Assembly: GCF_000182565.1 (NCBI RefSeq)
Contig: NW_015971561.1
Span: 20,945 to 84,944, forward strand
Length of the DNA stretch: 64,000 nucleotides
From: Spizellomyces punctatus DAOM BR117
Lineage: Eukaryota; Chytridiomycota; Chytridiomycetes; Spizellomycetales; Spizellomycetaceae
Direction of reading: 5' to 3'
Under the pieces are notes generated by a model. It was not told the origin of the DNA, ran no database searches, and saw only the letters and a list, made by a program, of their open reading frames with translations. Below are positions 1-64,000 of this stretch, one piece after another; positions within the stretch are counted from its first letter, which is position 1, and the number at the start of each line of letters is the position of its first letter. The position numbers were made by a program, and so were the translations under genes.

Positions 1-1
1 C

Positions 2-3000
2 CTAGCCAACGACGTTCTGGGACATTTGAAACTCCAAACCTTGGTTCAGGAACCCCCGTTACCCAGTTTCGCGGTGACGCTCAAGAATCCAGACATCCTT
101 ATCCCCTGCTCCATAACGGATGAGCTGGACACCGATCACATGCGCGGCACGCCATACAAGACCAAGCAGGGTGAATTCATGAAGGATGTGTCAATGCCAC
201 GGCTGACCAAAGCCAAAGCTCAGAAGTCTAGATTAACCATGTTAATCACGGGACAGACGCGCGTGGCAGCCCAAACTTTTCTCATCGAAAACCCTCTTGA
301 GGCCACCGCTGCTAGCTCAACGGTCCCGTTAGGCCTCAAACTGTCCACCGCGACCCATAATTCGGTTGCGGACCCCGAAGAGAACATTTCCAAAGAAGAA
401 TGGCAGACACTTCGGAACAAATGGAACCTCGACTCTACGGAGAGGGCTCCAGGGGCCTTCGAAGCCCAATTAAAAGACGCGGAACGTTTCCACGTCGATC
501 TCAAGCGACCCAAACCCGTGGTCTGGGCCCTAATCAACATTCTACGACACTTCCATCAAGCCTTCAGCTATGAGGGTCATCTCATAGGGAACTACACCAA
601 GATTCCTTATGCGCCTCGATTTATCTCGGCTCCGCCACCCCTTTCGAGGCCACGGTCGTACTCTCCGTTGGAGCGGACAGCCCTCGAGACGGAGCGAGAC
701 ACCATGATGGGGCTTCAGAGGTGGAAACGAACCACCGAAGTAACCTTCGCCAGCGATCCTGTTATCATTCGCTACGCAGACAAACCCCCGCGGGTAGCCT
801 TCGACTATCGCCGAGCCAACGACTGCATGGCCTGGGATCCATATCCCTTTCCCATCATGCTCGACATCCTGAACTGGATCGTCGCAGTCCCATTCCGATA
901 CATATCGGGAGGTGACGCAAACAAAGGATTCTACCAAATCGCCATCACCGATGCGTCGGTACGCAAATGGCTCGCGCTCAGACTCCATGACGGCATCTAC
1001 GAACCACTCTTTATGCCCTTCGGACCCAAGACTGCCCCCTCGCACTTCTGTCGGGTGATGGACGACACCTTGGGTCCCTCCAAATGGCGAAATATCAACA
1101 ACTTCGTCGACGATATCCATACACGAGCGGAGACAGCCGCGGAAGCCCTAGATGCCATCGCGGACTGGCTCGACCGCTTTTCCAGAGCCAAACTCACCCT
1201 AAGACTCGACAAGTGTCAATGGCTCTTTCACCAGCTCACGGCCCTCGGTTTCGTTGCCTCCTCTCAGGGTCTCGCTACCGATCCAGACAAGGTCGCAACC
1301 ATAGTCGATTGGCCACAACCCAAATTCATAGGTGACCTATGGTCATTCGTGGGTCTCCTAGGGTTCTACGCCCAATTCATTTCTCGCTACGCGGAACTCG
1401 TCCGACCCCTGCAAGACGCTATCCAAGAGGGCGTTCGCGAATACCGAGACCTTAAAAAGGGTCGCGCTGACCCGAAGAAAGGCGCTGAAAAGCTCAATTC
1501 ACCATCCATGCTCGACACGGCAGTGGCCCCAACAATCACAGCAACCGGAGCCCGATTTGAGGTTTCGCAACATCTTAAATCTAGCTCCTCAGACCTACCG
1601 GCGGTCAATCTACGCCAATCATCGCTGGCGGACTTACCCATTGACCCCTTTTGTGTCGGACGCCTTGCTCGCAAGCGCCCCGACCAAGGTCTGCGCAGAT
1701 TCGTCGCGAAGCGTGAAGTTTCATGGACCGACTCCCGAAACTCTGCCTTCGCAGCCGCCAAGCAGGCTCTGACAACAGCTCCAGTGCTTGCGGCACCCAG
1801 AAAAGGGTTCCCCTACACCCTTCACAGTGACGCTTCCTACACAGCGTTTAATGTCACGCTCGAACAGTTACAGCCGGATGCTTCTAAACGCCCGCTGTGC
1901 TACCATTCCCGAGGCACCACCACCTCGGAAAAGAAGGCCCCCCCCGTCGAACTCGAGGCCGGATGCCTCATTTGGGGCCTCGGAAAACTCCGCCCATACC
2001 TCGAAGGCCTGCCTTTCACGGTCATTACTGATCACCGAGCTCTTTTGTGGCTCGCTAAATACAAAGGCGAGAACCGTAAGCTTCTCCGCTGGGCCCTCGA
2101 TCTTAGTTACTGGTCCGAATGGATGACAATCGTACACAAACCAGGACGCTTCCACATAGTCGCTGATACACTTTCGCGGCTACTTGGCGCGGAAACTCTT
2201 CTTTGCTCTACCGGGACCGAAATATGGGTGTCGGAACGCAAAGGACGACGGCCGCGCACCCCGCCAGCTGCTCTCGCACCTTCCTCGACACTGGCAGATG
2301 CCGTCTTTCGTCTGGCCTTACAGCCTGCACTCATTGCCGCCATCCGCGCTGGCCTCACCGGCCAGCTCCACCCCATAGCCCAACAGGCCCGCATGCTCCT
2401 ATGGGAGACCAGCCCCGACACCTACACTACAGCTGACGCGCGCTTTCATCAGGACTGGCAACGTGCAGATAACCTGCTGTGGCACCGTTTTTCAGTCTCC
2501 GAAGACCTTTGGTGCCTCTACGTGCCCCCTGCTTGCACCCCTGAGGTGCGCAAGCTTTTTCACGAGGGGGGAGGACACTTCGGATTCGAAAGAACCTACG
2601 CTAGAGCTGCAGCACAAGTCTGGTGGCCGAAAATGGCATAAGATTTCAGAAAACATTGCGCAGGATGTGAAACCTGCCAATGCTCAAAAAGGGTACCGCA
2701 ACTGATTCCGGGGTTGTTGAAACCCATACCACCAGCTCCGGGACGCTGGACAGTCATCACGACTGACTTCGTAACCAAGCTCCCACTTACTTCCAGAGGG
2801 TACGATGCCTTTTGGTTAATAGCATGTAAATGCTCAAAGAGGATCCACGTATGGCCCCTCAAGAGCACTGCGACAGCTATTCAGGTCGCGGAACTCTTTA
2901 TAGAGCGCTACGTCCCATTGCACGGCATCCCGGAGACCATTATCTCGGACCGCGACTCCAAATTTACGAGTCGATTTTGGCAGGAGGTCTGCAAAAACCT

Positions 3001-4984
3001 AAAGATTAATCAAGAGCTCACCACAGCCTACCACCCTCAAGGTGATGGACAATCAGAAAGAGACAACGCAACGGTCTTGCAGGTCCTTACCACAATGGTC
3101 AACACCCGATTAGATGACTGGGACACCTTTCTTCCGGTTGCGGAATTCATTATCAACGATACGGTACACGAGGCGACAAAAATGACGCGATTCAGAATGG
3201 ACCTAGGCTATGAGCCCCACAATCCACTGGCGGACATCGTCGAAAGGCCGTCAGAAACCAGAAATGCAGATGCGGAGGAGCTCTGTAAACACCTCGGCGA
3301 CCTAAACATCCTTATCCGAGATCTGATGATCGAAGCCCAGGATTCGCAGAAAAGATATTACGATTTATCGCGACGACATTTGGAGTTCCGGAGAGGAGAT
3401 AAGGTGCTTCTGAGCACGAAAAACCTAGCAGGGTATGAGTCCAAGATCACTCCGAAATGGCTGGGACCAGTCACGGTGACCGACTGTAACCCTCTCCGCG
3501 ACAACTACGAGTTAAAACTGCCAGACAAGATGAGACGACTTCATCCATGGTTTCACATATCGAAATTACGTCCGTACCAGAAGCCTGTCGACGCCGAAAC
3601 TGAGGAAAAGGTCGCGGAAGCACAAGCGGAGGATTCCGACGCTTCAGATGGCGAGTTTGAAGTGGAAGCGATAGTAGACCATCGAACCAGGCGCGGAAAA
3701 CGTCAATTTCGAATACGTTGGTCCGGATACCCACCCCATGAGGATACCTGGGAACCAGAGGAAGCCCTAACAGAGGCTTCCGAAGCCTTAGAAGAGTACT
3801 GGAGATCCAGAGCTCCCACTAGCGCGCTAGTAGAGGACTCTTTGGTAGTCAGCCTTGCAGGCGACGCCCCGGAAGATACGGCTTATGCTTCCGACCACCA
3901 ATGCTTCGCGGTTTATCCGGACGATAGCTCACGTGATAATCACGCCCTCTCACCAGAAAGAAAACCAGTTTCGCGTGGCTTACCTCACCAGTCGAGAACG
4001 CCACACCAAGCCTCCCGATCACGCTTACGCGCGTCCGAGCTGTCAAAATCAGCCGGCGACGACCTTAAAAGGACGCCCCTGCACGCTCCCCCTCTTTTTT
4101 CTTCTTCAACCGCCCACGACCTACTTCCCTTACACACTCACTCTGCTTCGCAAACCCCTTCTATCGACACCGAAACTAAAACTTCCATTTCTAACACAAT
4201 GAACACCGATCTCAGAGGACAAGCAGGAGTGAGCGTACCCTCCACGTACATGTCCGGCTACCCTTGGGAGGAAGACTCGGGCGACTTCGAGGCCGAGGGC
4301 GTGCTGGATCGCCTTGGGGTTGCGATCGCTACCTGGGTTCACTCCTGGGTTCATCAGCTTCGGACCAACCCCAACGCGCCGCTGCAGACTCCAGGGCATG
4401 AGTTTTGGCTGGGAGTCGACGCTCCGAAACCTTACGCGGTGGGCCAGCCCCTCACAAACCACATCGCGGACCCCTACAGCAAGGCCACCGATGGTGGTGA
4501 AGCAGCGGTCGGAATAGTTGCCGACGCGAAAAAACCCGGAAAAAGAGGGCGCCCAGCTCCGTGCGCCGCTTGGCTCGACCGCGGGGTTCCCCAACACGAG
4601 GCGGGAAGCCGAAAAACGGCTCCGTTCACCGATTGGCCGAACGACGACGCCCACGAGTTTGCGTCCGCCGTCATTGAAGCAGCTAGGACGGTGCTCCTAA
4701 GGACGGCGAACGCAGCGGAAGCCTCTGCAAGGCTCACCAGACCCCGACATCACGAGCACGCGGAGTACCATTTCCGCGCGACAAACCTGAAAAGGGCCGC
4801 GGAGACCTTTACGGCCCTCTACGTAACCAGAACTGGCCCCGACGTGACCCCGGGTACCATCGTTCGTACCGCAACAGATCAAATCTGGTTTTGTTGCAAC
4901 GTCGGTGGCCGTGCCAGTATCATCTGGGTCGTGAACCAAGATGCAGATGAAGCGGACCCCACAGATCCGGTACCGACCTGGTAA
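2..4984 (+). pseudogene. pol: G1-A pol polyprotein (partial): RT, RNase H, integrase, chromodomain, C-terminal domain
   Basis: One reading frame spans the piece, interrupted only by TAA at 2639-2641. In order: the end of the protease region; reverse transcriptase (about 700-1400) with the catalytic box FVDD in place of the commoner YVDD/YLDD; RNase H (about 1780-2190) with an HSDAS start and a TDHRALLW motif; the integrase HHCC zinc region (about 2530-2700) with the stop inside it; the integrase core (about 2740-3250) with TDF, SDR and QSER motifs; a chromodomain (about 3661-3800) with RWSGYPPHEDTWEPEE; a basic linker; then an uncharacterised domain (4201-4984). The aligned codon in copy E is CAA (Gln). 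Read-through or inactivity cannot be told apart from sequence alone. Confidence 0.85.
4201..4984 (+). other. Uncharacterised ~260-residue domain C-terminal to the chromodomain (copy A version)
   Basis: The domain is in frame with pol, and an ATG at 4201 would also allow separate translation. It has no obvious signal peptide or membrane segment. The homologous part of copy B (25159-25943) shares blocks such as RGQ-GVS, YPW, QPLT-HIA-PYS, AAVGI-ADAKK-GKR, PCAAWLD-GVPQH, a long block ending ETFTALYVTR, TDQIWFC and IIW. By eye the proteins are about 55% identical, while the pol sequence just upstream is about 95% identical. I do not recognise the family. Conservation of protein blocks despite nucleotide divergence suggests a real function, which is inference. 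Confidence 0.7.
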
Positions 4985-5041
4985 TTGACGTCCCAACACC
5001 CCCGCTCGGAGCGCCGGTGCGTTGGCTCTTCAAAGGGGGGA

Positions 5042-5641
5042 TGTAATGACGAGGACGTCTTCGAGAGATCGCGAGTAAGCCCAAATCGGACGCGGGAAGC
5101 ACGAATCGCGTGACCAACTCCACCGATTGGGTTACCGCGACCGAAAAAACCGGTTCGGAGAATGGCAATTGGCGCATTAGATTTCAGCGTGCCTCGTACA
5201 ACCTGTGGAGGCCCGAGCCAGTGCGGAAAAGGAAGAGATCGGTACCGCCACCAATAAATCAGTTGCGGTGCAGCGACACCCATTAGTTTAGTTTAGTTTA
5301 ACAGTTTATCCAAGAATCTTGTATAAAAAGGATGTATTCAATAAAATAAGTCGGGGGCAGAAGCCGTAGCGACAAAAAATCCCCATAACTCGCTTCTCAA
5401 CTCCAATCTTAGGTTAACAGGAACCTAACAGAGCGCTTCAACGGCCTGATCACCCGTACCGAAGCCTCTAAATCCTGCTCGGTTCACAACTAACCGACTC
5501 TCCTTGCCTCTCGCCCTCAAGTCGCTACCGACGCCCAAAGAAAGGATTTGGAGACTACGATTCCTAGTACGGACACCCACACAACCTGCTAGGAGACCCA
5601 AGTTGTCTTTACCGTAGTCTACCAACAAAAAATCCGTTACA
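5042..5641 (+). repeat. 3' LTR of G1-A with a U3 unlike copy B
   Basis: The 600-bp LTR starts TGTAATG after a G-rich polypurine tract and ends CCGTTACA. From the TATA motif (about 5318, CTTGTATAAAAAGG) to the end it matches the LTRs of copy B almost base for base, including an AATAAA about 20 bp after the TATA box. The U3 upstream (5042-5310) shows no visible similarity to the U3 of B or E. It has a short TTTAG-like repeat near 5285-5300. Confidence 0.88.
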
Positions 5642-5673
5642 TTATACACCGGGTATATCATATTGTAAGCTGG

Positions 5674-5725
5674 CTGATACAGTGCATCAGATAAGCCATT
5701 CGGCTTATCTGATGCACTGTATCAG
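5674..5725. repeat. 24-bp perfect inverted repeat, 4-nt loop
   Basis: The left arm (5674-5697) begins CTGATACAGTGCATC and the right arm (5702-5725) is its exact reverse complement, with loop ATTC. It lies in the 84-bp gap between the end of the A LTR and the truncated end of element E. It is not part of either LTR. It could be two fused terminal repeats of a deleted DNA transposon, or a fold-back created at a breakpoint. Confidence 0.8.
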
Positions 5726-6129
5726 TCGGAAATGAAAGTTTGTGTTTTGGTGTTGATAGAAAAGGTTTGTGAAGCAGAGTAGGTCTGTAAGGGAGATAGG
5801 TTGTAGGTAGTTGAAGAAGAAAAAAGAGGGGGAGCATGCAGGGGCATCCTTTTAAGGTCGTCGCTGGCTGATTTTGACAGCTCGGATGCATGTAAGCGTG
5901 ATCAGGAGGCTTGGTGTGGCGTTCTTGACTGGTGAGGTAAGCTGCGCAAAACTGGTTTTCTTTCTGGTGAGAGGGTGTGATTATCACGTGAGCTATTGTC
6001 CGGATAAACTGCGAAGCATTGGTGGTCGGAAGCATAAGCTGTATCTTCCAGGGTGTTGCCTTCAAGGCTGACTACCAAAGAGTCCTCTACTAGTGTGCTA
6101 GTGGGAGCTCTGGATCTCCAGTACTCTTC

Positions 6130-9100
6130 TAAGGCTTCGGAAGCCTCTGTTAGGTCTTCCTCTGATTCCCATGTATCCTCATGGGGTGGATATCCGGCCC
6201 AACATATTTGAAATTGACACTTTCTGCGCCTGGTTCAATGGTCTACTATTGCTTCCACTTTGAACTCGCCTTCTGAAGTGTTGGAATCCTCCGCTTGTGC
6301 TTCCGCGACCTTTTCCTCAGTTTCGGCGTCGACAGGCTTCTGGTACGGACGTAATTTCGATATGTGAAACCATGGATGAAGTCATCTCATCTTGTCTGGC
6401 AGTTTTAACTCGTAGTTGTCATGGAGAAGGTTTCAGTCGATCACTGTGACTGGTCCCAGCCATTTTGGAGCGCTCTTGGACTCATACCCTGCTAGGTTTT
6501 TCATGCTCAGAAGCACCTTATCTCCTCTCTGGAACTCCAAATATTGTCACAATAAATTGTAATATCTTTTCTGCGAATCCTGGGCTTCGATCATCAGATC
6601 TCGGATAAGGATGTTTAGGTCGCCGAGGTGTTTACAGAGCTCCTCCGCATCTGCATTTCTGGTTTCTGACGGCCTTTCGACGATGTCCGCCAGTGGATTG
6701 TGGGGCTCATAGCCTAGGTCCATTCTGAATCGCGTCATTTTTGTCGCCTCGTGTACCGTATCATTGATAATGAATTCCGCAACCGGAAGAAAGGTGTCCC
6801 AGTCGTCTAATTGGGTGTTGACCATTGTGGTAAGGACCTGCAAGACTGTTGCATTGTCTCTTTCTGATTGTCCATCACCTTGAGGGTGGTAGGCTGTGGT
6901 GAGCTCTTGATTAATCTTTAGGTTTTTGCAGACCTCCTGCCAAAATTGACTTGTAAACTTGGGGTTGTGGTCCAAGATAACAGTCTCCGGAATGCTGTGC
7001 AATGGGATGTAGCATTCTATGAAGAGTTCCATGACCTGAATAGCTGTCATGGTGCTCTTGAGGGGCCATACATGGATCCTCTTTGAGCATTTACATGCTA
7101 TTAGCCAAAAGGCATTGTACCCTCTGGAAGTAAGTGGGAGCTTGGTTATGAAGTCAGTTGTGATGACTGTCCAGCATCCTGGAGCTGGTGGTATGGGTTT
7201 CAGCAACCCCAGAATCAGTTGCAGTACCCTTTTTGAGCATTGACAGATTTCACATCCTGCGCAGTGTTTTCTGAAATCTTGTGCCATCTTTGGCCACCAG
7301 ACTTGTGCTGTGGCTCTGGTGTAGGTTCTTTCGAATCCAAAGTGTCCTCCCCCCTCATGAAAAAGCTTGCACACCTCGGGGGTGCAAGTGGGGGGCATGT
7401 AGAGGTGCCAAAGGTCTTCAGAGACTGAAAAATGGTGCCACAGCAGGTTATCTGCACGTTGCCAGTCCTGAAGAAAGTGTGTGTCAGCTGTAGTGTAGGT
7501 GTTGGGGCTGGTCTCCCATAGGAGTGTGCAGGCCTGTTGGGTTATGGGGTGGAGCTGGCCAGTGAGGCCAGTGTGGATGGTGGCAATGAGTGCAGGCTGT
7601 AATGCCAGACAAAAGACAGCATCTGCCAGTGTTGAGGAAGGTGTGAGAGCTGCTGGTGTGGTGCGTGGCCGTCATCTTCCATGTTCTGACACCCATATTT
7701 GGGTCGCAGTGGAGCAGAGAAGGGTTTCCGCTCCTAGTAGCTGTGAAAGTGTATCAGTGACAATGTGAAAATGTCCTGGTTTGTGAATGATTGTCATCCA
7801 TTCAGACCAGTAACTAAGATTGAGGGCCCAGCGGAGAAGCTTACAGTTCTCACCTTTGTATTTAGCAAGCCATAAAAGAGCTCGGTGATTGGTAATGACT
7901 GTGAAAGGCAGGCCTTCAAGGTATGGGCAGAGTTTTCCAAGGCCCCAAATGAGGCATCTGGCCTTGAGTTTGACCAGTGGGGCCTTCTTTTCCAGGGTGG
8001 TGGTGCCTTGGGAGTGGTAGCACAGCAGGTGTTTGGAGGCATCCAGCTGTAACTGTTTGAGTGTGACATTAAACATGGTGTAGGAAGTGTCACTGTGAAG
8101 GGTGTAGGGGAACCCTTTTCTGGGTGCTGCGAGCACGGGAGCTGTTGTCAGTGCCTGTTTGGTGGCTGCAAAGGCAGAGTTTCGGGAATCAGTCCATGAA
8201 ACTTCACGCTTTGTGATAAATCTGTGCAGACCTTGGTTGGGGCGCTTGCAAGCAAGGTGTCTGACACAAAAGGGGTCAATGGGCACATCTGCCAGTGATG
8301 ATTGGCATAGATTGACTGCTGGTAGGTCTGAGGAGCTAGATTTTGGATGATGTGAAACCTCAAATCGGGCTCTGGTGGCTGTGATTGTAGGGGCCACTGC
8401 CGTGTTGAGAGCATGGATGGTGAATTGAGCTTTTCAGCACCTTTCTTTGGGTCAGCATGACCCTTTTTAAGGTCTTGGTATTCATGAATGCCCTCTTGGA
8501 TAGCATCTTGCAGGGGTCAGATGAGTTCTGTGTAGTGAGGGATGAATTGGGCATAGAACCCTAGGAGACCCATGAAGGACCATAGGTCACCTATGAATTT
8601 GGGTTGTGGCCAATCAACTATGGTTGTGACCTTGTCTGGATTGGTAGTGAGACCCTGGGAGGAGGCAATGAAACTGAGAGCTGTGAGCTGGTGAAAGAGC
8701 CATTGACACTTGTTGAGTCTTAGGGTGAGTTTGGCTCTGGAAAAGCGGTCGAGCCAGTCTGCGATGGCATCTAGGGCTTCTGCGGCTGTCTCTGCTCATG
8801 TATGGATATCATTGATGAAGTTGTTGATATTTTGCCATTTGGAGGGACCCAAGGTGTTGTCCATTACCTGACAGAAGTGCAAAGGGGCAGTCTTGGGTCT
8901 GAAGGGCATAAAGAGTGGTTCATAGATGCCGTCATGGAGTCTGATCATGAGCCATTTGCGTACTGACACATTGGTGATGGTGATTTGGTAAAATCCTTTG
9001 TTTGTGTCACCTCCTGATATGTATTGGAATGGGACTGTGACGATCCAGTTCAGGATGTCGAGCATGATGGGAAAGGGATATGGGTCCCAGGCCATGCAGT

Positions 9101-9585
9101 CATTGGCTTGGTGATAGTTGAAGGCTACCTGCGGGGGTTTGTCTGCATAGTGAATGATAACAGGATCACTGGTGAAGGTTACTTTGGTGGTTTGTTTCCA
9201 CCTCTGAAGCCCCATCATGGTGTCTCGCTCCGTCTCGAGGGCTGTCCGCTCCAACGGAGAGTACGACCGTGGCCTCGAAAGGGGTGGCGGAGCCGAGATA
9301 AATCGAGGCGCATAAGGAATCTTGGTGTAGTTCCCTATGAGATGACCCTCATAGCTGAAGGCTTGATGGAAGTGTTGTAGAATGTTGATTAGGGCCCAGA
9401 CCACAGGTTTGGGTTGCTTGAGATCAATGTGGAAACGTTCTGCATCTTTTAATTGGGCTTTGAAGGCCCCTGGAGCCTTCTCTGTAGAGTTGAGGTTCCA
9501 TTTGTTCTGAAGTGTCTGCCATTCTTCTTTGGAAATGTTCTCTTTGGGGTCTGCAACCAAATTATGGGTTGTGGTGGACAGTTTG
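6130..9585 (-). pseudogene. pol: G1-E pol remnant: RT to chromodomain
   Basis: The open pieces are RT (9560-8796, catalytic box seen as FIND, so the first catalytic Asp is lost), the RT tail (8799-8614), RNase H (8397-7672), integrase (7398-6547) and a degraded chromodomain (about 6240-6130). Stops and substitutions relative to A are mostly C-to-T or G-to-A at former CpGs. At the integrase codon that is TAA in A and B, E has CAA. The remnant is almost certainly non-functional. Confidence 0.85.
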
Positions 9586-9590
9586 AGGCC

Positions 9591-10201
9591 TGTAACAGGC
9601 TAGCAGGGACAAGAAGACAACAGAAAACTAGGGAAGACTTGGTTACTACTTGTTATTTCCCTTTGAGGGGCCTCAGAGAGGTCCTCTTTTTATAGACAAA
9701 TGGGGCTGACAAATGCTATATCCTAACTACCCAATCAGATCTCACCCACATCATCCTAAACTATTTGTCAGCCTATTGCACCATTTGCAACCAATCAGAA
9801 CTCATACATGTCATCCTAAACTATTTGTCAGCCTATTGCACCATTTGCAACCAATCAGATCTGACAGATGTCATCCTAAACTATTTGTCAGCCTATTGCA
9901 CCATTTGCAACCAATCAGATCTTATACATGTCATCCTAAACTATTTGTCAGCCTATTGCACCATTTATAGCCAATCACAAGTGAGACAAGTCATCCTAAA
10001 TACACTGTGCCACTTGATTGAAAGGGGCAGATGCTAGTGTGTCAGGATACTCATCTAATTTAGCCAGAAATGGCTAAATCTGCTTATTTATCTAATTCTG
10101 GTCAAATGAATGTTGACACCATCAGCAAAGTCATGTGACCGCTAGTTTGGAACCACATCTAACCAGTATAACTATAGCACTGACAGAAGAATTCTGTCAC
10201 A
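9591..10201 (-). repeat. Solo LTR of Gypsy family G2, expanded U3
   Basis: It matches the LTRs of element C on the opposite strand, with ends TGTGACAG...TGTTACA read on the minus strand. It is flanked by the 5-bp duplication AGGCC (9586-9590 and 10202-10206). It is 611 bp long against 430 bp in C, and the extra length comes from a 60-bp tandem repeat. No internal region remains, so it is a solo LTR left by LTR-LTR recombination inside pol of E. Confidence 0.93.
9725..10000. repeat. 60-bp tandem repeat with CCAAT box in the G2 U3
   Basis: About 4.5 copies occur at an exact 60-bp period. Each has a core reading AACCAATCAG followed by a variable stretch, then TCATCCTAAACTATTTGTCA. The G2 LTR at 15377-15806 has only about two units. 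CCAATCAG fits the NF-Y/HAP-type CCAAT consensus, so the array could be a promoter-enhancer element; that role is inference. Confidence 0.9.
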
Positions 10202-11259
10202 AGGCCTAACAGGGGTGTTGAGCTAGCTGCGGTGGCCTCAAGAGGGTTTTCGATGAGAAAAGTTTGGGCTGCCATGCGCGTCTGTCCCGTGATTAACATG
10301 GTTAATCTAGACTTCTGAGCTTTGGCTTTGGTCAGCCGTGGCATTGACACATCCTTCATGAATTCGCCCTGCTTGGTCTTGTATGGCATGCTGTGCATGT
10401 GATCGGTGTCCAGCTCATCTGTTATGGAGCAAGGGATAAGGATGTCCGGATTCTTGAGCATCACCACGAAACTGGGTAACAGGGGTTCCTGAACCAAGGT
10501 TTGGAGTTTCAAATGTCCCAGAACGTCATTGGCTAGGATGATGAGAGATTTCCTGTATGCAATGACTTGGAAATAGGCGCAGAAAGTCAGGTATTCTCCT
10601 CCGCAGCCTCTGAGGGAAGTTTCAAGGCATACTGTCTTGGTAGATGAGATATGTCCACCAATGCCATTGAAAGCCATCATTTCTGCATCCTGCAAATCGG
10701 TTTTGGAGAACAGAAGGCCCTGGTACGTGTCGGAAACCAGAGACTCACAGGCTCCTGTGTCTAGTACCACAGGTGCCCAGAGCTGAGCGATGATGGCTAG
10801 CATCCAGCAAGGCTGTGTTTGGGTCTTGGTCTGGCTTTTGAGTACATTGCCTAAATCTACCAAGTAGAAGGCGTTGATGGAAGGCACTGTGACCTCGAAA
10901 TGGGGCGCAATGTCGTTACTTGTTGCTTCTGTAGCCTTGATTGCACTCTCAAAGTGCTCTCTAGATTTGTTGTTTTGTGGTTTTGTTGTTTTATTCTGGC
11001 GAGCAACTTGTTCGATAGCCAGCATGACTATACGCGTCCGTTCGCTCTCTTCGTGTCTTTGGAGACGTGGATGGTCTTTAACGTGCAGAAATTTGGGGTT
11101 TCCGTGATGATAATAATAGTCTGAGCGAACGATATTGCCTGTCAGGAGAAATGCCACCAGTTGCAGGTTGGCATAAGAATCAAAGATAACAGGATCTTCG
11201 GAGCTCCACATCAAGAATTTCTCACACTCGTTGAGCCTTATCCAGGCAAGGAGGATCAA
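10159..11259 (-). pseudogene. G1-E protease and N-terminal pol
   Basis: This frame continues after the gag stop and carries a retropepsin-type motif, VVLDTGACES, near 10755. It is cut at 10206 by the G2 solo LTR, so its last residues come from LTR sequence. Corresponding residues in B (20248-21250) are nearly the same. The DTG active-site triad is intact even though the element as a whole is broken. Confidence 0.8.
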
Positions 11260-11286
11260 ACGAGGGGTACCGTCTTCTCGGACTTT

Positions 11287-12990
11287 TCACAGGATTCGAT
11301 CCTTGTCAGCTTCGGCTGCGGCAGCAATGTAGAGGTGGTGGGAACTCCACGCGACTGCGTAGGGGTCGTTCCCAAGGTGCCCGGTGCCTCGCTTCGGTTC
11401 TTTGGCGAAGAAGCTGAGCGCGCGGGGGTTGTTGCCCATCATCAGAGCCACTTGCGGGGTGCCCCAGATGATGGCTATGTTGTCCCAGACTTGGTCCCAG
11501 CCCTGCGTGGGCATGCGGGGGTCCTCTTCCTTGGTCACCGTGACCTTGGAAAGAGGTGCGGTCATCAAAATTGTTGATTCCGAGTGCTCGGGTGAATGAA
11601 AGAATCCGATGGTGTGGAATCCTTGATTAGCGGCGGCTGTCCTTTCCAGTTCCGAAGCCGAAAAAAGAGTCTCGGTGGTAGCGGACGTCGAGTCCAGCTC
11701 CACTATGTATGACTTCTTGGACTCCTGTTTGGGTTTCCAACCTGCGGGCATGGGTGCTCCATATGGTCCCTTCTTTCCATCTTCAGGATCTTTTCGGTTC
11801 GGGTTCTGCCAGCAGAAAACATTCCAATGCTTTTTCTGACAGAATTTGCAGGGTGCTGGTGGTTCTGTGTTGGGGTCCGGAACCATCTTCTGAGGGCCGT
11901 CGCGACCCTTTTCGGGGTTTCCGGTTTTATGTTGAGCCGTCTGCTTAGGGCCTTTGTCGATTGCGGTCTTTTGTGACTTCTTCTGAGCTTCAGCAGCACC
12001 GCTGTAGCAAGGGTCTCGTTTTCTGGTGTCATCAGAGCCGAAATAAAGGCACAGGAAGTCTTTTAATTTGGTCAGCTTCGTGACGTTACAGGATTTGACC
12101 ATGATTTGGATGTTGCTGGGCAATTGTTTGACTATTAGGTTGAAATGCTGGTCAGCAGGACATTCTATGTTTGCCCAGTCGCCATAAGCAAGGTGCTGGA
12201 GATGAGTTTTGTGGTTGATGAATGCAAGAAAGCTGTGAAATTCTTTGGGGTTTGCATGACAGCACACATATTCAGCTTTGTGCTTGGATTCGGTTAGGGG
12301 GTCTCGGAACTCTTGAAGCAGTTCTTCCTTCCACCTTTTCCAGGTCCATGAGCAAGTTTCCTGGGCTTCCAGAGTGTAAAACCAGGTGTTGGCAGGGGTT
12401 TTCTTGGCTATCATGGCTGGTAGGAGCTGTACCATCCTGGCATCTGATGTTGTGCTAATGTTTTGAAGAAGTTGGACTTTGTTAAGCCATTCTTCAATGT
12501 CTTGGTTTCTTTTGCCTGTAAACTTGGGTATGTCCTTTGCTTTCAAGGAATTGACCTTGGTGTTGCTGGCCCACGGGGCCACTGGCACTTGGATTGGAGG
12601 CACCGCACCTGAAAAACTTGGTTCGGTACGCTCCCTTGGTGTGTCCGCCGTTTCCCACGGGGTTGCGGACCGTTCTCTTGTAGCTCGTGCTATGAGAGGT
12701 TGTTCAGGCAGCGGGTGATGCGCTAGGGCTTCTAAGGCTCATGTGAGGTGCTCATCCACCGCTGTCTGACATTCAGAAAGCCTATGAAGCTGTTCCATAA
12801 GATTTTGAGTTGCCAACTGCATTGCAGCAGTTGAGCGGGCAATGTCTTCTTTTAATGCTGCCACTTCAGAGGCCATCATGGCCAAGTTAGGGGCTTCTGG
12901 TTTGATGGAAGTGGTCCCTGAATGCCTTGGGTGTGTTGCGGGAGAGACTTTGACGTCCTCTGCAGGACCCTGACTATGAGTCTGGATCAC
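11287..12990 (-). pseudogene. gag: G1-E gag
   Basis: Two open blocks (12990-12739 and 12603-11287) are in the same frame, separated by a CGA-to-TGA stop. The N-terminal part is coiled-coil-like (ASEVAALKEDIARSTAAMQ). A gag capsid-type region follows, then a basic stretch and a zinc knuckle of spacing C-x2-C-x3-H-x4-C near 11795-11840. The frame ends in TGA (11287-11289) directly before the protease frame, with no change of phase. Copy B has the same stop. Confidence 0.8.
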
Positions 12991-13187
12991 AGGTGAGTGG
13001 CCTCATGTTGGTGAGTGTTTGACCAGCATCATTCTCGGTTTCATGAAGTTCTGTCTCCGAAACAAGAGAAAAAGTTTCTGAGTAGCTACCTGAGTGGATC
13101 TCGGTTTGTGCAAGAGTTTTGGTATGACCAAATAAGGTTTTCAGCTGAATTTGAGAGGGGAAGGCAGTTTGTTGTGCTTCTCCACCA

Positions 13188-13760
13188 TGTAATGGATTTT
13201 TTGTAGGTAGACTACGGTAAAGACAACTTGGGTCTCCTAGCAGGTTATGTGGGTGTCCGTACTAGGAATCATAGTCTCTGAATCCTTTCTTTGGGTGTTG
13301 GTAGTGAATTGGGGGTGAGAGGCAAGAAGAGTTGGTTAGTTGTGAACCGAGCAGGATTTAGAGGCTTCAGTGCAGGTGATCAGGCTGTTGAAGTGCTCTG
13401 TTAGGTTCCTGGTAACCTAAGATTGGAGTTGAGAAGCTAGTTGTGGGGATTTTGTGTTGCTATGGCTTCTGCCCTGCTGACTTATTTTTTTGAATTTGTC
13501 TTTTTATACAAGAATATGCTATGGTAACATCTACACTAGTTTCCGTAGCCTTCATTAGGGTGGCGGCATCTGATCTTCCCATCTCGGACCATTGCCATGA
13601 TTGATCATGGCTGTGTAACATATCCTTCACGCTGCGCTGGTGTAGCCCAGAACCGAGCTTGATCTTAGGGGTTTTGAAGCTTAGGTTACAATTGCAGAAA
13701 CCTCAATCGTGGTCACCTGATGCCTTTGAGCAAACTGGTCTATCAGAGTCATTCGCTACA
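13188..13760 (-). repeat. 5' LTR of G1-E
   Basis: The 573-bp LTR matches the B LTRs on the opposite strand, with many former CpGs changed. The 16-bp palindrome found in the B U3 is damaged here at its central CpG. The sequence after it on the minus strand begins TGG (13185-13187), as expected at a primer binding site. Confidence 0.92.
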
Positions 13761-13978
13761 TTTTCCTGCTTCAAATCTCTTTTCTGATGGCCACACCATC
13801 TTCCTGACAGACCTATCCTCTTCCCAACCTCATATTTGCACCACCTACCACACCAGGATGCAATTTCACCTCTTCCCCAACAGCAAATTCACTCACCCAA
13901 TCAGCTCAGACATGTCAAACACAGACTTGGACACCAAACTCACAATGGAAAAGTTCAGTGGCATGAACTGCCACCTCT
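13761..13978 (+). mobile_element. Copia D0 fragment: leader and gag start
   Basis: This is Copia leader and the first roughly 20 gag residues (ATG at 13911) in plus orientation. It matches the minus-strand region 38480-38690 of D3. Its left side was interrupted by element E within the leader. Its right side runs, at a 5-nt microhomology (TGGAA), into a minus-oriented Copia LTR, so the original element was destroyed by rearrangement. Confidence 0.85.
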
Positions 13979-15376
13979 GGAACACTGATTTCCCATGTAG
14001 AAATCACTTCTGAAAGGCCTAGTAATGCCTGTGGCCACTAGTAAGACTTCTGGGTGCAGTAACTTGTGGGATAACACACTTGTATTAATCCAGAGACGTT
14101 CAAAAGCCCCCTTTATATAACCCAGTACATTCTCCAGCCTCCCTCCACCTTTGTTTACTGTTTACATGCTTCAGCCCACTTGTTTACATGCTCAGCCATG
14201 CTCAGCAATGCTGAGCAGCTTCAGCCATGCCTTGGCAAACATTACCTGAACATCTAGATCATCACAAACCTTCCGGACCTTCTAAGAGTGCTTACATAAT
14301 GATTTACCCCTTTAAATCATTCCGACACGCATCTGTGATCATTCTGATTACTCGAAGTCCAATTCCCCATGTTGTAACTTAGCCAAATCAGATGTGAACT
14401 GTCTAATGACATGCCAGCATGATCTCACATGATTTATAGATGATATAGCGTGGTTTAAGCCTGAATCTCAACACTCCCACTCAGTGAATCATCTGATTTC
14501 TGACAGAGACCCATTTTACCACAAAGTTTAAGGTACTTTGTCTTGGGTAAAGCCTTGGTGAGAATGTCAGCCATCATTTCTTCTGTCTGACAGTACTTGA
14601 GGCTGATTTTCTTGTCTTCTACTGCTTGTCTGATGAAGTGGTGCCGCACATCAATGTGTTTGGTCCTTGCATGATGTGTTGGGTTGTTGGCAAGTGCTAT
14701 GGCGCCCTGATTGTCACCATACAATGTTGTAGGACCACTTTGCTGATATCCTAGCTCGCCTAGAAGTGTTCTGAACCAGATAACTTCCTTGGTAGCTTGA
14801 CAAAGAGCCATGTACTCTGACTCCGTTGATGATAGAGCGACTGTGGGTTGCCTCTTGCTTTGCCAGCTGACTGTGCTGCTGCCAATCTTGACTAAGAAGC
14901 CAGTGGTAGACTTCCTGAAGTCCAAATCACCGCCCCAATCTGCATCAGAGTATGCAGATAGCTCCCACTTGCTCTGAATGCCACCCAGTTGAAGTCCTAG
15001 GTCTGTGGAGCCATTCAGGTACTGCATGATCCGTTTGACTGCTATCCAGTGCTGATGTCCAGGGTTGGAAAGGTACTGGCTAACTGATCCAACTGCTGCT
15101 GCTATGTCTGGTCTGGTGCCCAGCATTGCATAAATGAGACTTCCAACAGCACTTCTGAAAGGAACCCCATTCATTTCTTGCTGTTCTGCCTCAGTTTGTG
15201 GTGACATGGCCTTGGTGAGCTTCTGGCCATTCTCTAGTGGTGTGGCAACTGGTTTGCTGTTACTCATATTAAATTTCTTCAATGTTTGACTGAGGTACCG
15301 CTGTTGGGAGAGCCAGATTGACCTGTTGACTCTGTCCCTGAGCACTTGAATGCCAAGAAAATGCTCTAATTGGCCC
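13979..15376 (-). mobile_element. Copia copy D1: 3' LTR, RNase H and end of RT
   Basis: The left part is a minus-oriented LTR (13979-14473) lacking its last 17 bp. Then come a purine-rich tract and the pol end. On the right it stops at 15376 in the RT region where the G2 LTR of element C begins. Its last 275 bp (15102-15376) are repeated in D3 at the other side of C, so D1 and D3 are not simply two halves of one insertion. Confidence 0.88.
14455..15376 (-). pseudogene. pol: Copia D1 pol C-terminus (RT end and RNase H)
   Basis: The open frame of about 300 residues includes the RT tail (VATPLENGQKL), the RNase H region YSDADWGGD, SSTESEYMAL, LYGDNQGAIALA, KHIDVRHHFIR and the C-terminal DILTKALP motif. 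These are the standard Ty1/Copia RNase H signatures. The stop lies 19 nt inside the 3' LTR. The frame is open to the breakpoint at 15376. Confidence 0.88.
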
Positions 15377-15806
15377 TGTGACAGAATTCTTCTGTCAGTG
15401 CTATAGTTATACTGGTTAGATGTGGTTCCAAACTAGTGGTCACATGACTTTGCTGATGGTGTCAGCATTCATTTGACCAGAATTAGATAAATAAGCAGAT
15501 TTAGCCATTTCTGGCCAAATTAGATGAGTATTCTGACACACTGGCATCTGCCCCTTTCAATCAAGTGGCACAGTGTATTTAGGATGACATGTATGAGTTC
15601 TGATTGGTTGCAAATGGTGCAATAGGCTGACAAATAGTTTAGGATGATGTGGGTGAGATCTGATTGGGTAGTTAGGATATAGCATTTGTCAGCCCCTTTG
15701 TCTATAAAAAGAGGACCTCTCTGAGGCCCCTCAAGGAAAAATAACAAGTAGTAACCAAGTCTTCCCTAGTTGACTGTTGTCTTCTTGTCCCTGCTAGCCT
15801 GTTACA
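15377..15806 (+). repeat. 5' LTR of element C
   Basis: It starts TGTGACAGAATTC, ends CTGTTACA and is followed at once by TGGTAGCACC, a plausible primer binding site. A TATA box (TCTATAAAAAG) lies near 15700. U3 has two copies of the 60-bp CCAAT unit in inverse orientation. Confidence 0.93.
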
Positions 15807-16018
15807 TGGTAGCACCACCTTAGACAACAACCCCAGACTCTTAGACCTTCTGTGAGAGATCAGAAGCTAAGATCCCCAGACCCCCAGAACCTGCCCTAGA
15901 CCTTCTGAGTAATATCAGAAGACCAACAGACCCCAGACCCCAGACCCAGCCTTAGTCCTTCTGAGTAATATCAGAAGACCCCTGCCTCTTATCCCAGACC
16001 CAACTTATGCCCAGAACC

Positions 16019-16523
16019 TGTTGAGATTCAACCACACTGTATGATCTATAAATCATGTGAGATCATGCTGGGATGTCATTAGACAGTTCACATCTGATTT
16101 GGCTAAGTTACAACGTGGGGAATTGGACTTAGAGTAATCAGAATGATCACAGATGCGTGTGGGAATGATTTTAAGGGGTAAATCATCATGTAAGCACTCT
16201 TAGAAGGTCTGGAAGGTTTGTAACGATCTAGATCTTCAGGTAATGTTTGCCAAGGCATGGCTGAAGCTGCTGAGCATTGCTGAGCATGGCTGAGCATGTA
16301 AACAAGTGGGCTGAAGCATGTAAACAGTAAACAAAGGTGGAGGGAGGCTGGAGAATGTACTGGGTTATATAAAGGGGGCTTTTGAACGTCTCTGGATTAA
16401 TACAAGCATGTTATCCCACAAGTTACAGCACCCAGAAGTCTTGCTAGCGGCCACAGGCATTACTAGGCCTTCCAGAACTGATTTCTACACGGGAAATCAG
16501 TGTTCCAAGCACTAAGTTCAATA
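16019..16523 (+). repeat. Copia family D solo LTR in the leader of C
   Basis: This is a complete 505-bp LTR, TGTTGAG...TTCAATA, flanked by the direct duplication GAACC (16014-16018 and 16524-16528). The duplication fixes the family's LTR ends as TG...TA, not TG...CA. A TATATAAAGG box lies near 16374. No Copia coding sequence accompanies it. Confidence 0.94.
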
Positions 16524-16699
16524 GAACCCCCCTCAAGGACTCCTACAGACCAGCTCACACCACTCCATACCACAAACCTACCCCCAGCACAACCTCCAGA
16601 ACAACTACCAGACACACCCAGACTCTTGCCCCAGAACACCTCAGCATCCAGAATCCAAAGACCTACTTTGCTGGCAGCACACCAGACCTGAAGATCCCC

Positions 16700-16981
16700 T
16701 TGGAACTCAAACCCCTCTTTGAGTCACAACTAGGTCATCTGAAAAGGATTGTAGAAGATAGTTCTGGTGAACCTATCAGTTGGTTAGCATTAGAAGCTCT
16801 GATAAAACAGATAGAGCTTTTCTATTGTGGGATTGTGAAGAAGCTGTACAGTCCCCCTGTATCCTCCCCACCAGTTGTACTTGTAAGTAATATTGCATAT
16901 TTTGGGCCTGTGACCCACCCTATTGTTATTGTTACAAGTAATATTGTAACTACCCAAGACTCCACCCCATTACCACCATGA
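16700..16981 (+). CDS. Short ORF upstream of gag in element C
   Basis: This is a 93-residue frame whose stop overlaps the gag start (ATGA at 16978-16981). The first half looks helical (ELKPLFESQLGHLKRIVEDS) and the rest is hydrophobic and Val-rich. I do not recognise it. It could be a real accessory frame with coupled re-initiation at gag, or leader sequence that happens to be open. Confidence 0.4.
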   Translation: MELKPLFESQLGHLKRIVEDSSGEPISWLALEALIKQIELFYCGIVKKLYSPPVSSPPVVLVSNIAYFGPVTHPIVIVTSNIVTTQDSTPLPP

Positions 16982-17748
16982 CCAGCCAGGAAGAGATTCT
17001 CTTCAACACCATTGCTGAGCTTGACATAGACCAGGTCAGGCAGGAGCTTTATCAAGCAAAGCTCCAGCAGCTGAACTCCACCACACCAGCCACTGCTCAG
17101 TACCAACCCAGAGTAGATAAATCCCTGGTAAAAGTCCTCCAAAGCAAGTTGAAGCCCTACAAAGGCAACAGGAATGTCCAAGAGATTAGGACATACCTCC
17201 TCAGACTTGAAGAGTACTTCCAGGCAGCTGCAGATCTATCACCAGAAGGCCAACTGTTAGTAGCCACCACCTACTTGGAACTCCATGCTGAAGTCTGGTG
17301 GCAAAGCCATGTCAAGAACCACCCAGTAGGATCCCCTCTCAGAATCCAGTCTTGGGACCAGTTCAAGAGAGCCCTTCAAGAGAACTTCCTCCCAGCAAAT
17401 GCCACCAGAGCAGCAAGAGACCAGTTGGCCAGGCCCAAACAACAAGGCTCAGTAAAGGAGTACCTGAACCAGTTCAATACTTTATGCCTTCAGGTGGATG
17501 ACTTGTCAGAAGCTGAAAAGTTAGACAAGTTTATCAGAGGGCTTAAACCCAGGGTTCAGGAACAACTGGAGCTTAATCCCACCAGTACCATCAACTTAGC
17601 CACAGCTGCAGCAACAGCTGATAGGATTGACCAGATCCAGCTCAGCTACCAGAGAAGAAGCCAGGCCACCAGCTACTACTCCCCCAAGACTGAGAACTCT
17701 GGAGTAGTCCCTATGGAGATAGATAGTATATCCACCAACTCTGGGAAG

Positions 17749-18320
17749 TGTAGCGAACGACTCTGATAAACCGGTTCACTCAAAGGCATCAGGTGACCAC
17801 AATTGAGGTTTCCGCAATTGTAACCTAAGCTTCGAAACCCCTAAGATCAAGCTTGGTTCTGGGCTACACCAGCGCAGCGTGAAGGATATGTTACGCAGCC
17901 ATGATCGATCATGGCGATGGTCCGAGATGGGAAGATCAGACGCCGCCACCCTAATGAAGGCTATGGAAACTAGTGTAGATGTTACCGTAGCATATTCTTG
18001 TATAAAAAGAGGAATTCAATAAAATAAGTCGGCGGCCAGAAGCCGTAGTGACACTAAATCCCCACAACTAGCTTCTCAACTCCAATCTTAGGTTAACAGG
18101 AACCTAACAGAGCGCTTCAACGGCCTGATCACCCGCACTGAAGCCTCTAAATCCTGCTCGGTTCACAACTAACCGACTCTCCTTGCCTCTCGCCCTCAAG
18201 TTGCTACCGACACCCAAAGAAAGGATTTGGAGACTACGATTCCTAGTACGGACACCCACATAACCTGCTAGGAGACCCAAGTTGTCTTTACCATAGTCTA
18301 CCAACAAAAAATCTGTTACA
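17749..18320 (+). repeat. 5' LTR of G1-B
   Basis: It starts TGTAGCGAACG and ends TCTGTTACA. U3 holds a 16-bp perfect palindrome (17899-17914, CCATGATCGATCATGG). A TATA box CTTGTATAAAAAG is at about 17998 and AATAAA at about 18018. TGGTGGAGAAGC follows at 18321 as the putative primer site. It differs from its 3' partner (26001-26572) at a small number of positions. Confidence 0.94.
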
Positions 18321-18474
18321 TGGTGGAGAAGCATGACGAACTGCCTTCCCCTCTCAAATTCAGCTGAAAACCTTATTCGGTCATACCGAAACTCTTGCGC
18401 AAACCGAGATCCGCTCAGGTAGCTACTCGGAAACCTTTTCTCTCATTTCGGAAACAGACTTCACGAAACCGAGA

Positions 18475-20220
18475 ATGATGCCGGTCGAACGCTCTCCAAC
18501 GCGAGGCCGCTCACCTGTGATCCAGACTCATAGTCAGGGTCCTGCGGAGGACGTCGAAGTCCCTCCTGCAACACGCCCAAGGCGTTGAGGGACCACTTCC
18601 GTCAAACCGGAAGCCCCTAACTTGGCCACGATGGCCTCTGAAGTGGCAGCGTTAAAAGAAGACATTGCCCGCTCGACTGCTGCAATGCAGTTGGCAACTC
18701 AAAATCTTACGGAACAGCTTCATAGGCTTTCCGAACGTCAGACAGCGGCGGATGAGCACCTCGCACGAGCCTTAGAAGCCCTAGCGCATCGCCCGCTGCC
18801 TGAACAACCTCTCATAGCATGAGCTACAAGAGAACGGTCCGCAACCCCGTGGGAAACGTCGGACACACCAAGGGAGCATACCGAACCAAGTTTTTCAGGT
18901 CCGGTGCCTCCAATCCAAGTGCCAGCGGCCCCGTGGGCCAGCGACACCAAGGTTGATTCCTTGAAAGCAAAGGACGTACCCGAGTTTACGGGCAAAAGAA
19001 ACCAAGACGTTGAAGAATGGCTCAACAAAGTCCAACTTCTTCAAAACGTTAGCGCAATGTTGGATGCCAGGATGGTACAGCTCCTACCAGCCATGATAGC
19101 CGAGAAAACCCCTGCTGACGCTTGGTTTTACACTCTGGAAGCCCAGGAAACTCGCTCGTGGACCTGGAAAAGGTGGAAAGAAGAACTGCTTCGAGAGTTC
19201 CAAGATCCCCTAACTGAGTCCAAGCGCAAAACCGAATATGTGCGCTGCCACGCGAACCCCAAAGAATTTTGCAGCTTTCTTGCGTTCATTGACCACAAAA
19301 CTCATCTCCGGCGCCTCGCATACGGCGACTGGGCAAACATAGAATGTCCCGCTGACCAGCATTTTGACCTAATAGTCAAACAATTGCCCAGCGACATCCA
19401 AATCATGGTCAAATCCTGTAACGTCACGAACCTGACCAAATTAAAAGACTTCCTGCGCCTTTATTTCGGCTCTGATGACACCAGAAAACGAGACCCTTGC
19501 TACAGCGGTGCTGCTGAAGCTCAGAAGAAGTCACAAAAGACCGGAACCGACAAAGGCCCTAAGCAGACGGCTCTGCATAAAACCGGAAACCCCGAAAAGG
19601 GTCGCGATGGTCCTCAGAAGATGGTTCCGGACCCCAACAAGGAACCACCGGCACCCTGCAAATTCTGTCAGAAAAAGCATTGGAATGTTTTCTGCTGGCA
19701 GAACCCGAACCGAAAAGATCCTGAAGATGGAAAGAAGGGACCATATGGAGCACCCATGCCCGCAGGTTGGAAACCCAAACAGGAGTCCAAGAAGTCATAC
19801 ATAGTGGAGCTGGACTCGACGTCCGCTACCACCGAGACTCTTTTTTCGGCTTCGGAACTGGAAAGGACAGCCGCCGCTAATCAAGGATTCCACACCATCG
19901 GATTCTTTCATTCACCCGAGCACTCGGAATCAACAATTTTGATGACCGCACCTCTTTCCAAGGTCACGGTGACCAAGGAAGAGGACCCCCGCATGCCCAC
20001 GCAGGGCTGGGACCAAGTCTGGGACAACATAGCCATCATCTGGGGCACCCCGCAAGTGGCTCTGATGATGGGCAACAACCCCCGCGCGCTCAGCTTCTTC
20101 GCCAAAGAACCGAAGCGAGGCACCGGGCACCTTGGGAACGACCCCTATGCAGTCGCGTGGAGTTCCCACCACCTCTACATTGCTGCCGCAGCCGAAGCTG
20201 ACAAGGATTGAATCCTGTGA
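18475..20220 (+). pseudogene. gag: G1-B gag
   Basis: The likely start is ATG 18475, since this frame runs into the coiled-coil block (ASEVAALKEDIARS) and the capsid-type region (18904 onward). A basic segment and the zinc knuckle C-x2-C-x3-H-x4-C follow near 19660-19700. Stops are at 18586, 18820 and 20209; the last two are CGA-to-TGA when compared with E. The terminal TGA at 20218 is also in E. The protease frame follows in the same phase. Confidence 0.85.
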
Positions 20221-20247
20221 AAAGTCCGAGAAGACGGTACCCCTCGT

Positions 20248-23200
20248 TTGATCCTCCTTGCCTGGATAAGGCTCAACGAGTGTGAGAAATTCTTGATGTG
20301 GAGCTCCGAAGATCCTGTTATCTTTGATTCTTACGCCAACCTGCAACTGGTGGCATTTCTCCTGACAGGCAATATCGTTCGCTCAGACTATTATTATCGT
20401 CACGGAAACCCCAAATTTCTGCACGTTAAAGACCATCCACGTCTCCAAAGACACAAAGAGAGCGAACGGACGCGTATAGTCATGCTGGCTATCGAACAAG
20501 TTGCTCGCCAGAATAAAACAACAAAACCACAAAACGACAAATCTAGAGAGCACTTTGAGAGTGCGATCAAGGCTACGGAAGCAACAAGTAACGACATCGC
20601 GCCCCATTTTGAGGTCGCAGTGCCTTCCATCAACGCCTTCTACTTGGTAGATTTAGGCAATGTACTCAAAAGCCAGACCAAGACCCAAACGCAGCCTTGC
20701 TGGATGCTAGCCGTCATCGCTCAGCTCTGGGCACCTGTGGTACTAGACACAGGAGCCTGCGAGTCTCTGGTTTCCGACACATACCAGGGCCTTCTGTTCT
20801 CCGAAACCGATTTGCAGGATGCGGAAACGATGGCTTTCAAAGGCATTGGTGGATGTATCTCATCTACCAAGACAGTATGCCTCGAAACTTCCCTCAGAGG
20901 CCGCGGAGGAGAATACCTGACTTTCTGCGCCTATTTCCGAGTCATTGCATATGGGAAACCTCTCATCATCCTAGCCAACGATGTTCTGGGACATTTGAAA
21001 CTCCAAACCTTGGTTCAGGAACCCCCGTTACCCAGTTTCGCGGTGATGCTCAAGAATCCGGACATCCTTATCCCTTGCTCCATAACAGATGAGCTGGACA
21101 CCAATCACATGCGCAGCACGCCATACAAGACCAAGCAGGGTGAATTCATGAAGGATGTGTCAATGCCACGGCTGACCAAAGCCAAAGCTCAGAAGTCTAG
21201 ATTAACCATGTTAATCACGGGACAGACACGCGTGGCAGCCCAAACTTTTCTCATCGAAAACCCTCTTGAGGCCACCGCTGCTAGCTCAACGGTCCCGTTA
21301 GGCCTCAAACTGTCCACCGCGACCCATAATTCGGTTGCGGACCCTGAAGAAAACATTTCCAAAGAAGAATGGCAGACACTTTGGAACAAATGGAACCTCG
21401 ACTCTACGGAGAGGGCTCCAGGGGCCTTCGAAGCCCAATTAAAAGACACGGAATGTTTCCACGTTGATCTCAAGCGACCCAAACCCGTGGTCTGGGCCCT
21501 AATCAACATTCTACGACACTTCCATCAAGCCTTCAGCTATGAGGGTCATCTCATAGGGAACTACACCAAGATTCCTTATGCGCCTCGATTTATCTTGGCT
21601 CCGCCACCCCTTTCGAGGCCACGGTCGTACTCTCCGTTGGAGCGGACAGCCCTCGAGACAGAGCGAGACACCATGATGGGGCTTCAGAGGTGGAAACGTA
21701 CCACCGAAGTAACCTTTGCCAGTGATCCTGTTATCATTCACTATGCAGACAAACCCCCGCGCGTAGCCTTCGACTATCGCCGAGCCAACGACTGCATGGC
21801 CTGGGATCCATATCCCTTTCCCATCATGCTCGACATCCTGAACTGGATCGTCGCAGTCCCATTCCGATACATATCGGGAGGTGACGCAAACAAAGGATTC
21901 TACCAAATCGCCATCACCGATGCATCGGTACGCAAATGGCTCGCGCTCAGACTCCATGATGGCATCTACAAACCACTCTTTATGCCCTTCGGACCCAAGA
22001 CTGCCCCCTCGCACTTCTGTCGGGTGATGGACGACACCTTGGGTCCCTCCAAATGGCGAAATATCAACAACTTCATCGACGATATCCACACACGAGCGGA
22101 GACAGCCGTGGAAGCCCTAGACGCCATCGCGGACTGGCTCGACTGCTTTTCCAGAGCCAAACTCACCCTAAGACTCGACAAGTGTCAATGGCTCTTTCAC
22201 CAGCTCACAGCCCTCGGTGTCGTTGCCTCCTCTCAGGGTCTCGCTACTGATCCAGACAAGGTCGCAACCATAGTCGATTGGCCACGACCCAAATTCATAG
22301 GTGACCTATGGTCATTCGTGGGTCTCCTAGGGTTCTACGCCCAATTCATTTCTCGCTACGGGGAACTTGTCCAACCCCTGCAAGACGCTATCCAAGAGGG
22401 CGTTCGCGAATACTGAGACCTTAAAAAGGGTCGCGCTGACCCGAAGAAAGGTGCTGAAAAGCTCAATTCACCATCCATGCTCGACACGGCGGTGGCCCCT
22501 ACAATCACAGCCACCGGAGCCCGATTTGAGGTTTCACAACATCCGAAATCTAGCTCCTCAGACCTACCGGGGTCAATCTATGCCAATCATCACTGGCGGA
22601 CTTACCCATTGACCCCTTTTGTGTCGGACGCCTTGCTCGCAAGCGCCCTGACCAAGGTCTGCGCAGATTTATCGCGAAGCATGAAGTTTCATGGACCGAT
22701 TCCCGAAACTCTGCCTTCGCAGCCGCCAAGCAGGCTCTGACAACAGCTCCAGTGCTCGCGGCACCCAGAAAAGGGTTCCCCTACACCCTTCACAGTGACG
22801 CTTCCTACACAGCATTTAATGTCACGCTCGAACAGTTACAGCCGGATGCTTCTAAACACCTGCTGTGCTACCATTCCCGAGGCACCACCACCTCGGAAAA
22901 GAAGGCCCCCCCCGTCGAACTCGAGGCCGGATGCCTGATTTGGGGCCTCGGAAAACTCCGCCCATACCTCGAAGGCCTGCCTTTCACGGTCATTACTGAT
23001 CACCGAGCTCTTTTGTGGCTCACTAAATACAAAGGCAAGAACCGTAAGCTTCTCCGCTGGGCCCTCGATCTTAGTTACTGGTCCGAATGGATGACAATCG
23101 TTCACAAACCAGGACGTTTTCACATTGTCGCTGATACACTTTCACGGCTACTAGGAGCGGAAACCCTACTCTGCTCCACCGCGACCCAAATATGGGTGTC

Positions 23201-24800
23201 GAAACGCGGAAGATGACGGCTGCGCACCACACCAGCTGCTCTCGCACCTTCCTCGACACTGGCAGATGCCGTCTTTCGTCTGGCCTTACAGCCTGCACTC
23301 ATTGCCGCCATCCGCGCTGGCCTCACCGGCCAGCTCCACCCCATAGCCCAACAGGCCCGCATGCTCCTATGGGAGACCAGCCCCGACACCTACACTACAG
23401 CTGACGCGCGCTTTCATCAGGACTGGCAACGTGCAGATAACCTGCTGTGGCACCGTTTTTCAGTCTCCGAAGACCTTTGGTGCCTCTACGTGCCCCCTGC
23501 TTGCACCCCCGAGGTGCGCAAGCTTTTTCATGAGGGGGGAGGACACTTCGGATTCAAAAGAACCTACGCTAGAGCTGCAGCACAAGTCTGGTGGCCGAAA
23601 ATGGCATAAGATTTCAGAAAACATTGCGCAGGATGTGAAACCTGCCAATGCTCAAAAAGGGTACCGCAACTGATTCCGGGGTTGTTGAAACCCATACCAC
23701 CAGCTCCGGGACGCTGGACAGTCATCACGACTGACTTCGTAACCAAGCTCCCACTTACTTCCAGAGGGTACGATGCCTTTTGGCTAATAGCTTGTAAATG
23801 CTCAAAGAGGATCCACGTATGGCCCCTCAAGAGCACTGCGACAGCTATTCAGGTCGCAGAACTATTTATAGAACGCTATGTCCCATTGCACAGCATCCCG
23901 GAAACTATCATCTCAGACCATGACCCCAAATTTACGAGTTGATTTTGGCAGGAGGTCTGCAAAAACCTAAAGATTAATCAAGAGCTCACCACAGCCTACC
24001 ACCCTCAAGGTGATGGACAATCAGAGAGAGACAACGCAATGGTCTTGCAGGTCCTTACCACAATGGTCAACACCCGATTAGATGACTGGGACACCTTTCT
24101 TCCAGTTGCAGAATTCATTATCAACGATACGGTACACGAGGCGACAAAAATGACGCAGTTCAAGATGGACCTAGGCTATGAGCCCCACAATCCACTGGCG
24201 GACATCGTTGAAAGGCCGTCAGAAACCAGAAATGCAGACACGGAAGAGCTCTGTAAACATCTCAGAGACCTAAACATCCTTATCCGGGATCTGATGATCG
24301 AGGCCCAGGACTCGCAGAAAAGATATTATGATTTATTGCGACGACATCTGGAGTTCCGGAGAGGAGATAAGGTGCTTCTGAGCACAAAAAACCTAGCAGG
24401 GTATGAGTCCAAGATCGCTCCGAAATGGCTGGGACCAGTCACAGTGACTGACTGCAACCCTCTCCGCGACAACTATGAGCTAAAACTGCCAGACAAGATG
24501 AGATGACTTCACCCATGGTTTCACATATCGAAATTACATCTGTACCAGAAGCCTGTTGATGCCGAAACTGAGGAAAGGATTGCGGAAGCACAAATGGAGG
24601 ATTCCGATGCTTCAAAAGGTGAGTTCGAAGTGGAAGCGATAGTAGACCATCGAACCAGGCACGGAAAGTGTCAATTTTGAATACGTTGGGCCGGATACCC
24701 ACCCCATGAGGATACCTGGGAACCAGAGGAAGCCCTAACAGAGGCTTCTGAAGCCTTAGAAGAGTACTGGAGATCCAGAGCTCCCACTAGCACACTAGTA
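20248..24800 (+). pseudogene. pol: G1-B protease, RT, RNase H, integrase, chromodomain
   Basis: The protease has VVLDTGACES (about 20745). RT runs about 21660-22400 with box FIDD, then RNase H (22752-23216), the integrase zinc region (23361-23609), the integrase core (23682-24506) and the chromodomain (about 24620-24770). Stops at 22414, 23214, 23940, 24504 and 24678 are all CGA to TGA relative to A. The TAA at 23607 is shared with A. A single C is missing near 22571 and shifts the frame. Confidence 0.88.
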
Positions 24801-24809
24801 GAGGACTCC

Positions 24810-25943
24810 TTGGTAGTCAGCTTTGCAGGCAATGCCCCGGCTTATGCTTCTGACCACCAATGCTTCACGATTTATCCGGACAATAGCTCACGTGATAATC
24901 ACGCCCTCTCACCAGAAAGAAAACCAGTTTCGCGTGGCTTACCTCACCAGTTGAGAATGCCACACCAAGCCTCCCGATCACGCTTACGCACATCCGAGCT
25001 GTCAAAATCAGCCGGCGATGACCTTAAAAGGACGCCCCTGCACGCTCCCCCTCTTTTTTCTTCTTCAACTACCTACGACCTATCTCCCTTACAGACCTAC
25101 TCTGCTTCGCAAACCTTGTCTATCGACACCGAGACAAAAGCTTTCGTTTCCAACACCATGACCACCGATATCCGAGGACAACAAGGAGTCAGCATCCTCT
25201 CTACCCTTGAGGAAGGCTATCCCTGGTCAGAAGTAAGCGACGCCTTCGCTGCCGAGAACTCTATCAAGCGGCTCGGAGCAGCTATGGCCACCTGGGTCGA
25301 AGTTTGGATTCGTGAGCTGTTCGAAGACCCAAACAAACCCCTTGAACACTATCGTGGTGAAGATTGGGTGGTTGACGGGTCTTCGAAGCCATACGCCACG
25401 AGCCAGCCCCTCACGATGCATATCGCGGAGCCCTACAGTAGGGCTTCCGACGGCAGTCAAGCAGCTGTCGGTATCATCGCCGACGCAAAAAAGATCGGGA
25501 AGAGATTACGGGACGTACCCTGCGCCGCCTGGCTTGACGCTGGGGTCCCTCAACATGCGGCCGGAAACCCCAAAACGGCCTGCTTCACCCTCTGGCCCGA
25601 TCGCGAGGCCCACGATTTCGTGGACATAGCCATCGAAGCCACAAGAGCAGTGTTGTTAAAGCTAGCCAACACAGCTGAAACCACAGAAGAGCAGCTCCGT
25701 CCCAAACATCGGGAGCACGCCTATTACCACTTTCGAGCAGTTAACTTGAAAAGGGCCGCAGAGACGTTCACAGCCCTCTACGTAACCCGAGCCAATGGTT
25801 CCAGGACACCTGGAACCCCGGCTCCGGAAGCCACTGACCAAATTTGGTTCTGCGCGAACGTCATGGGGCACGCTACCATAATCTGGACAATCAACGAAGA
25901 CAGCCTTGAAGCTGACGACGACTATCCAGTTGCATCATGGTAG
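24810..25943 (+). CDS. G1-B linker and uncharacterised C-terminal domain
   Basis: This 377-residue open frame covers the basic linker after the chromodomain and the whole C-terminal domain (from ATG 25159). Up to about 25130 the nucleotides match A closely; beyond that they diverge strongly while protein blocks stay alike. The frame is free of stops although pol upstream has many, partly because few CGA codons occur in it. Function is unknown. Confidence 0.65.
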   Translation: MVVSFAGNAPAYASDHQCFTIYPDNSSRDNHALSPERKPVSRGLPHQLRMPHQASRSRLRTSELSKSAGDDLKRTPLHAPPLFSSSTTYDLSPLQTYSASQTLSIDTETKAFVSNTMTTDIRGQQGVSILSTLEEGYPWSEVSDAFAAENSIKRLGAAMATWVEVWIRELFEDPNKPLEHYRGEDWVVDGSSKPYATSQPLTMHIAEPYSRASDGSQAAVGIIADAKKIGKRLRDVPCAAWLDAGVPQHAAGNPKTACFTLWPDREAHDFVDIAIEATRAVLLKLANTAETTEEQLRPKHREHAYYHFRAVNLKRAAETFTALYVTRANGSRTPGTPAPEATDQIWFCANVMGHATIIWTINEDSLEADDDYPVASW

Positions 25944-26000
25944 AAGCGAGGTTCGGGCACTCACAGACAAGTCGCCGAACCTTCTTTTTCGAAGGGGGGA

Positions 26001-26572
26001 TGTAGCGAACGACTCTGATAAACTGGTTCACTCAAAGGCATCAGGTGACCATGATTGAGGTTTCCACAATTGTAACCTAAGCTTCGAAACCCCTAAGATC
26101 AAGCTCGGTTCTGGGCTACACCAGCGCAGCATGAAGGATACGTTACGCAGCCATGATCGATCATGGCGATGGTCTGAGATGGGAAGATCGGACGCCGCCA
26201 CCCTAATGAAGGCTACGGAAACTAGTGTAGATGTTACCATAGCATATTCTTGTATAAAAAGAGGAATTCAATAAAATAAGTCGGCGGCCAGAAGCCGTAG
26301 CGACACTAAATCCCCACAACTAGCTTCTCAACTCCAATCTTAGGTTAACAGGAACCTAACAGAGCGCTTCAACGGCCTGATCACCCGCACTGAAGCCTCT
26401 AAATCCTGCTCGGTTCACAACTAACCGACTCTCCTTGCCTCTCGCCCTCAAGTCGCTACCGACGCCCAAAGAAAGGATTTGGAGACTACGATTCCTAGTA
26501 CGGACACCCACACAACCTGCTAGGAGACCCAAGTTGTCTTTACCGTAGTCTACCAACAAAAAATCCGTTACA
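26001..26572 (+). repeat. 3' LTR of G1-B
   Basis: It is preceded by the polypurine tract GAAGGGGGGA. It has the same 572-bp structure as the 5' LTR, including the 16-bp palindrome at 26151-26166, and ends TCCGTTACA just before the second GAAG. Confidence 0.94.
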
Positions 26573-26638
26573 GAAGCCTCTCTCCAAACTCACTGAGGCT
26601 GAGAAGACTGAGCTCAGAAAGAAGGGAGCCTGTTTCAG

Positions 26639-29600
26639 GTGCAGAAAGCCAGGCCATATTGCCCCCCTATGCCCCTTGAAGACCAAGCAGCAGGGAAATG
26701 GCAAGCAGACTCAGTAGAAGATGGAGGTTCTGCCTCTACTGGGGAAGATATCAAGAACCACCACCCTGACACCCACCACCTGGTACACTCTCCTGTTATT
26801 CAACCCTTGGACCTATTGGACCCACCTGAAACCACCCCTGAGACTTTAACTATCCATGGACTTTACCTGGAACCCCAGAGAAACCCAGAATCCCAGAGAA
26901 CCCCAGAAACCCAGAGAATCCCAGAACCCCAGAGAACCCCAGAATCCCAGAGAACCCCAGAACCCCAGAGAACCCAAGAGCCCCAGAGAACCCCAGAACC
27001 CCAGAGAACCCAAGAACCCCAGAGAACCCCAGAACCCCAGAGAACCCTAGAACCCCAGGAAACCCAGGAACCCCAGAGAACCCCAGAACCCCAGACCACC
27101 CAGGCCACCTACCAAGAAAGCAAGATCCATGTAGTAGAGGTGGCTCCATACTCTTTAAGTACCCCCAAAGGGCCAAGGATTCCCCAGAGTCACTTGCTGA
27201 CTGTGCAAGGTATAATCCAAGGAATCCCAGTAACCATTCTCCTGGATAATGGGGCAAACCAGCTCTATGTGTCACAGTCCTTTGTCAAGAAGGCACAACT
27301 GGTGACTCATTCTCTCCCTGGAGCAGAAATCTCTATGGCTGATGACAGAAAGCACCAAGAAATAGGCTTTGTCAAAGGTCTTCAGTACACAGTAGGAACC
27401 TACACAGAACAGTCAGACTTTATAGTAGCCCCAATCAAGTTTGACTTGATCTTGGGTATACCTTGGTTTGCCTGGAGGAATCCCGGTATCAACTACAACA
27501 AGAACACTGTGACCTTCACTACTTCCCAGTACCCCAGAGTCAGATGGTTTGTTAAGCAGGCCAGCTCTTCCAGCAAATCCCAGAAGTCCAATCTTATCAC
27601 CATGGTATCAGCAAAGATGTTCGCCAGAACACTGAAGAAGAGGACAGCAACAGCTTTTGCTGTGTATCTCAAGAACCCTCAAGATACCAGCACCCCTCCA
27701 GACACCATGGATTCCAAAGTCACCAAGCTTCTTGAAAACTATCAAGATGTCTTTGCTGAAGAGCTTCCCCCAGGACTTCCCCCTGAGAGATCAGTAGATC
27801 ACAGAATTGAACTCAGTGACCCCAACCAGACCCCCTGGAGACCAACCTACCACCTCTCTTCTTTGGAGTTAGAAGAACTGAGGAAGCAGCTTTCAGAGCT
27901 TCTGGAGGCAGGCCACATCAGACCATCCAAGAGCCCATTTGGAGCACCTATCCTCTTTGTTAAGAAGAAAGAAGGTTTTTGGAGGATGTGTGTGGACTAC
28001 AGGGCTCTGAATAAAATCACCATCAAGAACAGTTATCCCCTCCCTAGGGTTGATGAGCTGATGGATAGGCTGAATGGAGCCCAGGTGTTTACCAAGCTAG
28101 ATCTGAAGTCAGGCTATTACCAGATCAGAGTCCACCCAGAAGACATCCCCAAGACAGCCTTCAGAACCAGATATGGTCACTTTGAGTTCCTGGTCATGTC
28201 CTTTGGAATGACCAATGCCCCAGCCACTTTCATGACTTTGATGAATGATGTCCTTAGACCCTTCTTGGACATCTTTGTTATTGTCTACCTAGATGACATC
28301 CTCATCTACTCCAAGACCCCAGAAGATCACGTGCACCACCTCAAGCAGGTTCTGCAAACCCTCAGGCAGAACAAGCTGTATGCCAACCCCAGCAAGTGCC
28401 AGTTCCTCAAGCAAGAAGTAGAGTTTCTTGGCCATGTAGTCTCACATGAAGGGGTCAAGCTTGACCCCAAGAAAGTGCAGACTGTTCAAGAATGGCCCAC
28501 CCCCAAGAGTGTCACTGAAGTCAGACAGTTCATGCGCCTGGTGAACTACTTCCATAGCTTTCTGAAGGACCTGGCAGAGCAAGCTGCACCATTGTCAGAC
28601 CTGTTGAGAAATGACAAGCCCTGGACCTGGTCTGAACCTCAGGAGAAAGCTTTTCAGCAGCTGAAGGATATGGTCACCAAAGCCCCTGTACTTAGACCCT
28701 TTGACCCAGCCTTGCCTACCACTGTCTTCCCTGATGCCTCAGGCTATGCAGTTGGTGCATGGCTTGGACAGGATGATGGGAAAGGCAGGAGACCAGTTGC
28801 CTACCACTCCAGGAAGATGGCCCCAGCAGAGACCAGATATGACACCAGAGAACAAGAGCTGTTAGCCATCCATGATGCCCTCAGAGTTTGGAGGCCCTAC
28901 CTGGAAGGAACCCCCTTCAAAGTTATCTCAGACCACCAGTCCCTCAAGTGGCTACAGAACCAGCCCTTCTTGACCAGAAGACAAGCCAGATGGGTCGTGA
29001 ATTTCCAATCTTTTGACTTTGAGATTGGCTATGGCCCAGGAAGACTCCACACAGTGGCAGACATCCTGTCTAGAAGACCAGACCTGGCCCCAAGATGCAT
29101 CAAGTGCAAGGCCTTGGTGACAGCAGAGTTGAATGCTGTGACCCACACCACCAGCACCCTTCAAGAGAGATTGAAGACCAGTACCACAGAAGACCCAGAA
29201 CTTCAAGAGCTCATCCAAGCTTTCGATGACCCCAGGAGACCAGAAGACCAGCAACAAAGGCTCAAATACCTCAGCCATCAAGATGGGTTACTCTATTTCC
29301 AGGACAGGATCTTTGTTCCTAGTGACCCAGACCTAAGGTTGAGCCTACTCCAAGAAACCCATGACACTCAGTATGCTGGACACTTTGGCATCACCAAGAC
29401 CCATGATGCCCTAGCAAGGCATTACTACTGGCCCAGGATGTACAAGGACATTAAGAAGTATGTCAAGTCTTGTGATTCCTGCCAGAGAAGCAAACCTAGT
29501 CAGCAACCACCAGCAGGCCTGCTGCAGCCCCTCCCAGTACCTAAGACCAGATGGAGCCAGATTTCCATTGACCTGATCCCTGACCTACCTATGACTTCCT

Positions 29601-30630
29601 CTGATCACAATGCCATCTTTGTCATTGTTGACAGATTGTCAAAGAGAGGCCACTTCATCCCTACCACCAGCAGAGCCTCAGCCAAGAACCTGGCCCTGCT
29701 CTTCTTAAAGCACATCTTCAAGCGCCATGGCCTCCCAGAAGTGATTGTATCAGACAGAGACACCAAGTTCACCAGTTCATTCTGGTCCAACTTGATGCAA
29801 CTCTTAGGCTGCAACACCCTCCTAGCCACTGCAAGGCACCAGCAGACCAATGGACAGGCAGAGAGAACCATCAAGACTTTGAAGATCTACCTCAGAGCTT
29901 TCCTGCAGTACAACATGAAGAATTGGGAAGATCTTCTCCCCTTTGCTGAGTTTGCCTACAACAGCAGCATCTCAGAAACCACACGCTTTACCCCATTCTA
30001 CTTGGAGAATGGCCAGCATCCCAGGACCCCAGCAACACCACCAGGAGAAAGCAATGATCCTGAAGCAACAGACTTCCACCAGTATATTCAGCAACTGCTT
30101 CAAGTAGCCAAGGATAACATGATACTGGCCCAAGAAAGACAAGTTCAGCATGCCAACAAGTCTCTCAGCAAGGCCCCAAGCTACCCCCTAGGCTCCAAAG
30201 TTTGGCTATCTAGAGAAGGTATCACCCCAGAAGAAGAAGCCCAGAGGCCAGCCCAGAAACTTCTTCACCCCTGGCTTGGACCTTACAGAATCAAGGCCAA
30301 GGATGAATTTCAGAATTACACCCTGGAGCTCCCCAGCACCATGAAGATTCATCCAGTGTTCCATGTGAGACTCCTCAAGCCTTACTTGGACCCCACAGAG
30401 GACTTCCCTACCAGACCAGTACCCCCTGAGCCTGAGTCCATTATCCAGCAAGGAGAAGAGATTTGGGAAGTTGAGAAGATTCTTGACCACAAGACCAGAA
30501 GGAAGAAGAATCTCTACCTCATCAAGTGGAAAGGCTATCCCTCCTGTCAGAACACCTGAGAACCAGAAGAAAACCTCCTACCCCATGGCAGAGAAATCTT
30601 GAAGGAGTTCCTAGCTCAGAAGGGAACTTA
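26639..30630 (+). pseudogene. pol: Element C pol (protease, RT, RNase H, integrase, chromodomain)
   Basis: The frame lies -1 relative to gag and overlaps its end, which suggests programmed frameshifting; I see no canonical slippery heptamer. A proline/glutamate/glutamine repeat comes first. The protease reads [12 protein letters not shown], with Asn where D-[S/T]-G is usual. RT has [12 protein letters not shown] and [10 protein letters not shown]. RNase H has [13 protein letters not shown]. The integrase has an HHCC finger and a core with SDRDTKF. The chromodomain stops at TGA 30557-30559, where TGG (Trp) is expected, and the frame then continues to about 30630. Apart from that the 1306-residue frame is open. 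Confidence 0.88.
26865..27100 (+). repeat. Pro-Glu-Gln-Arg coding minisatellite in pol of C
   Basis: About 20 imperfect 12-15-bp units built on CCCCAGAGAACC encode repeats of the type TPEPQR. The tract lies between the frameshift region and the protease and is probably a disordered linker. The antisense strand is also open here, a by-product of the repeat. Confidence 0.88.
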
Positions 30631-30704
30631 ATCTTAAAGTGGGGGAGTGTGACAGAATTCTTCTGTCAGTGCTATAGTTATACTGGTTAGATGTGGTTCC
30701 AAAC

Positions 30705-33700
30705 TATTGAACTTAGCGCTTGGAACACTGATTTCCCGTGTAGAAATCACTTCTGAAAGGCCTAGTAATGCCTGTGGCCGCTAGTAAGACTTCTGGGTGC
30801 AGTAACTTGTGGGATAACACGCTTGTATTAATCCAGAGATGTTCAAAAGCCCCCTTTATATAACCCAGTACATTCTCCAGCCTCCCTCCGCCTTTGTTTA
30901 CTGTTTACATGCTTCAGCCCACTTGTTTACATGCTCAGCCATGCTCAGCAGTGCTCAGCATCTTCAGCCATGCCTTGGCAAACATTACCTGAAGATCTAG
31001 ATCATCACAAACCTTCCAGACCTTCTAAGAGTGCTTACATGATGATTTACCCCTTTAAATCATTCCCACACGCGTCTGTGGTCATTCTTGTCTGATGAAG
31101 TGGTGCCGCACATCAATGTGTTTGGTCCTTGCATGATGTGTTGGGTTGTTGGCAAGTGCTATGGCGCCCTGATTGTCACCATACAACGTTGTAGGAACAC
31201 TTTGCTGATATCCTAGCTCGCCTAGAAGTGTTCTGAACCAGATAACTTCCTTGGTAGCTTGACAAAGAGCCATGTACTCTGACTCTGTTGATGATAGAGC
31301 AATTGTAGGTTGCCTCTTGCTTTGCCAGCTGACTGTGCTGCTGCCAATCTTGACTAAGAAGCCAGTGGTAGACTTCCTGAAGTCCAAATCACCGCCCCAA
31401 TCTGCATCAGAGTATGCAGACAGCTCCCACTTGCTCTGAATGCCACCCAGTTGAAGTCCTAGGTCTGTGGAGCCATTCAGGTACCGCATGATCCATTTGA
31501 CTGCTATCCAGTGCTGATGTCCAGGGTTGGAAAGGTACTGGCTAACTGATCCAACTGCTGCTGCTATGTCTGGTCAGGTGCCCAGCATTGCATAAATGAG
31601 ACTTCCAACAGCACTTCTGAAAGGAACCCCATTCATTTCTTGCTGTTCTGCCTCAGTTTGTGGTGACATGGCCTTGGTGAGCTTCTGGCCATTCTCTAGT
31701 GGTGTGGCAACTGGTTTGCTGTTACTCATATTGAATTTCTTCAATGTTTGACTGAGGTACCGCTGTTGGGAGAGCCAGATTGACCTGTTGGCTCTGTCCC
31801 TGACCACTTGAATGCCGAGAAAATGCTCTAACTGGCCCATATCAGCCATCTTGAACCGCTTCTTGAGTTCTTCTTTGAGTTTTAACAAGTCCTGGTCATC
31901 CTTTGATGCCAGAATAAGATCATCCACATACAGGATAAGGTGGATGCCCATCTTCTTGTTGATGTACAGCCCGTGGTCTGATTCACACCTTTCAAAGCCA
32001 AGTTCTTTGAGTTGCCCATCAATGACTTTGTTCCAGGCTCTTGGAGCTTGCTTTAGCCCGTACAAACTCTTCTTCAGCTTGCAGACAAGCCCATTTGCCA
32101 TGGTGAAGCTTTCTGGTTGGTCCATGTAGATGTCCTCCTCAATGGTCCCATTCAAGAATGCTGTTTTGACATCCATTTGGTGAATCTCCATGTCCTTCAT
32201 GGCTGCTAGTGTCAGGACCGTCCTGATGGTTGCAAACTTGACTACTGGGGCAAATGTCTCCTTGTAGTCCATTCCTTCAACTTGGGAGTATCCTTTGGCT
32301 ACCAGTCTGGCCTTGTAGCGCTCTACAGAGCCATCTGACTTGAGTTTCAGCTTGAAAACCCACTTGCAGCCCACTGTGGATCTTCCTGGTGGTAGTTTGA
32401 CTAAGTCCCATGTCTGATTCTCCATCAGAGAGTCATATTCTGCTTTGACAGCTGCCTCCCACTGTTTGGCATCATGTCTGGTCCTAGCTTCAGCCAGAGT
32501 GCTGGGTTCTTCCTGTGGAACTTCCCCAATGGTGAAGGCAAAAGCCAGATTTGACTGAGTTGGCTGTGCAATCCACCACTCTCCCGGTGGTTTGTGAAAT
32601 CTGGCACACTTCCTGCTGAGTTCTGGCACTTCCTCAGCATCCTGGAAGTCGTCCCCATCATCTTCTGATGCTGAAGAGTTGTCTGGAGTGATGCTAGATG
32701 GTCTCTGAGTCTCTTGAACCGTCCCTAGCCCTTCTTGGTCATCCAAGAACAAAGGCTCCCCTCCCAGAGGCATCTGTAGCTCTTGGTCTTGCTGTGGTAC
32801 ACTCTGCAGTCGCTGCTGAGTGCTCCACATCAAATTTTCATCAAAGATGACGTCCCTTGACAGGACAACTTGGTTCATTTCAGGTACCCACAGTCTGTAG
32901 GCCTTACTCTGAGTGCTGTAGCCGACCATGACTGCCTTCTTGGCCTTCTCATCAAGTTTTGACCGCTTTTCTTTTGGAATATGAGTGTAGGCCACACAGC
33001 CAAACACTCTGAGGTGCTGGAGATCTGGTTTACCGCCTGTAAACTCTTGAAATGGTGTTGATTGGTTGCTGAGTGCTGCAGTGGGGCTCCTGTTCCTGAG
33101 ATAGACCGCTGTCATGATTGCCTCACCCCAGAACTTGTAGCTGAGTCCACTGTGGTGCAGCATGCACCTTCCCATTTCCACCAGCGTCCTGTTCATCCTC
33201 TCAGCAACACCATTCTGCTTTGGTGTGTAGGGGGTGCTGAATTGCTGCTGAATTCCCTTCAGTTTGCAGAATTTCTTGAATTCTTCGCCCACATACTCTC
33301 CCCCATTGTCTGATCTGAGAGTTTTGATCTTCTGCCCCGTGAAGTTGGTTGCCCAGGCCTCAAACTCCTTGAATTTGCTGAGAACCTCACTCTTCTCCTT
33401 CAGAAGATAAACTGCCATCATCCTTGACTTGTCATCAATGAATGTGACAAAGTACTTTGCCCCACCATGACTTGGTGTCTTCATGGGCCCACACACATCA
33501 CTGTGAACCACCCCCAGCAGTAGAGCCGCTCTAGCTGCTTCTCCCTTTGGAAAGGGACGCCTGGTGATCTTTCCAATGGCACAGGCTTCACATGGTGATG
33601 TTTCTGTGTGATTCTTGACCTCCAGACCGCTTCCCAGCTGGTTCCTAGCCAAGATTTTGATGCTGTTGATGTTCAGGTGTCCTAACCTGCGATGCCAGAG

Positions 33701-34809
33701 GTCCAAACTCATTCCAGAGGCTATGTTTGCATGTTCTCTTGCATGAAACATGTATAGACCGCCCCCTAGAGTTCCCTGGATTGCTTCCTGGCCGTCTGAA
33801 GTCTTGATACAGCATCCCTTGCTGCCAAACTCAACTTTGGCACCGTTTTCAGTGGCTCTTCTTACTGAAAACAAGTTCTTTTCAAGCTTGGGAACAAACC
33901 ACACGTCTCTGAGGGTACAGAATCGGTTTCTGCCTGTCTCAAGTGTGATCTGGCCCTTCCCTATTGCCTGAACTGTTCTGTTGTCCGCCAGATGGACTTG
34001 AATTGGTGACATCTCCATGTAATTGGTCATCCAATCCTTCCTGTGTGACATGTGCTGTGAAGCACCCGAGTCCACAATCCACCAGACTGCTCCCAGAGAG
34101 GTTTTGGTGTCATCTCCCGATTGAGCAAAGAATAGGAACTCATTCTGAGTTGCCTGACTGGTGCTGGCTTGATTGGCTTGTTGTTTGGTGTCCGCCAGAA
34201 ACTTCCTGCAGTCCTTCTTGAAGTGACCTTTCTTGTTGCAATAGAAGCACTTCCCTGCTATCTTCTTGGTCCCACCATGCTTGCCAACCTTCTGCCTATT
34301 GAAACTTAGCGCTTGGAACACTGATTTCCCGTGTAGAAATCACTTCTGAAAGACCTAGTAATGCCTGTGGCCGCTAGTAAGACTTCTGGGTGCAGTAACT
34401 TGTGGGATAACACGCTTGTATTAATCCAGAGATGTTCAAAAGTCCCCTTTATATAACCCAGTACATTCTCCAGCCTCCCTCCACCTTTGTTTACTGTTTA
34501 CATGCTTCAGCCCACTTGTTTACATGCTCAGCCGTGCTCAGCAGTGCTCAGCAGCTTCAGCCATGCCTTGGCAAACATTACCTGAAGATCTAGATCATCA
34601 CAAACCTTCCAGACCTTCTAAGAGTGCTTACATGATGATTTACCCCTTTAAATCATTCCCACACGCGTCTGTGGTCATTCTGATTACTCTAAGTCCAATT
34701 CCCCACGTTGTAACTTAGCCAAATCAGATGTGAACTGTCTAATGACATCCCAGCATGATCTCACATGATTTATAGATCATATAGCGTGGTTTAAGCCTGA
34801 ATCTCAACA
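30705..34809 (-). mobile_element. Copia copy D2, internally deleted, inserted in the C 3' LTR
   Basis: It is bounded by the duplication CAAAC (30700-30704 and 34810-34814). The 5' LTR is 34297-34809. The 3' LTR is cut short (30705-31088) and joined straight to RNase H sequence, and the gag/primer-site region is missing at 34296, where pol sequence meets the LTR. Both losses are internal, so they arose in the template or after insertion, not at the target. Confidence 0.92.
31082..34296 (-). pseudogene. pol: Copia D2 pol remnant
   Basis: The main frame covers the zinc knuckle, protease (VDSGASQHMS), GAG-pre-integrase (HRRLGHLN), integrase (HSDVCG, RSDNGGE, NGVAERMNR), RT (YVDDLILASK) and part of RNase H. 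A TGA replaces AGA near 31575 and separates the RNase H piece (31489-31082). Most of gag and the last residues of pol are deleted. Confidence 0.85.
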
Positions 34810-35174
34810 CAAACTAGTGGTCACATGACTTTGCTGATGGTGTCAGCATTCATTTGACCAGAATTAGATAAATAAGCAGATTTAGCCATTTCTGGCTAAA
34901 TGAGATAAGTATTCTGACACACTGGCATCTGCCCCTTTCAATCAAGTGGCACAGTGTATTTAGGATGACATGTATGAGTTCTGATTGGTTGCAAATGGTG
35001 CAATAGGCTGACAAATAGTTTAGGATGATGTGGGTGAGATCTGATTGGGTAGTTAGGATATAGCATTTGTCAGCCCCTTTGTCTATAAAAGGAGGACCTC
35101 TCTGAGGCCCCTCAAGGAAAAATAACAAGTAGTAACCAAGTCTTCCCTAGTTGACTGTTGTCTTCTTGTCCCTG

Positions 35175-38100
35175 CTAGCCTGTTACACTATGTCTGGCTG
35201 GTCTGGTGCCCAGCATTGCATAAATGAGACTTCCAACAGCACTTCTGAAAGGAACCCCGTTCATTTCTTGCTGTTCTGCCTCAGTTTGTGGTGACATGGC
35301 CTTGGTGAGCTTCTGGCCATTCTCTAGTGGTGTGGCAACTGGTTTGCTGTTACTCATATTGAATTTCTTCAATGTTTGACCGAGGTACCGCTGTTGGGAG
35401 AGCCAGATTGACCTGTTCGCTCTGTCCCTGACCACTTGAATGCCGAGAAAATGCTCTAACTGGCCCATATCAGCCATCTTGAACTGCTTCTTGAGTTCTT
35501 CTTTGAGTTTTAACAACTCCTGGTTGTCCTTTGATGCCAGAATAAGGTCATCCACATACAGGATAAGGTGGATGCCCATCTTCTTGTTGATGTACAGCCC
35601 GTGGTCTGATTCACACCTTTCAAAGCCAAGTTCTTTGAGTTGCCCATCAATGACTTTGTTCCAGGCTCTTGGAGCTTGCTTTAGCCCATACAAACTCTTC
35701 TTCAGCTTGCAGACAAGTCCATTTGCCGTGGCAAAGCTTTCTGGTTGGTCCATGTAGATGTCCTCCTCAATGGTCCCATTCAAGAATGCTGTTTTGACAT
35801 CCATTTGGTGAATCTCCATGTCCTTCATGGCTGCTAGTGTCAGGACCGTCCTGATGGTTGCAAACTTGACTACTGGGGCAAATGTCTCCTTGTAGTCCAT
35901 TCCTTCAACTTGGGAGTATCCTTTGGCTACCAGTCTGGCCTTGTAGCGCTCTACAGAGCCATCTGACTTGAGTTTCAGCTTGAAAACCCACTTGCAGCCC
36001 ACTGTGGATCTTCCTGGTGGTAGTTTGACTAAGTCCCATGTCTGATTCTCCATCAGAGAGTCATATTCTGCTTTGACAGCTGCCTCCCACTGTTTGGCAT
36101 CATGTCTGGTCCTAGCTTCGGCCAGAGTGCTGGGTTCTTCCTGTGGAACTTCCCCAATGGTGAAGGCAAAAGCCAGATTTGACTGAGTTGGCTTTGCAAT
36201 CCACCACTCTCCCGGTGGTTTGTGAAATCTGGCACTCTTCCTGCTGAGTTCTGGCACTTCCTCAGCATCCTGGAAGTCGTCCCCATCATCTTCTGATGCT
36301 GAAGAGTTGTCTGGAGTGATGCTGGATGGTCTCTGAGTCTCTTCAACCGTCCCTAGCCCTTCTTGGTTGTCCAAGAATGAAGGCTCCCCTCCCAGAGGCA
36401 TCTGTAGCTCTTGGTCTTGCTGTGGTACACTCTGCAGTCGCTGCTGAGTGCTCCACATCAAGTTTTCATCAAAGATGACATCCCTTGACATGACAACTTG
36501 GTTCATTTCAGGTACCCACAGTCTGTAGGCCTTACTCTGAGTGCTGTAGCCGACCATGACTGCCTTCTTGGCCTTCTCATCAAGTTTTGACCGCTTTTCC
36601 TTTGGAATATGAGTGTAGGCCATGCAGCCAAACACTCTGAGGTGCTGGAGATCTGGTTTACTGCCTGTAAACTCTTGAAATGGTGTTGATTGGTTGCTGA
36701 GTGCTGCAGTGGGGCTCCTGTTCCTGAGATAGACCACTGTCATGATTGCCTCGCCCCAGAACTTGTAGCTGAGTCCACTGTGGTGCAGCATGCACCTTCC
36801 CATTTCCACCAGCATCCTGTTCATCCTCTCAGCAACACCATTCTGCTTTGGTGTGTAGGGGGTGCTGAATTGCTGCTGAATTCCCTTCAGTTTGCAGAAT
36901 TTCTTGAATTCCTCGCCCACATACTCTCCCCCATTGTCTGATCTGAGAGTTTTGATCTTCTGCCCCATGAAGTTGGTTGCCCAGGCCTCAAACTCCTTGA
37001 ATTTGCTGAGAACCTCACTCTTCTCCTTCAGAAGATAAACTGCCATCATCCTTGACTTGTCATCAATGAATGTGACAAAGTACTTTGCCCCACCATGACT
37101 TGGTGTCTTCATGGGCCCACACACATCACTGTGAACCACCCCCAGCAGTAGAGCCGCTCTAGCTGCTTCTCCCTTTGGAAAGGGACGCCTGGTGATCTTT
37201 CCAATGGCACAGGCTTCACATGGTGATGTTTCTGTGTGATTCTTGACCTCCAGACCGCTTCCCAGCTGGTTCCTAGCCAAGATTTTGATGCTGTTGATGT
37301 TCAGGTGTCCTAACCTGCGATGCCAGAGGTCCAAACTCATTCCAGAGGCTATGTTTGCATGTTCTCTTGCATGAAACATGTATAGACCGCCCCCTAGAGT
37401 TCCCTGGATTGCTTCCTGGCCGTCTGAAGTCTTGATACAGCATCCCTTGCTGCCAAACTCAACTTTGGCACCGTTTTCAGTGGCTCTTCTTACTGAAAAC
37501 AAGTTCTTTTCAAGCTTGGGAACAAACCACACATCTCTGAGGGTACAGAATCGGTTTCTGCCTGTCTCAAGTGTGATCTGGCCCTTCCCTATTGCCTGAA
37601 CTGTTCTGTTGTCCGCCAGATGGACTTGAATTGGTGACATCTCCATGTAATTGGTCATCCAATCCTTCCTGTGTGACATGTGCTGTGAAGCACCCGAGTC
37701 CACAATCCACCAGACTGCTCCCAGAGAGGTTTTGGTGTCATCTCCCGATTGAGCAAAGAATAGGAACTCATTCTGAGTTGCCTGACTGGTGCTGGCTTGA
37801 TTGGCTTGTTGTTTGGTGTCCGCCAGAAACTTCCTGCAGTCCTTCTTGAAGTGACCCTTCTTGTTGCAATAGAAGCACTTCCCTGCTATCTTCTTGGTCC
37901 CACCATGCTTGCCAACCTTCTGCCCGCCATCCCTGCTGAAAAAGGCCTTCCCTTTGCTATCTCCTTCACTCCCAGCTTCCTTCCTGCGTGTTTCTTCATG
38001 CAAAAGCCGTGATGTGAGGAATTCCAGCGTCAGAGAATCACTCCTGGCCTCCAAAGACACCACCAGCTGTTCATAACTCTCTGGTAGGCTGTAGAGTAGG

Positions 38101-38549
38101 GTGATGACTTGGTCTTCTTCACTGACTGGCGCCCCAATGGCCTCCAACTGCTGAGCCATTGTCCTGACCGTGTTTATGTGTCCCAACATGCCCCCAGTGC
38201 CGTCTTCCATCTTCAGAGTGAGGAATTTCCTCCTTAGATAGAGCCTACTGGCAATTCCCTTCCTTTGGTGGATGTCACTGAGCTTTAACCAGGCCTCCTT
38301 TGCAGTTACAGCGGTCTGTACATGCATGAGTTGGGCATCACTCAGTGACAGAGCAATTACTGCCATTGCCCGCTCATCCCTTCTCCTCCAATCCTTCTCA
38401 GAGGTTCCCTCCATGCTCTCATCCCCCTCAATCACACCCCACAGCCCCTTTTCCTTCAGCAACAGCATCATTTTGAACTTCCAGAGGTGGTAGTTCACAC
38501 CATTGAACTTTTCCATCGTGAGTTTGGTGTCCAAGTCCATGTTTGACAT
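35175..38549 (-). CDS. gag-pol: Copia D3 gag-pol polyprotein, 3' truncated
   Basis: A single open frame of 1124 residues starts at ATG 38549. In order it has a UBN2-type gag (residues 1-220), a zinc knuckle CFYCNKKGHFKKDC (225-238), a protease with DSGA (284-287), GAG-pre-integrase, an integrase core with the D, D, E motifs (about 440-620), and RT (about 840-1080) with YVDDLILASK. Only RNase H is missing; the last residues come from the truncated end and LTR sequence. No stop interrupts it, so the copy is young, but without RNase H and a 3' LTR it cannot transpose on its own. Confidence 0.9.
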   Translation of the reverse strand: MSNMDLDTKLTMEKFNGVNYHLWKFKMMLLLKEKGLWGVIEGDESMEGTSEKDWRRRDERAMAVIALSLSDAQLMHVQTAVTAKEAWLKLSDIHQRKGIASRLYLRRKFLTLKMEDGTGGMLGHINTVRTMAQQLEAIGAPVSEEDQVITLLYSLPESYEQLVVSLEARSDSLTLEFLTSRLLHEETRRKEAGSEGDSKGKAFFSRDGGQKVGKHGGTKKIAGKCFYCNKKGHFKKDCRKFLADTKQQANQASTSQATQNEFLFFAQSGDDTKTSLGAVWWIVDSGASQHMSHRKDWMTNYMEMSPIQVHLADNRTVQAIGKGQITLETGRNRFCTLRDVWFVPKLEKNLFSVRRATENGAKVEFGSKGCCIKTSDGQEAIQGTLGGGLYMFHAREHANIASGMSLDLWHRRLGHLNINSIKILARNQLGSGLEVKNHTETSPCEACAIGKITRRPFPKGEAARAALLLGVVHSDVCGPMKTPSHGGAKYFVTFIDDKSRMMAVYLLKEKSEVLSKFKEFEAWATNFMGQKIKTLRSDNGGEYVGEEFKKFCKLKGIQQQFSTPYTPKQNGVAERMNRMLVEMGRCMLHHSGLSYKFWGEAIMTVVYLRNRSPTAALSNQSTPFQEFTGSKPDLQHLRVFGCMAYTHIPKEKRSKLDEKAKKAVMVGYSTQSKAYRLWVPEMNQVVMSRDVIFDENLMWSTQQRLQSVPQQDQELQMPLGGEPSFLDNQEGLGTVEETQRPSSITPDNSSASEDDGDDFQDAEEVPELSRKSARFHKPPGEWWIAKPTQSNLAFAFTIGEVPQEEPSTLAEARTRHDAKQWEAAVKAEYDSLMENQTWDLVKLPPGRSTVGCKWVFKLKLKSDGSVERYKARLVAKGYSQVEGMDYKETFAPVVKFATIRTVLTLAAMKDMEIHQMDVKTAFLNGTIEEDIYMDQPESFATANGLVCKLKKSLYGLKQAPRAWNKVIDGQLKELGFERCESDHGLYINKKMGIHLILYVDDLILASKDNQELLKLKEELKKQFKMADMGQLEHFLGIQVVRDRANRSIWLSQQRYLGQTLKKFNMSNSKPVATPLENGQKLTKAMSPQTEAEQQEMNGVPFRSAVGSLIYAMLGTRPARHSVTG

Positions 38550-39240
38550 GTCTGAGCTGATTTGGTGAGTGGATTTGTTGTTGGGGAAGAGGTGAAATCA
38601 TTCTGGTATGGTAGGTGGTCCAAATATGAGGTTGGGAAGAAGATAGGTCCGTCAGGAAGATGGTGTGGCCATCAGAAAAGAGATTTGAAGCAGGAAAATA
38701 TCAGTGACAGCTATCAGGGCTCATAACCTATTGAACTTAGCGCTTGGAACACTGATTTCCCGTGTAGAAATCACTTCTGAAAGGCCTAGTAATGCCTGTG
38801 GCCGCTAGTAAGACTTCTGGGTCCAGTAACTTGTGGGATAACACGCTTGTATTAATCCAGAGATGTTCAAAAGCCCCCTTTATATAACCCAGTACATTCT
38901 CCAGCCTCCCTCCGCCTTTGTTTACTGTTTACATGCTTCAGCCCACTTGTTTACATGCTCAGCCATGCTCAGCAGTGCTCAGCATCTTCAGCCATGCCTT
39001 GGCAAACATTACCTGAAGATCTAGATCATCACAAACCTTCCAGACCTTCTAAGAGTGCTTACATGATGATTTACCCCTTTAAATCATTCCCACACGCGTC
39101 TGTGGTCATTCTGATTACTCTAAGTCCAATTCCCCACGTTGTAACTTAGCCAAATCAGATGTGAACTGTCTAATGACATCCCAGCATGATCTCACATGAT
39201 TTATAGATCATATAGCGTGGTTTAAGCCTGAATCTCAACA
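35188..39240 (-). mobile_element. Copia copy D3: 5' LTR, full gag and most of pol
   Basis: The 5' LTR is 38729-39240. The primer binding site follows directly: the plus strand at about 38711-38728 reads ATCAGGGCTCATAACC, the anticodon arm of an initiator methionine tRNA. The leader and one long frame follow. The 3' end is missing because RNase H is cut at 35188 by the LTR of element C. Confidence 0.92.
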
Positions 39241-39932
39241 TGAGGTAGGCAAATATTTGTGGGCCTCCCATATTTATAACCTTCTATAAGATATAAGATA
39301 TATAAAATAAACAGCTTTTCTATAATATAACTAGAGTATAATATAGCTTAATCTACCTGGTCACCTGATAACACTAATATCTATAAGTAGCTCAAGTACA
39401 ATACTATTATATGCACATTAGACAAGCCCAATTACCCTCCCTTTTTACAGTATTTGTTTCTAACAACAGAGAGAGGCAAGTTGCAGCAGGCAGACATACC
39501 CAAGAGGAACATTATAGCCTAACTCTAGCTTTCCTACTACTAGCTTTTTGTTAATCAAAACCTGGCCACATGAAGTCTGGACTAATTTCTCATGTGTTCA
39601 CCACCAAAATCCACCTCACCTCTCACCCCCACAGGAATGTGGTGAAGAAAGAATTTTGGCTTCTGTTACACTATGGTGGAGTCCCATGTGGGTGTTGGTG
39701 GTTTCTCAAATTTACCATGAGACCATTGGTTTTTGAAATGCAATTAATTGGTGTGAGTAAGTATGATCTTTCTCTTGACAAATCTGCCATTATCCAGCAT
39801 AGCTGCATGCACAAGCCACTCAGCTCATGTCTGCTGCCATTATGGAGAGAGGACATCAATGGTGATAGCTTTGTAGAAAGTGTAAATCTATTATGTGAAA
39901 TGGAGCTTTGAAAACTGCGCTGTAAATCTATT
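39241..39932. other. AT-rich spacer between the TE nest and the first host gene
   Basis: The first about 200 bp are very AT-rich with TATA-like runs. The rest has short chance frames only. It may hold a decayed element or the 3' flank of the polyprenol reductase gene, but I see nothing I can name. Confidence 0.5.
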
Positions 39933-41075
39933 CTAGAAAATGAAGGGTACCACTCTTTTCCAGCCTTTCGGTAGTTTATCTCCAAACCGGTGCTTATACC
40001 ATTTCCATTGCTGGTCAGCAGCTACTCCCAAGTCTACGACTACCCAAACTATATTTAGGATGCACGTCAAATTACGCCATCTTGTCAGTGCACCGAAGCT
40101 GATATAGATGATCACTTCGAAAAGGTAATGAGGACAGGCAACATAATTAAACCATTCTCCACGCGGCAGGTTGTAGGAAGGTATTGATGAGACAGCGCCG
40201 GGCGATGGCGTCGCTGGACGTAGTGTTGCAAGATGAACATGTACTTTGTACTGCTGGACTGACGCCCAGACGAATAGTAGTAAAGCAAGTATGTGATGCA
40301 TACATAAGTTTGCGGTAATGTGCAAGAGAATGCTTTGAGATTCTTGTACAGGGTTTTCAAGGATTAACCAAGAGTTGCGTTTTGGGATAAGCCATGATTG
40401 GTACTCACCCATACGACCCCAATCTTCAACAGCACTCCAGCCCTCAATACCAACCGCGATTGGTGTCACGAGGTAGTAAAGCAGTCCCACTACGTAGTGT
40501 GCTGCATGCATTCTCGCGCTGCTAGGTTTTGCAATAAAAGAGCACTCGTATAGTCGTCTGATCATTTGAATAATCATCATGAAGGAAGCGATAAAGACCT
40601 CTAATGGAGCTACATATGTGGAGTCCATTATGAATTCCAGGTGCGACTTTGGCAGGGACACAAAGAAAGACGCCAAAGAGCCCCGACAGTGTCCCGACGC
40701 CGTTGAAACCGGGCAATCATGACTAGCCAACAGTGCGATCTCCCAGAGACCCCACAGTGACCAAGCTAATCCTAACGTGTAGAAATGGCTGAAAAAAGAT
40801 TTTGGGACCGAGAGTGAGTCTCTTAGAAAGACGAGAGCCCAATTGTCATTATCACGGGCTTTTTGAGAAAGAGTGGCCGCTTGCGGCACGCTGTCGTGGG
40901 TATTGGGGTCGCGAACAAGCGACTTTCCATAAGGTAAAAGAGCCAGTCGCAGGAAGGGAATCGTGCAACACAACAGAACGGATACCGATGCAAGAATATA
41001 GAATGCCCGGCAGAAGATTATCGCGAGAGTATAGTCTGCGTTGTCATCGCTGCGGGTCACGATCGCGGTGGGCAT
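39933..41075 (-). CDS. Polyprenol reductase (SRD5A3/DFG10-like)
   Basis: This is a multi-span ER membrane protein of the steroid 5-alpha-reductase family, whose SRD5A3/Dfg10 branch works in dolichol formation for N-glycosylation. The C-terminal block is typical: NYVACPHYLFEVIIYISFG, then a span with Asn/Asp, then DQQWKWYKHRF and the end KGWKRVVPFIF. Start is ATG 41075. A 66-nt stretch (40343-40408; GTGAGTACC...TGTACAAG) has intron ends and keeps frame, so it is probably an in-frame intron; splicing gives about 358 residues. It is the first host gene right of the TE nest. Confidence 0.82.
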   Translation of the reverse strand: MPTAIVTRSDDNADYTLAIIFCRAFYILASVSVLLCCTIPFLRLALLPYGKSLVRDPNTHDSVPQAATLSQKARDNDNWALVFLRDSLSVPKSFFSHFYTLGLAWSLWGLWEIALLASHDCPVSTASGHCRGSLASFFVSLPKSHLEFIMDSTYVAPLEVFIASFMMIIQMIRRLYECSFIAKPSSARMHAAHYVVGLLYYLVTPIAVGIEGWSAVEDWGRMGEYQSWLIPKRNSWLILENPVQESQSILLHITANLCMHHILALLLFVWASVQQYKVHVHLATLRPATPSPGAVSSIPSYNLPRGEWFNYVACPHYLFEVIIYISFGALTRWRNLTCILNIVWVVVDLGVAADQQWKWYKHRFGDKLPKGWKRVVPFIF

Positions 41076-41706
41076 TTGCGCCAGATCGTGAGGCCATGAC
41101 GGCCAGCGGAAACAGAGTCAAGTGCACGTGACCGAAACTCTCAAGGAGTGTTAGGTAATTACCTGCGCCACATCGGGGATGGTCTTATTCATCCATCCTC
41201 ACAAATCTGGGAGCATCTCGAGGCTCAATCACATATTTTAAGGAACTAGGTTTCTTTGGAACCACGAGCATCAAGATCGCGGGCACGTTGATGCATGGTT
41301 AGACTGACCAGATATCCCCTCGTCATGGAACTTCCAGAACCTGGTCAGCGCTATGATCTCTGCTGAGGGTCTTTGTTTATACTTTTGCGCTTCTCGGAGA
41401 ATAAAAAATCCAGGCCAGCAGCGAATGCATTGTTAATGTAGGATACACAAACCCGTGGCGATTCGTCGTGCTGTCCCTTGTGACATGCATTCGCCGAGGC
41501 ATCTGATCCTTACCCATTTCATGCAACTGCCGGTCCGTTGCAGCACGGGGATTTTCAATCCATTTTTCCATCAGTCCTAGCAGCTGCTTCATTGAGCTCT
41601 GTACTTCCACTTTGCGACCTATCTGAGCTGCCTTTAACTGTTTAAATCGCAGCAGCACCAGAGGTCTTCAGTCCGACCAGCCCCCACGGCCCTTGTCCGC
41701 CAAAAT
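41076..41706. other. Divergent promoter region, polyprenol reductase / Q-rich gene
   Basis: The roughly 630-bp spacer lies between two divergent genes. A minus-strand open stretch (41377-41658, 93 residues, starting at GTG) has protein-like composition but no ATG at a sensible place and no family I know. No repeat is present. Confidence 0.4.
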
Positions 41707-43709
41707 ATGAAAACACCTGCTACTCACATACAGTCAGCAGTTGTAATGCCACATGCTACAGCAACCGAAGCAGCAAAAGCACAGACGAGGCTGACGCCTC
41801 TGGCACCAAAACTGGAAATTCACGACGTGAGTATCTGTAATGATGTCCGTCAATGTTACAATTCCGCCAGCTTATTCCAGGCATGTTAAAGGCATACCAG
41901 CCGCGGACGGCAGTGGTCCCAGGGATGTCCGTTATGGACGCCTACGCTCAAGTTGCCCAAATGCAGATGGCAGCAGCCGCTGCTGCTTTGGCCGGCGCAC
42001 CCAACGTTCAATCTGCACCCCATATGGCCCGAAAACGAACCAGCAGCGATGGGAACGCCACGGCAATGCAGATGCCATATGGAGCATCTCCGTATTTGTG
42101 GACAACTCAAATGTATGATCCGATGACTACAGCAATCGCTGCAGACCCCGGCGCTGTTGCGGCCCATTTCCAGGCCCAACAGGCTGCGGCGGCCGCACAG
42201 TACATGTATGCACCGATGATAATGCCGGGGATGAACATACCACATGGAGCGATCTCTGAACAGCATGTGAACGGAGAGCATTCGTATCTTCATCATGGCG
42301 AAGCCCCGCTTTCTCCGCATAAAAAGGCCAAAACGGGAGGCAAAGCATTTTCTAAGGACGCAAACAATGCAAACGGATCCGGTCAAAATGGCCGAGGCAA
42401 ATATTCTCTGCGGCAAAGACTGAAGTTAAGGGTTCAGCAACGAGAAGAATTAGAAGGTCTTTTGAAACAAGGAGGCAGAAGCAGGTCTCCTAAGAACAGT
42501 CCCATGTCGGCAGATGGCAGGCATCCTCATGGAGGCCACAATGATTTGTCACTCACTCCCGAAAACCGTGCGGCTCTTCGCACCAACATCCAGAAACGGC
42601 TAAAGCTTCGTATGCTTGTGAAAGGCACCTTGTCCCCGGAAGAAGCGAATCTTTCACCAGAAGACATACAAGAGATTAGTTCACAAATACCCCTCCCAGG
42701 GTCTTTCGACCCAGTTGTCGCTGCTGCATCCGTTCAACAACATCAACAGCACCGGCAGCAGCAACAGCAACAGCAACAGCAGCAACAACAGCATCAACTC
42801 GCTCAGCTGCAGATGTTGCAACAATCTGCCATGTATGCGCAGGGCATGATGCCCTACACGGTCCCATACGGTTATCAAGTTGTCTATCCTTATAGCGGAA
42901 TGCCAATGCCACTCCCGGCAATGCAAAATCAGATGAGTGAAGGTCAAGTACCTATGGGTCATATGCAAATCTATGCCCACCATCAAGAACAACATCATTC
43001 GATACAGAATGACCAGCCTAATTCACACGAAAACTCCAGCTCAGCGCCGACTCATTCCCAAGAGGCGTCCCCAGATCACCCTCACTCTCTAAGTCAAGAT
43101 GTCACCATGACTGACGCCCCGCAAGACCACGATCAGGATACCACAGTTGTCCCAGCATATTACCCAACTGCCGATCGTCGGTTCTCGTGGACGCTGCCGT
43201 TTCCGGGTGATACTCGACGGTTCTCATTTTCTCTGCTTTCCAACCAACTTTTCCCTTTCCCTTCTCACGGTTTTGTCATCTCTCCTTCCAATTTTGAAGA
43301 AGAAAAGCAGGAGGGTGAGCGAGCACCCGCTGGCCGAGGCGAACAAGAAAACGACCAACGAATATCCGACTCGGCGGACGCTGGTACACCACTCAATATG
43401 CCAACGCTTACCCTACCCGCAAACGCTGCATCACCTACCATTTCACCCACCTCTCCACCACCCTCTTCGTCACCCGTTCACTCTCCGACCAATGTCGACA
43501 GCAATAACAATGCTGGCCACCAGAAACCGAATTCACCAAAACCAAATGACACAGATTTTTCAAAGTCCAAGGGTACAAGCCCTCAGGCGGCAGAACCTCT
43601 TGTTTCACCGGCGCCGGCAGGTCCGTTCGTCGGTGCTCCAGCGTGGTGGGGCTGGCAGTCGTTCACCTTACCAGCAGATGCCTTGTTGCCGAATGGACCA
43701 CCAGAGTGA
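41707..43709 (+). CDS. Glutamine/proline-rich low-complexity protein, probably nuclear
   Basis: Exon 1 is 41707-41826 (40 codons). A short intron 41827-41870 (GTGAGT...CGCCAG) joins it in phase to the long second exon, giving about 652 residues. Alternatively translation starts inside exon 2. The protein has Ala-rich and Met/Ala-rich stretches, a polyglutamine tract (42740-42800, CAG/CAA), Ser/Pro-rich regions and two related basic-helical segments, LRQRLKLRVQQREELE and IQKRLKLRMLVKG, followed by an acidic SPEE/SPED stretch. It ends with a Trp-containing motif. I know no family for it; composition suggests a transcriptional regulator or RNA-binding factor, which is inference. Confidence 0.7.
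42740..42800 (+). repeat. CAG/CAA repeat coding for polyglutamine
   Basis: A run of mixed CAG/CAA codons, with a few CAT, codes for the Gln/His tract in the low-complexity protein. Mixed codons would limit slippage. Confidence 0.9.
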
Positions 43710-44031
43710 GGATTTTGTAGGTCGGCCATTAAGCGATGATGATAATCGAGAAAATTCTGAGTGCGGGAAATGCAATAAACTCTTTATCTTGTTAAGTAGT
43801 GTACGGCCTGCTGCAGGTCCTTTTCTGATGTTTGTTGTTGGGAAGAGCTTAGTTGTAATCAATGTTCATGTTATTCCTCATATGTGCGGGTTCTGAGGAG
43901 GTTTTTTGGCTCCATTTCTAATATGTAGCATTATTCTACCGGGGAAAAATTACAGAATATACGCATGAGGTAATTAAGATAAACATATAAATAGGAGATC
44001 TACAGTAATATTGATCTTGAAATCGCCTCGG
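43710..44031. other. 3' intergenic spacer
   Basis: The spacer lies between two convergent genes. It is AT-rich, with AATAAA-like motifs near 43773 and polyadenylation-type sequence on both strands. No gene is seen. Confidence 0.5.
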
Positions 44032-45481
44032 TCATGTCTGTTCAGCCATCGCCAACAACTCGTCTCCGGAGAACGATGGTGGTCTCTCCGGCCTCTCAGC
44101 CTCAATCTTCCTAATCATTTTGTCTATAGCACTGTTCATGGGGGTGCTGACGCCATGCTCTTCCGCAAGTTTCAGAATCTCGCCATTAAGGTAGGCAATC
44201 TCCGTCGGACGTTTCAATAAGAGGTCGTCGTACTTTTTGTTTACCAGAGGCGGTCATTAGTGCTTATTACTATGAATGAATCACATATTGCACGCCGCCG
44301 TCACATACCATTGAGGACATTGCCCGCTCATCAATTCCTAATACTGCGGAGGCAATTTGGAAGAAGATCCAATCCGGAAGTCGTAGAATATATGGTACAA
44401 CCCACATGGGGAACGTGAAGAAGGATAATGGCTTTATGTTGGCCACACGATAGCACGCCAATGCTTCATCAATACACCGCGCAAGAACGAGACGGTGCGA
44501 TCGATCCGACTGGGAAAGTGGGGGAGTGAATTAGAGTACCGCACCTCCGGACCTGATGCAGGGAACTTACCAGTTGCGTTCGCAGAGGAACACCACTCAG
44601 CGCATTTGTAGCCTGAACCATTACGCACATTAGTCTTTTCATAGGGCTACGATATTGCTTTGCTCAGGCTCAGGGTACCCACATTCATTAGGTTTAACAG
44701 TAATTTGCCATACAGGATGCCTGCATCGTGCAACAATATTGTAAGTCGGTCGTATAGTACTTTCCCCAATGTCATTTTCACCTCCAGGTACCTTTGATGT
44801 CTGTCGTGAGTTGTGTCGGCATACCAGCCTCAATAAACACTTGAGCAAGCGTCGACGCCTCCTCTCCATCCTCCAGGTGAATTGGTCCAATCGATGCTTG
44901 ATGAAAGTGTCCCCCAGGAAGATGGACAATATTCGTGGGAAACATGCCAGTAATAACCATTGTATTTGGCATATGCTTGCGAATCACTTCCGCATTTTGA
45001 ATACCATTTTGAAGTGTTACAACCTGCAGTAGGGTTACAAAAAGAGTCTGAAGATGACAAAGTTGGTGACCATACCACAACTTTTCCGTCCAAATGCTTA
45101 AAGCTCTGCACGGCTTCCTCTGTTGCATGGGCCTTGACCGTCAAGAATAAAAAGTCTATCACCACCTCTTCCTCAGACTGCACCAGTTCGGATATGTCAG
45201 TCAGAAATTGAACTTCGTCCGCTTGAATGCTAAATGTGTGATTGTAAAAGTCGGAAACGGTTAAAGCACCGGCGTCTTCCAGTTCTTTCCGGAGCCAGGT
45301 TCTGCCGACCCAGCAAACCTGACAGCCAGCGAGGTGCAAAAACGCCTACATGTACAGAAAGTGTTACAACCGCGCTCCACCAATGTGATGCAACTGCCTA
45401 CCGGCAGCAATGCAACAGCAAGAGACATACCCCCACGTAGAGCCCAACATTCCCTGCTCCAACAATTGCAATACGAGCCAT
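44032..45481 (-). CDS. 2-dehydropantoate 2-reductase-like (ketopantoate reductase, ApbA/PanE family)
   Basis: NADPH-dependent reduction of ketopantoate to pantoate (pantothenate/CoA route) is the family role; other ketoacids are possible. My seven-exon model is 45481-45431, 45345-45076, 45023-44792, 44720-44683, 44612-44571, 44509-44309, 44232-44032, with introns of 52-85 nt all GT-AG. It keeps frame throughout and gives 344 residues, normal for the family. It shows the N-terminal nucleotide fold IAIVGAGNVGLYVGAFL, the LTVKAH strand, VVTLQNGIQN, the catalytic-type Lys in YGKLLLNLMN, TNALSG and the C-terminal RPTEIAYLNGEI block. It is divergent from pyruvate carboxylase. Confidence 0.87.
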
Positions 45482-46497
45482 GCGATGTCAACTTGTGGTA
45501 GAGAAGCGTGATGGAAATGCTCTAGTCAAAAACTGTCAAAAGTCGCTCTTGCGATGGAGGCACGTGTTTTTGGCACGTGAAAAGTTTTCGTGAGTGGCCG
45601 CACTGCCGTTCCCTTCTAATAGCTTATCTAATCATGTCTGTGAGGGATGCACCGCCCGACTGGTCGACCATACCCCATCGTAGCAAATAGATATGCAATG
45701 ATAATGCCGTTCATCGTTATAATTCTATCCGTCATGGCAATTCATCGTCCTTTTGAGTAGTAAATACTCCATCATTTTTGTTATATTTTATATTGATGAT
45801 CATGTTGTAGATATGGAAGATCGGAATGTCTCCCGGCTTTGCCAGTTGGATCTTGAGCATATAAAAGGAATACATGGCACACCCATAGCAGAATGGGTCA
45901 ACGGATACTGGCAGGTTTCGCCATGAACGAGGGATCTACGCTTGTTTATTCGTTGACTCTGCTTTTCTACGGCGGGGTCTTTCTCAGCTGACCACGGCTT
46001 AAATCATGGTTCCACGGAGCCTTGTGATGATGTCATGCTTCCGAAAATACCCGAAGCCTCGCATGACACGTGCCACTGATCATCAAGCGCTTAGTCGGCT
46101 TAGGTCAGGGGGAGGTTTAGCCGGGAGCTCGGCCATTGCCCCATACCGCTCCGTCCTGCCGTGTCCTTCTTCACCTCTCGCCTACCCCCATCGTCGCTCC
46201 CTACGTTCCGCATCTTGCTTTCAGTCTTTCATATCCGTAACGAGTTTGTTGAACTTTACCTTTTGCTGCCCGCGTATTCTGTTCATCTAAAGGTATGTAG
46301 CGCCGACCATGCATGTAGCTTGCAAGCGACGCAGTTGAGTTGGGGCGACTTTATGCTGGCAGACGAACGTCTTGCTGGCTAGAATCGCCTCTGTCGACCC
46401 GGCATTCTCTGTTGCAAATGTGCAAAGAGCTAGAAAGCATCCCCATTTGACGTGATCTCATCTTGTATTTTCCTGTTTGACACGGCACAGAACCTCG
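45482..46497. promoter_or_regulatory. Divergent promoter region of the ketopantoate reductase and pyruvate carboxylase genes
   Basis: The roughly 1-kb spacer holds a pyrimidine-rich stretch near 46150-46260, typical of fungal start regions on the plus strand. A likely 5'-UTR intron of pyruvate carboxylase runs 46293-46490 (GTATGT...CACAG), ending 7 nt before the ATG. No other gene is supported. Confidence 0.5.
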
Positions 46498-49400
46498 ATG
46501 CCTCCTTCTACAGAGTCCTTTGTGCTTGGAACAAGAAGGCCGTCTCTCGACGTTCTTGTCCAGTCGTCCGACTATAGTCAATCTATGACAAACATTTTCG
46601 GCGGACCCGGCCTCGAGGCCATTACGCCTGGTCAACCCGGCCCTCTGTTGGTCGCTAATCGTGGCGAGATTTCGATTCGTGTTATTCGTGCCGCACATGA
46701 ACTTGGTCTCAAAGCCATTTCGGTATACTCCCATGAAGATCGCCTGAGCATGCATCGCTACAAGGTAATTGGACCGGATCATCTGACCTTATCATGGAAA
46801 TGATAAACCAACGATGCTTCGACTAGGCTGATGAATCGTACCAAATCGGAGAACCTGGCCAGTACACCCCGGTTGGTGCTTACTTGGCAATGGACGAAAT
46901 TGTCAAAATTGCAAAAGAGAGGCGAGTTATGGTCATTCACCCTGGTAAGGAGTCACGTGTCAAGTCCATGAGTTGGCGACATCTGCCTAAATGTCATATG
47001 GCAGGTTATGGGTTTCTATCTGAGAACGCAGAGTTTGCAGAGAAAGTGGAAAGAGCGGGAATAGCGTTCGTGGGGCCAACACCTGAAGTCATCCAGGCCT
47101 GCGGAGACAAGACAAAGGCACGCGAATTAGGTATACTGTACTCTTTTAACATGATGTTCGCGTCCTGTCAACTTACCGGTTGCATCTCGTGGTAGCCATA
47201 AAGGCTGGTGTACCAGTGGTCCCTGGTTCGGACGGCCCAGTTGAGAATTTGGCACAGGCTGAGGCCTTCATCAAGGAATATGGGTTCCCTGTGATTATCA
47301 AGGCTGCAATGGGTGGCGGTGGGCGAGGCATGCGAGTGGTGCGGGACGCCACCTCTTTTCCCTCGCTCTTTGAACGTGCAAAGTCCGAAGCGCTGGCTGC
47401 GTTCGGAGACGGGACCGTTTTCTTGGAACGGTTCGTAGAAAGACCACGCCACATTGAGGTGCAGCTACTCGCGGACGGACGGGGCAATGTCATCCACTTG
47501 TATGAGAGAGATTGCTCAGTTCAGCGTCGCCATCAGAAAGTTGTGGAAATGGGACCAGCGCTCAACTTACCGGTGAGTGAGCACGTGGGTTAAACTCCAG
47601 AGGGCAACAATGTGTTGACAGATCGCATGTAGGACAAAGTCCGCCAAGCAATCTTGGATGATGCGGTAAAGCTTGCGCATGCGGTAAAGTACCGCAACGC
47701 AGGTACAGCCGAATTTCTTGTGGATAAGGAGAATCGTCATTACTTTATTGGTACGCTGGAGCCATCTCTGGTTGTACTGGTTAGTGAAACTTACCATTTG
47801 CCATTGTAGAGATCAACCCTCGTATTCAGGTGGAGCACACTGTGACGGAAGAGATCACTGGCATTGATCTTGTCGCCGCTCAGATACGAATTGCATTGGG
47901 AGAAAGTCTGGCTGATCTCGGATTGACCCAAGAGTCTATTCAAACCCGAGGATTTGCCATTCAGTGTCGTGTAACCACTGAGGATCCAGCACGTAACTTT
48001 CAACCCGACACAGGGCGAATTGAAGTTTACCGCTCCTCTTCCGGCAACGGTGTACGTTTGGACGGAGGACCAGGGTATTCTGGTGCTGTCATCACCCCAC
48101 ACTACGATTCCTTACTCGTCAAATGTACATGTACCGGACGGGATTTTGATGCCGCGAGAAGGAAGACCTTGCGAGCATTGGTGGAGTTTCGAGTGCGCGG
48201 CCTGAAAACAAACATTCCCTTTTTGATCAATCTTTTGACGCATCATACGTTTGCCACCGGCGGAAGGATCTGGACCACGTTTATCGACGATACTCCAGAA
48301 CTCCTCCAGGGCAGTCTTTCAAAGAATCGTGGCCAAAAACTATTGCGTTATTTGGGAGACCTTGTAGTCAATGGCAGCAGGGTAAAAGGTCAGGTGGGAT
48401 ACCCCAAATTGGAAGCGCCTGTGTCAGTTCCCAGTCTTCCGAATGTTCCTCGCGAGGTTACGGCAAAGCCTTTCGAGAAAGGATGGCGCAACATCCTTCT
48501 CGAGCAGGGTCCAGAGGGCTTCTGTAAAGCCATTCGCGCACATCGAGGAGCTCTGCTGATGGACACAACGTGGCGAGACGCCCACCAGAGTTTGCTAGCG
48601 ACCCGAGTGCGAACAATCGATATGGCACGCATTGCGACGACTACATCACACGCTTTGCAGAATGCATTCGCATTGGAATGCTGGGGGGGTGCAACTTTCG
48701 ATGTTGCAATGCGCTTCCTATGGGAGGACCCGTGGGACCGTTTAATGACACTTCGGTCTCTGGTTCCTAACATCCCTTTCAGCATGCTCCTGCGTGGAGC
48801 CAATGCCGTTGGTTACACGTCGTACCCAGATAATGTGATATACGAATTTTGTAAAAAGGCTCGGGCACATGGCGTTGACATCTTCCGGGTCTTTGATTCG
48901 TTGAATTATGAGGAAAACCTGAAGCTCGGTATCGATGCAGTCGTAAAAGCCGGGGGAGTCGCCGAAGGAGCGATTAGCTACACTGGTGACGTCTCGGATC
49001 CTTCCCGGAAGAAGTATAATTTGGAGTACTACGTCGATTTGACTGACCGCTTGGTCAAGGATGGAATTCACATTTTAGGGATCAAGGACATGGCTGGCCT
49101 ATTGAAGCCACGAGCCGCAAAGCTGCTCATTGGTGCTATTCGTGAACGGCACCCTGATCTGGTTATTCACGTCCACACGCACGACACGGCCGGAACCGGT
49201 GTCGCCTCCATGCTCGCTGCGTTTGAAGCTGGCGCTGATATTGTGGACGTCGCCCTCGACAGTATGTCTGGCCTCACGTCGCAGCCGTCCATGGGCGCCA
49301 TTATCGGGGCTCTGCAAGGCACAGATTTCGACACCGGTATCACCCTTGAGAACGCTCAAGCTCTCAACAGTTATTGGGAGCAAATCCGTCTCCTGTATTC

Positions 49401-50789
49401 CTGCTTTGACCCCGGTCTCAAGAGTGGTGACTCGGGCGTGTATATTCATGAGATGCCTGGCGGGCAATACACCAACTTGCTATTCCAAAGTCAGCAATTG
49501 GGGCTCGGCGAATCTTGGAACGGTGAGTGGCAAGTGATGGTACATTCTGTCTCCGTTATTATTGAGCTCATCATATCGCTGTCCCTGGTCGTGACGATGC
49601 AGAGATCAAGAAGGCGTATGCTGCCGCCAATCGACTGTGCGGCGATATTGTTAAAGTTACTCCATCATCTAAAGTAGTTGGAGATCTTGCCCAGTTCATG
49701 GTACGCAAGGCCACGCTTCAACTCGCAAAGGCTCAGTCATTTTGATGGCTCTCTATCCATATAGGTTTCTCAAAAGCTTACCGAAGTGGATGTCATTGAG
49801 CGAGCAGAGACGCTGTCTTTCCCACAATCCGTTCTGGAGGTAGAATCATTTCTTGGTTTAGCCTTAGAAGTAGGCTAGTTGGCTTGCCGCTCACGTTTAC
49901 TTTGCCCTTGATAGTACTATCAAGGATACTTAGGAATTCCCCCTGGCGGTTTCCCAGAACCTTTGAGAAGTCGTATATTGGAAGCCAAGCGACTTGCAAA
50001 GATTGAAGGTCGACCAGGAGCGACTATGTCCCCCCTCGATTTTGCAGAGTTGAAACGTGACCTTGAAGAACGCTGGGGTGAAGGTGCGGTTAGAGATGAA
50101 GATGTTATCAGCTCTGCGTTGTACCCCAAGGTATAGGATGTCGTGCTCATCTCCTACGGACTGGCAGCTAAAGGCAATATTTGTGTAGGTCTTTGATGAA
50201 TTCCGGACCGTTCGGGACCAATACGGCGATCTTTCCACTCTTCCAACCCAGTTCTTCTTACGGCCATTGAAGGTCGGGGAGGAATTTACTTTCAACATGG
50301 AACAAGGGAAGACTCTGTACATCAAATTGATGGCAATCGGACCGTTAAATGAAGCGACTGGGAAGCGGGACATTTTCTTCTTACTCAATGGTGAAGCACG
50401 TGTGGTAGCTGTGACAGACGATGAAGCACAAGGGAAGAACAATAGTGCTGCCGGTGTGAATGGCAAAGCTATACGCCCCAAAGCGAATCCCAAAGATAAG
50501 GGTGAGATTAGCGCCCCAATGAGTGGAGTTGTGGTAGAGGTACGAGTGAAGACGGGGGCGGAAGTGAAACTAGGTGATCCAGTGGTGGTCATGAGTGCCA
50601 TGAGTAAGTGCAAAAAGCAACGCTCTCCTGATCCAATTTCGTTGTATCTTCTCACCCCCATTTGCCAATGTAACAGAAATGGAAACGGTCGTTACTGCCA
50701 CGCAGGCTGGTGTGGTCACCGAGGTCTTGGTCAACCAGAATGACTCTCTGAATGCGGGTGATCTTGTTGCCAGAATTGAAAAGAAATAA
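46498..50789 (+). CDS. PYC: Pyruvate carboxylase
   Basis: Biotin enzyme carboxylating pyruvate to oxaloacetate (anaplerosis; cytosolic in most fungi). My eleven exons are 46498-46764, 46827-46944, 47005-47130, 47196-47572, 47633-47750, 47810-49522, 49603-49700, 49765-49839, 49915-50130, 50189-50603 and 50677-50789, giving 1211 residues in frame. Biotin carboxylase comes first ([20 protein letters not shown]-grasp [29 protein letters not shown]). The carboxyltransferase barrel follows ([44 protein letters not shown]). The biotinyl domain is last, with the acceptor motif SAMKMET. The biotinylated Lys codon is split by the last intron. The yeast enzyme has about 1180 residues, so the length fits. 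Confidence 0.96.
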
Positions 50790-51610
50790 CATGGTCTATA
50801 GTCTGAAGCAGCTAGGCGACTCTAGTTTAGTATAGATCTTGGGATACTGCCAAGATATCGGACGTTTGCATTTACGGCGTACACTTTCTGTTTAACATTT
50901 TTTTGATCTGATTACAATTTATTCTACCTCCTACCCCGTAAACTCAAGTGTAGCCCTCGTAAACAGTGCGAAGCAACGCAATCACATCCCATGTCTAGAT
51001 GTGGCAGCATCTCTCGTACTGTACTCAGCATCTGGTGTAGTATAGTAGGATCACCTCATGGCGCCTGGAACCTCCTGTATGGCAGTCAAGGCGCGTCTGT
51101 CAAGAGGCAACAGTTGACATCGTACACGTGCTACAGTAGGTTTTCCCGTGATACTTACCCTGTGGCCCTCTGTCGATGGACCGCTGATTTAAGGAACGCA
51201 GACTCCAAATTTAACAGCAACCACAAAATGCGCTGGACTGTATCATCAGGCTCAACCTGTATTAGATCTCCGGCTGACAATACTCCCGTCCCTACAGAGC
51301 TACAAAGCTAAGTACCTACTTCGCTCCCAGTCACATTGTCCCCACTGTTCCATCAATCTACTGATATCTTTCACTATGGATTCCGCTCAGTCAGATTGTC
51401 TGAACGTACTTTTTAAGAATTATTCCGCGTACAATCTGTTCAAATGCCAATCCAACATGGAAGAAGGGGATAGGGGGCAAGCCGGACTATGATGCCCTAT
51501 TTAGTCTTCGGGTATAGCTGATCAGCCGGGTTGTGAATTTGTCTCATGCACTACGTACTCTGTCAGTATCTGCATATCACGGCGTGTCCGTCTTCTCATT
51601 CCAGGAATGA
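50790..51610. other. Spacer between convergent PYC and H3K9 methyltransferase genes
   Basis: About 820 bp without supported genes. It holds the 3' ends of both genes. A plus-strand open stretch (50991-51311) looks like chance. No repeat is seen. Confidence 0.4.
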
Positions 51611-52807
51611 TCAAAGTGCCGGATCATATGGTAAATATCCGCGACAATTGGACGATCCACAGAGACATTCTATTCTCCCGTCGTGGGCATTTTCTATCAC
51701 TCCATCGCCGCTCTCTGCCCAATTCAGGGAGGCGGATCCGCCATAATCGAAGGTGAGTTCTTCGCCCGGCTGGATGTCCCGTAATACGAAGAGCGCTGCA
51801 GAAGGTACTATGGAATCTATGCGCGCGATGTGCATGCCTAGATTGGGACTGCAGGAGTGCTGTGAGAAAAGTTACATCAGCAATTAATGGGATATATCGT
51901 AACGCAAGGTAGAGTAGCTCCAGTTTGCGACCAACATACCGATATGAAACGGGCGACGTTACCAAACCTTAACGGATCAATATTTGTGCGATATACTTGC
52001 CCATCTGGCCTTAGTCCTTATACTGAGCAACGTGTCATGATTCTCTTTAGATCTAGTCGGTCTCACCCGTATTCTCGTAGACATAGGATGTAATTTGACG
52101 ATCCAGTCTTCTTCATTTCAATCCACCTTCTCTCTGCCTCTTTCGTTCCTATAACCTCTCCAGCATACTCTGTAACAAATGCTCCAGCTAGTATGACACT
52201 CAACGCACGCACCCCCCATCCCTTATTCGAATCGTGCTTGAAAACACACAATGGTGCTTTTAACCCGTGTTGCACGACCCTGTTGGAACAGGTCCGTGGG
52301 CATGTGCAGTTTGAATTACACTCGTAAATAGGTGGGGTTTCCAGCTTCAGAAAGCCCATCTGCGTGTAGGCGGGCGCGTGAGTGGTTGTGCAGGCGCATG
52401 CACTCGGCATGTCCAGGCAGCTATGCTGGCAAGTGCAGCCATCATAAAACGGCTCAGCTGCTTGTGGTGGAATAAGGTTACGGGTTATGTACTAAAAAGG
52501 GGGTAAGCTAAGCGTCAAAGATGTAGTTGCAGTAAATTGTATACCTGGAAAGCACGGAACGGTGGGGAAGGTGACGCATTTGACTGAATACCATCTGCAT
52601 CGTGCCATTCGGCTCGCACGGGTACATTTTCTTTTCCTGATTGCTCAGGGGGTTTAGCTGTGTAGGGGTAGACCGAACTTTCGACACTCAAGGCATACCC
52701 CCGCTAAGGTCTTGAATCACAACCAACGACATGCCAGTAGAAGCATCCAGTTCAATTTGAGAGTGATCACAACTCTTGGGCATTACGTAATCGAGATCAC
52801 GTATCAT
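51611..52807 (-). CDS. SET-domain histone H3 lysine methyltransferase, DIM-5/SUV39 type
   Basis: It is predicted to methylate H3K9 in heterochromatin. My five exons are 52807-52699, 52657-52545, 52491-52067, 52009-51940 and 51859-51611, giving 321 residues. The pre-SET domain has a Cys cluster (DGCTCQHSCLDMPSACACTT, then ECNSNCTCPRTCSNRVVQHG). SET motifs are KGWGVRAL, FVTEYAGEVI, GNVARFISHSCSPN and ELTFDYGG. The post-SET end is CLCGSSNC, as in zinc-bound SUV39 enzymes. Length and lack of a chromodomain resemble Neurospora DIM-5 rather than Clr4. The first intron would be only 41 nt, so the N-terminus is less certain. It starts about 80 bp from the divergent kynureninase gene. Confidence 0.85.
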
Positions 52808-52888
52808 TACTCCTGATCGCCACTTGTCAGCGACCACCTCAAATAGGATTGGCATAAATTATACTTCCGATCAGACGAGATTGTCAAC

Positions 52889-54964
52889 ATGTATCCCAAG
52901 CAGATGAGTCTCCACCTTACTGGTGAGTGAACCTGGAAAGATTGCAACCGTCTTACTTGGGTGACTTGGAATGACAGCTCATCGTCCTGACCGATCTGTA
53001 CCATACTGTCACCAGGGAGAAAGTACTACGAAGTTCTCAGCCGAGAACTCGAGGTCCCTCTTGACAGCAGCGAATTTGCGGCTATTATGGATGGTCGGGA
53101 CCCTTTGAAACATTTTAGGGCAAAGTTTGCGATTCCCAAGCAAAAAGACGTCCTGGGACATGAAGGTCTGGTCATGTCGCAACCATGTTGAGCAAGGCCC
53201 TGCACTTATCACAGTTCGTTTTACTAAGTGTAGTTAACACTACGGATTGTGAGGAAAGCGCCATTTACTTTTGTGGAAACTCCTTGGGTCTGCAGCCCCT
53301 CGGTACACGCAAGCTGGTCGAAGAAGAACTGGACGTTTGGGCGCGATCGTAAGTCATGAAACGAATTCATCAGCACTTCAACATCTTTGAGAGCACAAGT
53401 TAAATGGGCTTGTGCCATTGGTCTGCTTTCTTCAAGGGGTGTAGTTGGTCACTTTAAACACTCGCACGATCGGCCATGGGTGTCCATTGACGATCATGTG
53501 ATTGAAGAAACTGGACGCATCGTCGGTATGTGTTCTTGCGTCCTCTTACTGTCGCCGTGTCTTCCACCTAAGCCGTACCATAGGAGCTAAAAAGGAAGAA
53601 GTCGCAATCATGAACAGTCTTACAGTCAATCTTCATTTTTTAATGATGTCATTCTACCGACCGACGAATGATCGCTATAAGATCCTTATTGAAGAACACG
53701 CCTTTCCATCAGACTATGTAAGTTATCTCTTAGTGAGCTCCCATCGTTGCAAATCTCTGCGTGCAGTACACTTATCAGTTTGCGGAACCGTGGCATGTGT
53801 AGTACGCGGTCGAGTCGCAAGTGCGTTTCCACGGTTATGACCCAGCGGATGCCATCATTCAACTTGGTCCAAGGACTGGTGAACATACGATACAAACGGA
53901 GGATATTTTGGAGTGTATTGCGCGCAATGGCGATCAGATTGCTCTCGTTCTATTTAGTGGTGTACAGTACTACACAGGACAGTTCTTTGAATTGGAGAAA
54001 ATAGCAGTGGCTGCAAGAGAAAAGGTGGGTAGCAACACCTTAACTTGAATCTCCTCCTGAACCGAATGAGCTAATGAAAATCAGGGGTGTGTGGTTGGTT
54101 ATGATTTGGCCCATGCTGTTGGCAACGTCCCTTTGAGATTACACGACTGGGGCGTGGATTTTGCTTGCTGGGTTCGTAGCCATAGCATTCCGTTTCGTTG
54201 CATTTATATTTTGATTGCATTATCCCTCACCAGCAATGTTTTTCCAGTGCACTTACAAATATCTGAATGCTGGACCTGGTGGAATAGGTGCGAGATTACG
54301 TCGCATTGGGCCAACGTCTGCTGACACTGACCACTCGGCGATTTAAGGGGGTGCTTTCGTACATGAAAAGCACGCAGTATCAGATCTTCCGCGGTACGAT
54401 AGCAAAATTGGGCGTTCACCCTGTGCTGCGCATTACTGAATTCAGAGTCTCCCACATAGATTGACAGGTTGGTGGGGTACTGACCCCACAAAAAAGTTCC
54501 TAATGGACAATGTCTTTCGACCCATTCAAGGCGCAAACGTGTACCGTGTATCTAATCCGAATGTCCTCGCGACTGTCAGCCTCCTTGGTTCCTTAGAAGT
54601 ATTTTCACGGACATCGATGGAAGACCTTCGAGCCAAATCCGTTCTGTTAACTGGATATCTTGAAGCGCTGCTAGAAGGCATTCCCGGGTTCACGATTCTC
54701 ACGCCAGGCGATCCTGCACAACGAGGGTGCCAATTGAGTCTATTGTTCCGCCCAGGCCTGATGCTAAAAGTCTTGGAGGAACTAGAGAACAAGGGAGTGG
54801 TGGTAGACGAACGCAAACCTGATGTTATCCGGGTTGCACCGACCCCGCTGTACAATACTTTCACGGAAGTGCATCGATTTGTCGAGATACTGCGGATAGC
54901 ACTAGAAAAATGCCAAGAAACAACCGCAGGCTGTGTAGAAACTTCCAGCTCATCGACATCATAG
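52889..54964 (+). CDS. Kynureninase
   Basis: PLP enzyme cleaving kynurenine or 3-hydroxykynurenine to (hydroxy)anthranilate and alanine in tryptophan breakdown and NAD synthesis. My ten exons are 52889-52922, 53016-53165, 53234-53348, 53437-53525, 53584-53717, 53803-54024, 54085-54171, 54248-54287, 54348-54413 and 54468-54964, giving 477 residues, the usual size. Visible blocks are [63 protein letters not shown], the PLP-lysine region [23 protein letters not shown] and the C-terminal [11 protein letters not shown]. Exon 1 is short (11 codons) and chosen because it is the only ATG joining in phase. One or two donors are weak (GTCTGG, GTTCAC). Confidence 0.92.
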
Positions 54965-55073
54965 CATTTGCAGAGAAATAAACACGTTTATTCTCTAATG
55001 CTGCCCTCCTTCCTCGTCGAGTGTAGATCAGTAGACAACCTTTGGCTACCTTGAGAGGTTCGCAAAGCCTGAT

Positions 55074-55989
55074 CTATTCTACTGCTGATCCCTTCGCTAG
55101 CTGCGATTCGTTTATAAAGTTGATGACGATGTCAAAAAATGCCTTCTCTCTAAGCATTTCAAAATGCTTTCCTCTAACTTCCGTATTCAAGAGTACCCTT
55201 GCACCCATAGTTTCTAAATGCTTGAAATATCTCTCTGAATGTGCGACTTCAATCAGCTCATCCTCGGGGCTATGTACTACCAGATAAGGCGGTAATTTCC
55301 TGTCCTCCAGAGCATAGTACTGAGGAGATGCTCGTCTCCATGTATCTGTATCCTCGGCGAAAGCCATCTGAATGAAATCCACATATGTCGGCCACACTTC
55401 CACGAGTTTTGGGATATCATATATTCCTTCGACACCAACTACGCCTTTGACAGCCTCCCACAAGCTGATACCACCCAAATTTTCCAACCAGGACGGATCC
55501 AGGGTCAGCAGCCCGGTGATTTGACCACCTGCTGAGTGACCGATCAGATATATGGATGACGGTCGATAGCCAAGGTAAGCAGCGCTCTGGGTATATAACC
55601 AGTGTATCGCATCTGCGCAATCCTGTACATGTGTTGGATGCCGTACGGAAGTGGGCGTTTTTGTTGAAAGACGATACGACAAGACCGCCGTAGGGAAATC
55701 GCGGGAAGCAAAATATTCTCCGAGAAACTCGTACTCAGACTAGGGAGAGAAGGTGGTATGAGCAACGAGGAGCACAGCTTTGCGTTACCAACGACAATCG
55801 TCTGTCGGGTTCCCTGACCTTGTCTCCGGTGCGCCATGCGCCTCCGTGAATGTAGACGATGATAGGCGATTCTTCCTGACATGGCTCTTCTCTCACTGGC
55901 ACAAATAGGTCTAGTTTCTGCTTCGGGTCATCGCTGTCAGTGTACGGAAGGTTTCTAAAGGACTTGACAGTCGTATGCATGTCAGGCAT
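55074..55989 (-). CDS. Kynurenine formamidase (Bna7-like alpha/beta hydrolase)
   Basis: It would hydrolyse N-formylkynurenine to kynurenine and formate. Exons 55989-55819 and 55739-55074 (intron 79 nt) give 278 residues. It has the family motif HGGAW, the nucleophile elbow GHSAGG, an acid in SPEDE and the catalytic His in GKHFEM, in the expected order. It lies tail to tail with kynureninase, 109 bp between the stops, which supports the substrate. Another small-ester hydrolase of the same family remains possible. Confidence 0.82.
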
Positions 55990-56178
55990 TGGCGGCGATC
56001 AGAATGGGCTTGGGGAAGCGCGGTTTCTCCATGATCGACTTGAACCCTGCACACGCTTGACTGTCACACTTGTTACGTCATCCACCTCCCACAGCAGATC
56101 TGAGCATTTGACCCCCCACACTTATGCCAAAGCGTTTTTGTATCAACAGACTGCCGACAATATCGACAAACAAAAGCT

Positions 56179-57690
56179 ATGCCAGTTGAACTTGATCCCA
56201 ACGCCATCTTCGTGCACCGCCTTCATTTGGAACCGACCACGAAGGATTCTTCCCCTCGTCTTTCTCGTTCAGAAGACGCGGAAAAGTTTGTCAGCGGGTC
56301 AATCTTTTTCGTTGGAACAGCGACATGCATTATAAAGTGGGCAGGTCTGACCTTGATGACGGATCCCAACTTTTTGCACCAAGGTGGTCGAGATCATTGC
56401 AGCAAATTCATACGAATCAGCTGTCTTACGTGATATATCCAGGTGATCATGTGCATCTTGGGCCGGGGATTACAGCTCAGGTATGCGCCGCAGTACAATG
56501 AATGAGCTTGGTGGCCAGTAATATATGTATGTCTGCAGCGGGTTACGAACCCGGCAATCAATTTAGAAGACATTCCTCCCATTGACGCAATAGGTACGCT
56601 GCCCGCTACATCTGCCGTACACAGGTATCTACACTAACTACAAATAACACGGAGTTTTCAGTATTGTCCCATTTTCATGAGGGTACATTAACTTCAGTCG
56701 TGAAGCCCTCCATATTCATATTGCAGTTAAATATCATCTCTTTTATCTCTTAGATCACTTTGATAAACTCGTCCAAAAGGATCTGGAAAAGTCGATTCCC
56801 ATCATTACCACGTCTGAAGCTGCAAAGGAACTGGCTAAAATAGGATTCATGTCCGTGTTTCCCTTGGAGAGGTGGGAGAGCGCTTTGGTGGCCAAGGGCG
56901 ACGCAAAGATTGTTGTCACAGCCATGCCGGCCAAGGTAGGTTCGCGCACAAAGATACATTTAATAAGTAATATTTGTGACATGCTCTACGCTTCTAGCAT
57001 GCGCCAACGGGCCTTGGATTTGCACTCCCTGACACTATGGGTACCGTGCTTACCTTTGTGGCAAGCCACGAAGAACATGAGGCAGAGTTAGATTTGGAGA
57101 AAATTGGCGAATTGGTCGACAAAGGAGTCTTCAAAATGTACATATCTGGTGATACTCTCATGCATGATGATCTCAAGGTTGTGTCAAATTTTTGGGAATT
57201 GCGGTGAGAGACCGGAATATTAATATGGAAAGTGGCTCCCAGGACATCCCCAAACGCTATCCAAAAATTGATCTGGGACTCTTTCATCTTGGCGGAACGA
57301 CGATTTTGGGTACCTTTATCGTGACCATGGATGCCAAGCAGGTGAGTCGAGGGACGGCAGTCTATTCTTCGCTCGGAAGTAGCGCTTAACGTTGTTTTGA
57401 TAACTTGAGGGTGTGGAATGCATCCGGCTTATTCGTCCCAAGACAGCTATTCCCATTCATTACAATGATTACGGTAAAATCATTTTAGTTATCACACCTT
57501 TTGCAAGTGTAGCCGCGTTCATTGGAGTTTCTTTACAGATGTCTTCAAATCCGACTTGGAAGATTTTAAAAGGGCGGCCCTGGACAGCGGACTAGCTACA
57601 GACCCTGAGACCCAAATTGTATATCTTGCTCACGGTGATACCTATGACTTTGTCATCGACAAGAAGCGCTTTGGGGGAAATTTGGCGTAA
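56179..57690 (+). CDS. Metallo-beta-lactamase-fold hydrolase
   Basis: The multi-exon gene starts at ATG 56179. Early exons in my model are 56179-56383, 56443-56480, 56539-56593, 56662-56682, 56754-56935 and from 56998, followed by further short exons to TAA 57688-57690. The metal motif H-x-H-x-D-H is formed only after splicing: SHFHE ends exon 4 (56662-56682) and DHFD starts exon 5. Later metal ligands fit MYISGDT and the final PIHYNDY. Substrate is unknown; RomA/UPF0173-type or NAPE-PLD-like proteins are the nearest fold relatives I can suggest. Confidence 0.75.
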
Positions 57691-58034
57691 ATCCGCAATA
57701 CGGCCACTTAATGTTCATGATTAGCCTGTCTGGCGTGGACCCGTCTTATAGCAACTCGGCGGATGCATCTTGCATCCGTATTATTGCGGATATGTTTGTT
57801 AACAATGAATTATATCGATTCAAACGAAGTATTTGTGTAACCCAAATTGCATAATTGCACGTAATCGATTACCAGGATCCGTAAAACTAAGTTATTACAT
57901 GTACCAGTCCTGCAAATCCATGGTATTAAGATGACTAATCAATTAATTAATTATTGCTAAAGCGCGCGACTAAGCCTCCTCCATTAAAAACAAAAATCAA
58001 TAATACAAATAGTCACAGTTCAATCAGTAGAATT
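57691..58034. other. AT-rich 3' spacer
   Basis: About 340 bp between convergent genes, rich in A/T with a few TAATTAATTA-like runs. No gene or structured repeat is seen. Confidence 0.45.
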
Positions 58035-59267
58035 TCAGGCTGTTAACCCCAACCGAACATCGCGTACTTTCTTCTGCGTCTTTACTGCGTCTGCAGGGTG
58101 ATAGCCGGAAGGATTGGTTTGGACCCATCTCCATGCGTCTTGGCACATGTGTTTCAGCGATTTTCTTGCAGACCAGTTTAAAATCTGCTGGGCACTTGTT
58201 GGGTCCGCTACAACTCGGGCGACGTCTCCTGGCCTCCGCTGAGACGCCTTCCATGGTATGGACCGTCCAGTCACCCTTTCCATTTCATGGATCATGTCCA
58301 GAACCGATGTACCTTTTCCCGTTCCCATATTGAATATATCGCAACTGCCCTCACATCGAGCTATCTTGTCTGCGTGCTCAAGCGCCGCTATGTGACCATC
58401 CGCAAGATCTACAACATGAATAAAGTCACGGACTCCGGAGCCATCGTGGGTTGGCCAATCGGTACCCGTCACGTCCAAATGACCGCGCGTGGCAGCAGCC
58501 ACTTGTAACACGAACGGCATAAGATTTCCAGGTTTTCCCTTGGGATCTTCACCGATAATGCCACTCTCGTGAGCGCCAACCGGATTAAAGTATCGCAGCA
58601 GAACGGCTCCAAAGTTTGGGTAGGCTTCCACAACATCACGAATCATGTACTCTGTCGCAAGCTTTGTGCGGCCGTATGGGTTTGCAGGATGAGTTTCGTG
58701 TGTCTCCGGTATAACGTCAATCCCCGAGCGGGGGGTGCCATAAACGGCAGCGGTGGAAGAGAACACGAGTCGACTAACACCATGCTTTACCATTGCCTGC
58801 AGCAGTGACAAGGTACCACCGACATTCACATCGTAATAGTCAAGCGGCTTTGCTACTGATTCTGGCGCGGATTTTAGTGCGGCAAAATGGATGACGCCCC
58901 AAAAGCTCTGCGAGCTAAACACACGATCGAGAAAAGCAAAGTCACGGAGATCGCCATGATAAAAGTAGACAGTGGAAGAAGCGACGGCAGCGACTCGCCG
59001 AAGTGACTCTTGAGAGGAATTGGTTAGATTGTCTATAACTGAGACTTTGTAGCCTTGCTGTAAACGTCGTCAATTCCATAAGTGTCCAGGGAGATCGATA
59101 ATGACATATGAACGCCAATAGAGTACCTGCAGCAGTCGAAGGACCGTGTGAGAGCCAATGTATCCGGCTCCGCCTGTCACCAGGACGTGTTCATTTCTCA
59201 GTTCTAGCGATGAATCCGAGTCGTCATCGACAAGAATTTCTTCCGACTGCGAGCGAATCCGGCTCAT
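58035..59267 (-). CDS. GAL10/galE-type: UDP-glucose 4-epimerase
   Basis: NAD-dependent interconversion of UDP-glucose and UDP-galactose (Leloir pathway). Exons 59267-59127 and 59057-58035 (intron 69 nt) give 387 residues. An in-frame upstream ATG at 59315 would add 16. It has the NAD fold VLVTGGAGYIGSH, HFAALKSAPES, FSSTAAVYG with the catalytic Ser, the YGRTK catalytic Tyr-Lys pair, LRYFNPVGAH and RDFIHVVDLADGH. Yeast Gal10 carries a C-terminal mutarotase, absent here. The N-terminal 28 residues are acidic and Ser-rich. Confidence 0.93.
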
Positions 59268-59315
59268 TCTGAGTATCCAGCGACTATCAAAGTGATGAGG
59301 CGCGGCATCATACAC

Positions 59316-60301
59316 TTATAAAAGAAACTCTTGATCTTTTCCGTCTACCGATCGTTGTTCAGCTCCGCGGTCGTCTCTTGGCTGCGAAAGAACTAGTCGG
59401 CAAATCACGCAAACTGCGCAAAATGGGGAAATTGAGTGCTTCAGCTTCGCAACGGAAGCGTTTTCAATCATTGTGCTGCCATCGATTTCCAACTGGCCTT
59501 CGGCCCATATTTTTCGAAACTTTTTAGTTTGAACACCTTCCTTCTGTGAACAATATGATTGGGCCATCTGGTTTCTTTTCATCAAAGTGTAGGTGTGCAG
59601 AATGTGTTTTGATCGTGGGTTGAAATCGGAATCGGAAAGTACCGCCGGACGCCTCTTTGCCGCGGAAGCGTTTTGCGGAAATTACATATTTTCTTTGGGC
59701 GGTAAAGAGAACGCGCCGAGTCTCTTGAAATCCCGCCATCATCCACTGGGAGAAACACGTTTTCGTTTTGGGGGTGTCGCTGGGAGATGACGCCCAAATG
59801 GAAACGGCCGCAAAACACGCTATTGCAAAGCTCATCGGCATGATGCGGAGCTCATGCCAGCTTGTGACAAAGCACGCGCTCTGGGCTCAGCAAGCTTGTG
59901 AAGGGATTTCATTTCCCATAAACTGGGAATTCCCTCCGGATGCCACAAATAAGGGTATGTATCCGGTTCCAATGTCAATCCAGACAAAGCATATAATGTT
60001 CTCGATGAAATGGCTGTGGATTGATGTAAAACCCAAATGCATTCGCTCCAAATAATTCAGCACCTGAAAGGGATAAAAACGTGAAATGAAGCCACATTTT
60101 CGGTTACCGCGGACCCTTTTCCTGGAAAAGCCCTTCTTGACCCGAGGAGGTGGCTGGCTGAGGCTTCGTGCTTCCAATTTCCACGTGAAGCCAAAGTGTT
60201 CAAAGACCCGTGGGAGGAGGAATGGACAAGATATTAAAGCTCCTCAAGGACTTGGTTTTCGCTTCACGTCCATTACAGTTTCAGACAAGCGTTGAAAGAA
60301 G
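59316..60301. promoter_or_regulatory. Divergent spacer of the epimerase and glycosyltransferase genes
   Basis: About 1 kb with several short chance frames on both strands (for example 59524-59841, minus) that resemble no family. It probably holds the 5' ends and promoters of the two genes. Confidence 0.4.
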
Positions 60302-62761
60302 ATGGGTCCGACGGAACTCATGGTGGAGATCCACCCGTACATGGCTGCGTTCGCCCTGATTTTTCTATTCGCCTACGGTCTTTGGGCGGGATTCATCAGC
60401 CCCCTCGGCTATCTGCTCAAGCTTCGCTTCTTTACCGAGGGATATTCACACAAACCGCATTTGTCGTTGTGCATATTTTCTGTCGTTACGAGTCTGGCGG
60501 TGGTAGGGTCCATCCTTGCGGTGTCTTTCAGGTTGCACGGCTCCGAGGGATGGACTCCAGTAAACTTTTTCAGCACGGCTTGGGCTGGATGCAATTACTG
60601 GACGACCTCCCCAGAGTATCAGCAAGAGCCCGCCGTCTTTTTTTATGTATACGGCAGCCAAATCTTAATGACGATTCTGGAGGTTGCGTTTTGCGTGATG
60701 GCCAGATGGGGCCCGCGTCCGATGCCTGCAACCACGCCAGCACCAGAAAACCACGCCTATATTGTTGTATGTCACAACAGCTCGGATATACTGAAACGTA
60801 CCATACCGGCCATTCTCGCTCTTGTGAGGCCGCATCAGATTTATATTGCTGATAATGGATCCACCCAGGAAGAGGAAGTACTGACGGACGCCCTCTGTAT
60901 TGAGATGTCTGAAGCATATTATCGATCACATCCCGAGCTCGGTCCTCAGACTTATATTCAGGTTGCACATATTCCTGTCGGGAGCAAAACGCTAGCACAG
61001 TATTCAACTGTGCACCATCTCCTTGAGAGATTCCGAGTTTCCGAGTCTTCCGTCGACACAGTAACGATCATTGACGATGACGTGATCATGCCTAGTTTTT
61101 GGTCATACGAGACTGTCAATTCGTTGATGAAGGTACCAGGAACCGTGGCACTGGCTTACCCTTTGCGTGCGGCAAACCAAGACCAAACGATATGTGCTAC
61201 GCTTCAGGATATCGAATACCTGGGTGGGAATGTACATCGATTCGCTCAAGACGCGTTTGGGTCTCAACTCTGGGCTTCCGGTGCCATCGCCACCTGGCGG
61301 TTAGAGCAGCTCAAGTTGGTTTTGGACCGGCACTGTACAGTCTTCAACGGAGAAGATCTTGAAATGGGATACATCATGCATAAGCTCTCTGGGAGACCCG
61401 AAACGGACAAGCTGGCTATGGATATCCCTTTACGCATTGGTTATGTACAAGACTGCGTTGTTCCCACTGTGGTACCTCCTTGTTGGTGCCATTGGTATGA
61501 TTTCATACCTGCAGGCCGGAAACGAACGTGGAAAGTTCGTCCTTGCGACTGCGGCGAACACTCCTTTTTCAACCAACGTCTTCGATCCTGGGATCCTGCA
61601 TCTCACCAGTACTTTGTCAAGTTCCTAACTATCGTCTTTTCAAGAGGAGGCTGGTGCAATTTTCCAAAGAATTTTATTCGTGTCCTGTGCACTTGGAAGG
61701 TGCTGGGGCTTCTTCGCGAGTACATCCTATTCATTACCGTCATCTACTCGTTCGCCCGTGTTCGCAACACGAAAAACCTACTGTACATTGGAGTATTTTG
61801 GGCCGACTGTCTCATCATTGCCTGGGCTCATTTGGCCGCTAGATTGCTTTTCACGTCAAAGAATCTGCGCAAAATATCCATGGCAATCCGGCCGGACGCA
61901 CTTTTGGCTTATCCGATACTCTACGGATTCCCGTATGAGTTTTTGATCCGACTGGTAGTAGTGTTCTACACATTTTTATACTACCTCTTTGCCAAACCGT
62001 TTCCCGATCCGATCAGAAAGCAAATTGTCGAGAATCCGTCATTGGGACACACTCTTCATTCTGCTTGGAAGCGTGGTGACGATCCCACTCCAAGGCTTTT
62101 ATCAGATGGCCATCAGATGCCAGACAGTAGAGTGACGCTTTTGAACGAAGCGGTGCCTTTCATGCCAGACTGCGACGATCCACACGAAACGATGGAAGTG
62201 TCTCGAGGACCATCAATTGGCTCTGATCGAAGCAACGCTCCAAGTAACTTGAGTGTGCTTGTGCAACCCCAGATGCTGCCTGTGAGGCACGAAGTCTTGG
62301 AGATATCTGCGGTTCCACAACCATCAGCTGTACCCCACCATCCTATAGACGTCAAAACGTCTATTGAGGCGATGCCACTTGGCGATGGACCTGCCAACCG
62401 AAAGGCCGCGTTGCGGCAAAGCCGTGCGTCCTCAAGCACCCTGATGGGATCCGGGAAGCAAGGAGATGACATTTCTACGGCAAGCTCAATCTATCCCCAC
62501 AGCCGCCAGAGTACATCATCAGCGCGAACTTGGGCAAGCGACCGAAGTACAATGGTGAACTCTTCGGAAGACGACGCCGATGATGATCTTACGTCATCGA
62601 CGCGACACAGTGGAAACAATCAGCAACAGATTCAAAAACCTACGACGGGACCAACGACAGGCGATGACTTTAAGATTGACGCACAAAAGCACACCTTAAG
62701 TCGCACTGCGACTGATGGTACACTGAACATTACGGAATTGAACAGTATTGGGGCAAATTAG
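60302..62761 (+). CDS. Membrane-bound family 2 glycosyltransferase
   Basis: An intronless 819-residue protein, unlike its intron-rich neighbours. N-terminal spans (about residues 12-30, 55-75, 110-130) precede a GT-A domain with the strand YIVVCHNSSD, TIIDDDVIMPSF (Asp triad), SGAIATWR, the acceptor-side GEDLEMGY, and QRLRSW, a variant of the processive Q-x-x-R-W signature. Four or more spans follow (about 440-590), then a 220-residue Ser/Thr/Pro-rich cytosolic tail. The layout fits beta-glycan synthases of GT2 (Cps1/hyaluronan-synthase-like); product unknown. ATG 60302 is the first in frame. Confidence 0.85.
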   Translation: MGPTELMVEIHPYMAAFALIFLFAYGLWAGFISPLGYLLKLRFFTEGYSHKPHLSLCIFSVVTSLAVVGSILAVSFRLHGSEGWTPVNFFSTAWAGCNYWTTSPEYQQEPAVFFYVYGSQILMTILEVAFCVMARWGPRPMPATTPAPENHAYIVVCHNSSDILKRTIPAILALVRPHQIYIADNGSTQEEEVLTDALCIEMSEAYYRSHPELGPQTYIQVAHIPVGSKTLAQYSTVHHLLERFRVSESSVDTVTIIDDDVIMPSFWSYETVNSLMKVPGTVALAYPLRAANQDQTICATLQDIEYLGGNVHRFAQDAFGSQLWASGAIATWRLEQLKLVLDRHCTVFNGEDLEMGYIMHKLSGRPETDKLAMDIPLRIGYVQDCVVPTVVPPCWCHWYDFIPAGRKRTWKVRPCDCGEHSFFNQRLRSWDPASHQYFVKFLTIVFSRGGWCNFPKNFIRVLCTWKVLGLLREYILFITVIYSFARVRNTKNLLYIGVFWADCLIIAWAHLAARLLFTSKNLRKISMAIRPDALLAYPILYGFPYEFLIRLVVVFYTFLYYLFAKPFPDPIRKQIVENPSLGHTLHSAWKRGDDPTPRLLSDGHQMPDSRVTLLNEAVPFMPDCDDPHETMEVSRGPSIGSDRSNAPSNLSVLVQPQMLPVRHEVLEISAVPQPSAVPHHPIDVKTSIEAMPLGDGPANRKAALRQSRASSSTLMGSGKQGDDISTASSIYPHSRQSTSSARTWASDRSTMVNSSEDDADDDLTSSTRHSGNNQQQIQKPTTGPTTGDDFKIDAQKHTLSRTATDGTLNITELNSIGAN

Positions 62762-63003
62762 ATTACGAACTTAATTGGTAGTGAGGACAGTCTGGCTACG
62801 AAGTTGTATTTAACAGGATATAGATGCCAGTTTTCAGAGAAGGCGAATTTAAGTAGTAATGAGGAAAGTATGGTTAAGTAATTGTATTTAATGCTATATA
62901 GGCGAAAGCTTAGAGACAAGGGGAATGTATGTAAGGAAGCGCATCGCACTTATTTTTGCATGTATTAGGTATTATATAGATAACTCAATCACATCTGTCC
63001 CGT
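62762..63003. repeat. Degenerate ~79-bp direct duplication in the 3' spacer
   Basis: Sequence around 62768-62845 (TTAATTGGTAGTGAGGACAG, then TTGTATTTAACAGG) recurs in degraded form at about 62847-62925 (TTAAGTAGTAATGAGGAAAG, then TTGTATTTAATGC). It lies between the convergent glycosyltransferase and GH18 genes. Confidence 0.5.
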
Positions 63004-64000
63004 TCAAAACCATTCATTTCCACCCAAGTGCCATACGCTAATCTTGGATGCACCAGCCATGTGAGCCGCTTGTACTTTTTCTCTCAAGCTTACATTATCC
63101 GAAATCACCCATTTGTCGCCTTGGGCATCATCAACCATGATCTCTGCAGATGTTGCCTCGCGCCGATTCGGATCATAAACGCCTAATGCTTTAGCGACCT
63201 CCAGCGTTGTCAGCGTTACGGTTCCATTATGTTTGTTAACTCGATAGCTATAGGATGGAAGCCCAATCACAAGGCGGCCCGTAGATATACCCAGCGAAAG
63301 AAGATATTGTGTCCAGACATGTATCCATTTGAGGGGCGCAATGGGTGCCCCGACTTCGTCAAGCCATTGGTAGTCATAGCACATGGGCGTAATGTAGTCA
63401 ACGGGGAGGTTTATGAAGTCTTCATAACGCCAACGGTAGTTTTGATTGGAGGGGTCATAATCCGTAGGCCCACAAACGCTCAATTTTCGATTGTGCGATT
63501 GCAAAAGCATACCCAGATCACTGACGAGGGATTTGTAATTCGCATAGTCTGCATCTGACCATTTACTGAATGCCTCCAAATCGAGATCAATTCCGGTCAA
63601 TCCATACTCATTGCAAAAGTCCACCAAAGTCAAAATAAAAGCATTTCGCTTTTCAATGTCCGTGTACACTGCACGAAATGCGTCCAGCTGGCATGATACA
63701 GTCACCAATTGCTCATCAGAGTGCGCTTTGATGTCGGCAACGTTGGTCAGACTGAATCCGTTCTTTGTGTCAAAAAGGTCATCGGGATCCTCTTTATCCA
63801 GCTTAAGAATTCCGTTTGGTTGTAGTGTAAAGTATTGCGGGCGCAGGACATGGATGCGAACGGAGCGATAAGTGTCCGGGGCATTGAGAGCTGGGCTACC
63901 TGGGTAAATCCAGGCGTGGAGTTGCATGTTGAGCGGAACCTGAGTTGCTCCTAACGTGGGTAATAGCACGAAAGCAAGCTTGGCAAATGTGGCAAACTTT
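63004..64000 (-). CDS. GH18 family protein (chitinase-like), N-terminus outside window
   Basis: The frame is open to the right edge, where a hydrophobic stretch (FAKLAFVLLPTLGA) suggests the end of a signal peptide, so the protein is probably secreted. GH18 marks are GLTGIDLDLEAF (the D-x-x-D-x-D-x-E box with Thr replacing the first Asp; the catalytic Glu is kept), TPMCYDYQW, GLPSYSY and the C-terminal ISVWHLGGN. The usual DWE Trp is Leu. About 330 residues are seen; no chitin-binding domain follows. Chitin remodelling is the family role; reduced or different activity is possible. Confidence 0.8.
   Translation of the reverse strand, partial: KFATFAKLAFVLLPTLGATQVPLNMQLHAWIYPGSPALNAPDTYRSVRIHVLRPQYFTLQPNGILKLDKEDPDDLFDTKNGFSLTNVADIKAHSDEQLVTVSCQLDAFRAVYTDIEKRNAFILTLVDFCNEYGLTGIDLDLEAFSKWSDADYANYKSLVSDLGMLLQSHNRKLSVCGPTDYDPSNQNYRWRYEDFINLPVDYITPMCYDYQWLDEVGAPIAPLKWIHVWTQYLLSLGISTGRLVIGLPSYSYRVNKHNGTVTLTTLEVAKALGVYDPNRREATSAEIMVDDAQGDKWVISDNVSLREKVQAAHMAGASKISVWHLGGNEWF

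What the first reader, a model, noticed from the sequence alone, without database searches (positions are those of the whole stretch)
4170..5310. C-terminal domain and U3 of a Gypsy element exchanged as one cassette between copies A and B
Copies A and B are nearly identical through integrase and chromodomain (to about 4170 and 25130). They then diverge sharply through the ~260-residue C-terminal domain and the whole U3, and become near-identical again from the TATA box to the LTR end. The switch points fit template switching or recombination replacing a 3' module. The two protein versions keep many blocks, so both seem to be under selection. I know no named Gypsy domain with these blocks. A Gypsy module pairing a chromodomain with this unknown domain and its own promoter may be undescribed.
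Basis: partly seen in the sequence, partly recalled or inferred. Interest (0 to 1): 0.82.

Follow-up and report, generated by a model that had tools for sequence, protein, structure and literature searches.

The report
Swappable 3' cassette in chytrid retrotransposon
A family of jumping genes in a soil chytrid fungus shares one common body but carries either of two very different 3' ends, each made of an unknown protein domain plus its own promoter; mixing of parts by recombination is known biology, but the protein domain matched nothing in the libraries searched.

Summary
The genome is that of Spizellomyces punctatus DAOM BR117. Copies A and B belong to one chromodomain Ty3/Gypsy family with two 3' cassettes: a 261-residue domain after the chromodomain (CTD), the polypurine tract and U3. 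Over up to 14 A-type and 10 B-type copies, columns sharing no letter between types number 0 of 1765 upstream (2346-4110), 239 of 786 in the CTD, 108 of 246 in U3 and 0 of 296 in R-U5. Within-type diversity is alike in backbone and cassette, so this is not fast local evolution. Between two copies with full-length open frames, dS is 0.03-0.16 over Gag-Pol and 1.44 in the CTD, dN/dS 0.22. CTD and U3 types agree in 24 of 24 cases. The integrase-chromodomain tree rejects either type as a clade (AU p<0.001), so cassettes moved between backbones. Template switching is the likeliest route; DNA-level exchange is not excluded. The CTD had no significant family, PDB or fold match and was found only in Spizellomyces. 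U3 swapping is known (crapaud, Tnt1); coupling it to an unknown coding domain is a new variant.

The parts
2714..4984 (+). Copy A, open frame: end of integrase, SH3-like part, chromodomain, linker and CTD
   Evidence: Pfam rve, SH3_Tf2-1, Chromo (chromodomain residues 315-364, about 3656-3805)
3806..4198 (+). Copy A linker between chromodomain and CTD; type-specific letters begin within 4111-4198 (left edge of the cassette)
4199..4984 (+). Copy A CTD, type A (261 residues, P0006)
5032..5041 (+). Copy A polypurine tract
   Evidence: sequence; named by eye
5042..5318 (+). Copy A 3' LTR, U3 type A
5319..5345 (+). Copy A TATA box to presumed start of R (right edge of the cassette)
   Evidence: start of R inferred from the TATA box
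5346..5642 (+). Copy A R-U5, without type-specific columns
17749..18320 (+). Copy B 5' LTR, U3 type B; target duplication GAAG with 26573-26576
24810..25943 (+). Copy B open frame: end of linker and CTD
25158..25943 (+). Copy B CTD, type B (261 residues, P0007)
26001..26572 (+). Copy B 3' LTR; U3 type B about 26001-26247, then R-U5
5725..13761 (-). Copy C, an older copy of the family with a type B 5' LTR (about 13188-13761), interrupted at about 9591-10202 and cut off at the cassette edge (5725)

Best explanation
One chromodomain Ty3/Gypsy family of S. punctatus forms a recombining population with a common Gag-Pol backbone and common R-U5, and two old, deeply diverged alleles of a 3' cassette (CTD, polypurine tract, U3). 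Shown: the two cassettes, their edges, the CTD-U3 linkage, their presence on intermixed backbones, a low dN/dS between the CTDs, and a third diverged CTD at another locus. Inferred: (1) two RNAs of different type are packed in one particle; (2) minus-strand DNA that starts from the 5' R-U5 of one RNA jumps at R to the 3' end of the other RNA and copies its U3, polypurine tract and CTD; (3) reverse transcriptase then switches back in the homologous linker or upstream; (4) because the cassettes are only about 60% alike, switches inside them fail, so CTD and U3 stay together. The original cassette came from a related lineage that had diverged long before; no donor was found in this genome. The CTD is most likely a soluble accessory or targeting part of the polyprotein; this last point is a guess.
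For: Columns with no shared letter 0/1765, 239/786, 108/246, 0/296. Mean pairwise difference within type B is 0.062 in the backbone and 0.062 in the CTD, while the A-B difference is 0.051 and 0.374, so the step is genealogical and not a rate effect. dS 0.03-0.16 over Gag-Pol segments against 1.44 in the CTD of one reading frame; within that backbone dS also varies, from 0.026 (codons 900-1400) to 0.157 (1900 to chromodomain end), as in a mosaic. Backbone tree: A held as a clade rejected, p 0.0007; B p 0.0006 (12 A and 7 B rows, L010 dropped); with L010 kept, A rejected at p 0.0006. CTD and U3 trees each split by type. CTD type equals the type of the U3 behind it in 24 of 24; three further A-type matches have none behind them (given 27 of the 34 matches). 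At least two left junctions. Of six copies with two LTRs examined, four (window B, L038, L041, L042) have LTRs of one type and a 4-base target duplication. Onsen in Arabidopsis recombines in this way, with junctions at the R-region transfer and in coding sequence (PMC5668417, passages).
Against: The R-U5 tree alone does not reject type A as a clade (p 0.166). In the backbone trees the well-supported branches force only one change of type; the three changes counted, and which copies are the chimeras, rest on weak branches, and the AU tests carry the claim. L006/L042 lies nearer to A than to B by identity, but the tree puts it outside the group of A copies and L001-L004. Both edges lie where homology stops, so they do not tell template switching from DNA gene conversion. 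L033 has a type B 5' LTR and a type A 3' LTR without a target duplication, which fits DNA-level recombination, although the rover authors read unlike LTRs as RT switching (PMC12992720, passages). No donor was seen: the 73 RT matches are either 81-100% or 25-41% identical. CTD dS is near saturation.
Confidence: 0.75

Rival explanations
1. DNA-level ectopic recombination or gene conversion between inserted copies made the chimeras and keeps backbone and R-U5 alike.
For: L033 has LTRs of two types and no target duplication; unlike LTRs in crapaud were put down to gene conversion or ectopic recombination (PMC10787394, passages).
Against: Four of six copies with two LTRs have LTRs of one type and target duplications, three of them type B and one type A. 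A conversion after insertion would have to replace the CTD and the U3 of both LTRs together.
Confidence: 0.2
2. No exchange: two subfamilies diverged by fast evolution of the CTD and U3 only (diversifying selection or relaxed constraint).
For: U3 is the variable part in Tnt1 and crapaud (PMC1838419, PMC10787394; passages).
Against: Synonymous divergence jumps about tenfold at the edge and CTD dN/dS is 0.22; within-type CTD diversity equals that of the backbone; the backbone tree rejects both types as clades.
Confidence: 0.03
3. The CTD is a captured host gene with its own promoter (TTAAAAGG and a pyrimidine tract before the ATG), expressed apart from Pol.
For: An ATG at the CTD start in A, B and L032; a stand-alone annotated gene SPPG_02276; the promoter-like letters are named by eye only.
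Against: Full-length copies are one open frame of 2519 and 2515 codons through the CTD. L032 seems to carry the end of the chromodomain region and a diverged 3' LTR, so it looks like a 5'-truncated element: its alignment to the linker of A starts at A 3789 and scores 116 (best of 100 shuffles 39), although the part before the linker match alone scores 38 (best shuffle 39), no better than chance.
Confidence: 0.08

Closest known systems
crapaud of Podospora anserina (PMC10787394; abstract, passages and section 12 seen)
   Same: Fungal LTR element with a chromodomain; subfamilies that differ mainly in U3 up to the TATA box; conserved R-U5; internal region not tracking LTR type; 7 of 150 full copies with unlike LTRs; first-strand transfer discussed.
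   Different: There the variation is described for U3 (14 subfamilies); no coding domain travelling with it is mentioned in the parts I read. Here the unit includes a 261-residue domain and there are two multi-copy types.
Tnt1 superfamily of Solanaceae (PMC1838419; passages seen)
   Same: Modular evolution: U3 types differ over a shared RNase H region.
   Different: Another superfamily (Copia, recalled); U3 alone; no added domain in the passages seen.
rover and other insect endogenous retroviruses (PMC12992720), envelope exchange in retroviruses (PMC10536682); passages seen
   Same: RT-mediated recombination that reassorts a 3' gene and LTR control region.
   Different: The 3' gene there is env; the CTD here has no membrane-like stretch and no significant library match.
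Onsen/Copia78 of Arabidopsis (PMC5668417; passages seen)
   Same: Recombination during bursts with junctions at R and in coding sequence.
   Different: Shown by experiment among members of one family; no diverged cassette in the passages seen.

Membership tests
Chromovirus (chromodomain Ty3/Gypsy) | Chromodomain behind integrase in Pol | tested here: met
   PF00665, PF24626, PF00385 in this order, all over cut-off
Chromovirus (chromodomain Ty3/Gypsy) | LTRs TG..CA with short target duplication | tested here: met
   4 of 6 copies with two LTRs have a 4-base duplication
Chromovirus (chromodomain Ty3/Gypsy) | RT placed within the chromovirus clade by phylogeny | not tested
   No RT tree was built
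U3-variant LTR family (crapaud-like) | U3 diverged up to the TATA box, R-U5 conserved | tested here: met
   108 of 246 against 0 of 296 columns without a shared letter
U3-variant LTR family (crapaud-like) | Variation confined mainly to the LTR | tested here: not met
   The CTD diverges with U3
Template-switch recombinants | Mosaic copies with LTRs of one type and target duplications | tested here: inconclusive
   L038 and L042 have both and mosaic-like identity, but the tree does not settle which copies are the chimeras
Template-switch recombinants | R-U5 sorts independently of U3 | tested here: inconclusive
   0 of 296 columns without a shared letter, but AU p 0.166
env-bearing errantivirus-like element | Membrane-spanning 3' gene product | tested here: not met
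   Highest 19-residue hydropathy 0.91 (A), 0.97 (B), 0.74 (third type)
Any named protein family for the CTD | Profile, sequence or fold match | tested here: not met
   Pfam and NCBIfam none, PHROGs best E 0.035, PDB best E 1.3 (NCBIfam was given the longer P0001 and P0002); Foldseek best E 1.3 (PDB) and 0.51 (viral) with a poor model, mean pLDDT 56

The most novel reading that the evidence does not exclude
The cassette is a lock-and-key pair: the CTD is an element-encoded regulator (activator, or restrictor of copy number) specific for its own U3, and the two versions are kept side by side like alleles under balancing selection because each escapes control aimed at the other.
Probability: 0.1. 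Interest if true: 0.82.

Novelty: new variant of a known kind. Interest (0 to 1): 0.52.

Why it matters
It extends modular evolution of LTR elements from the promoter alone to promoter plus a protein domain outside env, with many natural replicates in one 24 Mb genome. It also shows that subfamily trees of such elements depend on the segment used. The CTD is an apparently selected orphan domain, seen so far only in one genus, behind the chromodomain of open full-length frames, so its role (targeting, regulation, particle function) can be tested directly.

Tried and rejected
Captured host gene with own promoter: followed because L032 and L035 seemed to start at the same place; weakened when the L032 alignment reached back to A 3789, the end of the chromodomain region. 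Domestication of SPPG_02276: its frame is open (353 codons) but it is single-copy next to a diverged LTR, and the first 20 or so residues of the S. palustris relative do not fit the family and look like another frame (read by eye); not supported. Search for a donor family in this genome: none seen. Fold comparison: models of mean pLDDT 54 and 56, no significant match, so no fold is claimed. A search with the polyprotein's last 380 residues found nothing among proteins of polyprotein length. Genome contigs (bacteria and archaea) gave no relative. L052 (C12) was fetched and matched neither CTD nor LTR.

Counts to keep in mind: lists of genomic copies are lower bounds (one search scored 40 of 42 candidates, 40 of 76; one of the 26 U3-B places is a 66-base piece). 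Rows dropped: L010 (internal gap, misaligned part); L005, L007, L020, L028, L034 too short for the backbone tree; copy C carries no label. One search was given 27 of the 34 matches; left out were L023, L024 (part of the CTD also listed as L026), L027 (copy C), L030, a second C13 piece, a third piece of the C9 CTD and a 37-residue piece on C12.

Full report
What it is. The window is G000:C25:20945-84944. Three annotated relatives of the CTD are named as Spizellomyces punctatus DAOM BR117 proteins on contigs whose lengths equal those of G000 contigs C6, C18 and C12, so the host is that chytrid (a saprotroph, recalled). The feature is the 3' end of two copies (A and B) of one chromodomain Ty3/Gypsy family; a third, older copy C lies between them on the other strand. 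Two genomic copies carry single open frames of 2519 (L041, type A) and 2515 codons (L038, type B) up to the end of the CTD. Integrase, SH3-like part and chromodomain are recognised by Pfam; the CTD is not.

The observation. The CTD query matched 34 places in the genome. Sorted by type, the aligned copies (up to 14 A and 10 B rows, L010 left out) share a letter at all 1765 columns of window 2346-4110 and at all 296 of R-U5, and share none at 239 of 786 CTD columns and 108 of 246 U3 columns. In the single pair L041/L038, 150-base bins show 93-99% identity through Gag-Pol, 79% at the left edge, 49-73% inside, 83% at the right edge, then 96%.

Why it is not local fast evolution. Mean difference within type B is 0.062 in integrase-chromodomain and 0.062 in the CTD; within type A 0.019 and 0.024; between types 0.051 and 0.374. 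Synonymous divergence in the same reading frame steps from 0.03-0.16 (0.31 in the last 35 linker codons) to 1.44. dN/dS of the CTD is 0.22 (L041/L038) and 0.21 (window A/B), with dS close to saturation (pS 0.64-0.66), so the ratio is a rough figure, but well under 1.

Why it is exchange. The CTD and U3 trees split by type. The integrase-chromodomain tree does not: holding type A as a clade costs 23 log units (p 0.0007), type B the same (p 0.0006, 12 A and 7 B rows). The tree needs at least three changes of type, but its starred branches alone force only one, so the number and direction of moves are open. The R-U5 tree also needs three changes but does not reject a clade (p 0.166). At the left edge, L005, L006, L007 and L009 differ from A at a few places in 4111-4120, are A-like to about 4157 and then turn B, while L001-L004 and L008 carry another set of letters from 4111 on, so there was more than one junction. 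Every CTD with a U3 right behind it has the U3 of its own type, 24 of 24 (13 A, 11 B); three more A-type matches have none (27 of 34 matches given).

Timing. Window B, L038, L041 and L042 have two LTRs of one type and a 4-base target duplication; L039 has no duplication; L033 has a type B 5' LTR, a type A 3' LTR and no duplication; L040 shows one LTR in the stretch held. LTR pairs are 97.0, 98.4, 100 and 95.8% alike in window B, L038, L041 and L042. So each cassette entered with its backbone as one insertion in these four. L038 (type B) is 97-99% like L041 (type A) over the middle of Pol, where dS is 0.026 (codons 900-1400), but mostly 93-97% over integrase and chromodomain, where dS is 0.157, as expected of a mosaic. 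L042 is nearer to A by identity (95.7% against 93.1%), but the tree does not place it with A. I take this as favouring, not proving, a switch during reverse transcription. L033 can be read as DNA-level exchange, as in crapaud, or as RT switching, as in rover.

Age of the cassettes. The three CTD types are about equally far apart: A-B 59.8%, A-third 54.0%, B-third 55.3% protein identity (the third is the L032 locus, SPPG_02276). A relative in Spizellomyces sp. 'palustris' is 77% identical to that third type and about 60% to A and B over about 130-139 residues. The RT matches seen in the genome are either this family (81-100%) or 25-41% identical, so no donor was seen. U3-A is found at 40 places and U3-B at 26 (lower bounds), 22 of the U3-A places being 100% identical to copy A at the printed precision: type A is probably the recently active one.

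What the CTD may do. It is acidic (pI 5.1-5.7) and without a membrane-like stretch; AlphaFold models are weak (pLDDT 54 and 56) and match nothing significantly (run on the second model). Position behind the chromodomain makes a targeting or integrase-linked role the default guess; linkage with U3 allows a regulatory role, but linkage is also what lack of homology inside the cassette would give, so it is no evidence of co-adaptation by itself.

Against known systems. Crapaud of Podospora is closest: U3 variants up to the TATA box on a common body, with unlike LTRs in 7 of 150 full copies (PMC10787394, abstract, passages and section 12). Tnt1 is a parallel in plants (PMC1838419, passages). Onsen gives the experimental mechanism (PMC5668417, passages), rover and env swapping the case with a 3' gene (PMC12992720, PMC10536682, passages). 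A fungal survey mentions dUTPase at the carboxyl end of Pol and an additional open frame in some elements (PMC2864245, passages), so extra Pol parts are known in fungi. That I found no description of this CTD rests on search listings 31, 83 and 96 and passages of PMC3248453 and PMC2864245; subscription papers and Repbase were not searched.

Verdict. Real, well defined and mechanistically ordinary in its likely route, unusual in its cargo: a new variant of modular LTR-element evolution with an orphan, apparently selected domain.

Noticed in passing
window 2639-2641 and 23607-23609: Copies A and B carry the same TAA behind the RNase H part (it ends A's frame), although two other copies have one open frame through the element.
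   Followed up: no
window 5671-5730: A palindrome with arms of about 23 bases sits where copy C stops being like A and B, about 80 bases from the end of copy A; footprint of another element or a foldback insert.
   Followed up: no
window 26573-30559: Copy B abuts, at its 3' end, a second retroelement-like frame (26639-30559) that starts with what reads by eye like a zinc knuckle, has a tandem array at about 26870-27102 and holds a distant RT match.
   Followed up: no
L035, about 8230-8400 (G000:C13): A decayed CTD is interrupted by sequence that reads by eye like mitochondrial nad1, perhaps a nuclear mitochondrial insert; not tested (seen in the alignment).
   Followed up: no
L032:7178-8236 (G000:C3:1534563-1535621, SPPG_02276): Single-copy third type of CTD with an open frame, no Pol match in the 7 kb held upstream and a diverged LTR behind it.
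   Followed up: partly
G000:C9:736811-745651: Element with a type B 5' LTR and a type A 3' LTR, no target duplication, abutting the end of another type A CTD.
   Followed up: partly
family-wide: Stops inside decayed copies of this family are nearly all TGA, as expected from C-to-T change at CGA; perhaps methylation-driven decay.
   Followed up: no
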